Below, in pieces: positions 1 through 64,000 of a DNA stretch of 64,000 bases (positions are counted from its first letter, which is position 1; the number at the start of each line of letters is the position of its first letter). A program made the translations under genes and the position numbers. Origin of the DNA: Cephalotus follicularis (Eukaryota > Streptophyta > Magnoliopsida > Oxalidales > Cephalotaceae). The stretch lies in assembly GCA_001972305.1 (NCBI GenBank), contig BDDD01000563.1, forward strand, positions 83,374 through 147,373. The letters are read 5' to 3'. The notes under the pieces were generated by a model. It had not been told where the DNA came from. It did not search any database and worked only from the letters and a program-made list of their open reading frames with translations.

Positions 1-1185
1 TTTAGATTTCGAACAACTAAGGTACGAATGTCCGTTCCTTGATATATTCCTATAGTTTTTAAATTTATGAACATGTATGGATTTTTCTTTATCAGATATT
101 TCTTTCGGTTTTATAAAATCCACTTATTTACTTTATAAATAAAGTTGTTTATTACTGATTTTATAAATCATGCATGATTTTTGAGAACTAATCAAACATG
201 ACTTTCACTTTTGAAAGTATGTTGATTTTATGATTCGATATGATATGATTTCGGATATGTTCGGAAAATGTTCAGAAAATCTGTTTATATTTTGAATTGT
301 TTTTGGATAAAACAATATTTTTGAATAATGACATACAGAGTTATACTTGCCTATGTGGTCTCATAGGCATATTCTTTGGCACGGAGAACATGACACCTAC
401 CGTGGCGGTGTGATCGGTCTACGACGTCTCTCTTTTTATCCTGTGGTTAGGATATGGATCCAATTGAAGCGTATGAGTCGACCCTGGTTATTATTGGATT
501 CTGATTTTGGGAATTGATTGTGTAGTGCCGTACACGTCGTTCCGTCTGGCATGTGGGTGTCATGAACCCCTTGCATATTATATATATGTACATCGGATGT
601 CTATATGAAATTGGATAAATTATGATATTTTGCTATTCGGATAAATTCAGAATTTGGAAAATTATGAAATTTGGAAAATTCAGAATATTTGGATATTCGG
701 AAATTTTGAGACTTTATATCTGTTTTATATGAGTATTATGTTTTACTTACGCAAGAATATTTTAATCATGTTTATATGAAATTCATGATTTTAAAGTTCA
801 GATATTTGTTTTATCTGTTAAATTTCCATTTAGTGTTTTATATTCTTTATCCGTACTGAGATTTACTCAGCCGTATTTTGTTTTCTATGCGGCAGGTTAT
901 CAGGAACATAGGGGAAATGTGTGATGAGAGATGTCCACCTATATCTGAAGATCATCTAGGAGTTTGGTCTTATGGTGTTCTGTTGTTTTATGGTCATGAT
1001 TAGACCAGTTCTATGAACAATATTTTGACTTTGGATTATTTTATGATTTTCATACTGTGACGTTCAGATTTTGATTTTGATATCAGATTATGTTTTGACC
1101 ACCAAGTTTTGAATAAAGTTAAGTTTATGTTTTGATCTGTTTAGTTATCTGTCCTGTAAGCTCTTCTACCATCGGGGGTGTTACA
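1..1185 (+). repeat. Element A 5' LTR, right-hand part (window starts inside it)
   Basis: This stretch repeats, with point differences, the right half of the sequence at about 21150-24683, which is the 3' LTR of the same element. It ends in GGGGGTGTTACA at 1185, followed five bases later by a tRNA-iMet primer binding site, which fixes the LTR edge. The left part of the LTR, which carries the GTCGAC arrays in the 3' copy, lies outside the window. No gene is seen in it. The two LTRs differ clearly by substitutions, so A is not a very recent insertion. Confidence 0.9.
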
Positions 1186-1190
1186 GATTT

Positions 1191-1202
1191 TGGTATTAGA
1201 GA
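1191..1202 (+). other. Element A primer binding site (tRNA-iMet type)
   Basis: TGGTATTAGAGA lies five bases after the LTR end. The usual plant gypsy site is TGGTATCAGAGC, complementary to the 3' end of initiator tRNA-Met, and here it carries a C-to-T change and a final C-to-A change. It would prime minus-strand DNA synthesis and sets the orientation of A as plus. Confidence 0.85.
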
Positions 1203-1340
1203 CTAGGTTTTCTTTTCCTTAGAAGACCTGTCTAGGCTTGAGCTTAAGTTTTTTTTTTCCTATTGAGTCCCTCTGACTTGTCATTTGTTTCAGCTTTTTG
1301 TTTATATTCGTTATTTCATGTCCCAATTTTTGTTTCGTAG

Positions 1341-2515
1341 ATGGCATGAACAAGGAATACCCCTTAGAGAACCGAACCAGCTGGGGCTCGGGAAGAGGTC
1401 AGAAATGAGCCTACAGTTGATGAATTTGTAAGATAGGTAGTTGCTCAAGAGGTGAATCGAGTGATGCACCAGCAAAATCTGGGACAAGGTCGTAGAGAGA
1501 AAGTTGCTGAGGAGAATGCACTGGCTGATGTTCGGGCTTGTAAGGGAGTTGAGGATCAGCCCGACATTCCTGTATATGTCTGGCTTGAGAGGTTCCGGAA
1601 GCAGCGGCCACAATCTTTTATTTCAGCACCGACACCTGTTGAGGTTGAACACTGCATTGCACACATGGCAAAAATCTTTTATGTGCTGGGGTGTAACGAT
1701 GAGCAGAAGGTGAGATTGGCTGCTTATAAGCTGGAAGGTGATGCTCAAATGTGGTGGAAGACTTTGCGGCTGGCTAAGGGTGTAGATTATAATTTGTGCT
1801 TTGTCATGGTTAGAATTATGTGAAGTCTTCTATCAGCAGTATTTTCCCACTGCTGATAAGGAGGCTTATGCAAGAGAATTGGTGAATACATGACAGAAAG
1901 AGGGTGAGTCAGTCACTGAAATCTTGGCCCGGTTCACCAGATTAGCAGGCTTTGCTGGAACCACGACGGGGTCGACAGAGGAACAAGCAGAGAAGTTTAA
2001 ATGAAAGCTGCATTATCAGCTCAGGGGTAAGCTGATAAATTCAAAATTTGCTGATGTATCGGAGGTTGCGAATGCTACAAAGAATATTGAAATGTAGAGA
2101 TTGGACTTCCAGGCAGCCCGGCAAGAAGGGGAAAGGAAGCGTAATAGAGGTGATGCTCAAGGTCAAAATTTTGGACAGCAAGGTAAGGGCCGTGATGGTA
2201 AGCAGCAAAAGAAGAATCATAATCGGAACAGAGATGGGGGACAACAGCGACAACTGAGAAATGAACTGACGCAAATTCAGGGAGCTGCAGGTGGGGGTAC
2301 CCCAATAATGTTCAAATTGCACAGTGCGAGATTTGTAGGAAGAGACATCCTGTTGGGACATGTTACAAGGCGACTGGGGCATGATTTGTGTGTGTGTAGT
2401 TGGGTCGTCGCTTTAAGGATTGTCCAGATCCTCGTACGAAGGATAGGAGAAGAAATGGTGGAGATGCGGGACAGTGCAATGTGGGAAGCAGAGTCTTCAC
2501 ATTGACAACTCATCA
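1341..2515 (+). pseudogene. gag: Element A gag (Ty3/gypsy capsid-nucleocapsid), decayed
   Basis: This is the structural Gag region of element A. The longest open piece (1452-1823, 123 codons) holds the core capsid pattern of retrotransposon Gag, with LEGDAQMWWKTL near its end. Reading then needs a frame change at about 1800-1830 and passes stops at about 1890, 2001 and 2097. A basic, Q- and R-rich nucleocapsid tail follows at about 2100-2280, then a first zinc knuckle at about 2325-2365 (C-x2-C-x3-H-x4-C). A second knuckle is recognisable only from its end, FKDCP, near 2415. The likely original start at 1341 is followed at once by a stop, probably from a CGA-to-TGA change. The protein would have formed virus-like particles, but this copy cannot be translated whole. 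Confidence 0.85.
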
Positions 2516-2879
2516 GGCAGCGAATGCTCCAAGCACTGTTTTGGGTTTTCTTTCTGTTTGTAACCATAGGGCTTTTGTATTGTATGATACTGGATCGACT
2601 CACTCTGTGGTAGCGAGATGTTTTGTTCGGCATCTTGGGGTGCCTTCTCAGTTTTTCGATCCATTTTTGGTTTTGTCGACCCCTATAGGGACTTTTGTTG
2701 TGATATCTGAGTATTTTAGTTGTTGCCCTATTACATTCGATGATAAAGTTTGTGAGGCAGACCTTCTCCCTATTTATATGCATGATTTTGATATGATTCT
2801 TGGCATGGATTTGTTGGATCGCCATTGTGCTACGATTGATTGTCACGCTCGGAGGGTTTTATTTGGAGATGTGGATTGA
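2400..2879 (+). pseudogene. Element A aspartic protease (retropepsin domain of Pol)
   Basis: An open stretch of about 160 codons starts in the nucleocapsid tail and runs through a retropepsin-like protease. The active-site motif DTGSTHS lies at about 2587-2607 (YDTGSTHSVVARCF), where the D-T/S-G triad supplies one half of the catalytic pair of the homodimer. The downstream MILGMDLL motif at about 2794 corresponds to the ILGMDWL block that in chromoviral proteases closes the domain. It would cut the Gag-Pol polyprotein inside the particle. The stop at 2877-2879 falls in the short linker before reverse transcriptase. The active-site residues are intact although gag upstream is broken. Confidence 0.88.
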
Positions 2880-2936
2880 CCTAATTTTGTTTATCAGGGT
2901 TCACGACCGAAGAAGGATGTTAAGATTATTTTTGTT

Positions 2937-3931
2937 TTGGAAGCTCAGAAGCTAGTGGCTAAGGGCGTTGAAGGATTCTTAGCTGTGGTGAAGGATGTCT
3001 CTAAGGATGAACCTCACGTTGGAAATTATCCTGTCGTTAGAGAGTTTCGAGATGTGTTTACGGAGGAGTTACCGGGTTTTCCACCTCACCGGGAGGTGGA
3101 GTTTACTATCGAACTCATTCCTGGAGTGGGACCTATATCGAAAGCACTATATAGGATAGCACCGTTAGAATTGCAGGAATTAAAGGAGTCGTTGCAAGAA
3201 TTATTGGATCGGGGTTTCATTTGGCCGAGTGTTTCGACGTGGGGTGCTCCGGTTCTGTTTGTTAAGAAGAAGGATGGTTCTTTGACATTGTGCATAGACT
3301 ATAGAGAGTTGAATCGGATTATTATCAGGAATAAATACCATTTACCTCAGATTGATGACCTGTTTGATCAACTCCAAGGTGCTAGGTATTTTTCTAAGAT
3401 CGATTTGAGGTTTGGATATCATCAGCTACGGATAAGGGATGAAGTTGAACCTAAGAGTGCTTTCTGCACACAGTCTGGGCATTACGTGTTTTTAGTGATG
3501 CCATTCAGACTTACCAATGTGCCAGCTGTCTTCATGGATTTGATGAATCGGGTGTTTCACGAGTTCTTGGATCAATTTGTGATTGTTTTTTTTTATGATA
3601 TCCCGGTGTATTCTAAGTCAAGAGAGGAGCATGAAGAACAGCTTCGTATAGTGCTGGGGATTTTGAGGAAGAATCAGTACATGTGAAGTTTTCAAAGTGT
3701 GAGTTCTGGTTAGTACATGTGGCGTTCTTGGGCCACGTGGTTATGGCAGAAGGTTTTAGTGTTGATCTTGCCAAGGTTAAGGCTATTACCAAATGGCCGA
3801 GACCTACTACAATGATAGAGGTAAGAAGTTTTCTGGGTTTGGCTGGTTACTATAGGCGGTTTGTGGAAGGCTTTTCCTCCATAGCCTTGCCATTAAGGCA
3901 GCTTATGAGAAACAGAGCCAAATTTGTGTGA
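2937..3931 (+). pseudogene. Element A reverse transcriptase, catalytic residue lost
   Basis: This region encodes the RT domain of a Tekay/Del-like Ty3/gypsy chromovirus. The blocks [17 protein letters not shown] (about 3262-3312), [35 protein letters not shown] and [12 protein letters not shown] are all recognisable. The catalytic block, normally FIDDILIYS or FLDDILIYS, reads FFYDIPVYS (about 3589-3615), so one of the two essential aspartates is replaced by tyrosine. A frame change at about 3683 and a stop at 3929-3931 also break it. This copy is enzymatically dead. The sequence placement ([20 protein letters not shown]) is by family pattern; clade assignment should be treated as likely rather than proven. 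Confidence 0.92.
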
Positions 3932-4350
3932 AATGAGGAATGGGAGGCAATCTTTGAGAAATGGTCTTGTGTCTGCGCCAATTCTTCATTTGCCATCTGG
4001 GTCAGGTGGATACTAGATATACAGTGATGCTTCCAAGAAGGGTTTGGGATGGGTACTGATGCAGCATGGTCATGTTATAGATTACGCTTCGAGACAGCTT
4101 AAGCCCTATGACATGACCTTGAGTTGGCGGCGGTGGTTTTTGCATTGAAGATCCGGAGGCATTATTTTTACGGAGAGACTTGTGATATTTTCACCGATCA
4201 CAAGAGTCTCAAGTACATTTTCACTCATAAGAAGCTGAATATGCTGCAGAGGCGATGGTTGGAGCTTCTTAAGGACTATGATGTTAATATTTAGTACCAC
4301 CCTGGTAAGGCTAATGTGGTAGCTGATGCTCTTGTAGGAAGAGTTTAAGG
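3932..4350 (+). pseudogene. Element A RNase H, decayed
   Basis: RNase H sequence continues directly from the RT thumb but in several frames. Visible pieces are a YSDASKKGLGWVLMQHG-like stretch at about 4018-4070, ASRQLKPY at about 4086, a [11 protein letters not shown] block at about 4191-4220, and [14 protein letters not shown] then [13 protein letters not shown] at about 4252-4334. Frame breaks occur near 3950-4110 and a stop interrupts the last block at about 4293. The domain would have degraded the RNA strand of the RNA-DNA hybrid. The order RT, RNase H, integrase shows a Ty3/gypsy element. Confidence 0.85.
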
Positions 4351-5467
4351 AGTGTGGTGGCTTTGCTCACCCAACCTCAGTTGATTTCAGATATGGAGCG
4401 GTTGGATTTGAATTTGTTCGTTGGGGGCTTGGGAGGTTTTATTGCTGGTATGAATGTGGAACCTACCCTTATATCTCAAATTAAGGCGGCTCAGAGTGAT
4501 GATGGTGAATTATGGGCCTTAGTCCAGAATGTGGAAGAGGATAAATAGTCGGAGTTTTATGTGGATGAGCATGGAGTTATCTGATTGGGTGGACGGTTAT
4601 GTGTGCTTACTGATCCTAAAATCAGAGCGGCCATTTTGTAGAGGCACACAGCTCTCCGTTCTTTATATGTCTTGGTTCTACAAAAAATGTGTAGAGATCT
4701 GAAGAGAAATTTCTGGTGGAATGGAATGAAGAGGGATGTAGTGGAATTTGTTGGGAGGTGTTTTATTTGTCAGCAGGTAAAGATCGAACACCAGCGAGCT
4801 AGTGGATTACTGCAACCCTTGGAGATCCCAATATGGAAATGGGAGAGCATTGCGATGGATTTTGTTACAGGCTTGCCAAGGACATTCAGGAGGAATGATG
4901 CCATTTGGGTAGTAGTGGATCGATTTACCAAATCGGCTCACTTCCTAGCTATCAGAGAGTTCTATTCTGTGGATCGATTGGCGGAGATTTTTTAGCAGGA
5001 GATAGTGAGACTTCATGGGACACCGGTATCCATTGTTTCAGATAGGGATCCCCGTTTCACATCTATATTTTGGAAAGGGTTTCAGAAGGCGTGGGGTACG
5101 CGACTCAATTACAGCATGGCTTTCCACCCACAGACGGATGAGTAATCTGAGATGACCATCCAAACCTTAGAGGATATGTTGAGATCTTGTGCTTTAGAGT
5201 GGACTAGAAACTGGGATGAGTTTTTGAGCTTGCTGGAGTTTGCTTACAACAACAGCTGGCACGCTAGCATTCGAATGGCGCCTTTTCAGGCCATGTATCG
5301 GAGGAAGTGTGAAGCTCCAACTTACTGGGATGAGGTAGGAGAAAGAGTTATTGAAGGACCTGAGCTAGTCCAGATCACTATTGAGAAAGTGGCAATAGCA
5401 AGGGAAAGATTGAAGGCAGCTCAATCTCGATAGAAGAGTTATGTGGATAAACATCAGAAGGACTTGG
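4351..5467 (+). pseudogene. Element A integrase, N-terminal and catalytic parts
   Basis: Integrase sequence is spread over three open pieces. The zinc-binding N-terminal end is at about 4640-4780 (WWNGMKRDV, RCFICQQVK). The catalytic core shows WESIAMDFVTGLP with the first acidic residue (about 4840), [10 protein letters not shown] with the second (about 5038), and the region after HPQTDE with the third near 5149. Stops lie at about 4993, 5143 and 5431. The gene is then cut at 5467 by element B. The rest of the domain resumes at 19430. The protein would have inserted element cDNA into the genome. Confidence 0.9.
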
Positions 5468-6797
5468 TGTCACACCCCGTATTTCCCAATCACGTTAAGA
5501 TAAGCATATGTGGTGATATTAGAAATAAGCATAAATAATATTCCAGCACAATTCATAAATAAATTTGCGGAAGCATTCGATAAGCCGGAATATAATACAA
5601 GTCGTCCGGACGCATCCCATACTACGTGCGGGTACAATCTAACCATATCCTTAAACAAAAGGAAATACAACATAACACGGGATGTGATCCGTTCGATACA
5701 ATACAATACATCATAAAGGAAATAACAACCTTAAATTGACAATAGAAGCTCTCCAAGCTTCAGTGGCAATCTCCACACGTCTTCGCTTAATCTGAAATTG
5801 TAGGGGTTAGCCGCTGTCCTCACTTGGCAAAGTAGGAAGATAATGCATGATAAGGAATATATGAATGCAACATGTATGACAGTTTATATCAAAATAACAT
5901 TTAAATGAGCCAATATATGAGCAATCATGCCAAGTGGCCATAAACAATACATATGCAAGAATACCGCACAAGGGTACAATCAATTCATCCATCAATTGGG
6001 TGTCACAGGTCGCTAACTCCTAGCACCAACTGTGCACCACCTATCTATCACCCTACGCTCCGAAGATGATAGATCAGGTAACATTTACTACCGGTGTTGG
6101 CGGGTAGTTTAACAATCAATCTCTGCATTGCAGAATAGTTTGGGTGATACTCTGGCCAACTCCTGGCACCCAGGATCACTTCCGTAGTCAGTGACATCCT
6201 CCATCACTCAACCACGGTAATAACATAGACAAACAATGCAAGCATTTCAATAATAATATTACATATATCCGTAATATGTAATATAAAAGTTGTTTACTTT
6301 AGAAAAATATAACCATTCATTCATCGTATATCTCATTATAGGGAAACGATATCAATTCAATAGTGGTTTCCAGTTTTGGAAACAAAACAGTAGGTACCTT
6401 TCATATAGGAGGAAAATCAGTAGTTCATTTGGAAATAATCATTCATTTGAAAATGATAGTGGATATCATGATTTGGGGACATAGCCCATAGTTGGTTTTA
6501 ATTATTGAATACAAGTGGTAGTGGTGTTAAATGACACCAAAACAGTTTATACTAATATGACAGTAGCATATTCAGTAACAATATCACAAATCAGTAGCAA
6601 TGCAAGGTTCACAATAATAGCATTTCATAGTCACTCATATGCAACTCTCACAAGGAGTGCGTACATTGTTTAGTTTTTGAATGTAATCGTATATGAGGCC
6701 AGGATTAACTGTTTCAGTCATCCATATGGAGGCCAAGTTCATTACATTCAAAATTGAGGCCTTAACAGGACTTATATCAGTAATTTTACCCAGGACA

Positions 6798-6906
6798 GTC
6801 GGCTGCCTTCAAGAATAGCCGACTGCCTTGGTTGAGTAGTCGACTGCTTTGCCTTGGCAGTCGACTGGATAGGTTGAGTAGTCGACTGCCATGAAGAGTA
6901 GTCGAC
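6798..6906. promoter_or_regulatory. Phased palindrome array, six sites at 20-21 bp
   Basis: Six GTCGAC-type hexamers start at 6798, 6818, 6839, 6860, 6881 and 6901, giving steps of 20, 21, 21, 21 and 20 bp. Four are perfect GTCGAC, mostly as CAGTCGACTG or AGTCGACTGC; the first two are GTCGGC and GCCGAC. The spacer bases between cores vary. The same array is present in the other B LTR (about 18032-18145) and in element B2 (62183-62270). A binding site for a DNA-binding protein is an inference from palindromy and helical spacing. Confidence 0.75.
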
Positions 6907-7944
6907 TGCCTCTGCCCAGAAAATACAGGCAGTAGAAAGTCATGCAATTCAAGTTCAATTTCCCATCAATTTCAACACATGTAATCATGCAGAAAATAGA
7001 CATACACTATATGCATACTATATATTCCATAATATATCATTACCCCTACCTTAGATCGTTATCCCAAGATCAATTGGAATGATCTTTCTCTTTGAGTTTC
7101 CAAAGTCTTTTCCACAACAATCTTTCAATTCCAGTAGGTTTAATCTATGTATGCATGTTTATGGACACATGCATTAGTACCAGTAGGTTTCAGTAATTAC
7201 TTATATCAATTACAATTCCAACAGTAGCTTAATCATCAAGTTCCCTAAGTCTTAACTTCCATTTAACAACTTCCTTTGAACTCTATGTCAACTTTAATTC
7301 AATGTTGGATTCATTGATCTTAAGTGTGTTCACAGAAGATGCAATTACATTTAGGAAACCAGTAAGCATATATCCTAACATTAACAACAACTATAATCCA
7401 TTCTAGAGGTTATAGTCACCATTTCCACTTGATCCATTTACCAATTTCCCTTTGAATTCTAGAATATGTTATCTTTAATTATGTTAATAGAAGGTATTCA
7501 ACATTCTCCTAGTTATATTATCATATCATGGCAGTGAGCTCGAGTTTAGAAACTTACCAAGAGTCTAAAGCTTCCAAGTCCTCCTTTGAGCTCTCTAAAT
7601 TATCCAATGCAAGCTTTCAATAATCCTTAGCAACTCTCACTTCACTCAGTGTTTTCTTGCACTCATATCACCATTCAACAGCTGATATAAGGTCAAAAGA
7701 CTTTGAATTCGTCAGATTCCTTTCTAAGTCACATGCACTCATCTTTCTCTCTTTTCTTTCCATCACATGCATCCGTCTCTTCACCTTTCTCTCATTATTT
7801 TTCAATTTGTAGGTTGTAGGTCTGCAGAGAACATGCAAGCATCCCCTTTTGCATGTGGTGGCAGATGGTGACACGCATGTGCCACCTAACACACCTGTCC
7901 TCCTTGTCTCTGCACATGCCAGAAGTATGTCCTGTACTAATCCA

Positions 7945-8020
7945 GTCGATTGGCTTCACTGGGCAGTCGACTGCCTTCAACACGTATCAAACAGTCGACT
8001 GTTGCCCTGTGACAGTCGGC
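7945..8020. promoter_or_regulatory. Second phased palindrome array of B, four sites
   Basis: GTCGAT, GTCGAC, GTCGAC and GTCGGC start at 7945, 7966, 7994 and 8015, with steps of 21, 28 and 21 bp. The same 21-28-21 layout occurs in element B2 at 58217, 58238, 58266 and 58287. In LTR direction this array lies about 175-250 bp from the LTR start, in the U3 side where plant LTR promoters and enhancers normally sit. Confidence 0.72.
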
Positions 8021-8194
8021 TGTTTGGGCTGGTTTAGGGCTTCTTAATTTTGATACTTCACCAATTCCACATCCATTCATCCCAAGCATTTACCAATCAT
8101 AGAAATTAATATAACTGAACAATTAACTCAATTAAAATGTATATTTTATTTAAAATTGGATCAATATACATTAATTGAGGTTACGGTTATTACA

Positions 8195-8211
8195 TTCCCC
8201 CCTCCTTAAAG
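8195..8211 (-). other. Element B polypurine tract
   Basis: On the minus strand this reads as a purine run (AAGGAGGGGGGAA type) directly before the TG of the 3' LTR. It is the expected primer for plus-strand DNA synthesis and agrees with the PBS at the other end. Confidence 0.85.
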
Positions 8212-8240
8212 AAAATTCGTCCTCGAATTTAGCCCTTACA

Positions 8241-9844
8241 TTACATTCCGAACAAGTGGGGAAATGTCTCCCTCATTTCGTCCTCACACTCCCACGTAGC
8301 TTCCTCCGCACCGTGAAAATGCCACAACACTTTGACCATAGGGATGGTCTTGTTCCTTAGAATCTTTTCCATTTTATCCACAATCCTCGTCGGCCTTTCT
8401 TCATAAGTCAATCTAGGACTAATGAATCCAGGGTCGTAGCTCAAAATGTGAGATGGGTCGGGTACGTATTTCCATAACATGGAAACATGAAATACGTTAT
8501 GTACATCCGACAAGCTAGGCGGTATTGCAATCTGATATGCTACCTCCCCCACTCTCTCCAGTATCTCGTAAGGTCCAATATACCTTGGAGCCAACTTCCC
8601 TTTAAGGCCAAAACGGTGTATCCCTTTCGAAGGCGAAATCTTTAAGAAAACATGATCTCCCTTCTCGAATTCCAGCTTCCTTCTCTTGCTATCGGCGTAA
8701 CTCTTCTGCAGACTTTGTGCAGCTAGCAGTCTCTTCTTGATCATCTCCACTTTATCAGTAGTCTCTTGTACTAGGTCTGGTCCAAGCACTTGTCTCTCAC
8801 CTACCTCGTCCCATCAAATAGGTGATCTGCATTTTCTTTCGTACAAAGCTTCATAGGGAGCCATTCCAATGCTGGTGTGGAAACTGTTGTTGTAAGAGAA
8901 TTCAATCAATGCCAGATGATCCTCCCAACTCCCAGCAAAATCAATATTACAAGCCTGTAGTATATCCTCCAGAGTCTGAATTGTACGCTCGGGCTGTTCA
9001 TCGGTCTGTGGGTGAAATGCAGTGCTAAAGTTGAAGGTTGTTCCCATTGCTGTTTGGAACTTCTTCCAGAACCTCGAAGTGAATCTAGCATCACGGTCAC
9101 AGACAATACTGACTGGCACCCCATGTAATATCACAATTTCCCGGATATACAATCGAGCAAGCTTCTCGATAGAATATGTCATGTTCATCGGAAGGAAGTG
9201 AGCAGACTTAGTGAGTCTTCCCACAACTACCCACACTGCTTCGTGCTGATTTCGTGACCTCGGTAATCCCGACACAAAGTCCATGGTCACATGTTCCCAT
9301 TTCCATTCAACCACTGGTAACGATCGTAGCAGTCCTGCAGGTTTCTGATGTTCAGCCTTCACTCTCTGACAGGTCAAACATCTTGCTACATATTCAGCAA
9401 TTTCCCGTTTCATACCACTCCACCAGTAATTCTTCTTCAGGTCGTGCCACATCTTGGAACTTCCTGGGTGAACACTATACCTCGATTTGTGAGCTTGTTG
9501 TAGTAGCTCATTCTTGATGCTCTCGTCATCCGGAACACATATCCTTCCTCAGAACCTCAAAATGCCATCAGTAGGAATGGAGAATTCAGAATCAGCGTCT
9601 AGATTCTCACGAATGTTCCACAGTTCAGAATCACTATACTGAGCAGTCAGAATACGTTCCAGAAGTTCCGGTTGTGCTCTCATACTTGCCACTATAACTC
9701 GACGGGAAACCATGAACGGATTCCATCTCTAAAATTCCTCCAATAGCTTCCACTACGAAACCATTGCTCCAGTAATCATTGCCTTGTGACTCAGCGCATC
9801 AGCCACTACATTCGCCTTCCCCGGGTGGTATTGAATATTGCAGT
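8241..9844 (-). pseudogene. Element B integrase with C-terminal chromodomain
   Basis: Read right to left from the C insertion. The end of RNase H ([14 protein letters not shown]) lies at about 9780-9840, then the integrase zinc-binding end ([25 protein letters not shown], about 9350-9480), then the catalytic core with [18 protein letters not shown] and TIQTLED. The last open piece (8241-8789, 182 codons) has KYVPDPSHIL and ends in a chromodomain with VKVLWHFHGAEEATWE and a final FPHLFGM. Stops at about 9730, 9750, 9550 and 8812 interrupt one continuous frame. Chromodomains in plant chromoviruses are thought to steer insertion to heterochromatin. The FHVSMLWKYVPDPSH block and chromodomain favour the Tekay-like group. 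Confidence 0.92.
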
Positions 9845-10873
9845 TGAAAATACTATATGGCAACCTTAAACTCAAAATTAATTTGTTTGTGGAATTAACA
9901 AATTAAACTATGAATATAAACAATCACACAAGAACAAATAAATTAAAGAGATAAGGGATAGAGAGTGTGCAAACGAAATTATAGTGGTTCGGCAAATCCG
10001 TGCCTACGTCCACTTTCTCAAGAACCCCTTGAGTTTCCACTAGAATCCACTAGCAACCTTTGATTTTCGGCTTACGGGCGCAAATCAAAGCAAACCACCT
10101 TACACTTGATTTTGGGTTTTGGGTGCAAATGAAACAAACACCTTACAAGGGTTCACTCCCCTCTCTTGCAATGAATGATAAAAAGGATTTGTGTTTACAA
10201 TAACCTCTTAAAGGTTGGATATGAAAGTGATAAAATGTTACAAGCTTTGGGTGTGAAAGTGTAGAACTCTAGCTTGATGTCTTTCTCTTTTGTTTGTAGA
10301 TGTGCAAGATGAGCTTTTGTGATTGGATGTTCAAGAGTTGTGTTCAAGTCACTTTGATCTTCATTCTTGGCTTGTATATATAGCTTTATGTGGATTATAG
10401 CCGTTGGTGAAGAAATAGAGTTGTTGGAGAAGTCTTGGAAATTGTTGCACAAAAGTTGGCTCTTTAAAACAAGTTCTGACATTGTTCCAGCCGACCAAAG
10501 CGTCGACGGTATTGCCTAAAGCGTCGGCGCTTAGGTTACCGTTAGGAGTTAAATTTGAATTTACTCGTTTGGACGCTGGCGGTTTAATTTGGGCGTCGAC
10601 CCTTCGCCATAAAGCGCTGACGCTTTAACCCTAAGCATCGCCGCTTTGAGTGCTTTAAATGATTTTACGCTTCACTGGTTTTAACGGCAGATACAACCTT
10701 CTCAACGGTCGACTCTTTGCCACAAAGCGCTGACGCTTTGATTGTGATCGTCGACGCTTTGCTCTGTTTCTGCACTTCTTCATTTTGCTTATTTCTTTTC
10801 TTGCACAGAAAGTAGCAAAGTTAAATGCAAATTTGTAATCATTAAAACTTAGGATTGAGACTAAAAGTCAACA
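9845..10873 (-). repeat. Element C 3' LTR
   Basis: Matches 12606-13614 apart from scattered substitutions and an extra short segment (about 20 bp near 10405) missing from the other copy. It contains the phased GTCGAC array at 10502-10755. No gene is supported in it. Confidence 0.93.
10502..10755. promoter_or_regulatory. Phased palindrome array in the copia-type LTR
   Basis: Hexamer cores start at 10502 (GTCGAC), 10523 (GTCGGC), 10575 (GCTGGC), 10595 (GTCGAC), 10616 (GCTGAC), 10637 (ATCGCC), 10708 (GTCGAC), 10729 (GCTGAC) and 10750 (GTCGAC). Within the three groups the steps are 21; 20, 21, 21; and 21, 21. The flanks are of the type AAAGCGTCGACGCTTT. In LTR direction the array begins about 120 bp from the LTR start. 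The other C LTR carries it at about 13251-13500. Confidence 0.72.
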
Positions 10874-11538
10874 ATCTCCCCCTTTTTGATGATTACAAAA
10901 ATTTGCTACCTTAAGGAAAAATTTATACCAATTTAAGACAAAAAGAAATTTTCTTTAGATACCAAGACAAGGATTTCTTTTAGATACCAACTTAAAAATT
11001 TTAGATAAACTCCCCCTTAATATGACATTTGATTTTCATTTTTCAAGAAATAAAGATTTATGCAAATGATCCTATCTTTACCATAAACTCCCCCTTTAAC
11101 ACATTTTTCACTAAAAGCACATTTCATTTCTATCTCCCCCTAAGCATAAGCTATCAATTTTTCCTTAAGCATTAAGCATTCTCCCCCTTTTTGTTAGCAT
11201 CAAAAAGATAATGTCAAAGAATTCACACCAATTAAACAATTTTAAAGGGATACATATTGAAAGATACCAATTGAAATAAAAACCTTTTAAAGTTTAAAAA
11301 TATCAATATATAAAGAAAAATTTGAGAGTTACCAATTGTTGGATAAAATGATGCTAAAACCAATTGTTGAAACAATATTATCAATAAAATAATTTAAGAT
11401 TTTGAAAGATACCAAATGAAAATTAAAGATCAAGACAAAGAGAGCAAAATGATACCTCCCCCTCAACAAGAGCTTTCTCCCCAAGTTATGTACTTGAAAT
11501 GATTGAGCTTGACTTCAAGTACACCTACAACACAAGGT
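10874..11538 (-). other. Element C 3' untranslated region and polypurine tract
   Basis: The tract at 10874-10890 reads AAAAAGGGGGAGAT on the minus strand directly before the LTR start TGTTGAC. The rest is AT-rich with repeated CTCCCCCTT-like runs (10874, 11010, 11090, 11136, 11182, 11457), which on the minus strand are additional purine runs. No coding sequence is seen. No pol remnant was recognised here. Confidence 0.7.
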
Positions 11539-12552
11539 TTAAGCTTTTGGTACCCATTTGAACTTGGGTCCTTTCAAGTTTGTAACAAAAGTTCCTTTGG
11601 GAACCCAAATTCTTTTAGTTTTACCATAACAAGGATTATTTCTATAAATGCAAGAGGTAGATACATGTCCTAAACTACCACAATAATTGCAACAAATTTG
11701 AGGCTCATTTTTCTTAACAAAGAAATTTTTAAAATGTTTGACATTTTTTATTTCTTCGTAGCCAAGAACGGCTTTGTCAAACACGCACCTTTGAAGACCT
11801 AAAAGATTTTCCAATTTAGCACTACTATTTGAAAAGGTAGAAAAAGATTTCTTTAAAACATCAATTTCAATTTTTAGCTTTTCATTTTCTTCCATAAAAT
11901 CATTTGACAATTTTGAAGAAACATTTAAAACATCAATCTCATTCATATAAAAGCTATTTTTATCCTTTAGAGATTCAATTTCGTTCACATATTTGCTATT
12001 CTCTTTCTTTAGGTTTTCAATTTTGTTAGACATAGAGATAGCATTTTTCTTTAGAGACTTGTTCTTCAAACAAACATTTTCATATTCTTTAAACAAGTTC
12101 TCATAAGCATTTTGCAATTCATCGAAAGTAAAATTTACCTCATTTTCGCTTTCATCTCCACTTGTATCTTCTTCCATAGCCATAAGACATGAAGTTACAC
12201 CTTCAACGTTCTTTTCTTCATGAAAATCTTCTAACTTATCCCATATCTCCTTTGCCGATTCACAAGAAGAAATACGATCAAATTCGTTAGAACTTAAAGC
12301 ACAAAAAATAATATGTTTGGCCTTAGCATTTAGTTTTAACATTTCTTTTTCCTTTTCATTGTATTTAATTCTTGGTTTAGAGATATATTCTTTAGGCAAT
12401 TCTAGACCAAAAACAATCATATCCCAGAGATCATAATCAAGGGATTGGACAAAGGTGGACATTTTAATTTTCCATTGACTATAATCATTTCCATAAAAAA
12501 ATGGTGGCATGATAATAGACTTATTATCATTAAAACATGAAATGGTTGCCAT
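11539..12552 (-). CDS. gag: Element C Gag, intact frame (copia, SIRE-like)
   Basis: An uninterrupted 337-codon frame begins 53 bases after the end of the 5' LTR, just beyond the PBS. Residues 1-105 match the N-terminal part of copia Gag (FYGNDYSQWKIKMSTF, then SAKEIWDKLEDFHEE). Residues about 140-255 are K, E, N and L rich and look like a long coiled coil. A zinc knuckle C-x2-C-x4-H-x4-C is at residues 288-301, and the tail has the KRIWVPKGT and GPKFKWVPK blocks typical of SIRE-type Gag. The segment that normally lies between the IWD-L-E block and the acidic EEDTSGDESE stretch, about 100 residues of the UBN2 domain, is missing without loss of frame. It is the only long intact frame in the window. 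Whether the protein is made is not known. Confidence 0.9.
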   Translation of the reverse strand: MATISCFNDNKSIIMPPFFYGNDYSQWKIKMSTFVQSLDYDLWDMIVFGLELPKEYISKPRIKYNEKEKEMLKLNAKAKHIIFCALSSNEFDRISSCESAKEIWDKLEDFHEEKNVEGVTSCLMAMEEDTSGDESENEVNFTFDELQNAYENLFKEYENVCLKNKSLKKNAISMSNKIENLKKENSKYVNEIESLKDKNSFYMNEIDVLNVSSKLSNDFMEENEKLKIEIDVLKKSFSTFSNSSAKLENLLGLQRCVFDKAVLGYEEIKNVKHFKNFFVKKNEPQICCNYCGSLGHVSTSCIYRNNPCYGKTKRIWVPKGTFVTNLKGPKFKWVPKA

Positions 12553-12591
12553 GGATCAATTTATCTCAATTAAGATTACTGATAAAAACCC

Positions 12592-12603
12592 GCTCTGATA
12601 CCA
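12592..12603 (-). other. Element C primer binding site (tRNA-iMet type)
   Basis: On the minus strand TGGTATCAGAGC, followed by GGGTTTTT, begins two bases after the LTR end TTTTCA. It is a perfect copy of the usual 12-base core. Confidence 0.92.
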
Positions 12604-12605
12604 AT

Positions 12606-13614
12606 TGAAAATACTATATGGCAAACTTAAACTACAAATTAATTTGTTTGCGGAATTAACAAATTAAACTATGAATATAAACAATCACACAAGAACAAAT
12701 AAATTAAAGAGATAAGGGATAGAGAGTGTGCAAACGAATTTATAGTGGTTCGGCAAATCTGTGCCTACGTCCACTTTCTCAAGAACCCCTTGAGTTTCCA
12801 CTAGAATCCACTAGCAACCTTTGATTTTCGACTTACGGGTGCAAATCAAAGCAAACCACCTTACACTTGATTTTCGGTTCTGGGTGAAAATCAAACAAAC
12901 ACCTTACAAGGGTTCACTCCCCTCTCTTACAATGAAAGATAAAAAGGATTTGTGTTTACAATAACCTCTTAAAGGTTGGATATGAAAGTGATAGAATGTT
13001 ACAAGCTTTGGGTGTGAAAGTGTAGAACTCTAGCTTGATGTCTTTCTCTTTTGTTTGTAGATGTGCAAGATGATATTTTGTGATTGGATGTTCAAGAGTT
13101 GTGTTCAAGTCACTTTGATCTTCATTCTTGGCTTGTATATATAGCTTTATGTGGATTATAGCCGTTGGAGAAGTCTTGGAAATTGTTGCACAAAATTTGG
13201 CTCTTTAAAACAAGTTCTGACATTGTTCCAGCCGACCAAAGCGTCGACGGTATTGCCTAAAGCGTCGGCGCTTAGGTTACCATTAGGAGTTAAATTTGAA
13301 TTTACTCGTTTGGACGCTGGCGCTTTAATCGGGGAGTCGACTCTTTGCCATACAGCGCTGATGCTTTAACCCTAATCGTCGCCGCTTTGAGTGCTTTAAC
13401 TGATTTTGCGCTCCACTGGTTTTAACGGCAGATACAACCTTCTCAAAGGTCGACTCTTTGCCAGAAAGTGCTGACGTTTTGATTGTGACCGTTGGTGCTT
13501 TGCTCTGTTTTTGCACTTCTTCATTTTGCTTATTTCTTTTCTTGCACAGAAAGTAGCAAAGTTAAATGCAAATTTGTAATCATTAAAACTTAGGATTGAG
13601 ACTAAAAGTCAACA
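12606..13614 (-). repeat. Element C 5' LTR
   Basis: Second LTR copy, 1009 bp, TG...CA. It carries the same palindrome array as the partner at about 13251-13500, with more CpG-type changes (for example GTTGGT where the partner has GTCGAC near 13490). The short open frames across it are not meaningful. Confidence 0.93.
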
Positions 13615-14943
13615 ACAGTTGTAATCATTGAAGAATTCCACCCATCGCCTCTGTCTCATGTTGAGCTCCTTCTGGGAAAACAAATACTTCAAGGTCTTAT
13701 GATCAGTGAAGATCTCAAACTGAGCACCATAGAGGTAGCGCCTCCATTTCTGCAAAGCAAACACTATGGCTGCACACTCAAGATCGTGTACGGGATAATT
13801 TTCCTCGTACGGCTTTAACTTCCTTGATGCGTAGGCAATCACTCTGCCATGTTGCATAAGTACGCATCCCAATCCTTTCCCAGAAGCATCTGTGTAGATA
13901 GTAAAACCCTCATTACCTTACTGTAATGCCAACACTGGAACCGAAATCAACCGACTCTTCAACTCTTGGAAACTCGCTTCACAGGAATCATCCCACACAA
14001 AACTGGACTTGTTCTGAGTCAACTGTGTTAGTGGTGTAGCAAGTTTCGAAAATCCCTTGATGAACCTTCGGTAGTAGCTAGCCAAACCCAAGAAACTACG
14101 AACCTCCGTCACATTCTTAGGTTGGGGCCAATCAACAATGCTTTCAATCTTCAAAGGATCCACTGACAATCCTTCACTCGACACTATGTGACCTAAGAAA
14201 GTCACATGATCCAGCCAAAATTCACACTTGTTGAATTTGGCGTACAGCTGTTCCTTCCGTAGCGTCTGTAGTACAATTCTCAAGTGCTGCATGTGTTCCT
14301 CAGTGATCTTCGAGTAGATCAGGATGTCATCTAAGAATATGACGACAAACTGGTCCAGATAAGGTTGGAACACTTTGTTCATTAAACACATAAAGGCTGC
14401 AGGAGCATTTGTCAAACCAAACAGCAGTATCAGAAATTCGTAATGCCCATATCTGGTTCGACATGCGGTTTTCTCCACATCACCTTCTCTGATCCTCAAC
14501 TGATGGTAACCTGTTCTCAGGTCAAGTTTGGAATATACAGTGGAGCCTTGCAATTGGTCGAACAACTCCTCAATATGTGGTAGAGGATACTTGCTCTTGA
14601 CCGTCACTTGATTCAGCAGCCTGTAATCAATGCATAGCCGCATCGATCCATCCTTGTTTTTTACAAATTGAACCGGTGCTCCCCATAGTGATACACTCGG
14701 TCTGATGAAGCCCTTGTCAAGATAATCCTGCAATTGAACCTTCAACTCCTTCTGTTCGGCAGGAGCCATTCGGTACGGTGCTCGGGATATAGGAGCAGTT
14801 CCAGGTAACAACTCAATGCTGAACTCTATATCCCTCTCCGGTGGAAACGAAGTGAGTTCATCTGGAAACACATCAGGGAAATCACATATAACAGGTACTT
14901 GTTCAATACTAGGCGTACCTTTCGTATGATCAATCACGTACAC
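13615..14943 (-). pseudogene. Element B reverse transcriptase and RNase H
   Basis: RT runs from 14943 to about 13960 and RNase H from there to the C insertion at 13614. RT blocks seen are [46 protein letters not shown], the catalytic [13 protein letters not shown] (both aspartates present) and [17 protein letters not shown]. RNase H shows [18 protein letters not shown] and [16 protein letters not shown] with [13 protein letters not shown] stop at 13918-13920 lies between the two domains in the same frame. Apart from that and the C insertion, the frame is clean, so the enzyme was intact until recently. It belongs with the chromodomain-bearing gypsy group. Confidence 0.93.
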
Positions 14944-14961
14944 TAAATAGCCTTCGCATCC

Positions 14962-15405
14962 CTAATTAAGATACTTCTGTGCTCGAGTATATGAAATGAT
15001 TGGAGCAGTAACATTCTTCTCTCCGATAAAATTGTACTCAGTCCCATCTCGCAGATAAAAGGTCATCATCTTATTGTAGCAATCAACACAAGCATGATGA
15101 TCATACAGCCAATCCATCCCCAAGATTACATCAAAATCTCGGATAGGTAACACTATCAAGTCAGCGGATAGTTCAATCCCAGCTATCACGATTTCACAGT
15201 CTTTCATAACAGTATCAGATAGAAGACAAGTACCCACAGTAGTATTCACTTCCAAAACATATGATAGTCTAGAAGTAATACCATGTAAATTGCGAGCAAA
15301 TTCAGATGCAATGAATGAATGTGTCGCACCGGGGTCAATCAATACATGAGCTAATATGTCAGATATGTAAATAGTACCTCCCACAATAGTAGTAGATTCT
15401 GGCAC
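14962..15405 (-). pseudogene. Element B aspartic protease
   Basis: A 147-codon frame with the retropepsin active-site block LIDPGATHSFIASEFA near its start. The usual triad is D-S-G or D-T-G; here serine is replaced by proline, which would probably kill the enzyme. The closing block DVILGMDWLYDHHACVDC is intact. The stop at 14962-14964 separates it from RT in the same frame, so the two were one Pol protein. Confidence 0.9.
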
Positions 15406-15437
15406 ATTATCTTTAGATAAGATATAGACCCTACCTT

Positions 15438-16598
15438 TCAGATCCCCTTTCCGGTGTCTCTCCGCGGTTGAGCAGCCGCAACACTACCACTTGCGCCAGT
15501 ACTTCCCTGTTGGCCGCGTGCATGATCCCTCATCATCGGGCAACCACTCATCAAATGATCCTGTGAACCACACCTCAGGCATTTCCCCATCTTCTTCCAA
15601 CACTCGCTCTCATCATGGTTCCGACGACCGCAAAAAGCACACCCACTTGCATTCTGTTGAATGTTTCGGCCAGGTGTCCTTGATCGTGTGCGTCGAGAAC
15701 CTCCTTGACCTCTGTTGTCAAATCTGGTTGACTTAGCAGGATTATTACTTCCCTGCCCTTGTTACTGTACAGCCCTCGGTTGATTAGTATGAGTCCGTTC
15801 TGCTCTTCTCTCATTCGCGTCAGCCTCAAGAATCATTGCTCTCTCAATAACATCAACAAAAGTGGTCAGCTGCAACATCAATAGTTTAGATCTGATGTCA
15901 GGTCGAAGGCCTTTCAGGAACCTTCGGATCATCCGTGACTCACCCTCCATAAGATAAGGTGTGTGTCTCGCCAGCTCCATGAATCTAGTCTGGTATTGAG
16001 CTACCGTCATATCTCCTTGACGCAACTCCATTAGTTCAGTCTCCCATCGGTCATGCTCAATCTGTGGTACATAAGCCTCAAGAAACTCGGACTGGAATCT
16101 GTCCCAAGTCCTGTCAAGTCCACGGGCTTCCCATTTCTCTTCAGTCCTTTCCCACCAGTAAGTCACCTCGCCCCATAGGCGGTACACAGCAAAACGGAGT
16201 TTCTGATCATCGGTACACTCCAGAGCAGCAAATATCTTCTCCAGATCTCTAATCCACTGCTCTTCCGCAGTAGCATTCATTTCACCATTGAAAGTTGGAG
16301 GATTCTGTCTCATGAACTGCTCCAGATCTCGGCCAAATCCTCCGGCATGGCAAGCGTCAGGTGCTTGCTGATGTGTACGATTAGTCTCGTACATTTGCCG
16401 AATCAGCTCTATGTTGGCCGCGTTCGCTTGCATCTGCTGTTGAAAGAGATCAGCAATGCTGTCAAAGTGACTCCTCTCGTCATACACTGGGGGAACATTA
16501 ACTCCTTCATTCATTGGCGGATCATTTTCAGGTACCGGCGGTGCATTGACTCCTTCATCGGCTCTACGCCTTCCTCTTCTTCCTCTTCGGAGATCCAT
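15438..16598 (-). pseudogene. gag: Element B gag
   Basis: Starts with ATG at 16598, about 105 bases inside the 5' LTR, and reads 278 codons to an in-frame TAA at 15762, probably from CAA. It then continues in the same frame to 15438. The basic N-terminus (RRGRRGRRR) is followed by two near-repeats of EGVN-PPV, the Gag core (EEQWIRDLEKIFAALEC, AVYRLWGEVTYWWERT, ELMELRQGDMTVAQYQTRF), a basic linker, and two zinc knuckles at about 15640-15600 and 15583-15540 (both C-x2-C-x4-H-x4-C). One stop codon is the only clear lesion before the gag-pol junction, where the frame changes. Confidence 0.92.
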
Positions 16599-16688
16599 TC
16601 AGTTTCCTATATGGAATGACATAATCATTAGGAAACAATTTACTTTAATTTCTGAGAAACTTATCCCAGCTTAGCATATGTGGAATAT

Positions 16689-16700
16689 GCTCTGATACCA
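16689..16700 (-). other. Element B primer binding site (tRNA-iMet type)
   Basis: Minus-strand TGGTATCAGAGC three bases inside the 5' LTR end at 16704, with match continuing less perfectly to 16683. It confirms the right-to-left orientation of B. Confidence 0.93.
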
Positions 16701-16703
16701 TGC

Positions 16704-19429
16704 TGTCACACCCCGTATTTCCCAATCATGTTAAGACAAGCATATGTGGTGATATCAGAAATAAGCATAAATAATATTCCAGCACAATTCATAAATAAAT
16801 TTGCAGAAGCATTCGATAAGCCGGAATATAATACAAGTCGTCCGTACGCATCCCATACTACGTGCGGGCACAATCTAACCATATCCTTAAACAAATGGAA
16901 ATACAACATAACACGGAATGTGATCCGTTCGATACAATACAATACATCATAAAGGAAATAACAACTTTAAATTGACAATAGAAGCTCTCCAAGCTTCAGC
17001 GGAAATCTCCACACGTCTTCGCTTAATCTGAAATTGTAGGGGTTAGCCGTTGTCCTCACTTGGCTAAGTAGGAAGATAATGCATGATAAGGAATATATGA
17101 ATGCAACATGTATGACAGTTTATATCAAAATAACATTTAAATGAGCCAATATATGAGCAATCATGCCAAGTGGCCATAAACAATACATATGCAAGAATAC
17201 CGCACAAGGCTACAATCAATTCATCCATCAATTGGGTGTCACAGGTCGCTAACTCCTAGCACCAACTGTGCACCACCTATCTATCACCCTACGCTCCGAA
17301 GATGATAGATCATGTAACATTTACTACCGGCGTTGGCGGGTAGTTTAACAATCAATCTCTGCGTTGCAGAACAGTTTAGGTGATACTCTGGCCAACTCCT
17401 GGCACCCAGGATCACTTCCGTAGTCAGTGACATCCTCCATCACTCAACCACGGTAATAACATAGACAAACAATACAAGTATTTCAATAATAATATTACAT
17501 ATATCCGTAATATGTAATATAAAACTTGTTTACTTTAGAAACATATAACCATTCATTCATCGTACATCTCATTAGAGGGAAACGATATCAATTCAATAGT
17601 GGTTTCTAGTTTGGGAAACAAAACAGTAGGTACCTTTCATATAGGAGGAAAATCAGTAGTTCATTTGGCAATAATCATTCATTTGAAAATGATAGTGGAT
17701 ATCATGATTTGGGTACATAGCCCATAGTTGGTTTCAATTATTGAATACAAGTGGTAGTGGTGTTAAATGACACCAAAACAGTTCATACTAATATGACAGT
17801 AGCATATTCAGTAACAATATCACAAATCAGTAGCAATGCAAGGTTCACAATAATAGCATTTCATAGTCATTCATATGCAACTCTCACAAGGAGTACGTAC
17901 ATTGTTTAGTTTTGGAATGTAATCGTATATGAGGCCAGGATTAACTGTTCCAGTCATCCATACGGAGGCCAAGTTCATTACATTCAAAATTAGGCCTTAA
18001 CAGGACTTATATCAGTAATTTTACCCAGGACAGTCGGCTGCCTTCAAGAATAGCCGACTGCCTTCGTTGAGTAGTCGACTGCTTTGCCTTGGCAGTCGAC
18101 TGGATAGGTTGAGTAGTCGAATGCCATGAAGAGTAGTCGACTGCCTCTGCCCAGAAAATGCAGGTAGTAGCAAGTCATGCAATTCAAGTTCAATTTCCAA
18201 TCATTTTCAACACATGTAATCATGCAGAAAATGGACATACACTATATGCATACTATATCTTCCATAACATATCATTACCCCTACCTTAGATCGTTATCCC
18301 AAGATCAATTGGAATGATCTTTCTCTTTGAGTTTCCAAAGTCTTTTCCACAACAATCTTTCAATTCCAGCAGGTTCAATCTATGTATGCATGTTTATGGA
18401 CACATGCATTAGTACCAGTAGGTTTCAGTAATTACTTATAACAATTACAATTCCAACAGTAGCTTAATCATCAAGTTCCCTAAGTCTTAACTTCCATTTA
18501 ATTACTTCCTTTGAACTCTATGTCAACTATAATTCAATATAGGATTCATTGATCTTAAGTGTGTTGATAGAAGATGCAATTACATTTAGGAAACCAGTAA
18601 GCAAATATCCTAACATTAACAACAACTATAATCCATTCTAGAGGTTATAGTCACCATTTCCACTTGATCCATTTACCAAGTTCCCTTTGAATTCTAGAAT
18701 CTGTTATCTTTAATTATGTTAACAGAAGGTATTCAACATTCTCCTACTTATATTATCATATCATGGCAGTGAGCTCGAGTTTAGAAACTTACCCAGAGTC
18801 TAAAGCTTCCAAGTCCTCCTTTGATCTCTCTAAATCATCCAATGAAAGCTTTCAATAATCCTTAGCAACTCTCACTTCACTCAGTGTTTTCTAACACTCA
18901 TATCACCATTCAACAGCTGATATAAGGTCAAAAGACTTTGAATTCGTCAGATTCCTTTCTAAGTCACATGCACTCATCTTTCTCTCTTTTCTTTCCATCA
19001 CATGCATCCCTCTCTTCACCTTTCTCTCATTATTTTTCAATTTGTAGGTTGTAGGTCTGCAGAGAACATGCAAGCATCCCCTTTTACATGTGGTGGCAGG
19101 TGGTGACACGCATGTGCCACCTAACACACCTGTCCTCCTTGTCTCTGCACATGCCAGAAGTCTGTCCTGTACTAATCCAGTCGACTGGCTTCACTGGGCA
19201 GTCGACTACCTTGAACACGTATCAAACAGTCGATTGTTGCCCTGTGACAGTCGGCTGTTTGGGCTGGTTTAGGGCTTATTAATTTTTATACTTCACCAAT
19301 TGCACATCCATTCATCCCAAGCATTTACCAATAGTAGAAATTAATATAACTGAACAATTAACTCAATTAAAATGTATATTTTATTTAAAATTTGATCAAT
19401 ATACATTAATTGAGGTTGCGGTTATTACA
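16704..19429 (-). repeat. Element B 5' LTR
   Basis: 2726 bp, TGTCACACCCC...GGTTATTACA, aligned end to end with 5468-8194. It has the same two palindrome arrays (about 18032-18145 and 19184-19258). No gene is supported here. Confidence 0.95.
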
Positions 19430-19828
19430 CTTGGAGTTTAAAATAGGTGAACATGTGTTGCTGAAAGTTTGACCTTGGAAAGGAGTTCATCATTTTGGTT
19501 TAAGAGGGAAGTTGAGTCCTCGGTTCGTAGGACCCTTTGGTTAGCTTTTCCTCCACCGCTATCTCATGTCCATAATGTGTTCCATGTGTCTATGTTGAGG
19601 GGTTATCAGTACCATCCCTTTCACGTGGTCCACTATCCTTTGGACAAGATTCATGAGGATTTATCTTATGATGAGGAGGCTGAAGCTATTCTGGATCGAC
19701 AGGAACAAGTTAAGCATAGCAAGACCATTCTGTTTGTCAAGGTGTTGTGGAAGAACCATCCAGAATGAGAAGCTACATGGGAGTTGGAGGAGCATATTCG
19801 GGAAGAATACCCTCACTTGTTTGACTGA
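19430..19828 (+). pseudogene. Element A integrase C-terminus with chromodomain, resumed after B
   Basis: The sequence picks up where A stopped at 5467 (LEFKIGEHVLLKV, KGVHHFGLRGKLSPRFVGPF). A block of about 20 residues usually found before ALPP is missing. Then LSHVHNVFHVSMLRGY leads into a chromodomain with FVKVLWKNHPE, a TGA stop at about 19767 where tryptophan or arginine is normal, then EATWELEEHIREEYPHLFD up to a final stop at about 19826. This is the end of the Pol protein of A. The five bases CTTGG at its start are the duplicated target of B. Confidence 0.88.
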
Positions 19829-19867
19829 GGTATGTGGTTATTTATGATTTCGGGACTAAATCCCTTT

Positions 19868-19881
19868 TAAGGGGAGGTAGA
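19868..19881 (+). other. Element A polypurine tract
   Basis: TAAGGGGAGGTAGA stands directly before the 3' LTR and after the final stop of Pol. It has the purine run and position of a plus-strand primer. Confidence 0.85.
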
Positions 19882-20015
19882 TATAATATGCCGTTTCTAT
19901 GGCTACGTGTTTATCGTTATATGTTGTGTTTATATCTTCTGTTATATGCTAGGTTATTTGGACCATTTGATTTTATTTTGAAAACTTCATTATTTTTTAT
20001 TTTTGAGCGTTAAGC

Positions 20016-20161
20016 GTCGACGCCTTCATTGTAGCGTCGACGCTTTAGCGGACAGGTGTCATAGTTTCTTTCGTGATGAAACACGTCGACGCCTATGAAA
20101 TTGACATCGACGCTGTTGCCATTAAAGGGGTAAGCGTCGACGCTTTTGCATTACCATCGAC
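20016..20161. promoter_or_regulatory. Phased palindrome pairs in A LTR, first group
   Basis: Cores start at 20016 and 20036 (both GTCGAC), 20085 (GTCGAC) and 20106 (ATCGAC), 20136 (GTCGAC) and 20156 (ATCGAC). These are three pairs with inner steps of 20, 21 and 20 bp. Flanks are of the form AAGCGTCGACGCTT. The first core is 134 bp from the LTR start. Confidence 0.74.
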
Positions 20162-20760
20162 GCTTATGTCGGGTTTTCTAATTTTGTTTTGGACAGTGGC
20201 TTAAACTTGAAAAGTGGATTTTTGCCATTAAACCGGTTTTCTGTTTTCCTTCTTTGATTAACACGGTTTCTGCTCATAAGGAAATTGTTAATTCATCAGA
20301 TTTTGTCTTTAGAATGACACGTTTTTGCCATGAAAAGAACTCTCGTTTTCACCTTTCAAAATCACTGCACTATCTGCATACTTTTATCAAACCAAAACAT
20401 CCATTTGTCTCTTTCATCCTGCATCGTTTTGGATGACAACTGAAGGTATTTCCTGAACATAAAAGTTAGTTTTCGTTATGTAGTTTTGTTATTAATCATT
20501 TGTTTGTACTAAAACATGATAAGAATTCGTTTTGATCATGAAACATGAAGCTTGTTTTAAAAAGAATATTTCTTCTGCCATTTTTCAATTGTATGTCCAT
20601 GCAATTATGTGTTTAAATTGTTATAGTGGTATCTTCTAGGCATAAAAGTCATGTTTTAGCATCTGCATGTTACTGTTTCATGATTTGAACAAAGATATTG
20701 GATTATATTTCATGATTTTGGTAAAATACTACAACTGTTTTCATGTTTTCGACGTAAAGT

Positions 20761-21022
20761 GTCGACGCCTATACCTTAGGCGTCGACGTCTGTGTGTATA
20801 AAATCTGATTTAAAGGCCATGGATATGTCTAAGCGTCGACTGTTTCGTTTTTACCATCGACGCCTTTCATTGAGTGTCGATGCTTATGTAGTAAGTGTTG
20901 TAATGTTTTTGTCGACGCTTTGATCCGCGTTTTGGTTCAAGTTGTGTTGAAACCGCCGACGCCTTATGTTAAGCGTCGACGCTCCTATCATGCACGTCGA
21001 TGCTTTTATCCATAACGTCGAC
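20761..21022. promoter_or_regulatory. Phased palindrome array in A LTR, second group
   Basis: Cores start at 20761, 20782, 20835, 20856, 20876, 20911, 20955, 20975, 20996 and 21017. Inner steps are 21; 21, 20; and 20, 21, 21. Most are GTCGAC; ATCGAC, GTCGAT and GCCGAC occur as variants. Confidence 0.73.
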
Positions 21023-21412
21023 GCTTTCTCCTAGCAGTTTGTTAATTTCGTTTTATTTGTTGTAGTAATGTTGGATTAATCTGTTTAGGGTATCGTAACA
21101 TCTGTGGTTGAGTTTAGAGTGTTCCAAGTGTGCTTTTGATTCATATTCGAGTTTGTTTAGATTTCGAACAACTAAGTTATGGATGTTTGTTTCTTGATAT
21201 ATTCCTATGGGTTTTAAATTTATGAACATGTACATATTTTTCGTTATCGGATATTTCTTTCCATTTTATAAAATCCGCTTATTTACTTTATAAATAAAGT
21301 TGTGTATTACTGATTTTATAAATCATCCATGACTTTCACTTTCGAAAGTATGTTGATTTTATGATTCGATATGATATGATTACGGATATGTTCAGAAAAT
21401 GTTCAGAAAATC

Positions 21413-21857
21413 TGTAACACCCCCGAGATGTGGGAGTCGCCACAGTGCATAATACCAAAACTAAACATAACATATCAAAATTTGATAATTCATCTTTATT
21501 AAAAACGTGATGGTTTAAAACTTAACCAAGGCATATAAAAACTAATCATATCGGAAACCTTAAACATAAAACATAATCCAAATGTCATAAACTGAAATTA
21601 ACATAAGTTCATTTTAACTGGTTCCACTATTTTTGTTTTTAAAATAAGATAATTATGTATTTAATAAAATTGTTTGTAATAATATTAAAATATAATATAG
21701 CTACTTATCCAATAACCCAACCCATACCCACAAGCCCAAACAAAATAAGGCTGGTATCAGTCAGCCCCAAACAAAAACCCAACGTAAACATACAATTTCA
21801 TAAACGAAACAATTAAAACCCGTAAGAAAATCACGTACAGGTAAGCAGGGTATTACA
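21413..21857 (-). mobile_element. X1: short solo LTR (445 bp)
   Basis: Runs TGTAACACCCCC...GGGTATTACA and is flanked on both sides by AAATC (21408-21412 and 21858-21862). The other A LTR has the empty site at about 280-285. There is no internal region or PBS. The minus-strand reading (TGTAATACCCTG ... GGGGGTGTTACA) looks like a gypsy LTR in the style of A, so minus is the likelier orientation. No gene. Confidence 0.9.
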
Positions 21858-22168
21858 AAATCTGTTTATATTTTGAATTGTTTTTCAATAAAACCATATT
21901 TTTGAATAATGACATACAGAGTTATACTTAGCTATGTGGTCTCATAGGCATGTTCTTTGGCACGGAGAACATGACACCTACCGTGGCGGTGTGATCGGTC
22001 TACGGCGTCTCTCTTTTTATCCTGTGGGTAGGATATGGATCCAATTGAGGCGTATGGGTCGATCCTAGTTATTATCGGATTCAGATTTTGGGAATTGTTT
22101 GTGTAGTACCGTACACGTCGTTCCGTCTGACATGTGGGCGTCATGAACCCCTTGCATATTATATTTAT

Positions 22169-24100
22169 TCTAACGCCCCCGATCCGAGTTCACTTTATGC
22201 TCAAAGCGAGCTTCGAGGATACGGTGCGTTACGTGGGGGTGAAATCTTTAATCCTTTAACAATCATATGAATTGTTAACATTTATCAAACCTCTCATAAT
22301 TTTACAACATTTCCATATTAAACTTCAAAAATATCATGCTTTCTTCGAATTCATCATAAACCACATAGATTATAGTCAATGTATTTATAAAACATTATCA
22401 GAATACATTTCTCAGCGGAAAACATTAACTTATTGCATTAAAATCAGTTTATACAAAAAATTAATGTATAACATAATTCTTTTTCAAAAGCTTCATTTAT
22501 GAGCTCCCTCTAAAGATCGAAATCTCTTCGTTCATCCATTCCCTGGAAAATTTTATTTCAAAACACAAATTTGAAAGGAATGAGCTTAAATAGCCCAGTA
22601 AGGGTTTCAAAATAAACATTTCATCACATTCATTCTTTTCTTTTCATATCTCATGAAACATAACATTTCATTTCTTTTTCTGATCATATTTCATGAATCA
22701 GAACATTTCATAAATAACTGAGGGGTTGTATAAACTTAAATAATCCAACTGAAACCTTTTGCTTCACTGGGGCATTGTGTACTCCCCGATTACAATCCTT
22801 ACATCACATGCATGTCCATGAGCCCTCACGCTCATTTAATCCTTCTCGGATTAATCCCCCTTGGATCGCAACCCAAGAGTTGTTCATCTCAGTTTATTAT
22901 CTTTTGATAAAATCATTTCTTAATACTTTGAGTGATCAACTCAAGATATTTGTAAAAATAAATTCGTACACCACTTGTAAAAATGAAATAACGATAAAAT
23001 TATAGCAAACATTTCAATAATTTTAGGATGATAAAATCATAACTTCATTGGAAATAATAGCAGAATATGAGCAATAATTTTAAACATAGAATTTCATCAA
23101 GAATTTGGCAGAAATTCGAATTATGTAAAACATAACGATTTGCTGTATAATTTCCAGAAATAACATAAATTACTTTGACATAACATAAAGTATTTTGGCA
23201 TAAAAGTATAAAATAATATACTTTGAGAAAGTGAGTAAAAATTTTCCTTACATTGCTTTAAATCTCCTTCTCTCCTATTCTACTCTGAGGTGATTTCTAC
23301 ACCGAAACTTTAGCAAAATTCTCCTTTTTTTTTTTCTCTCATCTTCTCTCTTTTTCTTTCTCTCCTTCTTTCTCTCTTTCTTTTCTCTCCTTCTCAGTCT
23401 CTCTCTCAGTAATTTCTTGGCAAAAGGAACGTTACATTTACCCATATTTATAGGAGAGTTAATCTACATATTTCTTACCCTCGTGCGTTACCATATAACA
23501 TCGTCCACGTTATACCACCCATGTGTTAAAATTTCCATCCTCCATATAAATGAAAAATATCCCTTGTTTATGTTAAAAATAATCACAGGCAGCTAAATAT
23601 CCCAATTCCTTCACCCGTCTGTCGACACGCGTCCATAATTAGTATAATTAATTCACTAAACGACAAAAAAAAAATGAGATAAGCGTCGGCGCTTTCAAAT
23701 TTTCACTACTCTAAGAGTTGACGCTTTAAAAGCGCTGCCACTTTACTACTAAGCATCACCAGTTTAGCGCTTTTTTACAAAGGAAATAACACTTGAAAGC
23801 GTTGTCACTTTCTCCATTACGCTAAAACAAACCGTCGATGCTTTAAGCTTAATAAGCGTTGTTGGTTTAAACGTATAACCGTCGCTGCTTTCTCCAATAC
23901 ACTAAAACAAACCGTTGACACTTTAGTGTGTTTTAGGTACAAAAATTGCGCTTTAATATAAGATAGTCGATGCTTTCGTGCATACGTAATGCACACGTGA
24001 CGCGTAATGCAACACTTCTTACTCCATGGCTTATAACCCAGTACTCTAAAACAAACACATTTCTATAAACAATAATTTCAACAAAATTCTGGTCATTACA
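22169..24100 (-). mobile_element. X2: solo LTR (about 1.93 kb)
   Basis: Starts TCTAACGCCCCC (TG changed to TC) and ends GGTCATTACA. The empty site is visible in the other A LTR at about 575-585. The flanks TTTAT and TATAT are a target duplication with one change. A pyrimidine-rich stretch lies at 23320-23410 and decayed palindromes at 23685-23971. No internal region or coding sequence remains. Reading on the minus strand gives a normal LTR start TGTAATGACC. Confidence 0.88.
23685..23971. promoter_or_regulatory. Decayed palindrome array in X2
   Basis: Sites such as AAGCGTCGGCGCTT (core 23685), GTTGAC (23717), GCTGCC (23734), ATCACC (23755), GTCGAT (23834), GTCGCT (23881), GTTGAC (23914) and GTCGAT (23966). 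Only one step is exactly 21 bp. Most cores differ from GTCGAC by C-to-T or G-to-A. In LTR direction the array starts about 130 bp from the LTR start. Confidence 0.5.
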
Positions 24101-24683
24101 TATATGTACATCGGATCTCTATATGGAATTATGAAATCGGATAAATTATGATATTTGCTATTCGGATAAATTCATAGTTTGGGAAATTATGAAATTTGGA
24201 AATTTTGAGATTTTATTTATGTTTTATGTGAGTATTCTGTTTTACTTATGCAAGAATATTTTAATCATGTTTATATGAAATTCATGATTTTAAAGCTCGG
24301 ATATTTGTTTATCTTTTAAATTTATATTTACTGTTTTATATTCTTTATCCGTACTGAGATTTGCTCAGCCGCGTTTTGTTTGCTAAGTGGCAGGTTATTA
24401 GGAACATCGGGGAAATGTGTGAAGAGAGATGTCCACCTATATCTGAGGATCCTCTAGGAGTTTGGTCTTATGGTGTTCTGTTGTTTTATGGTCATGACTA
24501 GGCCAGTTCTATGAACAATATTTTGACTTTGGATTATGTTATGATTTTCAGACTGTGATTTTCAGAATTTGGTTTTGATATCAAATCATGTTTTGACCAC
24601 CACGTTTTGAATAAAGTTAAGTTTATGTTTTGATCTGTTCTTTTATCTGTTCTGTAAGCACTTCCACCGTCGGGGGTGTTACA

Positions 24684-25116
24684 TATGTTCCTTAAGGAAC
24701 TTAACAACCACAGAGTTGTCATTGGTTTGACAAGGTATCGCCTCAATCCACTTTGAGACAGTCAACAACCAGAATGATATATAAATTCCAAAATGAATTG
24801 GGAAATGAACCCATGAAATCGATGCCCCAAATATAAAAAATCTCCACAGTCAAAATTGGAGTCAAAGGCACCATATTTAGCTTGGTCACACGGCCTAAAG
24901 ATTGATGTGATGCACAAGCCCTACAGTACTGAAAAGCATCTTTAAAAATGGTCGGGCAATAAAAACCACATTATAAAACCTTGGCCCCTGTCTTTGTTGG
25001 GCGAAAATGACCACCAAAGGTCTGATCATGACAAAAAAAAGAGTATAGATCGACACTTATGATCAGGAACACATCGTCGCATAATCTGGTCGGGACATGC
25101 TTTAAACCGGTAAGGA
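24684..25116 (-). pseudogene. Element H integrase, cut by element A
   Basis: Minus-strand fragments show FKDAFQYCRACASHQ (zinc-binding end, about 24930), a WGIDFMGSFP block with the first catalytic aspartate (about 24815), LYIILVVDCLKVD, and NDNSVVVKFLKE (about 24690), after which A begins. Frame breaks are frequent. The wording of these blocks is that of the Athila group of Ty3/gypsy. The rest of the domain must lie left of the window, on the far side of A. Confidence 0.82.
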
Positions 25117-25765
25117 TCATCCCAGAAAAAATGTTTGACTTCCAAAAAGAAACCGATGCTTATCTTGAACAAACCACTTTGACGGTACGATCCCTGTAAC
25201 AAGATAATTAAGCATGTCCGCATACCATGGTTCGCTCACGACATGCATAAGCTGCTTATCGGGGAAAATTTCATTGATCGGACCCTTTTCCTTGGAAGGA
25301 TTGGAAAGTCGGGATAGGTGGTCGGTAACCAAATTTTCAGTCCCTTTCTTGTCTCTAATTTGCACGTCGAACTCTTGAAGTAGCAAAACCCAATGGATAA
25401 GACACGTTTTTTCATCCTTTTTAGCCACTAGGTATCGAATCGTAGCATGATCAGTATAAACAATGACGTGTGATCATAACAGGTATGTGCAAATACCACA
25501 GCTAAAAACTGGTTCTCAGTGGTCGTGTAATTTAATTACGCATCGGAAAGGGTCCTACTTGCATAGTAAATGACGTGAGGCAATTTATTCATCATTTGCC
25601 CGAGAACAGCTTCTATTGCACAATCTGACGCATCACACATAATCCCAAAAGGCTCAGTCCAAATGGGTGCCTAAATTATAGGAGCCGAAGTGAGCTCCTT
25701 CTTTAAAAGATTAAAAGCTTCAAGGCACTTCTCAGAGAAAACAAATTCTTGATATTTCGCGATGA
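25117..25765 (-). pseudogene. Element H RNase H and start of integrase
   Basis: RNase H pieces: ICDASDCAIEAVLGQ (about 25620), LPHVIYYASRTLSDA (about 25550), NYTTTENQFLAVVFA (about 25510), then the clean 103-codon frame with [24 protein letters not shown] and DHLSRLSNP (25117-25428). The LLLQEFD and DHLSRL blocks are characteristic of Athila-like Pol. A stop and at least one shift lie between about 25430 and 25540. Confidence 0.85.
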
Positions 25766-25771
25766 CCGATG

Positions 25772-26515
25772 TCAAGGGTCGTGCCACCTTGCTAAAATCT
25801 TTGATGAACCTACGATAAAAACATGTCTGGGGAATGCTCGAATGTCTTTTATATTTTGAGGTGGAGGCAAATGTTTGATGACTTCAATTTTTGCTTTGTC
25901 TACTTGGATTCCCTCTTTTGACGCTACATGTCCAAGAACTATCCCCTTCTTCACCATGAAATTGCACTTGTCCCAATTAAGCACTAAATTCTTCCCCCGA
26001 CTTCTTTTGAGTACTAATTATAGATGATGAAGGCATTCAGAGAACGAGAAACTGTGAATAGAGAAGTCATCCATAAACCCTTCAAGGAAATCTTCCACCA
26101 TATCAGAGAAAATACTCATCGTGCACCTTTGGAAAGTCGCGGGGGCATTGCAAAGGCCGCACGACATGCGTTGATAAGAAATGTTCCAAAAGGGCATGTG
26201 AAAGTAGTTTTCTCTTGATCTTGTGGAGTGATGGGAATTTGGTTGTATCCGGAGTACCCATCGAGAAAACAATAATACTCATGACCAGCCAATCTATCCA
26301 ACATTTGATCGATAAATGGAAGGGGCAAATGATCCTTCCAAGTGGCTGTATTCAACTTATGGTAGTCGATGCACACCCTCCATCCTGTTTGGACCTTCAT
26401 CAGAATTAAATCATTGTGGAGGATTGCACTACCGTTACTCCAAATTTCTTTGGGACGACGTGGACTGGACTCACCCACCGACTATCCGATATGGGATAAA
26501 TGATCCCATTGTCTA
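25772..26515 (-). pseudogene. Element H reverse transcriptase (Athila-like)
   Basis: RT blocks in order: WRVCIDYHKLNTATWKDHLPLPFIDQMLDRLAGHEYY (about 26395-26280), FLDGYSGYNQIPI, EKTTFTCPFGTF, a frame change near 26170, then GLCNAPATFQRCTMSIFSDM, the catalytic EGFMDDFSIHS (both aspartates present, about 26050) and, after another shift near 26020, CNFMVKKGIVLGHVASKEGIQVDKAKIEVI. The first two thirds of the domain is well kept despite three frame changes. The GYSGYNQI and FMDDFS wording sets H apart from elements A, B, G and J. Confidence 0.9.
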
Positions 26516-26711
26516 GCCACTTCAAGATTTCTTTCTATATGGATTTTTTCATCATTGGATTTGCCCTTCACTGAGGTTCTCGAGAGGGTCTGGATCCCCC
26601 TATGAGATTTATGTGGTGCTCACAAATAGAAGGGCTGATTCCCTTGATATCAGCCATAGTCCGACCAATTGCCTCCTTATTTTCTTCGAGTAAGTGAATA
26701 ACCTCCTCTTC

Positions 26712-27695
26712 CTAACGGGGTGTAAGATCGGATGAGAGAAGAACAGGAAGATTCTGGTTTTCACCTAAGATTGAGTATTTCAAAGTGGAGGGCAATTCCT
26801 TCAATTCAAGTTTCAGAGGCTCTTCTATTGATGGTTTAGGAAGAGATGCGGACAAGGGTCTCACTAGCTCTAATGGCTGCATGCAAAACTCATCAAAGAT
26901 ATCCCCTCCGTCAACATCCCCTGATTCCCGCATACACTCATTGAAATTTCCATCAAAATCAATGTCAAAGTGCGTATCAATGTGGTCGGGAATTGATTGT
27001 AACGCGTTCGCTTCATCGAAGTCAACTGGATGCTTTCCCAAATGAAAGACATTAAAATCAACTGGCGTGTTTTGAAAACTTAACTTCATCAGACCATTTC
27101 GATAATTTATCAGAGCATCACTCGTCCCTAGGAACTTTTTGCTCAGAATGACTGGGATTTGATCATTAAGATTCGCAACAGCCTGGGTATCTAAAATGAC
27201 AAAGTCAATAGGAAAGAAAAACTCACCAACCTTGATCAAAACATCCTCAATTTTTCCTCTCGACACATTTACAGACTTATCCGCTAATTGCAAAGTCATC
27301 GTGGTCGGGCGCAATTCTCCTAAACCAAGCTTCTCGTAAAACGATGATGGCAAAAAATTCACACTTTCTCCTAAATCGAGCAGCGCATGTTCAATTTTGG
27401 TGTTGCCAATGACGCAAGAGATTGTCGGGTAGGCAGGGTCTTTATACTTTTGCACCATGGGTTGTGAAAACATCACACTGATATTGACTGCTAAGAAAGC
27501 CTTTTTTGGAGTCTGAAGGTTCCTCTTTTTAGTGTATACGTCTTTCAAGACTTTTGCGTAAGAGGGCACCTGCTCAATGGCTTCGAGCAATGGAATATTG
27601 ATTTGGAGTTGCATAAATGTTTCAATGATCTTTTCTATCGCTGGCGCTTTCTTATTTTGCAATCTCTTTTGAAAAGGAACTGGTGGATCGTACAA
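26712..27695 (-). pseudogene. Element H protease region of Gag-Pol
   Basis: A 327-codon open frame. It starts with PPVPFQKRLQNKK and a long spacer (FMQLQINIPLLEAIEQVPSYAKVLKD) typical of Athila Gag-Pol. A retropepsin-like domain follows with HALLDLGESVNFLPSSFYEKLGLG, where the active-site triad is D-L-G followed by E instead of the usual A, and LQLADKSVNVSRGKIEDVLIKV. The closing block is VNLNDQIPVILSKKFLGT, NGLMKLSF. It is open but ends at 26712 before RT, while the gag part before it is broken, so it is classed as a pseudogene fragment. Confidence 0.88.
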
Positions 27696-28603
27696 GTACT
27701 GCCACTGGTTGTTCCTTCTTCTTGTAGTCTTGCTCCTTCCTCGATTGATCTTGCACGCTTAAATTCGTTGGTTGAACAAAGGAGTAAGCCAATGGTTCAT
27801 TTAATTTTTCTTGCGCTGATGACTCTTCCAACTGCTCGTTCACATTTTCGGTTTCATCCACTGGTTGGTGTTCATTTCCACTCCTTAGGACAAAAACTTA
27901 TTTTGATGGGCCCGAGGAGGAAGATGAGACTGGCGGATTCAATGTCGGTTGGGTGTGAGTGCACTGGTTCATGGTATTCCTCAGATTCGGGTCTGGCAGA
28001 GAAGTCATCTTGCCTTTCTCTCTTTCATGTAGAGCAGATGCAAGCTATGAAAATTATTTCTCCATGTTATGCTGACTAGTCATTATAGTGCTCATGAGAA
28101 GCTCTATGCTCTTTTCTAGCGAGGAAATTCTAGACGTATCTTCCCTTTGGTTCAACAATCCAGGTGACTATTGATTTTGAAATTGGTTTTGTGGTGGGAA
28201 GGATGGTCGGACATTACTTGAATTCGGTGGGAACCTTTGAAAGGTCTGCTATGGTGCAGACTGGCTAGGGAAGCTCGAAGGTTTCCCAAAGAAATTTGGG
28301 TTTTGACCCGAAAAGTTTGAGGGTCCTCTCTCGTTTTTCCCTTGACTCCATCAGAAGTTTGGATGATTTCACCAACCCGGATTGTAAGTCTTACTACAAG
28401 GGTTGTATTGATTCACTGCGAAAATGTTCTTTGGAAAGTATTGATCTTCAATGTAACTTTGGCATTCTTCGATAACTTTACTAGCAGATTGACACAATGA
28501 GCACATAGGGATGCTCTGATTTATGTGACTCGCGTGCTTGGGTCCCCTAATTAACAACTCTAATCTCCTGAGACGGTTGTCTAACTGTGCCTCCAGCGTT
28601 ATG
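27696..28603 (-). pseudogene. gag: Element H gag, C-terminal half
   Basis: Reading right to left, a degenerate zinc knuckle CSLCQSASKVIEEC (histidine replaced by lysine) at about 28490 is followed by FAVNQYNPCSKTYNPGW, NHPNFSW-like and NERGPSNFSGQNPNF sequence, then an S, Q and P rich tail. The YNPGW-NHPNF block is a hallmark of Athila-type Gag. Stops occur at about 28370, 28345, 28245 and 28170. The 5' part of the gene lies beyond solo LTR K at 31302. Confidence 0.85.
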
Positions 28604-31301
28604 TGTAACGCCCTGTATCTTTTGGAGATTTAAGAGTTCTTTTTTTTCTAGTTGTTGATATGATTTTCTTTTATATTTGGGCTTATGTGTAATAATGGAC
28701 AAGAGGAGGAAGTGTTAAGTCAAGGTTTAAGTGTAATTTATGGAAGTTGGAGGATGTAAGTGTAAAGCTTGTTGAGGAAGATTACAACTTCCAAGACAAA
28801 TGATGGGTTAAGTTGGGATTAGTGTGGAGGTATTTGGAGTTGTGGCCATCCTTTCTTCTAGCTTCAGCAGGTTAGAGAGTTTTAGAGAGAGAGAGAGTCC
28901 TAGTTTTCTTCTTCTTCTCGTTCTTGCACCTGGACCAGTAGCAGTTGAAGCTTTCCGAGCGTAGCAGTGGAAGAAGCATACAAGGAAAAGGAAAGAAGCA
29001 GTCAAGCCAGAGGAAGAGCGTAGCAGAAAACAAGAGACATTAGCGTCCAAGGAAGTAGCAAGAACTGTGAGTGGGACATCCTTTCTTTTAAAGTATTTTA
29101 GTGGTCTTCTTATTTTCTTGAGAATTCCTTCTCCTCAGCTTCAGTTTCGAGTAAGTGAGTTTAGATGGGAATTTGTTTTCCCTAACGTTTTATGTTAGCC
29201 ATTCCTTCAGAGTGGAGTGTTTTCCCATAGCAAAGATGTTAAGTATCCTTTATGTCGTTCATCCTCGGATGAGATAACGTGTACGTGTTCACCTCCCTCC
29301 TTGGCGTACCTATTGTCTACGATGGGTTGTTGAGTGAGTCTGCCCCCGGGTTCCATTCCGGGATCTCCTTACGCTGTGGCTAGGATAGTGTACAGGGTCT
29401 GAGCGCAGCCGAGCACATATGTACAAGCTCCTCCCTCCTCAGCCTCTCATCACAGGATGGGAAGTTGAGTGAGTCTGTCCCCGAGTTCCATACATGGTTC
29501 TCCTTGCATTGTTGCTAGGACAATGTATAGAGGTTGAGTACAGCAAAGCTAAGTTATCAGATATAGTAGTATATAGAGCCTATCAGTAGGTTTTCTAGAG
29601 GAGGACCTTGTCCTCAGACTTTTAGTCCCCGGCCCAGAAAAGCAGCAACAAGAATAACAGCTCAGAGGAGAACCATGGGTTCTCGGCAGATACTGCCAAG
29701 CAGGCTTTGGCCTAGATCAGCTCAGCTCAGGCCACTATAAGTTGGCAACTATATTATGTAACCAGCTCAGCTCAGACCACTATAAGTTGGTAACTATATT
29801 ATGTAACCAGCTCAGCTCAGACCACTATAAGTTGGCAACTATATTATGTAAACAACAAAGCAAGCATAGCAGAGAAAAGCCAATTCCCAGCTTAGTTGTT
29901 CTATTTGGGTTTTTAGCCGAGAAAGACCCCATCTCTTTTTCAGAACACTTTCTTTTAATCAACTGTATTCTTAAGTTATTTCAGCTTTCATGAACATTCT
30001 ATAATTATCTAAGCAGAGAAAGAAGTAAGTTTTTCAAGTACTTTGAGCGTTACCTTATTGTATGCTATGGCATATGTTTTGTTTACAGTCTTTTCCCCAG
30101 TTGGGATAGTCATTCATGCTCATGGTAAGTTTCTTTAGCGTATTCCTTATTATGAATGCAATAGAGGATGTTTTGTTCTCAGTCACTTAGTCAGTTGGAC
30201 TAATCCCGTCACAGATTATTTTGCAGACCAGCCAGCCAGAGGAGATCCTCCAGCTCAGCAGTAGATAGCTAAGCAAGGTAGTTTTGAGCTCAGCGTCATG
30301 GAACGTCATCTCGGGCGTTTAGCATTGCATAGCATTGGGCATTCTTTTGGGTTTCTCTACCTCCCTTTTTGTAGTAGAGTAGCCGAGAGTATATCTTTTG
30401 TATAGAAAGTAAGCTTTTGATATTCTTTTGCCGAGCCAGATAAGGCAATGTATGTTATGCCAGGGAACAAATATGTAATGATTTTATACTTTCAAGAAAT
30501 GTTATGGATGTTTTGAGTTAGTAGATTTGTTTATCTTGTGATTTCATGGATATTTCCTGTTTTGAGTTTTGTGTTCCCAAGTCTGGCCGGGGAGCTAGAG
30601 AGTCCTCGGTTAGTATGGCAGAGATGACCTTGGCGGAGGAAAGTAGTTATGGCTAAGGTGGATGTTTTAAGTTTACAGTGTTTTACCCGTGGAGGAAGGG
30701 TGTCCCGCGGTAAGGTTGTGCCTTTGGAATATAACGCTGAGAAGGAGTCCTCAGGTAGATGCCAGAGGAGCTAGAGTGTCCTCGGGTGTGGAGTTAAGTG
30801 AACAGGTGTGGTGCACGTGGGTCTCTCCTCGGGCGCTGGTGATATTGCGCATTAGCCCAGGCCCTCTCCTCAGGCTTTTGTGTGATGCGTCCTTGGTGTG
30901 ATCCTCTACGGTCTCTCCCCGGGCATGTTTTATCCGCAGGTTGTTAAGTGGGTTCGTGAGGTGCACCTGTGTGCTCTCCTCGGGCGTTAGGGTCCTTGTA
31001 CGTTAGCCCTGGCCCTCTCCCCGGGCATCTTTTTGCGTGATAAGTTAAGTGATCTCGTGAGGAGCACCTGGGTGTTCACCTCGGGCATAAGTGATGCGAC
31101 GCGTTTTGGAGATCTGGTTAAGTAGTGCTGGGGACGCAAGCAGGAGAGGAGTTGGATCCTCTGCCCCGGTTGCCCTGTTAGCTGCGCGCCCAGTCTAGGC
31201 TTTCTCCTCAGGCAGTTTTAGTTTTGAGAGGGTTGTTGGCAAGGAGGGCGATCCCCGGCAAGACACGTGTCCCATAGTTAGAGAGGGAACGGGTCCTGAC
31301 A
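28604..31301 (+). mobile_element. K: solo LTR of the G family (2.7 kb)
   Basis: Runs TGTAACGCCC...GGGTCCTGACA and is homologous, in opposite orientation, to the LTRs of element G. It splits the gag of H between 28603 and 31302. Flanks are TTATG and TTACG, a target duplication with one transition. No internal sequence is present, so it is the remnant of LTR-LTR recombination. A 45-bp tandem repeat lies at 29714-29850 and repeated CTCCTCGGGC-like motifs at 30780-31090. No gene is supported; open frames here are not shared with the G LTRs. Confidence 0.92.
29714..29850. repeat. 45-bp tandem repeat inside K, three copies
   Basis: Copies of CAGCTCAGCTCAG-ACCACTATAAGTTGG-...-TATTATGTAA are spaced exactly 45 bp apart (TATAAGTTGG at 29736, 29781 and 29826) and differ at few positions. 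The homologous part of the G LTRs (about 35330-35400 and 40010-40150) shows only one CACTATAAGTTNG-type unit, so the expansion is specific to K. Confidence 0.9.
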
Positions 31302-31690
31302 TTACGGATCCCTCAATAACATATCCCTTACTCGACAAAGCTCTCTCAGAAACTTGAGTGGACTCCCACTCCCTAGTTCGCTCACCCAAATCTAAAAGGA
31401 AATTCCAAGCCTCGTTTTCATCGGTGTATGAGGTGAACCCATCAAGACACATTGACTTAACCAATTGCTTGGTCTGGTAGTCGATTCTTTCGTAGATGAT
31501 TTGGCACAAATGCCATGTGTTCAAACCATGATTTGGACACTCTAAGAGAACGTCTTTGAAACGCTCCATACATCGAGAGAATGATTCATTAGGTCGCTGG
31601 CGAAACTGGTGAATGTAGTTCCTAAGTTTATTTATTTTGTGGAGTGGAAAGAATTTCTTTAGGAATGAGACAGCGAAACTGGTGAATGTA
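31302..31690 (-). pseudogene. gag: Element H gag, N-terminal half
   Basis: Minus-strand reading gives FLKKFFPLHKINKLRNYIHQFRQRPNESFSRCMERFKDVLLECPNHGLNTW in two pieces, then QIIYERIDYQTKQLVKSMC and ENEAWNFLLDLGERTREWES. This is the Gag core of an Athila-like element, continuing at 28603 on the other side of K. A frame of 124 codons that seems to end at 31195 actually crosses the K boundary, so its last third is LTR sequence. At the right edge an 18-base segment (GCGAAACTGGTGAATGTA) is repeated at about 31600 and 31671. Confidence 0.85.
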
Positions 31691-32757
31691 CTTACGAAAC
31701 TGATTAAAAATAGAAATAAAATAACCTAATTACAATCCGTGCAAAAATCCAAAACTTTCCATTTTTGTTGTCACCGAAAGCGTCGACACTTATATTGAAA
31801 GCGTCATCTCGTTGACGCTTTAATAATGTGAATACAACCTCGTTCCGTACTTTTAGTGTTAAACGTCGACAGTCTAGAGCAAGGCATCGACGCTTATAAC
31901 ATTGTAATGAACCAAAGCGTTGACACTAGTGCATAACATTTAGCGCTTAAGTGGTTAAGCGTCGTCAGTGTAAGTAAAGTGTCATCGGTGTAAGTAAGCA
32001 TTGTCAGAAATTCAGGCTTGTAAGCGCAACATGTAGCTGAGTAGAGCTTGATGTGTTAAGCAGAGAAGCGAGGTAAACTACCAGTCTAGACTTCCTGAGA
32101 TGCCGAGCAATAAAACCATGAATTTCTGAGCACCACTTTGCAAAGAAGAGTTGAAATGCCGAGCATGCATTGTGATCAGAGCATGGATGCTAAGCAGTTT
32201 ATCAAGAACATCCAAGCGGACCTTGAGGAGCATAACAACATGAAATTACCTGGCCAGACTTGCCAAGCAATGTTGCCGAGCAGAGAAGCCAACTAGTAAA
32301 TACCCGAGCACTAAACGACCCTTTGCCAAGCATTGTGAATACGGTGTAAAGCAAAGCATGGAATACAAGTATGAGACAAACTTGAGGCGTTTATCAGACC
32401 AGAGATGAGGAATTGAGCATAGCCAACCATAAAGTGCTAAGCAGTTTTGAAGAACAATAGAGAAGACCATAAAATAACGCTAACGGAGCCGGGAAATGAA
32501 GGTGGTCTGGTTCAGAGAAACACAAAGCGTCATGCCTAAAAATCATCCATCAGCACTTTAAAGATAAGCGTCGACACTTATAATGAAAACGTCGACGCTT
32601 TGTTCTGTAATTTGCACTGTTTAGTCAATTTTTGCTGCACTTGAATGATTTCGCCCTTATACCTGAAAAGTCATAAAATACAACAACAGTAATCTGATGC
32701 AAGCATAAAAATATAACAATTAACTCGTTAAAAACAACATATTTTTATGTTAAACAG
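31691..32757. repeat. Unassigned LTR-like stretch with orphan palindrome array
   Basis: No coding sequence is recognised. Palindrome cores start at 31782 and 31803 (step 21), 31865 and 31886 (21), 31961 and 31981 (20), and 32570 and 32591 (21), with GTCGAC at 31782, 31865, 32570 and 32591. Between 32060 and 32480 there are repeated GAGCA-AAGCA-type words. A possible minus-strand LTR start (TGTTTAACAT) is at 32757, which would place the nearest core about 165 bp inside the LTR, as in other families here. The left edge and a target duplication were not found, so this is tentative. Confidence 0.45.
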
Positions 32758-33765
32758 CATGCCTCGTGGTCAGGGGGACAGGCCCTCACAATAAGATAAG
32801 TTCTTCGACCTGTGGGGTCACTGGATAGACGGCATATACAAAACCATGATTCGATATAGAGTTAGAAATTTTGAGAATTGAGTCTAGAAGGTACACCACG
32901 AACACCATATCCTGGCAGCCATTGCCAGCCTTGCATGTATTCGATGGACATTTGGGTTGTTGTAGATAAGAGATTTGGACATTTGTGTTATTTAATGATC
33001 TGTATGTTTTTATATATATATATATGTTTATTTATTTATATGAGGTGATGATTATGACTCGACTTGAGATGAAACAAGTCCTTGAATACATATGTATTAT
33101 GATTCCTCTTACGGGAGTGTGGAATAGCTGGATTGTTGATTTCTATTGAAGAAAAATTTTGGGATAGGTCCAGCTATAGGGGAGACTCTTGCAGTTTTTC
33201 TGCAGGAATTTCTGCCGCCTTCGACCTTTAAGTAAATGGTTAATGACTAATATTGATGGGTTATGATCATTAAATCATAAAATATGAATCTAATAATGTA
33301 TAGAAAGAGATTGTGTACCACAGGTGGCAGATAGTGGGTTAGACACCTAGCCTCAACTATGAACGTCTAGGCATGATTCTATTGAGTTGTTTAATAATAT
33401 AAAAGGAAGAGTGGATATATGTTCGTGTCTAGAATGTCAGAAGGTTTATTCATTCTTTAGGTATCTAAAACTTAAGGTAGAACATTGTGGTTGTTAAGAT
33501 ATTTTTGGCAAGAGTACTTGATATGATGCAATCACTTGGAAGGTTAATACTGTGAATATTGATAATTCTCGAATAAGGGATTTATGATGCTAGTGGATAA
33601 CGAATGGTAAGATCATGATACGATATTAATTATTATAGTTATATCTTGTGAAATTTATTTTAATGAGAAAATTTATGGTTTATGATATTTATTAATAATC
33701 ATATGAGTACGGAAGTTATGTGGAGGGATATGTATAGATATAGTATAGTGGTATATAGGGTAACG
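32758..33765 (+). repeat. Element J: degraded gypsy sequence, left of G
   Basis: No open coding sequence. The stretch has LTR-like wording around 33165-33200 (GGTCCAGCTATAGGGGAGAC) and 33325-33380 that is often seen in plant gypsy LTRs in plus orientation. It breaks off at TAACG (33761-33765), the duplicated target of element G, and resumes at 41220. A short (AT)n run is at 33010-33024. Assignment to the same element as the pol remnant at 42700 is by position and orientation only. Confidence 0.5.
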
Positions 33766-36525
33766 TGTCAGGTCCCGCTCTCGCTAACTCTATGGAACAC
33801 GTGCCCTGACCAGGGATGGCGCTACACATGCCAGCAACCCTCATAAATTGAAACTGCCCGAGGAGAAAGCCTGGGCTGGGCTGGGTGCAAAGCTAACAGG
33901 GCAGCCGGGGCAGAGGAGCTAACTCCTCTCCTGCTAATGCCCCGCACACAACTTAAGACCAAAACTCCAAACACATCGTATCGCTAATTCCCAAGGCTTT
34001 ACTTAAACAAGGCTCCAAAATGCACCACAAAACTTGAACCCCACGTGCTCCCCATGTGGCAAAACATGCCCGGGGAGAGCACACACGTGCCACTCACCAA
34101 CATGCTTAACCAACATGTCCGGGGACACTCCTTGTCCTCGGTCTTTCTCCTTTCCATGATAAAACACCCTTAGCCCAAGTCCAAAAAGCATGCACATACC
34201 TAACACCTGGGGAGAAACCAACATAATTGCCTGGGGAGAATGCCACGCACGCTTCACGGGTTCACTTAACTCCACACTAGACCACACACACATCTCTTGT
34301 TCCCCGGCGTGCAACCTCCTCTGCACGTCCCTAAGGATCACAAAACAAACACACCGTTTGACTTAAAAAACTTAACATAAAACTTATGCCCATCCCGGGC
34401 CTCCAGGCATGGCACCCCTGGCCACTCGCTCCAGGGACACCTTCCCTGCTCCCTTGCTAAAGCCCAACCTCAGCATCACCGTGGGGACAACCTGCCTTCC
34501 CGGGGTAAAGCTCTTTAAACTAAACCCTTGCTCCAAACAAAACATAACAAACACCCCTGCTGGGCTCATCCCCTACCAGGCCTGGGATCACAAAACCTAA
34601 AACATGAAAACCTCATAAAAACACATGATAAACACATCTATCAACTCAAAACATCCATACCATATCTCGAAAGTATCAAACAATTACATATTTGTCCTCT
34701 GGTATACATACACTGCCTTCCCTAGCAGGCAAAAGAAAAACAACGCTTAAAAGGAAAAGTTGCTCTCAGATACTCTACTACAAAAGAAGGGTAAAACAAC
34801 CCACAGGATGCCCAATGAAATGCAAAGCTAAATGCCCAAACTGGCGCTCCAAGCTGTTGAGCTCAAAAACTACCTTGCTTATCTATCTACTGCTGGGCTG
34901 GAGGGTCTCCTCCAGCTGTCTGATCTGCAAGATAATCTGTGAGAGGATTAGTCCAACTGACTAAGTGACTGGGAACAAAGCATCCTCTGGTGCATCCCTA
35001 AGAACAATGCGCTGAAGAAAACTTACCATGAGCATGATTAACTATCCCAGCTGGGGAAAAGACTATAACAAAACATGTATCTGATGGCATAAAATAAGGA
35101 AAAGCTCAACGTACTTGAAGAAAAACTTACTCTTTTCTCTGCTTAAGTGATTCTAGACTTTTCATGACAGCTGAAATAAACTTAAGAGTACAACTGATTA
35201 AAAGTAAGATGTCTGATAAGGAACTGGGGTCCTTCCCGGCTAAACACCCGAGGAGAACAACTAAGCTAGAACTGGCTTTTCTTTACTGTGCTGATCTAGG
35301 CCGAAGCCTGCTGGTTACATAATATACACTTACCAACTTATAGTGGCCTGAGCTGAGCTGGTTTCTGGCTTAAGCCGAGCTGGGCAGCTTACCTGCCGAC
35401 TCATCTGTTCTTTCTATTATTTTGACCTTGGCCTAGCTGGTCAACTTACCTGTCGACTCATCTGTACCTTGCTTACTGCTTTACTGAATACTGGGCTGGG
35501 GACTAAAAGTCTGAGGACAAGGTCCGCCCCTCGAAAACCTACTGAAAGGTTCTACTATATTTGATAACTTAGCTCAACTATACTCACTGCTATACATTGT
35601 CCTAGAAACAATGCAAGGGGATCCCGGAAGGAACTGGGGACATACTCACTCAACTTCTCATCCTGTGATGATAGGCTGAGGAGGAAGGAGCTTGTACACA
35701 TGTGTTCAGCTGCACTCAGCCTGTACACTATCCTAGCTACAATGTAAGGAGATCCAGGTAGGACCTGGGGATAGACTCACTCAACAACCCATCATAGACA
35801 ATAGGCACGCTGAGGAGGGGGGTGAACACGTACACGTCATCTCATCCGTGGATGAAGCGATTTCATGACTACGTAACATCTTGCTCTGGGCTCTGGGAAC
35901 ACTCCACTCAAAAAAGAAGAATGGTTAACATAAGACATTAGGGAAAACAACTTCCCATCATAACTTACTTACTCAAACTGAAGTTGGGGAAAGGATTCTC
36001 AAAGAACAAGAGATGAACAATAAAATGCTTTAAAGAAGGGATGTCCCACTCACAGTTCTTGCTTCTTCCTTGGACGCTAACGTCCCTTATTCTCTGCTAC
36101 TCTCTTCCTCTGGCTTGTCTGCTTCTTTCCTTTACCTTTTCTGCTTCTTCCACTGCTGCGCTCGGAAAGCTTCACTGCTACTGGTCCAGGCGCACGAACA
36201 AAGAAGAAGAAGAAAAGAAAACTAGAGCTCTCTCTCTCTCTCTAAAACTCTCTAATCTATAGAAACTAGAAGAAGGTTGGCTACAACTCCAAAGTCTCCA
36301 CACTAATCCCAACTTAAGCCGTCAAACGTCTTGGAAGTTGGAATCTTCCTCAATAAGCTTTGCACTTAAGTCCTTTAACTATCACTAATCATTCTTACAC
36401 TTGGGCTTATAACAAAAACAATACTTAACCTTATTCTCTTTCTCAAATTAAGTCCAAAGCCCCCCAAAATAATTATACACCATAAATAGTCCTCTTAATC
36501 TCCAAAATAGCTACGGGGCGTTACA
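33766..36525 (-). repeat. Element G left LTR
   Basis: 2760 bp, TGTCAGGTCCCGC...GGGCGTTACA. It aligns with the right LTR over nearly its whole length, and contains a CT run at 36228-36248 and a (GAAGAA)-rich segment. It ends at 36525 with a normal LTR terminus but is followed by a second terminus at 36838. Repeated CCCGGGGAGA, CTGGGGAGAA and GCCGAGCTG-like words occur throughout, a different motif family from GTCGAC. Confidence 0.9.
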
Positions 36526-36838
36526 GACCACCTGGAAGACCTATAGCCACTGCAAGGGTGTACAATTTGAAGATGGGTACAAGCCTTACCACTCCCGCTA
36601 AGGATGAAGGTAAGTTTGTTTCTTCGAATTATGTTTTGGTTAGGTGATGATGATAAGATGGGAGTTGGTAAGTGGGCTGGCAATGCCTTCTTGGTTAGTG
36701 GAGTTCGGCTTTGAGAGAGAGAAGTGAGAGAGAGCTTAACTTCCTCTCTTACTCAAATAATCCCGAAGCTCATAAAAAAAATTATACAGCAAGGAAAAGT
36801 TTTTATATATACACCATAAACAGCAACGGGGCGTTACA
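36526..36838 (-). repeat. Extra segment and second LTR terminus beside the left LTR of G
   Basis: About 210 bp of sequence with no counterpart in the right LTR is followed by a second copy of the LTR end (CTTCCTCTCTTACTCAA at about 36738, ending GGGGCGTTACA at 36838). This second copy contains a partial internal duplication (TTATACAGCAAGG ... ATACACCATAAACAG). The polypurine tract follows 36838, not 36525. The origin is unclear: a nested partial LTR, or recombination between related LTRs. Confidence 0.75.
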
Positions 36839-36852
36839 TCCTCCCCACCTTA
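36839..36852 (-). other. Element G polypurine tract
   Basis: Minus-strand TAAGGTGGGGAGGA directly before the LTR start, preceded by the end of Pol (NFEDKIS and a stop). This is the normal end structure of a chromodomain-bearing gypsy element. Confidence 0.85.
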
Positions 36853-37146
36853 AGAAATTTTGTCCTCAAAATTCCTCAAGCCACACCTTAGGAAAAACTG
36901 TTCTATCATCTCTGGCTACTCTGCAACTATGCTCAACTAACATATATTATAACTTAACTTATCCTACTAAAGAAGAAACACAGGACGTAAGATCTCACCT
37001 GGTGACATGTCTGGTGCTGTCATATCTGCCCCTCTGTGAAGGGAGTAAACCCTTGCTGTAGCCCCTGGTATGCTTGGTGGTCTGTTACCAGTAGCTCTGG
37101 TGGTGCTACTCTATGGTGTCGAGAAACTCGTTCTCGGTGTTGTCGC

Positions 37147-38331
37147 CTACTGGCTTGATCTGGCTACTCCACTGCTTAGAGTCTGCTTTACTCCTGGTAC
37201 TGCCATGGGAGTCATCGCTTCGCTAAGAGATTGCTGAGGACAATCTCTCTTTATGTGACCGACCTCGCCACATATGTAGCATCCAAAACTTCCTTCCCTG
37301 CATTCCCCTATATGGGACTTACCACATACTTGACACCGAGGGGTCCTGTTGCTCTGATAGGAACTCCCTTGTACCTCACTAGCAACTGGGGCAGTTCGTG
37401 TCTCCTGAGAGACTCCACCTCTGGTGTTGCCCGAGGTCTGAGGTCCCCACTGCTTCTGAACCTTGGAGGGGTTCTCTGCTTGCTCTGCTTGAGACGAAGA
37501 TCTCTTCCATCCTAGCTCTTGACGTACCCTCTGATCTGCTAAGCTCGATTCTACTCTCTTTGCAGCTTCCACTAGGTCGCCGAACACCGACCACGGGGTG
37601 ACAGATACCATGTGCCTGATCTCGTACCTTTGCCGTTCCAGGAACTTCTGACATCTCTCTTCTTGATCTGCTACAAGGGCTGGAGCAAAGTGTGACAACT
37701 CCATGAACTGGTACTCGTACTGGGACACGAACCCGTTTCCTTGCCACAAATGAAGGAACTCTCTTCTCTTCTCTTGAACAAACGTAGGTGGAAAGAAGTA
37801 CTGCTTAAAATCCTTCTTAAACCTCTCCCACGTGATCTCTGCCAAGCTCTCATGCTGGGCTACAAGAGCTTCCCACCATCTTCGAGCACCTCTTGCAAGA
37901 AAGAAGGACGCACTCTTAACCCGTGAATCCTCTGCTATGTCGAGCCATGTGAAGATCTCTTCAAGGTGATTGAACCATACCTCTGCATCCATGGGATCTC
38001 CTGTTCCCTCAAATGACATCGCACCTAACTGTTGCATGCGTTCGATCGGGAGAGGCTGGGGTCTGATTAAACACATAGTCTGAGCCCACATCTTTGCTGC
38101 TTGTAGTCATCTCTGCTGGTCAACTGGCAGGTATGGGTGGAGGTATATGCGCGGCTGACTGCGCTACTGGGTACCTGCTGCACTCCCTGCTCTTCAACTC
38201 CCATATTCTCGTGCTCCTCTGGCACTTCAATAGGAACCTCTTGCTCCACGGTCTAGCGAGGAATCACTATCCCCCTGCCTCCTCCTTTAGGACGACCCCT
38301 ACCATGAGCAGCGTTACGAGTCCGAGGTGGC
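37147..38331 (-). pseudogene. gag: Element G gag
   Basis: The probable start is ATG at 38331 (MPPRTRNAAHGRGRPKGGG), but a stop follows at about 38253 and a frame change at about 38095. From 38091 a 314-codon frame is open. It has the Gag core (MDAEVWFNHLEEIFTWL, SFFLARGARRWWEAL, ITWERFKKDFKQYF, FVSQYEYQFMELSHFAP, EIRHMVSVTPW) and two zinc knuckles near residues 253-284, C-x2-C-x3-H-x3-C and C-x2-C-x4-H-x4-C. The frame stops at 37147. The following 300 bases hold a short RVYSLHRG-like linker of the gag-pol junction and then jump to the last codons of Pol, showing one large internal deletion. Confidence 0.9.
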
Positions 38332-38456
38332 ATCGTCTTCTACAACAACATACTAACGTTTCACGAAAACGTCGTAAATATATGCCATGCATGAATGCAA
38401 CCCCAAGAGATACCCCACTAACTAACATAAAAAGCACAAGGAAAATGCAAACCTTC

Positions 38457-38468
38457 TCTCTGATACCA
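38457..38468 (-). other. Element G primer binding site
   Basis: Minus-strand TGGTATCAGAGA three bases inside the 5' LTR (LTR edge at 38472). It is the tRNA-iMet type with a changed last base. Confidence 0.9.
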
Positions 38469-38471
38469 ACT

Positions 38472-41219
38472 TGCCAGGTCCCGCTCCCGCTAACTCTTGG
38501 GAACACGTGCCCTGATCGGGGATGGCTCTACACATGCCAACAACCCTCATAAACTGAAACTGCTCGAGGAGAAAGCCTGGGTTGGCCCGCGCAATTCTTA
38601 AGACCAAAACTCCAAACGCGTTGTATCACTAATGCCCAAGGCTTTACTTAACCAAGGCTCCAAAATGCACCGCATAACTTAAACCCCACGTGCTCCCCAT
38701 GTGGACTTAACATAATGTGGAAAATATGCCCGGGAGAGCACACACGTGCCACTCATGAGCATGCTTAACAAACATGTCCGGGGACACTCCTTGTCCTCGG
38801 TCTTTCTCCTTCCCAGGATAAAACACCCTTAGCCCAAGTCCAAAACACTATACATAACTAACACCTGGGGAGAAACCAACATAAGCACCTGGGGAGAATC
38901 CCACGCACGCTTCACGTGATCACTTAACTCCACACTACACCATGCACACATATCTTGTTCCCCGGCGTACAACCTCCTCTGCACATCCCTAAGGATCACA
39001 AAACAAACAAACCGTTTAACTTAAAACACTTAACATAAAACTTATGCCCATCCCGGGCCTCCTAGCATGGCACCCCTGGCCACTCGCTCCAGGGACACCT
39101 TCCCTGCTCCCTTGCTAAAGCCCAACCTCAACATCACCCTGGGGACAACCTGCCTTCCCGGGGTAAAGCTCTTTAAACTAAACCCTGGCTCCCATCATAA
39201 CATAGCAAACACCCTGCTGGGATCATCCCCCGCCACTAGCCGGGGACTCCCTAGCTCCCCTGCTAGGCTTGGGATCACAAAACTTAAAGCATGGAAACCT
39301 CAGAAAAACACATGATAAACACATCTATCAACTCAAAACATCCATAACATATCTCGAAAGTATCAAACGATTACATATTTGTCCTCTGGTATACATACAC
39401 TGCCTTCCCTGGCAGGCAAAAGAAAAACAAAGCTTACAAGGAAAAGCTGCACTCAGCTACTCTACTAAAAAAGAAGGGTAAAACAACCCACATGATGCCC
39501 AATGAAATGCAAAGCTAAATGCCCAAATTGGCGCTCAAGGCTGGTGAGCTAAAAACTATCTTGCTTAGCTATCTACTGCTGGGCTGGAGGGTCTCCTCCA
39601 ACTGGCTAATCTGCAAGATAATCTGTGAGAGGATTAGTCCAACTGACTAAGTGACTGGGAACAAATCATCCTCTGGTGCATCCCTAAGAAGAATGCGCTG
39701 GAGAAAACTTACCATGAGCATGATTAACTATCCCAGCTGGGGAAAAGACTATAACAAAACATGTATCTCATGGCATAGAATAAGCAAAAGCTCAACATAC
39801 TTGAAGAAAAACTTACTCTTTTCTCTGCTTAACTGATTCGAGACTGTTCATGAAAGTTGAAATAAACTTAAGAGTACAACTCATTAAAAGGAAGATGTCT
39901 GATAAGGAACTGGGGTCCTTCCCGGCTAAACACTCGAGGAGAACAACTAAGCTAGAACTGGCTTTTCTTTACTGTGCTGATCTAGGCCGAAGCCTGTTGG
40001 TTACGTAATATATACTTGCAAACTTATAGTGGCCTGAGCTGAGCTGGTTTTTGGCCTAAGCCGAGCTGGGCAGCTTACCTGCCGACTCTTCTATTCTTTC
40101 TGTTATTTTGGCCTTGGCCGAGCTGGGCAGCTTACTTGCCGACTCATGTGTACCTTGCTTATTGCTTTACTGAATACTGGGCTGGGGACTAAAAGTCCGA
40201 GGACAAGGTCCTCCTCTGGAAAATCTACTGAAAGGTTCTACTATATCTGATAACTTAGCTCAACTATACTCACCGCTATACATTGTGCTAGAAACAATGC
40301 AAGGGGATCCAGGTAGGAACTGGGGACATACTCACTCAACTTCTCATCCTATGATGATAGGCTGAGGAGGAAGGAGCTTGTACACATGTGTTCGGCTGCA
40401 CTCAACCTGTACACTGTCCTGGCCACAATGTAAGGAGATCCAGGTAGGACCTGGGGCAGACTCACTCAATAACCCATCATAGACAATAGGTACGCTGAGG
40501 AGGAGGGTGAACACATACACGTCATCTCATCCGTGGATGAAGCGATATCATGGCTACGTAACATCTTGCTCTGGGCTCTGGGAGCACTCCACTATAAAAA
40601 GAAGAATGGTTAACATAAGGCACTAGGGAAAACAACTTCCCATCATAACTTACTCAAATTGAAGTTGAGGAAAGGATTCTCAAAGAAAAAGAGATGAACA
40701 ATAAAATGCTTTAAAGAAGGGATGTCCCACTCACAGTTCCTACTTCTTCCTTGGACGCTAACGTCCCTTATTCTCTGCTACTCTCTTCTTCTGGCTTGTC
40801 TGCTTCTTTCATTTACCTTGTCTGCTTCTTCCCTTTACCTTGTCTGCTTCTTCCACGGCTGCACTCGGAAAGCTTCACCGCTACTGGTCCAGGTGCACGA
40901 ATAAAAAAGAAGAATAAAAGAAAACTAGAGCTTTCTCTCTCTCTCTCTCTCTCTCTTTAAAACTCTCTAATCTACAGAAACTAGAAGAAGGATGGCTACA
41001 ACTCCAAAGTCTCCACACTAATCCCAATTTAAGCCGTCAAATGTCTTGGAAGTTGGAATCTTCCTCAACAAGCTTTGCACTTAAGTCTTCCAGCTATTAC
41101 TAATCATGCATTACACTTGGGCTTATAACATAAACAACACTTAACTTTCCTCTCTTACTCAATTAAGTCCAAAGCCCATAAAAAAAATTATACACCATAA
41201 ACAGCTAAGGGGCGTTACA
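38472..41219 (-). repeat. Element G right (5') LTR
   Basis: 2748 bp, TGCCAGGTCCC...GGGGCGTTACA. A (CT)n tract at about 40932-40958 and a duplicated TTTACCTTGTCTGCTTCTTCC unit at about 40812-40855 are differences from the left LTR. No gene is supported. Confidence 0.93.
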
Positions 41220-41224
41220 TAACG

Positions 41225-42700
41225 TGTATTAAGTGAATGCATTTAAAGGTTGTTATATAATCATTGATGTGAATCATATGAGTTATATGAGTTTGAGTTA
41301 AGGTTTGAATGATGAAAGATAATGATATGATGGATATAGTTCAGAGATAGGTTACGGAAAGTTGCTAATAGAAAATTTTAAGGAATTTCAATTGAAATCA
41401 TGTTTGAATAAAATGATAGAATTTAATGTTTCAGTTATTATTTTATAGCAAGATTTATGTTGAGACTGAAGGTTTGGAAGGTAGAGTTTAATCTATTAAG
41501 AGTTTTAAAGTTGGATGTTACTAACTCCCTCATGAGTTTAGAAGGTTATCTTTGATTAAAGCATCCAAATGGAATATTGAGGAGAATGAATTCTTTATAT
41601 GTTAAATCCCTATTATTCAAAGGAGTTTGAAAGAAATCCTTTATGGCACCAATTTTATATTGAAGCTGAATATGCTTGGATGTGTTAGTAGTTTTGAAAG
41701 AATACAAATTCATAGTGAGATGTCATTTGAAATTGGAATAAAGGTGACGGGAATTAAATCAATCCTAAAATATCGAATTCATATGATTTTATTGATGTTA
41801 CTATTTTGATTTCGAGTACTCTAAGTGTTTGATTCAGTCATGTCAAAACAATTTTATAAGTGTTTGAAGAGATTATAGAGTGATAAGTATTAAGGAATGA
41901 CAAGTTTGATATTGAAGTAATCAAAGTGATGAATTCTTGGAGATCATTGGTGTTAATAAGGGTTATATATGTGTGAGTCTCTAAAATCATTTATGTGTAG
42001 TGTAAGACTAGTGAGTAGATATATAAATAGTGTATAAGGTTCGATTAACGGATTGTATGGATATTTGATTACTTCAAAGTTTAGGATTGGCAATATAGTT
42101 GAGTGCTTAATAATTGTTATTTGTTTTTCGGCATGAATATTCATATTTGAAATGTTGAAAATTGATATGATTTTAAAGATTAAATGGAGCAATTCATATT
42201 TTGTTAATGTGAATATGAACGGGAACTAGTGTATAAGGATAAATAAATACGTTGAGGGTTAAGGTTGTTCGAAAATGGCATTTTGCCATTAGGTCAAAAT
42301 TTATTATGTTTGATATATTTATGAGATGAACATGTAATAGGTAAAAATACGAAACAACACATCAAATCTTATACAAGTTTTATATGCGGGTTATCATTCA
42401 ATTTGATTATGAATTAGAAAGTTTGGATCAAGGAAATTATGCAATAAATGAGGTGTATATTTTTGAAGTACAAAGTTTATGGTAAATTATGGTGGACACT
42501 TTATGGTTATGGAAGTTATATTATGGCTGGGGAATTTCTAATTACATGTGGTATACTTTCTAATTTCATGGATGGACATGAAGATTGACAAGATGGAGAG
42601 TTATAGAGTTAAAAATGTGGAGTCACTAAATTTTAAGACGGAATTTCTGAGTTAGGATTATGCATGTATCATATAACGAGGATTTGAGTAGTTGGTGGAA
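41225..42700 (+). repeat. Element J, middle part, no recognisable gene
   Basis: AT-rich sequence continuing directly from the target site of G. I found no conserved domain in any frame. By position between the LTR-like part and the RNase H remnant it should be decayed LTR, gag or RT sequence of J, but this is inference. Frequent TGA, TAA and ATA codons suggest long exposure to C-to-T change. Confidence 0.45.
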
Positions 42701-43650
42701 CCGTTAACGGAGTACAATGAAGGATTAAGCCTATAAGGGCTATGTCTAGAAGACATCCCCTATTGTGGAATATGTTGGCTTTACTTAGATCTTCAAAGGC
42801 AAGGATTAGAACCTCAAGTAGAAATGGGTGGAAATGATTAAGGACTATGAATTACACCATCAACTATCACCGGGCTACTGAATGTGGTTGCCAATGCTTT
42901 GAGTAATGAGATTTCTACTTCCCTTGCTCAACTTCAGTCAAGAATCTACCATATTAAAGAGGTCCAGGTCTTTGCATGTGAAATTTGTAAACCTTAGGCA
43001 TGGTTAGCTCTATTGTCTACACTTCAGGTGAGACTAATAATGCACATATGGATCGCTAAGTTTCAAGAGTCAGAGTCAACATGATTTATAATAGAGATCA
43101 AGATGGTAATAGCATCGACAATTCGCTTTAGGATCACTAGATAAACGATGATGAATGGGGACAGGTTATGTTCATTTCACAATGAAGCCATCAAATGTAA
43201 GTTTTGAGAACGCAATAACTTATCTTACGCGATGCATCCTAGTAGTGCTAAGTGTAACGTAACTCGCAGAAGCATTTATGGTAGAATAAGATGAAAAGAG
43301 ATATCGTAGTTTTGATAACCAGATGTTCAGCATTCAACAAGTTAATGCAGAGTAACATCACATTTCAAAACTATTACGGCTACTCTATATTCTCAATCGG
43401 AGGTCGGAGCATGTCACAATGAACTTCATCACATGACTAACGCGGACACAACAAAGGTACGATGTGATATAAGTCTTACTGGAATGACCTACCCAACGCC
43501 TCACTTCTATCAATTTGGCTCACCTATGATCTAGACCGCTTTATGGTGCGATCATATCACCAGTAATGTACCGGAATCCATCGGAACCTCAAAGTTGAGC
43601 GTGCTTGGGTGAGAATAGTACTAAGATGGGCTTTGTCACAAGACTTTCAT
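42700..43650 (+). pseudogene. Element J RNase H-integrase remnant (gypsy)
   Basis: Very decayed plus-strand pol. The RNase H end reads WVEMIKDYEL and, one frame over, NVVANALSN (42828-42915) where intact elements have NVVADALSR. Integrase follows with a MHPSSAK-like block (about 43230), a GRIR-K-EI remnant of WWNGMKRDI, ITRCSAFNKLMQSN for the C-x2-C part, and EHVTMNFIT-LTRTQ-YDVI at about 43410-43470 for the first catalytic aspartate block. Many differences from intact copies are C-to-T or G-to-A. It is the oldest-looking gypsy pol in the window apart from H. Confidence 0.75.
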
Positions 43651-43743
43651 AGACATAGGCAAGACATGACTTTGACCTACTTGACAAATTGATTTATTTT
43701 CTATCTATTCGGGTTATTGATGGTGTAGATTTCTTGACAACAT

Positions 43744-43791
<48 letters not shown>
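43744..43791. repeat. (AT)n(GT)n microsatellite
   Basis: An (AT)n run of about 8 units is followed by about 16 GT units. It stands exactly at the left edge of the 153-bp duplication that follows. Confidence 0.97.
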
Positions 43792-43795
<4 letters not shown>

Positions 43796-43944
43796 ATCCA
43801 ATTAATTAATCCTTAAGCAATGGACTTCCCTAATCTAAGTCCAAATTGTCCCAATTAATAAATCCAAGGAACACTAATTAACATACAATCAAACACATAA
43901 CCAAATCAAAGCATGGGGGGAGATCGGGTTCAACATAGGGTTGC
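43792..43944. repeat. 153-bp perfect duplicate of part of the F1 LTR, left copy
   Basis: Identical by eye, base for base, to 45493-45645, which lies inside the F1 LTR 67 bp from its edge. The copy is in the same orientation and 1701 bp away. Neither end is an LTR terminus and no target duplication is seen. Confidence 0.93.
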
Positions 43945-44542
43945 ACTCAGATAGTAAGTGCATTTCGTAAAATCATGTTTTATTGTCATTGTATGTTATA
44001 GTAGTTTATATCAACTAAAAAAAATTCAGGAAAATGCTAGGCGCTTCTTCACCTAAATGAAAAGAGAGACCCGGGCATATTAGGCGCCAAAACCCGAGAA
44101 TGAAGAAAATGTCAGAGAGCGAGAGAGACGTTGGGTGAAGGCGCCGGACTGGTGACTAGGAAGAGAGAGAGAGACGTCGAGCTCACTACAAAGGTACTCT
44201 TCCTCTCATCCTCCCTCTATCTTCTTTATTCTCTCCGGCCTAGCTTTCTAATGTCTGCCATTCTTTCCGCCGTGGATATCAACACGGGTGGAGCTGATCT
44301 TTGCCGTGACAATCAGCTTTACCCATCTTGATATCCGTTTAGGCGTTTGCAGGCCATTTTCAACCGGATTTAAGTCGCTAAGTCAACTCAGTCGTTTTGG
44401 CTCGCCGCCGCCCATGGCTCTTAGTTTTGCACCGAGTCACGGCAAGTCTCAATCACCAATAAGTTGATCAGAAGGCTTGAGGGCAAGTTATGGCATGACC
44501 GAAGCTCAGGGGACCTTGCCGGAGCTCCGGCGAGGTGACTCA
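43945..44542 (+). other. GC-rich gene-like fragment of unknown origin
   Basis: This 0.6-kb stretch differs from its surroundings. It has GA-rich runs (GAGAGAGAGAGACG at about 44163), GCGCC boxes, CTCCGGCC, and CTCGCCGCCGCCCATGG at about 44400, the composition of a plant 5' UTR and first exon. One frame of 66 codons opens at 44131, and another of 60 codons at 44477 runs into X3, but neither resembles a known protein. It could be a captured gene fragment or a GC-rich part of an unidentified LTR. X3 begins at 44543. Confidence 0.4.
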
Positions 44543-45425
44543 TGTCACGCCCCGAACCAAGAGGAGGACCCCAAGGTCAGACACGTGACATGCATTCCAT
44601 ACATTCCACTCAAAACATCATCCAAAATGTGGTATAAATTTAAAACTTCAATACAATAACTTGCATTAGGAATAACCATTCATATCTGGCGTGGAAAAAC
44701 CCTAGAATATACATTGGCATCTTATAATAGAAGCACTGCCACAAGCCGGCAGGTCAACATAACTAATTTACAAACATTCTTATACATCATGTCTCTTATA
44801 GAATGTAGGTATAAACAGTAAGAACTACACTGCTGACGAAGCCTTGCTCTGCGATCCGGCCCTTTTGATTAGAGAAGCATCCCCTGTACTTGCCATTAGT
44901 TGTTGTGCCCAGTTCGTGAATGGGTCAGCAGACCATAGCAGATATATGCATGGCATGGGGAAATGCATGAATACCAACAAATTCAAGCAACCATCATTCA
45001 CACGCTAGCTCTACAAACATTCCAGAGCATTCCTTAATCATCTAGGAACGCATACAACCCACAAGGTATGAGCAAGTAGGGCTTCCTTCCTTCTACACAA
45101 TCTAGGTGTCGCAGGCAGAGGAGTCAACTAACATAAGATCTCCTCGGCCTCCTCGGCTCAATATAGCAGAGAAGCATCCCCCAGCATCCTCGGCTCAAGG
45201 TAGCAGATAAGCATACCTCGACCTCTTCAACTCAAAGTAGCAGAGAAGTATCCCTTGGCCTCCTCGGCTCGAGGTTGTAGAGAAGCGTAGTAGAAAAGAA
45301 TTCCTCGACCTCCTTGGTTCAAGGTAGTAAACCACAGTCACTCGATAACCTTCCGCAACCATACCATTCCATAACAATAAATATACTGTCCCATAACCAT
45401 AAAGCATGAGGACGTAATACCTCCA
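44543..45425 (-). repeat. X3: partial LTR interrupted by F1
   Basis: Begins TGTCACGCCCCGAACC, the mirror of a gypsy LTR end (GGGGCGTGACA), and runs to the edge of F1 at 45426. It contains an imperfect tandem repeat at about 45140-45325. No coding sequence. Its other end is not in the window, so the type is inferred from the terminus only. Confidence 0.6.
45140..45325. repeat. Imperfect minisatellite, about 37 bp, five copies
   Basis: Units with CCTCGGCTCAAGGTAGCAG-AGAAGCAT recur at about 45152, 45189, 45224, 45262 and 45311. Steps are about 36-38 bp, the last about 49 bp. The CTCCTCGGC motif resembles the words in the LTRs of G and K. Confidence 0.75.
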
Positions 45426-48008
45426 TGTTGGGAGCGGCTCACAACGGAAGAAGCAATTTTAACTTTAGGGTTTAGGGACGATTAATTTTAAATTTTATCC
45501 AATTAATTAATCCTTAAGCAATGGACTTCCCTAATCTAAGTCCAAATTGTCCCAATTAATAAATCCAAGGAACACTAATTAACATACAATCAAACACATA
45601 ACCAAATCAAAGCATGGGGGGAGATCGGGTTCAACATAGGGTTGCCATAAACCCTAATAATGGGCACTGAAAAATGGCTCACAAGGAAAACACACAAACC
45701 CTAGCCAATGGTCCAAGAAACCCGAACCATAGCTTCCCTAACCATATGGGTTGCTAAGGTTCCCACAAAAGAGACATGGGGGTTCAGCTAGGGTTCACTA
45801 ACCCAAGCTACAACCCGCTGGCAAGAACCAAAGAGCAAGAAGAAAAGAGATGGTTACAAAAGGGTGATGGTTCCTTCCATCAAGTCTAGCTCCCTCTACC
45901 CTTTAATCCCAAGAGCACCAAGGATCTCCAAGATTATCCCTAAACCACGGATAAGGAAGATGATATGTTGGAGGCCAAGTGTTTGACCGGTGCTACAAAA
46001 CTCTAGGTGAAGATAAGATGCAGTGTACAAGTTAACTCCACCTATAAAGAGCTTTGAGTGGTGAAAGGATGGTTGAAAATGACTATCTCTTCAAACCAGA
46101 CGTATTGGTGTCGACGCCTAGCGTAAGATGAGACGGAAAGAGGAGAAAGACAACATGGCTTGGAAGAGGGAGAGAGAGAGAGAGAGATGAAGTGTAAAGT
46201 GTGTTGTGAAAAGTGTTTTGTCCCATGTGACCTCTTGTCCTTTTTGTCATTAAAGAAAACTTTCTTTAATGCTTTTTGTTCTCGCTCATTTAATTCTCAA
46301 GGTCAACTCCTTAGCTTCTTGAACGCACTTCCTTTTTCCCACCAACTTCTCTTAAGTTGGACATGTGTCGTGTGTGAGCCTAGGATGGCATCAACACCAT
46401 GCGCCTCTTCTTATCATGGCGTCAACGCCAACGATAAAATGAAACAAGCTGTCTCTTCCTTTCATGGAACCGATGCATGCTCTTCATAGCGACAACCCGA
46501 TGTGTCTTTTCTTATAATTGTGTCAACACCAACGATAAGATGAGACGGGCTATCTCTTCCTTTCATAGCGTCGATGCATGCTCTTCATTGCGTCAACGAT
46601 TATAGTCTCTGGATGTCATGGCGTCAACGTATGCTTTGCATGGCGTTAACGCTCAAAGCCTCTATCATGGCGTCAATGAATGCTCTTCATGGCGTTAACG
46701 CCCAAGACAAAGGATGAGATAGTCTCATCAAAATTTTCAACCCTCTGTTTAGAATATTTCATCGTGGCATTGCATGGACCCATATCCAGCAAATGAAATA
46801 CTCACTAGCAAAGTAACATCTCCCTGATGTTATCCTTTCACTAAATGACATGTGTCCATCACATGTCAACCTGTTCAAAGTCAGGCATGACCCGAAATCC
46901 TGTCGATCTCCGGCATGATGATAAATTCCCAGAATATCCTGATTTTTGGTACCACTATTCTAACAGTCACTAACTATTAAAACAGCCTGGGTGTGAGATC
47001 TAGTCACCCCCCGAATTCGTGTATTACCACGACCATCTATCATAATCCGAATAGCCAGTGCTTTACTTAGTCATCGGAATATGTGTCATGGTTCCCTCGT
47101 CATACTTGGTTCCGATCACAGCCTAGGGTTTGGATGAATGTCACCCCTAGATATTCTACAATAACTATGAATCTATGATCACATTGAGACTATCGTCAGA
47201 TCTCCCATGGAAACCTCTCATTCCGAGTCTACCAATGCCTAATCAAGACTTTTAAGTCTACAACGTACATAGAAAAAAAGAGCCGGTCACCCTCAGCCCA
47301 TGTGTGATGAACCCATATTGCGCACTCGCCATACATCTCAATGCAGCTTCCACAAGACCCAAAGACAACCCTTTTGCCAGCACGTGACTAGTGCTAGGGA
47401 AGGCGGATTTCAAAGTCAAGCAGTTACTACACAATGCATGCCAGCCGCTCTGGTCGAAGGAGACAGCGCAGGCTATAGACCTACTACTCACCATAGATTA
47501 TACACTAAAAAGACCATAGGAATCCTTTTGACATTGGGTATTGACTATCCAAATAGGTTTCCTATTGGTGAGTCAGTTTGGTGTCATGCTCTTAACACAC
47601 ACCTCACAGTAGCTTTAGGGATAAAGGCAAATGGCAATGAGATAACCATCCTCCACTGCTAACCCGAGAGCAAGCATAATGTGACAAGTCTTTGCGGTTC
47701 ATGAATTGCCCAAAGAAAGTGAACCTATGACTTGGAACATTTTGTGACATGGAGTAAGGATCTCATTCTCATATCCTCCATGGAATGAGATCCAACCCAT
47801 AGATGTGACAGGGTGCTATATGGCATACAGGTAATTATAAATAATTATTCTGTTCCTTTTGGTTGGTTGGGATGAGCCGTATAGCCTTGCCAATACAATA
47901 AATATGCACAGAAAACATGAATGGAATTCAAAATTGTATAAATCAATAGTGTAATATATACAAACAACAAGCCATATCGTGGCATACAGGGGCACCCTTA
48001 ACCTAACA
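45426..48008 (-). repeat. F1: Ty1/copia LTR
   Basis: 2583 bp from TGTTGGGAGCGG to CCTAACA, aligned throughout with the LTR at 48503-50988. A purine tract on the minus strand (CCAAGTGGGAGGT) follows at 48009, so this is a 3' LTR of a minus-strand element. It contains GTCAAC and GTTAAC sites at 46390-46700. Open frames such as that at 46160-46489 are not conserved in the partner LTR. Confidence 0.87.
46570..46699. promoter_or_regulatory. Phased palindrome array in F1, 22-bp pairs
   Basis: Cores start at 46570 (GTCGAT), 46592 (GTCAAC), 46623 (GTCAAC), 46645 (GTTAAC), 46672 (GTCAAT) and 46694 (GTTAAC). Steps are 22, 31, 22, 27 and 22 bp. Flanks are of the form CATGGCGTCAACGC. Nearly all cores are one or two CpG-type transitions away from GTCGAC. 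Confidence 0.6.
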
Positions 48009-48502
48009 ACCTCCCACTTGGCCCTATAGCCACGATGACCTATAGCCTAAGCCCATGGCACTTCTATGTCTCTCCAGAATAGTGCTACTCAAGGCCTTGG
48101 TCAGTGGGTCTACTAAATTTGCCTCCGCGGTAACTCTCTCAAGGGTAATGTCTTCTCTGTCAATGACCTCTCAAATCAGGGGATACTGTCACTGTATATG
48201 CTTGGAGCGATGATGAGACCGGGGTTCTTTGGCTTGTGCGACAGCCCCATTGTGGTCACAGTGTACCACAACAGGACGTGTAATGGTTGGAACCACAGAA
48301 AGTTCAGCAATGAACTTTCACATCCAAACAGCTTCCTTGGCGGCATCAGAGGCTGGAACATATTACACTTCCGTTGTGGAGTCCACAGTAGTTTCTTGCT
48401 TCAAACTCCTCCGCTCACAGCCACCCCATTTAGGACGAAAACATATCCTGATACGAACTTGTGATCATCAGGATCACTGTCAAAACTAGAGTCTGTATAG
48501 CC
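48009..48502 (-). pseudogene. F1 RNase H remnant (Ty1/copia)
   Basis: Homologous to the RNase H end of F2 at 50989-51480. It keeps traces of the CDNNGAV-like block (about 48250), the EPRSH-KHI region and the TKAEYVAAS region, all broken by stops. It ends abruptly at 48502 in the DSDDH block where F2 begins, so F2 is inserted in F1. Confidence 0.82.
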
Positions 48503-50988
48503 TATTGGGAACGCGTGGCCCACGCACAATGGAAGACTTATCAATTCGGACATCAAGGTTTAGGGCCGATTAACTTTAATTTTCCACCAATAGATCAATC
48601 CCCAAGCAATGGGATTCCCTAATGTAAGTTCAAAAATTCCCAATAAATGGCAAGGAACTCTAATCAACATTCAATCAAACCAAAACCCAAAACAAAGCAT
48701 AGGCCAAAACGGGTCAAAAAGCTAGGATTGTCGTAAACCCTAGAAATGGACTCCAAACATAGGCTCACAAGGAAATACACAAAACCATAGACTAAAGTCC
48801 AATCAACCCACACCCAAGAATCCCTAACCTTATGGGATGACAAACAAAGCACCAAAAAAAACCATGGAGGTTTGGCTTGGGTACACACACCCTCACACCA
48901 ACCCACTGCCACAGCGCCACAAGGGAGAGTAAGAAGAGATTCTTACCAATGGTGAAGACACCTTCCTTCAAGAATAACCCCCTCTATGCTTTATCCCTAA
49001 AAGCTCTAAGCTTCTCCATAAGCCACGGATGGGAGAATCAAGGATGCAAGGCTAAGTGTTTATCCTACACTAAATCACTCTAGGTGTAGATAAGATGCAG
49101 TGTACAAAGTATCTCCACCTATAATGACCTTTGGGTGGTGAAAGGAAGCTTGAAAATGGCTGCAAAAATGAACCAGACGTTATTGGAGTCAATGGGTAGG
49201 CAATAGGCATCGATGCTTACGATTGCAGCAGGAAGAAGAGAGACGCAGGGAAGAGAGAGAAAGAGAAAGACTCAAAGTGTGTTGAACAAGCTTCTGTCAA
49301 GCTATTTATAGTTAGACTTTCTCTCTCCTAATTTTTCCTCGCATAAGCCTGTCATGGCGTCGACACCATACGTCTCATCTTATCTAGGCATCAACGTCAA
49401 TGATAGGATGAAACAGGCGCTAAGTCTCATTTGTCTTCGCGTCAACTCCTAAACCACGCAGAGTCAATATGTAAAGCTGCTGGTTTTTAAAACGTAAACG
49501 TATGCTCTACATGGCGTTAACATCCAGCGGCCTTTTCAAGTTATGGCGCTGACGTGTACCCCTCATGGCGTCGACGTGTAAAGCTACTAGTTTTGTTAGC
49601 GTCAACGTATGCTCTTCATGGCGTTAACGCCATGAAACCCAACTAGACATGGTGTCAACGCACACCAATGGCATCGACGCCCAAGACAAAGATGAAACAA
49701 TATCTCTTCTATTTTTCAAAACCCTTTGCATGGAATATTTCATCATGCCATTGAATGGACCTAAATCCATCAAATGAAATACTCACTAGCAAAGCAACAT
49801 CTTTCTTGATGTTGTCCTTTCACTAAATGATATGTATCCCACCACATATCAACCTGTTCAAAGTCAGGAAGGACCCGAAAGCCTGTCGATCTCCGATATG
49901 ATGATAAATTTCCAATACACTCCGATATCTGGTACGACCATTCTGATAGTCACTGACTATCAAAACAGCACCGGTGTGAGCGCCCGTCACCCCCGGATCC
50001 GTGTATTACAACATCTATCAATCATGAACTAAATAGCCAGTCGCTCTATCCAGTCATCGGTATATGTGTCATAAATCCCTCGTCATACTTGGCTCCGATC
50101 ACAGTCTAGGGTTTGGATGAATGTCACCCCTAGTGTTGTTGCGATAACTATGAATCTATGATCGCACTAAGACTATCGGTAGACCTCCCACAAGAACCTC
50201 TTGGTCCCAGTCCAACTATGCTTGATCAGGACTTTTAAGTCTGCAACGTACATAGACAAATATGGCCGGTCACCCTCAGCCCCGGTGCGACGATCCCCTT
50301 TGCACACTCGCCCATAGATCTGAATGTGGCTCCCTTAAGACCCAAAGACAACCCTTTTTCCAGCACGTGGCTAGTGCTGGGGAAGGCAGAAATCAAAGTC
50401 AAGCAGTCACCATACAATGCATGCCAGCCGCTCAGGTCAAAGGAGACAACGCAGGCTATAGACCTACTAGTCACCAGAGACTATACACTATCAGGACCAT
50501 AGGAATCCTATTAACATTAGGTATTGACTATCCAAATAAGTTTCCTATTGGTGGGTCTGTTCAGTGTCATGCTCTCTAGCATACACCTCACATTTAGCTT
50601 TAGGGATAAACCCAAATGGCTACGAAATAATCATCCTCAACTGCTAACCCAGGAGCAAGCTTAACGTGATAAGTCTTTATGGTTCATCAATGGCCCAAAT
50701 AAAGTGAACCTATGACTTGAAACATTTGTTAGAGGGAGTAAGGACCTCATTCTCATAGCCTTCTCGGCACGAGATCCAACCATTTGGTGTGACAGAGCAC
50801 TATATGACATACAGTTAATTATGAATAATTATTTTGTTCTTTTTGGTTGGTTGGGATGAGCCACATAGCCGTGCCAATAATAAATATGCGCATGAAATAA
50901 AAATTGAATTCAAAATTGTATTAATGAAGAGTGTACATACAACCAACAAGCCATATCGTGGCATACAGGGGCACCCCTAACCTAAAAA
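48503..50988 (-). repeat. F2: Ty1/copia LTR
   Basis: About 2486 bp from TATTGGGAACGCG (TG changed to TA) to CCTAAAA (CA changed to AA). A minus-strand polypurine tract (CCAAGTGGGAGA) follows. It is a diverged second member of the F1 family. No gene is supported. Confidence 0.85.
49359..49678. promoter_or_regulatory. Phased palindrome array in F2, 22/31-bp alternation
   Basis: Cores start at 49359 (GTCGAC), 49390 (ATCAAC), 49516 (GTTAAC), 49548 (GCTGAC), 49570 (GTCGAC), 49601 (GTCAAC), 49623 (GTTAAC), 49654 (GTCAAC) and 49673 (ATCGAC). The last five steps are 22, 31, 22, 31 and 19 bp. In LTR direction the array lies about 1.31-1.63 kb from the LTR start, the same place as in F1. Confidence 0.6.
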
Positions 50989-51698
50989 TCTCCCACTTGG
51001 CCGTATAGCCACGACGACCGATAGCCTAAGCCCATAGCACTCCGACGTCTCCTTAGAATTGTGTTGCCCAAGGCCTTGGTCAGTGGGTCTACTAAATTTT
51101 CCTTCCTTGGAAACTCTCTCAAGGGTCATGTCTCCTCTGTCAATGATCTCTCTAATCAGGTGATACCGTCGCTGTATATGTTTGGAGCGATGATGAGACC
51201 GGGGTTCTTTGGCTTGTGCAACAGCCCCATTGTTGTCACAGAACACCACAACTGGACATGCACTGGTTGGAATGACATCAAGTTCAGCAAAGAACTTTCA
51301 CATCCAAAAAGCAACCTTAGCGGCATTTGAGGCTGCAACATATTCCGCTTTTGTGGTGGAGTCAACAGTAGTCTCATGCTTGGAACTCCTCCAGCTCACA
51401 GCACCTCCTTTCAGGACAAAAACATATCCTGAAACAGATTTGTGATCATCCGAATCACTATTGAAACTAGAGTCTATAAAGCCCTCTAATCTCAACTCAC
51501 TGTCTCCCCCATAGACCAAGAAGGTATCCTGAGTCCTTCTCAGGTATTTGAGAACCCCCTTGATTGCCTCCCAATGTTTGTCACCGGGATCAGACTGAAA
51601 TCGACTAGCCATACCCTAGGCATAGGTGACATCAAGTCTAGTAGACAGCATGGCATACATGATGGAGACAATAGCCAAAGCGTATGGCTGCCTACTCA
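50989..51698 (-). pseudogene. F2 reverse transcriptase end and RNase H (Ty1/copia)
   Basis: Reading right to left from the CACTA insertion: IVSIMYAMLSTRLDVTYA (end of RT region), then a clean 104-codon frame (51612-51298) with GDKHWEAIKGVLKYLRRTQD, LEGFIDSSFNSDSDDHKSVSGYVF and TTKAEYVAASNAAK, where the RNase H acidic residues lie. After a stop comes VFCDNNGAVAQAKEPRSHHRSKHI and RRYHLIREIIDRGD. The order and wording are those of copia RNase H. The rest of Pol, upstream in reading direction, lies beyond the CACTA element and outside the window. Confidence 0.9.
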
Positions 51699-52170
51699 CA
51701 CTACTAGAAAAATAACATTTCTCGAGTGCCTTTTCTACCGACCGCTATGCCGACCACCTTAGCGGTCGGCAATTGTCCTCAAGTGAAATCTTGTTGCTTC
51801 CCCATTGGCAACAACAATATTTAGGAATTGCCGACCGCCAAAGCGGTCGGTAATTCCAAAAGAAACAATATTATTATTTATTTCATTTTAGCAACCGCAT
51901 TTTTGTTTTACTGCCCGCTATGACGGTCGGGCGCTACTAGAAGAAGAACATTTTAGCCGACCGCGTTGCCGACCGCTACTACTAAAGCGGTCGGTAAATG
52001 CCCTCAATTGAAATTGTGTTGATTTCCCATCGACAATCGCTTTTTTTGAATTGCAGACCGCTTTTGCGGTCGGCAATTCCAAATTTACCAATATTATTAT
52101 TTATTTCAATTTGGAATTGCCGACAGCTTTTTTTTTACCGACCGCTCTGGCGGTCGGTATTTTTCTTATT
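51699..52170. repeat. CACTA terminus and subterminal repeats, tandemly duplicated
   Basis: GCCGACCGC and its mirror GCGGTCGGC occur in both orientations about every 20-70 bp, as in TnpA-binding subterminal regions of CACTA elements. The first 233 bp (51699-51931) and the next about 240 bp (51932-52170) are diverged copies of each other. The second starts with its own terminus-like CGCTACTAGAAGAAGAACAT. Confidence 0.9.
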
Positions 52171-55144
52171 TCGAATTTATGCAGATGTGTTCCTTTAACA
52201 CGGTTTCGGTCCTTTTTTTTAATAAAACTGCAATCTCTCAGTTTCTCTCTCTCTCTCTCTCTCTCTCTTCCACCTGACCTAGCCCCCAATCTCTCTCTCT
52301 CTCACCTCGATCCATACCTCTCTTCATCACCGGCGACATCAGAGGTAGAAAAAAAAGTTTACTGTACTCTTCATCTCCGGCGACATCGAAGGTAGAAAAA
52401 AAGTTTACACGGCTTGGTTGATTGGTTGGGCACTTATTCTTGAATATGCAATTGGTGTTTCGACGATAGCACGTGGCATAACCCGAAATCTGGTATGTTA
52501 GGTCTTCTCTTACTTATGCTCTGAGTCGTTGTCACTAGTCATTATCTGCTTCGTTTAATTTTTATGCATTATTTGGAATTTTATTCCACCTAAGTCTCTA
52601 TACCGCTTTTGATAATGTTATTGACTAGATTGATATTCAACTTTTGAGATGGGGCTACTGTTACCTTAATATTTGTTAAAAAGTTGTATTTTTCCTCAAA
52701 GAAGTATGCAAATTTTTACAAGAGGAGTTCAGCAATTATGGCCTGTGACATGTGGTGGTCGAGAATATCTGTTTTTTGAAATTTCTACTTTTTGATGAAT
52801 TGGTGATTTGAGCTAATGATATAGTTTATAGAGGATTTGACTATTTAATGAATCTCATATAAATCTTACTACATACTAAACATACAATTAAGTAAAATAT
52901 TAAAATTACAATAGTAGACCTATCAAAAAACAATATTAGAAATATTAGAAATATAATTTTAGATATATGGTATATAGAATATACCCGAATCTATAGTTAA
53001 GAATAATGCTTTAAAGTCAATCTCCGACATTAATCTCTTTTTGCACATACCAAACCGTTATTTATTGAAACAATTATGGAAGTGGTCGAATTTGGAGTGT
53101 CAATAATAAAATTAGAGGATTGCTCGTGCCAGTTGCTTTACGCACATTTGTGCGTCTGATGCTGCCATCTCAGCATGGACGCATGTGGACCCACAAATTC
53201 ATGTTGAGGTGACAACATCAAGAATGTGAGTGTACGTCAGGCACGACTCACACTAACATGCCTCGTAAAATTATGTCTCGTCATGTATGAATAATTTTGA
53301 TATATCTATTTTAGCAGACCAAATTTTCTCATAACTTTAAGAGTATAACTGGATAAGTTTTAAACATGCTTTAAATCCTCTAAAACAAAAGAGATCACTT
53401 CTGTTTTGAAGCAACAGGCATTGTTATTTTAATCAATGAAAAGCTGTCCAACAAATATGATGTCAAGCTTGTTTGATATTGCATTAATGGATTTTGTAAT
53501 ATTCATACACCACCACAGTAATACAACTAATGTTATTGGAGGGCAATGAATAATTAGTAACTCATTTGGAGGGGTTCTTACCTGTCAATATATAAAACAT
53601 GCATTGGAGAGTTTTTGTCTTCATATGTATCAGTGAGTAATCACCTTATAGTTGTGTTTTGCTATATATGAAAAAATTACCTTAAATGCTTGAACTAATT
53701 GACCATATAAGGTTTATTCGAAAGTTATGGATAAGAATTAATGTTGTTCCTAGCTTTAACTATGATTATGAGTGAGAGTTTTGGTTGCTAATATATATAT
53801 ATATAGTAATTACCCATGAATGAACAGCAAATATCTTAAGACTTGGAGGATTTTCATCTTTTTGGTTCTCATTTTGTCCACTGAACTTCCAGGTATGTGC
53901 CACTCTCATGTATCTCTGCAAATTAATTTGATATTGTATTCATTTTTTTATAAGAAATGTAGAGATAGGAGTACCATTGAAGAATATATAGAGGAATTGA
54001 AATAAATATCACCTGAATCTCAATTCCAAAGCCTAATCTATCCATATTTTTGGATGTCTATTTCCTGTGTTGGGTACGTTATATGTGACAAGTTACGCAC
54101 TTGACCTGTTATTCCATACCTAATTCAGGACCCTTTGCTGGCTATATGTGGTTTTAGCCAATTTGTGACCAAGTCTTGAAAGATGGACCTCTAAATATAG
54201 CTTCTCAATTTCTGCCGACGTGATTAATCTCAAACATCCAATGAATGAATAATTTGACTCCTACATCGGTTAATTATCAATTAACTTATATACGATGTTT
54301 CATTAGCCTTCTCCCCTTTTCTATTTAGTGAAGTATATTTTGTTTCCCATTTGTATGTAATGAGTTTGGTGACATATTAAAGTCCTTGGTGAGAATTTCA
54401 AACCTAATAAGATGTTGACTTGAATGAGAGCAGAGACCATAAAGACAGATATATATACATATATTTAAACAAGGAATTGAGTTTTGAACTGAAAAATTGC
54501 TTTCACAGGTTTTGCTAATTTTGGGGGAGTCCCAATTATAGATGAACCCTACCAGTTTTTCAGTAAAAAATTAAGGGATAAAATTATTTTCAAAACTTAC
54601 TGATGAAAATGTAATAACACATTAAATTCTATAGTTTTATTAATAATAACATAATCTTGTCATTGCTATATATGAAGTAAAGAGGGGGAGTTTGATGTCC
54701 CTTTTGAACTCCTTGGAAGAACCCAATAATATTCTTAATTCTTCATGATAAGCCTTTAATTTTGAAAAATGTTAATAATTAATTCAACATATTGTAAAGG
54801 ACAATATAGTCATTATATATTTAAAACCTAAAAAGACTCTCATGTAATGACATTTTGTGATATAGAACTCCTCCTTTGTTTTAAAAACAAAACATAACTC
54901 ATTCTTTGTTTGAAAAAGTACCTAAGGTTCTTCTATTGCTAATGACATTTCAAAAGAAAAAGAAGAAAAGGAGACAGAAATCAAAAGGAAAACACAAATA
55001 TTCATTGTCCATTTGGTAAAATAGATATAATAATATACAGAACATGTCACGGATGTAAGTTGCATACTTGAGTCTGAATCTACTATATTTTTTGTGACAT
55101 GTCCAGTGACACGCGTAGGGAATATGTAAGGCGATCGGAGTTGG
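52171..55144. other. CACTA internal region without recognised gene
   Basis: A (CT)n tract lies at 52240-52270, followed by two copies of a CTTCATC-CCGGCGACATC-AAGGTAGAAAAAAA unit (52321-52360 and 52366-52400). The rest is AT-rich with no conserved domain. It may hold the promoter, 5' UTR and first introns of the transposase gene, or a decayed TnpA-type gene; neither can be shown. The (AT)n run at 53791-53804 is a small microsatellite. Confidence 0.6.
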
Positions 55145-57799
55145 ATGCGGAGACAAATTTTGAATCACAGATTGAATCCTGAATTTGTAGAGGGTGTGAA
55201 CGAATTTTTACAGTTTGCCTTTGCAAATGAGCAGTTTGTTTACGAGGGCAAAATAAAATGCCCTTGCAACAAATGCAAGCTAATGAAGTTTGAGACTAAG
55301 GAAGAAGTTAAATACCATCTATTCAGTAAAGGGTTTACCCTTGAATATACAAGGTGGGACCAACATGGAGAAATGTCTCAAAATCATAGAGTAAATAGAA
55401 ACTTCATGTATGAAAGGGCTAGTCCGAGTAATCCTTGAAGGGATTTTGTTACCGATGCAGGAGGTTTTCAGTATGATCTTAATCAAGAGGATACAAGGCC
55501 TGAAGATCCTAATCCTGCAGAACAGAAATTTTATAGTCTTTTGCGGGAGGCAGATGAGCCATTAATTGGTGACAGTGAAAAAATGACTAAGTTATCCACC
55601 ATGATGCGAATATTGAATTTAAAGTCCAGATTTATGATTCCAGAGGCAGGAACAACAAAGATTTTAAGAATAGTGAATAGTGTCTTACCAGAGGGTACGG
55701 TGCTTCCCAAAAATTATTACCATTTGAAGCAACATATGAAGGCCTTGGGATTAGGTTATGAAAAAATTGATGCATGTTTAAATGATTGTGTGCTATACTA
55801 CGGGGAGCACAGGTCGTTTCATGAATGTCCGACATGTAATCATCCAAGGTATAAATCATCACGTAAAAACCTTGTACCCTACAAGGCGTTGCGTTACTTT
55901 CCTCTTCCACCGAGATTACATAGACTGTTTTACTTAAACAAAACTGCTGAATATATGAGTTGGCATGCAAGTAGAGTCCATAATGAGATGGAGGAGGAAC
56001 CTCTGATGGTGCACCCTGCTGACGGTGTAGCTTGGAAGCACTTTGATCGCACCTTTCCAAAATTTGCCGCTGAAGTTGGGAATGTCAGACTGGGTTTGGC
56101 TACAGATGGGTTTAGTCCATTTGGGGTTAGAAGTAAGACCTACTCTTGTTGGCCAGTGTTTGTTTTTCCGTACAATATCCCGCCTTGGATGTGTATGACG
56201 AAACCTTTCATGTTTTTGACATTTATCATAGAGGGCCCAAGAGGCCCTGGGAAGGATATTGATGTGTATTTACAGCCACTCATTGACGAGTTACAGATGT
56301 TATGGGAAAATGGGGTTGAGACCTATGATGCATCAGGTAAGGGAAACTTTAATATGAAGGCAGCATTACTGTGGACAATTAAAAACTTCCAGGCATACGG
56401 GATGTTGTCTGGATGGAGCACACACGGTGGTTTTGCTTGCCCTTGTTGCATGCAAGGCACGAAGGGTTTTTGGTTGACTAATGGTGGAAAACATTCATGG
56501 TTTGACTGTCATCGTAAGTTCTTGCCTCTAGATCATCCATTCAGAGGTGACAAGAAAGGGTTCTTGAAGGGGCGACGTGAAAGAAATGTTGGTGTGGAAC
56601 GGTTGCAGGGTGATCAAATTGCATCCCAATTGTCACAGTTTCATCAAGTTCAATTTGGCAAAGGCGTAGATTCGTAGAAGTTGCCTGGATATGGAACTCA
56701 TCACAACTGGACAAAACTCAGTATATTTTTTGAGCTTCCATATTGGAGTGCATTACTTATCCGTCACAAATTGGATGTCATGCACATTGAGAAAAATGTC
56801 TTAGACAATTTGTTCAACACAATCATGGATGTGAAGTCAAAAACAAAAGACAATTTGAAATCTCGTGCAGACCTAGTACAATTGGACATTAGACGTGATT
56901 TACACCCCGTTACCGTGGGTGACATAATAAGAGTGCCTAAAGCTAAGTATTGTTTGACAGGACAAGAGATTAAAAAAGTATGTGACTGGATGGTAGACAT
57001 CAAGTTCCCCGATGGCTATGTTTCAAACATTTCGAGGTGTGTCAATGCTTCTAGCTGTAAAATATCGGGTTTAAAGAGTCATGATTGTCATGTCTTAATG
57101 CAAAGGTTGTTACCAGAAGCTTTCTGTGAGTTCTTACCTCAACATATTTCTCAAGTTGTGGCTAAAGTCAGTCAATTTTTTCGGCGTATATGTTCAACCA
57201 CAATAAGGGAATCAAATATGGCTACGCTACATAATGATATTGTCCAGACAGTTTGTAAGATGGAGAAGATATTTCCCCCATCTTTCTTTGATTCTATGGA
57301 ACATCTTCTCATACACTTGCCATATGAAGTAATACTTTGTGGACATGTACAACATGTATGGATGTATCCCATTGAAAGGTACAAACTTATTTACGCTATC
57401 ATTTTTGAACCAGTAATTTAACTCTAATATATATTTGTAGTATATTGCAAGCTTAAATATATGAACTTTCTTTTTAATCAATCCTAGAGAATTGCATGAC
57501 CTAAAGAAAAAGGTGACGAACAAAGCTCGAGTCGAAGGATCAATAGCAGAAGCATGCCTCATTGAGGAACTTACGATATTTGCCGCACGTTTCTTTGACC
57601 ACGACACCCCATCAAAGTTAAATCGAATTGTACGAAACTTTGATGGGGGTGAAATTCTGTCACATGGGAGATTGGCTATATTTTGTCATCCAGGTACTCC
57701 ACTTGGAAATATGTCAAAAGATTATATGAGTCACGTGGACTACAAAGCTTCTTACTTGTACATACTTCTAAATTGCGAAGAAGCTGGACAATTCGTTAT
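55145..57799 (+). pseudogene. CACTA transposase (tnp2 family), two exons seen, disrupted
   Basis: The DNA transposase that would cut and paste CACTA elements. Frame 1 runs from 55145 to a GT donor at 57379 (ATTGAAAG|GTACAA), exon 2 from 57488 (CCTAG|AGAATT) to a classic GTAAGT donor at 57800. Domains in order: a transposase-associated N-terminal domain with CPCNKCK (55145-55438); the tnp2 catalytic domain with CPTCNHPRY, LATDGFSPFG and GPGKDIDVYLQPLIDEL (55541-56677); and a DUF4218-like region with HKLDVMHIEKNV, RLLPEAF and EGSIAEACLIEE (56690-57799). Only two in-frame stops, TGA at 55436 and TAG at 56675, interrupt nearly 750 codons. The next intron is split by LTR E. Start at 55145 is the first ATG after an in-frame TAA. 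Confidence 0.92.
57379..57487 (+). other. Predicted intron in the CACTA transposase
   Basis: 109 bp, GT...AG, T-rich before the acceptor (CTTTTTAATCAATCCTAG). Joining the sides keeps the frame and gives IERELHDLKKK, the expected wording of the DUF4218 region. Confidence 0.8.
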
Positions 57800-57825
57800 G
57801 TAAGTATCTTAGCCCACTATGATAA

Positions 57826-58041
57826 TGTCACACCCCGTTTCACAAACAACATATAAAGTGGTGGCAATTAAAATATAAATCCGGCTTATGCAAAATACCA
57901 TAAAATTAAAACTTTCTATATCCATTAACAACTGGCGGAAGCACATAATATAAGCCGAATTAAAACGCAACATGCATCCCATACTACATGCTACAATGGT
58001 AAACATCATCACAGTTAACTGCCCTCAAATGGAGCGTGAAC
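57826..58041 (-). repeat. E: LTR, first part (split by B2)
   Basis: Begins TGTCACACCCCGTTTCAC and resembles the LTR start of B (ATCCGGCTTATG, CGGAAGCA, CATCCCATACTAC) but is clearly diverged. It is interrupted at 58041 by B2 and resumes at 63616. It is inserted in an intron of the CACTA transposase. Minus orientation is inferred from its likeness to the B LTR. Confidence 0.85.
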
Positions 58042-59151
58042 TGTAATAACCGCAACTTCAATTAATGTATATTGATCCAATTTTGAAATAAAATATACAT
58101 TTTAATTGATTTATTTGTCCAATTATATTAAATTCTATGATTGGTAAATGCTTGGAATGAATGGATGTACATTTGGTGAAGTATCAAAGTTAAGAAGCCC
58201 TAAACTAGCCCAAACAGCCGACTGTCACAGGGCAACAGTCGACTGTTTGCTACGTGATGAATGTAGTCGACTGCCCACTATGTCTAGTCGACTGGAATCG
58301 CCCAGGACAGATTCTTGGCATGTGCAGAGACAAGAATGACGGGTGGGTAGGAGGCACATGCGTCCACCACCTGCCAGAACATGCAAAAGGGGAATGCTTG
58401 CATGTTCTCTGCAGACCTACAACCTGCAGTTTGATAAATAATGAGAGAAAAGTGAAGAGAGGGATAGATGTGATGGAAAGAAAAGAAAGAAAAAGTGAGT
58501 GTATGTGACTTGGAGAAGGAATCTGACGAATTCAAAAGGATTTTGACATTATATCAGCTGTTGAATGGTGTATGAGTGTTAGAAAAAAACTGAGTGAAGT
58601 GAGAGTTGCTAAGGATTTATTGAAAGCTTGCATTGGAAAGATTTGGAGAACTCAAAGAAGGAACCTTGAATCTTTGGTCTCTTAGTAAGTTCTCAATCCG
58701 AATTCTCTATTAATATGTAATAATGTAACTAGGAATGTTAATATCTCCTGTTAATGGATTAGAATCAACAATTCTTAGAATTGAAATGGGAGGTAATGAT
58801 TGGATCAAGTGGAATTGGTGACTATAGCCTCTAGAATGGATTATAGTTGTTGTTAATGTTAGGAATATGCTTACTGGTTTCCTAAATATAAATGCATCTT
58901 ATGTCAACACACTTAAGATCAATGAATCCTATTTTGAATGGTTCTTGACATGGAATTCAAAGGGAAATTGGAAAAGGAAAGTTTAAGACTCAATGAGCTA
59001 ATGATTAAGCTACTGTTAGAGTTATTGAAACCTGCTGGTACTAATGCATGTGTCCATAAAACATGCATACATAGATTGAACTTGCTAGATTGAAAGATTG
59101 TTGGTGAAGAAGGCTTGAAACTCAAAGAGAAAGATCAAACTCAATTGATCT
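58042..59151 (+). repeat. B2 5' LTR, truncated on the right
   Basis: Aligns with the first 1.1 kb of the 3' LTR (60913 to about 62020) with few differences, then changes abruptly to pol sequence after TCAATTGATCT. It keeps the palindrome array at 58217, 58238, 58266 and 58287 (steps 21, 28, 21). Confidence 0.94.
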
Positions 59152-60866
59152 ATGGAGCTTAGTTTGAGATCTTCACTGATCATAAAAGCTTGAAGTATTT
59201 GTTTTCTCAGAAGAAGCTCAACAAGAGACAAAGACGATGGGTGGAGTTCTTCAATGATTACAACTGCAATATTCAATACCACCCGGGAAAGGCGAATGTA
59301 GTGGCTGATGCGCTGAGTCGCAAGGCAATGATTGTTGGAGCAATGGTGTCACAGTGGAAGCTATTGGAGGAATTTCAAAGATGTAATCCGTTCATGGTTT
59401 CCAGAGCAGTAATTGTGGCAAGTATGAGAGCACAACCGGAACTTCTCGAACGTATTCTGACTGCTCAGTATAGTGACACTGAATTGGGGAGTATTCGTGA
59501 GAACCTAGACACTGATTCTGAGCTCTCCATTCATACTGATGGCATATTGAGGTTCCAAGGAAGGATATGTGTTCCGGATGATGAGAACATCAAGAATGAA
59601 CTACTGCAACAAGCTCACAGATCGAGATACAGTGTTCACCCAGGAAGTTCCAAGATGTGGCACGACCTGAAGAAGAATTACTGGTGGAGCGGTATGAAAC
59701 GGGAAATTGCTGAATATGTAGCAAGATGTTTGACCTGTCAGCGAGTGAAGGCTGAACATCAGAAACCTGCGGGACTGCTACAATCGCTACCAGTAGTGGA
59801 ATGGAAATGGGAGCACATGACCATGGACTTTGTGTCAGGATTGCCGAGGTCATGGAATCAGCACGAAGCCGTGTGGGTTGTTGTGGACAGACTCACTAAG
59901 TCTGCACACTTTCTTCCGATGAACATGACATATTCTATCGAGAAGCTTGCTCGATTATATATTCGGGAGATAGTGAGATTGCATGGAGTGCCGGTCAGTA
60001 TTGTCTGCGACCGAGATGCTAGATTTACTTCAAGGTTTTGGAAGAAGTTCCAAAAAGCTATAGGAACAACCTTGAACTTTAGCACTGCATTTCACCCACA
60101 GACTGACGGACAGTCCGAGCATACTATCCAGACTCTGGAGGATATGTTACGGGCTTGCATGATTGATTTTGCTGGGAGTTGAGAAGATCATCTAGCATTG
60201 ATTAAGTTCTCTTACAATAACAGTTTTCACACCAGCATTGGAATGGCTCCGTATGAGGCTTTGTACGGAAGAAAATGCAGATCACCTATTTGCTAGGACG
60301 AGGTAAGTGAGAGATAAGTGCTTGGACCGGACTTGGTACAAGAGACCACTAATAAAGTAGAGATGATCAAGAAGAGACTGGTAGCTGCACAAAGTCGGCA
60401 AAAGAGTTATGCCGATAGCAAGAGAAGGAAGCTAGAATTTGAGAAGGGAGATCATGTGTTCTTGAAGATCTCACCTTCGAAGGGGATACACCGTTTTGGC
60501 CTTAAAGGGAAGTTGGCTCCAAGGTATATTGGACCTTACGAGATACTGGAGAGAGTGGGGGTGGTAGCATATCAGATTGCACTACCGCCTAGCTTGTCAG
60601 ACGTGCATAACGTATTTCATGTTTCCATGTTACGGAAATACGTACCCGACCCATCTCACATTTTGAGCTACGACCCTGGATTCGTTAGCCCTAGACTGAC
60701 TTACGAAGAAAGGCCGACAATGATTGTGGATCGCACGGAAAAGGTTCTGAGGAACAAGACCATCCCTATTGTCAAAGTGTTGTGGCGTTTTCATGGAGCC
60801 GAGGAAGCTACGTGGGAGCGTGAGGAAGAAATGAGGGAAACATTTCCCCACTTGTTCGGAATGTAA
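59150..60866 (+). pseudogene. B2 RNase H end, integrase and chromodomain
   Basis: The frame starts in RNase H ([18 protein letters not shown]), passes [17 protein letters not shown], and continues through integrase with [43 protein letters not shown] and [23 protein letters not shown] at 60180, a TAG at 60294 and a TAA at 60315 interrupt an otherwise single frame. The final 182 codons (60318-60866) carry FHVSMLRKYVPDPSH and the chromodomain VKVLWRFHGAEEATWERE with FPHLFGM at the end. The sequence is close to B but lacks its C insertion, and so shows the uninterrupted target site. Confidence 0.94.
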
Positions 60867-60895
60867 TGTAAGGGCTAAATTCGAGGACGAATTTT

Positions 60896-60912
60896 CTTGA
60901 AGGAGGGGGGAA
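60896..60912 (+). other. B2 polypurine tract
   Basis: CTTGAAGGAGGGGGGAA directly before the LTR start TGTAATAACC at 60913. It mirrors the tract of B. Confidence 0.9.
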
Positions 60913-63610
60913 TGTAATAACCGTAACTTAAATTAATGTATATTGATCCAATTTTGAAATAAAATATACATTTTAACTGAGTTATTTGTCCAATTATATT
61001 AAATTCTATGATTGGTAAATGCTTGAAAAAAATGGATGTACAATTGGTGAAGTATCAAAGTTAAGAAGCCCTAAACTAGCTCAAACAGCCGACTGTCACA
61101 GGGCAACAGTTGACTGTTTGCTACGTGATGATGGCAGTCGACTGCCCACTATGTACAGTGGACTAGAATTGCCCAGGACAGATTCCTGGCATGTGCAGAG
61201 ACAAGAATGACAGGTGGGTAGGAGGCACATGCGTCCACCACCTGCCAGAACATGCAAAAGGGGAATGCTTGCATGTTCTCTGCAGACCTACAACCTGCAA
61301 TTTGATAAATAATGAGAGAAAAGTGAAGAGAGGGATGCATGTGATGGAAAGAATAGAAAGAAAAAGTGAGTTCATGTGACTTGGAGAAGGAATCTGACGA
61401 ATTCAAAAGGATTTTGACATTATATCAGCTGTTGAATGGTGTATGAGTGTTAGAAAAACACTGAGTGAAGTGAGAGTTGCTAAGGATTTATTGAAAGCTT
61501 GCATTGGAAAGATTTGGAGAACTCAAAGAAGGAACCTTGAATCTTTGGTCTCTTCGTAAGTTCTCAATCCGAATTCTCCATTAATATGTTAATAATGTAA
61601 CTAGGAATGTTAATATCTCCTGTTAATGGATTAGAATCAACAATTCTTAGAATTGAAATGGGAGGTAATGATTGGATCAAGTGGAATTGGTGACTATAGC
61701 CTCTAGAATGGATTATAATTGTTGTTAATGTTAGGAATATGCTTACTGGTTTCCTAAATATAAATGCATCTTATGTCAACACACTTAAGATCAATGAATC
61801 CTAAATTGAATGGTTCTTGACATGGAATTCAAAGGGAAATTGGAAAAGGAAAGTTTAAGACTCAATGAGCTAATGATTAAGCTACTGTTAGAGTTATTGA
61901 AACCTGCTGGTACTAATGCATGTGTCCATAAAACATGCATACATAGATTGAACTTGCTGGATTGAAAGATTGTTGGTGAAGAAGGCTTGAAACTCAAAGA
62001 GAAAGATCAAACTCAATTGATCTTGGGATAGCAATTTGAGGTAGGGGTAATGATATGTTATGGAAGATATAGTATGCATATTGTGTATGTCTATTTTCTA
62101 CATGCTACATGTATTGAAATTGATTGAAAATCGAAATTGCATTGCATGACGTGCCACTGCCTTCATTTTCTGGGCAGATGCAGTCGACTGGACCTCTTGG
62201 CAGTCGACTACTCAACCTATCCAGTCGACTACACAACCAAGGCAGTCGGCTAATCTTGATGGCAGCCGACTGTTCTGGGTAGAAATTGCATAACATTGAT
62301 TTAATTGCTACTGTTTGATACTGTTATTGAATTGTATATGCTACCACTATATAGTATATACTAAATGATGTTATTTAACATCCCTACTACTTATATTGCA
62401 ACGATCGAACGAACTATGTGCTATATGTACAATTCATGGTTTTAAACACCATTTTCAAATGAAAACTATTATTGCAAGAACTACTGATTTGTGATATTGT
62501 TACTGAATATGCTTCTGTCATATTATTATAAACTGTTTTGGTGTCATTTAACACCACTACCACTTGTATTCAATAATTCAAACCAACTATGGGCTATGTA
62601 CCCAAATCATGATATCAACTATCATTTTCAAAATGAATGATTTTTGCCAAATGAACTACTGATTTTCCTCCTATATGAGAGGTGCCTACTGTTTTGTTTC
62701 CCAAACTGGAAACCACTATTGAATTGAGATCGTTCACTCCGAAGAGATGTACGATAAATGACTTGTTATATGTTTCTGAGGAAAACAACTTTTATATTGC
62801 ATATTATATATATATGTGATATTATTATTGAACTGAATTGATTGAATCGATTGTCTATGTTATTGCCGATTAGTCGAGTGATGGCAGATGTCACTGGCTA
62901 ACGGAGGTGGTCCTATGTGCCAGGAGTTGGCTAGAGTACACACCAAAACTGTTTGCAAATACAGAGATTGATTGTTAAACTACCCGCCAACGCTGGTAGT
63001 AAATGTTACCTGATTTATCATCTTCGGAGCGTAGGGTGATAGATAGGTGGTGCACTGTTGGTGCTAGGAGTTAGCGACATGTGACACCCAATTGATGGAT
63101 GAATTGATTGTACCCTTGTGCGGTATTATTGCATATGTACTGTTTTTGGCCACTTGGCATGATTGCTCATATATTGGCTCATTTAAATGTTATTTCGATA
63201 TAAACTGTCATACATGTTGCATTCATATATTCCTTATCATACATTATCTTTCTACTTAGCCAAGTGAGGATAACGGCTAACCCCTACAATTTCAGATTAA
63301 GCGGAGCCTTGGAGATTGCCGCTGACGCTTGGAGAGCTTCTACTTTCATTTAAGGTTGTTATTTATGATGTATTGTATTGTATCGAACGGATCACATCCC
63401 GTGTTAGTGTTGTATTTCCTTTGGTTTAAGGATATTGTTGTTTTACCCGCACGAAGTATGGGATGCGTGTGGACGGCTTGTATTATATTCCGGCTTATCG
63501 AATGCTTCCGCAATTTTATTTATGAATTGTGCTGGAATATTATTTATGCTTATTTCTGATATCACCACATATGCTTGTCTTGACGTTAATTGGAAATACG
63601 GGGTGTGACA
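60913..63610 (+). repeat. B2 3' LTR
   Basis: 2698 bp, TGTAATAACCG...GGGGTGTGACA. Palindrome arrays start at 61088 (about 175 bp inside) and at 62183, 62203, 62224, 62245 and 62265 (steps 20, 21, 21, 20). In the first array one core has become GTTGAC and one GTGGAC. Short open frames here are LTR shadows. Confidence 0.94.
62183..62270. promoter_or_regulatory. Phased palindrome array in B2 LTR, five sites
   Basis: Three GTCGAC cores (62183, 62203, 62224), then GTCGGC (62245) and GCCGAC (62265), spaced 20, 21, 21 and 20 bp. It is the mirror of the 6798-6906 array of B. Confidence 0.75.
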
Positions 63611-63615
63611 TGAAC

Positions 63616-63869
63616 AATATTCATTAATACAACCATTCATTTATTACAATATTCCATAAACATTCCTCAAAAGTAAACAACATAAAGCTTCACTTTGCTC
63701 CTCGGAGCCCAACGGTAACCAACGGCTGCATCAACCTGAAACACATTGAAGTTGTAGGGGGTTAGCCTTTGTCCTCACTCGACAAAACCATCAAAGCGAT
63801 CCAGGGTCAAGGATAAAACATGTCATGACATGAATGCACAATGATCCAGTACATACTATATCTTGATGC

Positions 63870-63915
<46 letters not shown>

Positions 63916-64000
63916 CGACACAACGGCCAACAATATCTCAGGCCTCTAAGGACCCAACACTACACAATAACGAATAGCCACGTCCCAAAGGACAACAATC
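63616..64000 (-). repeat. E: LTR, second part, running off the window
   Basis: Continues the LTR after the target duplication of B2. It shares with B the block GTTGTAGGGG(G)TTAGCC-TTGTCCTCACT at about 63747-63780. A TA/CA microsatellite lies at 63871-63914. No gene. Confidence 0.82.
63871..63914. repeat. (TA)n(CA)n microsatellite
   Basis: About six TA units followed by about 16 CA units, the reverse-complement type of the tract at 43744-43791. Confidence 0.97.

Follow-up and report, generated by a model that had tools for sequence, protein, structure and literature searches.

Arrays of GTCGAC-type palindromes at two-turn spacing in LTRs of unrelated gypsy and copia retrotransposons of Cephalotus follicularis

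Why should LTR retrotransposons of different superfamilies carry the same kind of palindrome array in LTRs that do not otherwise resemble one another? The question is raised by a 64,000-nucleotide stretch of DNA from the Albany pitcher plant, Cephalotus follicularis, which was analyzed as a whole and is referred to here as the window. Element boundaries were obtained by comparing the window with itself using BLAST, and the comparison reveals a nest in which element C lies inside element A and A is inserted in element B. Element A, on the minus strand, is a Ty3/gypsy element with gypsy gag and RVT_1 domains. Its 3′ LTR (5465..8194; 2,730 bp) and its 5′ LTR (16701..19429) share 96.9% identity, and both start with TGTAATAACC. 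Five of five matches to the A gag protein come from C. follicularis. Element C, also on the minus strand, is non-autonomous and carries a copia-type gag (PF14223); its 3′ LTR (9841..10874) and 5′ LTR (12602..13615) are 94% identical. Element B is assigned to Ty3/gypsy by its RVT_1 domain and by the presence of Ty3 reverse transcriptase among the nearest solved structures in the PDB. Its 3′ LTR lies on the plus strand at about 19884..24689 and is about 88.6% identical, in the stretch compared, to a 5′ LTR that starts before the window (at about L029:406) and ends near position 1191. A second, rearranged A-family copy occupies 58031-63610. As the earlier note on this DNA had stated, the LTRs of the array-bearing families are otherwise unlike: those of A, B and C have no detectable mutual similarity in the window self-comparison (E up to 1e-5, at least 60 bp).

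On the minus strand, the 3′ LTR of A holds an array in which six RYCGAC-type sites of the CAGTCGACTG flavour follow one another every 20-21 bp (6798..6906), and a second array close to the LTR 5′ end (7945..8020); the corresponding arrays of the 5′ LTR lie at 18033..18141 and 19180..19255. In the 3′ LTR of B, two plus-strand arrays lie at 20016..20161 (of the AAGCGTCGACGCTT flavour, present in the 5′ LTR too) and at 20761..21022. The minus-strand arrays of C are found at 10502..10755, 5′ of a TATATA sequence in the 3′ LTR, and at 13243..13454 in the 5′ LTR. The earlier note had described palindrome arrays with 20-21 bp steps in all three elements. The observation is confirmed, with corrections. 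In C, distances between intact GTCGAC sites run from 42 to 113 bp, and a 21-bp step appears only if a GTCGGC variant is included (10502, 10523). Of the two cores that it named, CAGTCGACTG occurs eight times in the window and the exact 14-mer AAGCGTCGACGCTT once (20132). Nor are the arrays confined to the interval 9845..24683 that it delimited, since A-family arrays also occur at 6798-6906 and 7945-8020 and, on the plus strand, in the second, rearranged A-family copy, at 58217..58292 and, within its full LTR, at 62183..62250. Its weaker or altered forms, X2, F1 and F2, can be matched only to features at 31782-32596 and 46.4-49.7 kb. These features, with strand not assigned, are a weaker array of AAAGCGTCGACACTT type (31782..31891), a site pair with a 21 bp step and flanks homologous to L006 (32570..32596), and an altered array with GTCAAC and GTTAAC cores, GGCGTYRACGCC, in a copia-related repeat (46392..46705), of which array a second copy lies at 49359..49680. 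GTCGAC is almost confined to LTRs, with 37 sites in 17.3 kb of LTR sequence from A, A2, B and C and two in 12.9 kb of the internal regions of these elements. Element D (33938..41204, minus strand; LTRs at 33938-36489 and 38583-41204), with one GTCGAC in 5.2 kb of LTR, is a real negative.

Base composition, which the earlier note had proposed as a null model, does not account for these arrays. The window contains 47 GTCGAC sites, where 200 dinucleotide shuffles average 5.2 and never exceed 14, and 11 pairs of sites 19-22 bp apart, against a shuffle mean of 0.005 and a maximum of 1. In a genome sample of 20 stretches of 10 kb, picked by contig number (178 kb readable, one stretch fully masked), GTCGAC ranks first for enrichment among the 64 palindromic hexamers, at 6.45-fold over a first-order model, and forms 21 pairs at 19-22 bp, where the next hexamer forms five. 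Within 120 bp, pairs of ATATAT (253) and TATATA (214) outnumber those of GTCGAC (75). GACGTC is likewise an enriched CG palindrome in the sample (3.05-fold); it overlaps the AGACGTCGACG flavour and is without dyad extension. Over the 1.577 Gb assembly, the pattern GTCGACN{4,34}GTCGAC has 224,538 matches and the reversed pattern 3,925, while AAGCGTCGACGCTT occurs 18,108 times (reversed control, 15) and GCAGTCGACTGC 15,868 times (control, 36). The spacing is 19-22 bp in 81 of 100 GTCGAC-pair matches listed, which come from the start of one contig, include LTR pairs and are therefore not independent. Shuffles, hexamer sample and genome-wide pair counts together rule out chance or composition as the source of the arrays. 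A random 500-bp segment holds three sites with a 19-22 bp step in 7.6% of cases. Spacings peak at 20-21 bp specifically, and a smaller peak stands at 27-29 bp; a general 10.5-bp phase was accordingly rejected, and only two-turn steps are claimed.

The symmetry of the sites extends past the GTCGAC core. At 59 of 84 deduplicated sample sites the bases at −1 and +1 complement each other (31.8 expected, z 6.1), and the dyad signal fades out to about ±5; among nine control palindromes from the same sample, ATCGAT alone has a z above 3 at ±1 (3.1). Two main flavours are found, AAGC-GTCGAC-GCTT and CA-GTCGAC-TG, and GGCGTYRACGCC, in the copia-related repeat at 46.4-49.7 kb, makes a third. Hybrids of the form AGCGTCGACTGC number 477 + 449 genome-wide, compared with roughly 34,000 expected from independent halves if the count of the 14-mer AAGCGTCGACGCTT is taken as the minimum number of 12-mers AGCGTCGACGCT; copies of flavours and hybrids share descent and are hence not independent events. 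The core tolerates limited variation. Locally, GTCGAC (59), GCCGAC (17) and ATCGAC (14) make up 90 of 101 in-register CG-centred hexamers, and 100 matches listed genome-wide for GTCGACN{14,15}NNCGAC begin the second site with GT (81), GC (8), AT (7), GA (2) or GG (2).

Such regular repeats might be a mutational by-product, namely slippage-prone, functionless minisatellites that happen to contain a CpG palindrome. Neighbouring spacers are indeed somewhat more similar than random ones (0.536 versus 0.427), so that tandem duplication contributes to the arrays, and this counts partly against any reading based on a binding factor, whether encoded by the elements or by the host. We nevertheless consider a purely mutational origin extremely unlikely, given that the dyad positions covary, that the core is kept while spacers vary, that arrays stand in unrelated families and that sites are nearly restricted to LTRs and the gap 5′ of one gene. 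In-register decay points the same way, with C3>T changes at 4 of 652 tested positions against 18 for T2>C and 15 for G1>A.

The number of families involved was assessed by clustering array-bearing elements. Without masking, 21 of 26 array clusters merged, since arrays align with arrays; with arrays masked, the 26 clusters fell into eight linked sets. Some of the links were discounted by hand (neighbouring elements in the window, a pol end at L022:198 and one 22-bp match between L011 and L012), leaving at least 10 groups whose flanks share no homology over 700 bp at E up to 1e-4. The hosts include LTRs of gypsy elements A and B and of copia elements C, L009, L021, L022 and L030. The array of copia element L010 lies in its presumed LTR, beyond the part matched by the partner LTR; L031 is an additional A-family gypsy element, and L022:80-223 adjoins a stretch resembling the end of the A pol. 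The earlier note's central claim, that one type of array recurs in several families of both superfamilies, thus stands far above chance and without flank homology, and the arrays are not the property of a single lineage.

Common descent of the arrays, with U3 segments passing between elements by recombination or template switching, would be one way to spread them among families. Flavours do cross superfamilies: all 27 intact sites of the A-family copies A1, A2, L012 and L031 and all 13 of copia L010 are of the A/T flavour, and the C/G flavour is commonest in gypsy B as well as in copia L022, L030 and L024, where A/T sites number 0 or 1. Three observations make this origin very unlikely in our view: the groups without flank homology after masking, the mismatch of spacers between families, and the solo LTR L004. 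The last belongs to the A family, as its LTR start matches and its 3′ third is 73-98% identical in 100-bp bins, yet its five intact sites comprise two C/G, no A/T and three mixed. Measured from the LTR start, its arrays span 162-247 and 1248-1375, and those of A1 175-245 and 1289-1392; the positions were matched by distance because the bins of the array region (about 24-49%) are too diverged for safe alignment. The suggestion in the earlier note that the motif moves between elements is not supported as far as a mobile cassette or block transfer is concerned: no such cassette was found in common, families have no spacers in common, and flavour differs in L004 at a similar distance from the LTR start. 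That the flavour of whole arrays differs within one family suggests more than one binding protein, each preferring its own flanks.

We conclude that the arrays are very probably protein-binding regulatory arrays under selection. They would act as cis-regulatory docking sites for a family of sequence-specific DNA-binding proteins, probably dimeric, whose targets would be palindromes built on an RYCGAC-type core and repeated every two turns (20-21 bp). As we propose, unrelated LTR retrotransposons may gain and keep arrays because the bound protein aids transcription from the LTR promoter. The placement of the sites is consistent with such a role. Among copia LTRs, to which this comparison applies, the last site lies 77-122 bp 5′ of the TATA box in seven of nine cases (93 and 113 bp in C, 122, 78 and 77 bp in L009a, L009b and L009c, 108 bp in L021b and 93 bp in L022); L021a (542 bp) and L010 (467 bp) fit poorly. 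These seven have a motif cluster in U3, 5′ of the core promoter, as in ONSEN-type elements.

The protein in question could belong to the host. RYCGAC is a barley CBF site, and 96 of 100 in-register NNCGAC sites among the matches listed fit it, being GTCGAC, GCCGAC or ATCGAC. Under this explanation the arrays are enhancers for host transcription factors, for example AP2/ERF proteins of the DREB/CBF type, that were gained convergently across LTR families. The position of sites before TATA boxes agrees with it, and so do two precedents: stress-linked maize TE families bear A/GCCGACNT sites (PMC4287451), and heat elements were recurrently gained in COPIA LTRs (PMC5059998). The classic ACCGAC, however, is absent from the 100 in-register sites among the matches listed and from the 101 local ones, a single AP2 domain explains neither the dyad extension to about 14 bp nor the rarity of hybrid flanks, and the flavour of whole arrays varies within one family. 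We therefore regard a host factor as possible, though on balance somewhat doubtful. Repeated gain, which the earlier note had envisaged, together with retention under selection fits the data; the host factor that it invoked is not the sole reading, the alternative being a protein encoded by the elements themselves.

Downstream of pol, some of the copia elements that bear arrays have an additional gene, whose product matches PF20167. Sites are sparse inside the elements examined, except for the gap before this gene, where densities reach 7.9 sites per kb in L022, 7.9 in L030 and 11.5 in L024; in the same elements gag-pol has 0-0.5 and the PF20167 gene 0-0.8. Between the gene and the 3′ LTR, L030 has two scattered sites. 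The gaps of L022 and L030 are homologous to each other; of the queries used, the one that best matches the L024 protein shares 52% identity with it. Eight further PF20167 loci have two or three sites each within 400 bp upstream but are 91-100% identical to P0006 and so not independent. L030 and L031 were chosen from the GTCGAC-pair listing as likely LTR pairs, their content being then unseen. L030 (AAGC type, 7.8 kb apart) contains a PF20167 gene, and tblastn found none in L031 (CAG type, gypsy), in which 0.4 kb is masked. The genome holds 15,507 PF20167 candidates, and all 100 of those scored matched. The predicted fold resembles VANC21 (shorter protein, 94 sequences, pLDDT 76; an earlier model had pLDDT 52), and sequence searches found no similarity of PF20167 to VANC or to a plant mobile domain.

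We tentatively favour, as a plausible explanation, that the arrays dock the PF20167 product of copia elements, a VANC-like activator or anti-silencing factor that other elements would use in trans. The protein would bind the LTR and the promoter of its own gene, and gypsy elements A and B and the copia-type element C, which are without a PF20167 gene, would exploit it. Points in favour are the VANC-like predicted fold, the arrays on the PF20167 gene and whole-array flavours that differ as they do in VANC targets; a host factor has on its side the RYCGAC core, the sites before TATA boxes and the heat-element precedent. What the sequence shows is the arrays with their spacing, dyad covariation and flavours, and their placement in LTRs and before the PF20167 gene; binding, dimerization, activation and the identity of the protein are parts of the PF20167 model that we infer. 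In its fullest form, in which the VANC-fold protein of Cephalotus copia elements lifts silencing, gypsy and non-autonomous elements have come to use the same arrays and at least two flavours correspond to separate specificity groups, the proposal is possible, though somewhat doubtful. Adoption by these elements would make one element-encoded factor a good common to both superfamilies. An opposite role is conceivable, in that a host repressor or a host silencing factor might bind the arrays, which would be retained for another reason; their anatomy would suit any sequence-specific binder. Successful elements should then lose sites, yet the 99.5% identical LTR pair of L030 keeps six and seven, and we hold this explanation to be unlikely.

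The closest parallel is the VANC/VANDAL system of Arabidopsis MULEs, in which a short motif forms dense arrays in non-coding regions, also beside the factor gene, motif versions change jointly between related elements, and the motif occurs in the unrelated AT9TSD1 as well (PMC5735166). Cephalotus arrays likewise occupy non-coding regions, including those around the PF20167 gene, and their motifs appear to diverge together, as seen in one divergent LTR (27/27 A/T in the A family, against two C/G, no A/T and three mixed in L004); the predicted PF20167 fold adds a possible third likeness. The carriers differ, in that they have paired LTRs and gag/pol of the gypsy or copia type and are not Mu-like DNA transposons. 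The motifs differ as well, being palindromic, spaced at 20-21 bp and common to gypsy and copia, and PF20167 has no detected sequence similarity to VANC. ONSEN and other heat-responsive COPIA elements have clusters of transcription factor-like motifs gained more than once (PMC5059998), whereas Cephalotus arrays span both superfamilies, with very many sites, regular steps and different flavours. The maize DREB/CBF sites also have an RYCGAC-fitting core and occur in several TE families (PMC4287451); Cephalotus differs in its arrays and dyad extension, and in having GCCGAC but ACCGAC at 0/100 among the matches listed. Extra genes outside gag/pol are described for plant LTR retrotransposons, that of maize Grande being transcribed from its own promoter (PMC7264820); in Cephalotus, PF20167 differs in lying in sense, in copia elements, preceded by an LTR-type array. 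Whether extra proteins of LTR elements shape element methylation is a question posed in a 2026 paper (PMC12844716).

Our searches of the open-access literature found no description of GTCGAC palindromes in LTR retrotransposons; the motif letters returned, among the matches listed, titles unrelated to plant LTR elements, Cephalotus titles included nothing on arrays, and work on LTR tandem repeats or palindromes described no such array by title or abstract start among the matches listed. We are aware of no LTR element that encodes a sequence-specific factor against silencing, and none was apparent among the open-access matches listed. If the arrays bind one protein family, they would constitute a large case of unrelated mobile elements under one regulatory code, with more than 220,000 site pairs, and would make an arms race of silencing and anti-silencing testable in LTR retrotransposons. 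The flavours would offer a natural experiment on the joint change of binding specificity and arrays. At least 120 PF20167 protein matches are listed, all from C. follicularis, and one more match, in L026, runs off the end of its stretch.

The copia-related repeat family that carries GGCGTYRACGCC arrays, found at 46340-46740 and 49320-49720 and in two stretches outside the window (L006 and L026), has a GTTAAC core whose position agrees among four diverged copies. Because this position is kept across the four copies, GTTAAC may be a true variant, not the product of CpG decay. Self-comparison of the window also delineates two LTR-like units of ~3 kb (45440-48502 and 48525-51483) that directly adjoin each other, with an internal region that is almost nil.

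As a second palindrome, GACGTC was enriched 3.05-fold in the sampled stretches L005-L024, with 28 pairs lying no more than 120 bp apart, but its flanks there showed none of the dyad extension beyond the hexamer core that is seen around GTCGAC. Two of these stretches, L017 and L007, contain long tandem arrays with periods of ~100/400 bp and ~163 bp, which are probably satellites. From position 4156 of L017, sites with the CAG flank are separated by seven consecutive in-register spacers.

Between the LTRs of element C (9841-13615), a copia-type gag is the only ORF shown, which gives C the appearance of a non-autonomous element with gag alone, lying nested within a gypsy element. The PF20167 gene that follows pol in some array-bearing copia elements is massively amplified in the genome: copies were located at L022:3022-4269, L024:1084-1818 and L030:5626-6870, as well as in L032-L039, and a query with one such protein (P0006) returned 15,507 first-look candidates genome-wide; each of the 100 candidates that were scored matched. 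No GTCGAC was counted in 51701-58030, and a CACTA-type Transposase_21 gene (tnp2; PF02992) lies at 55439-56677.
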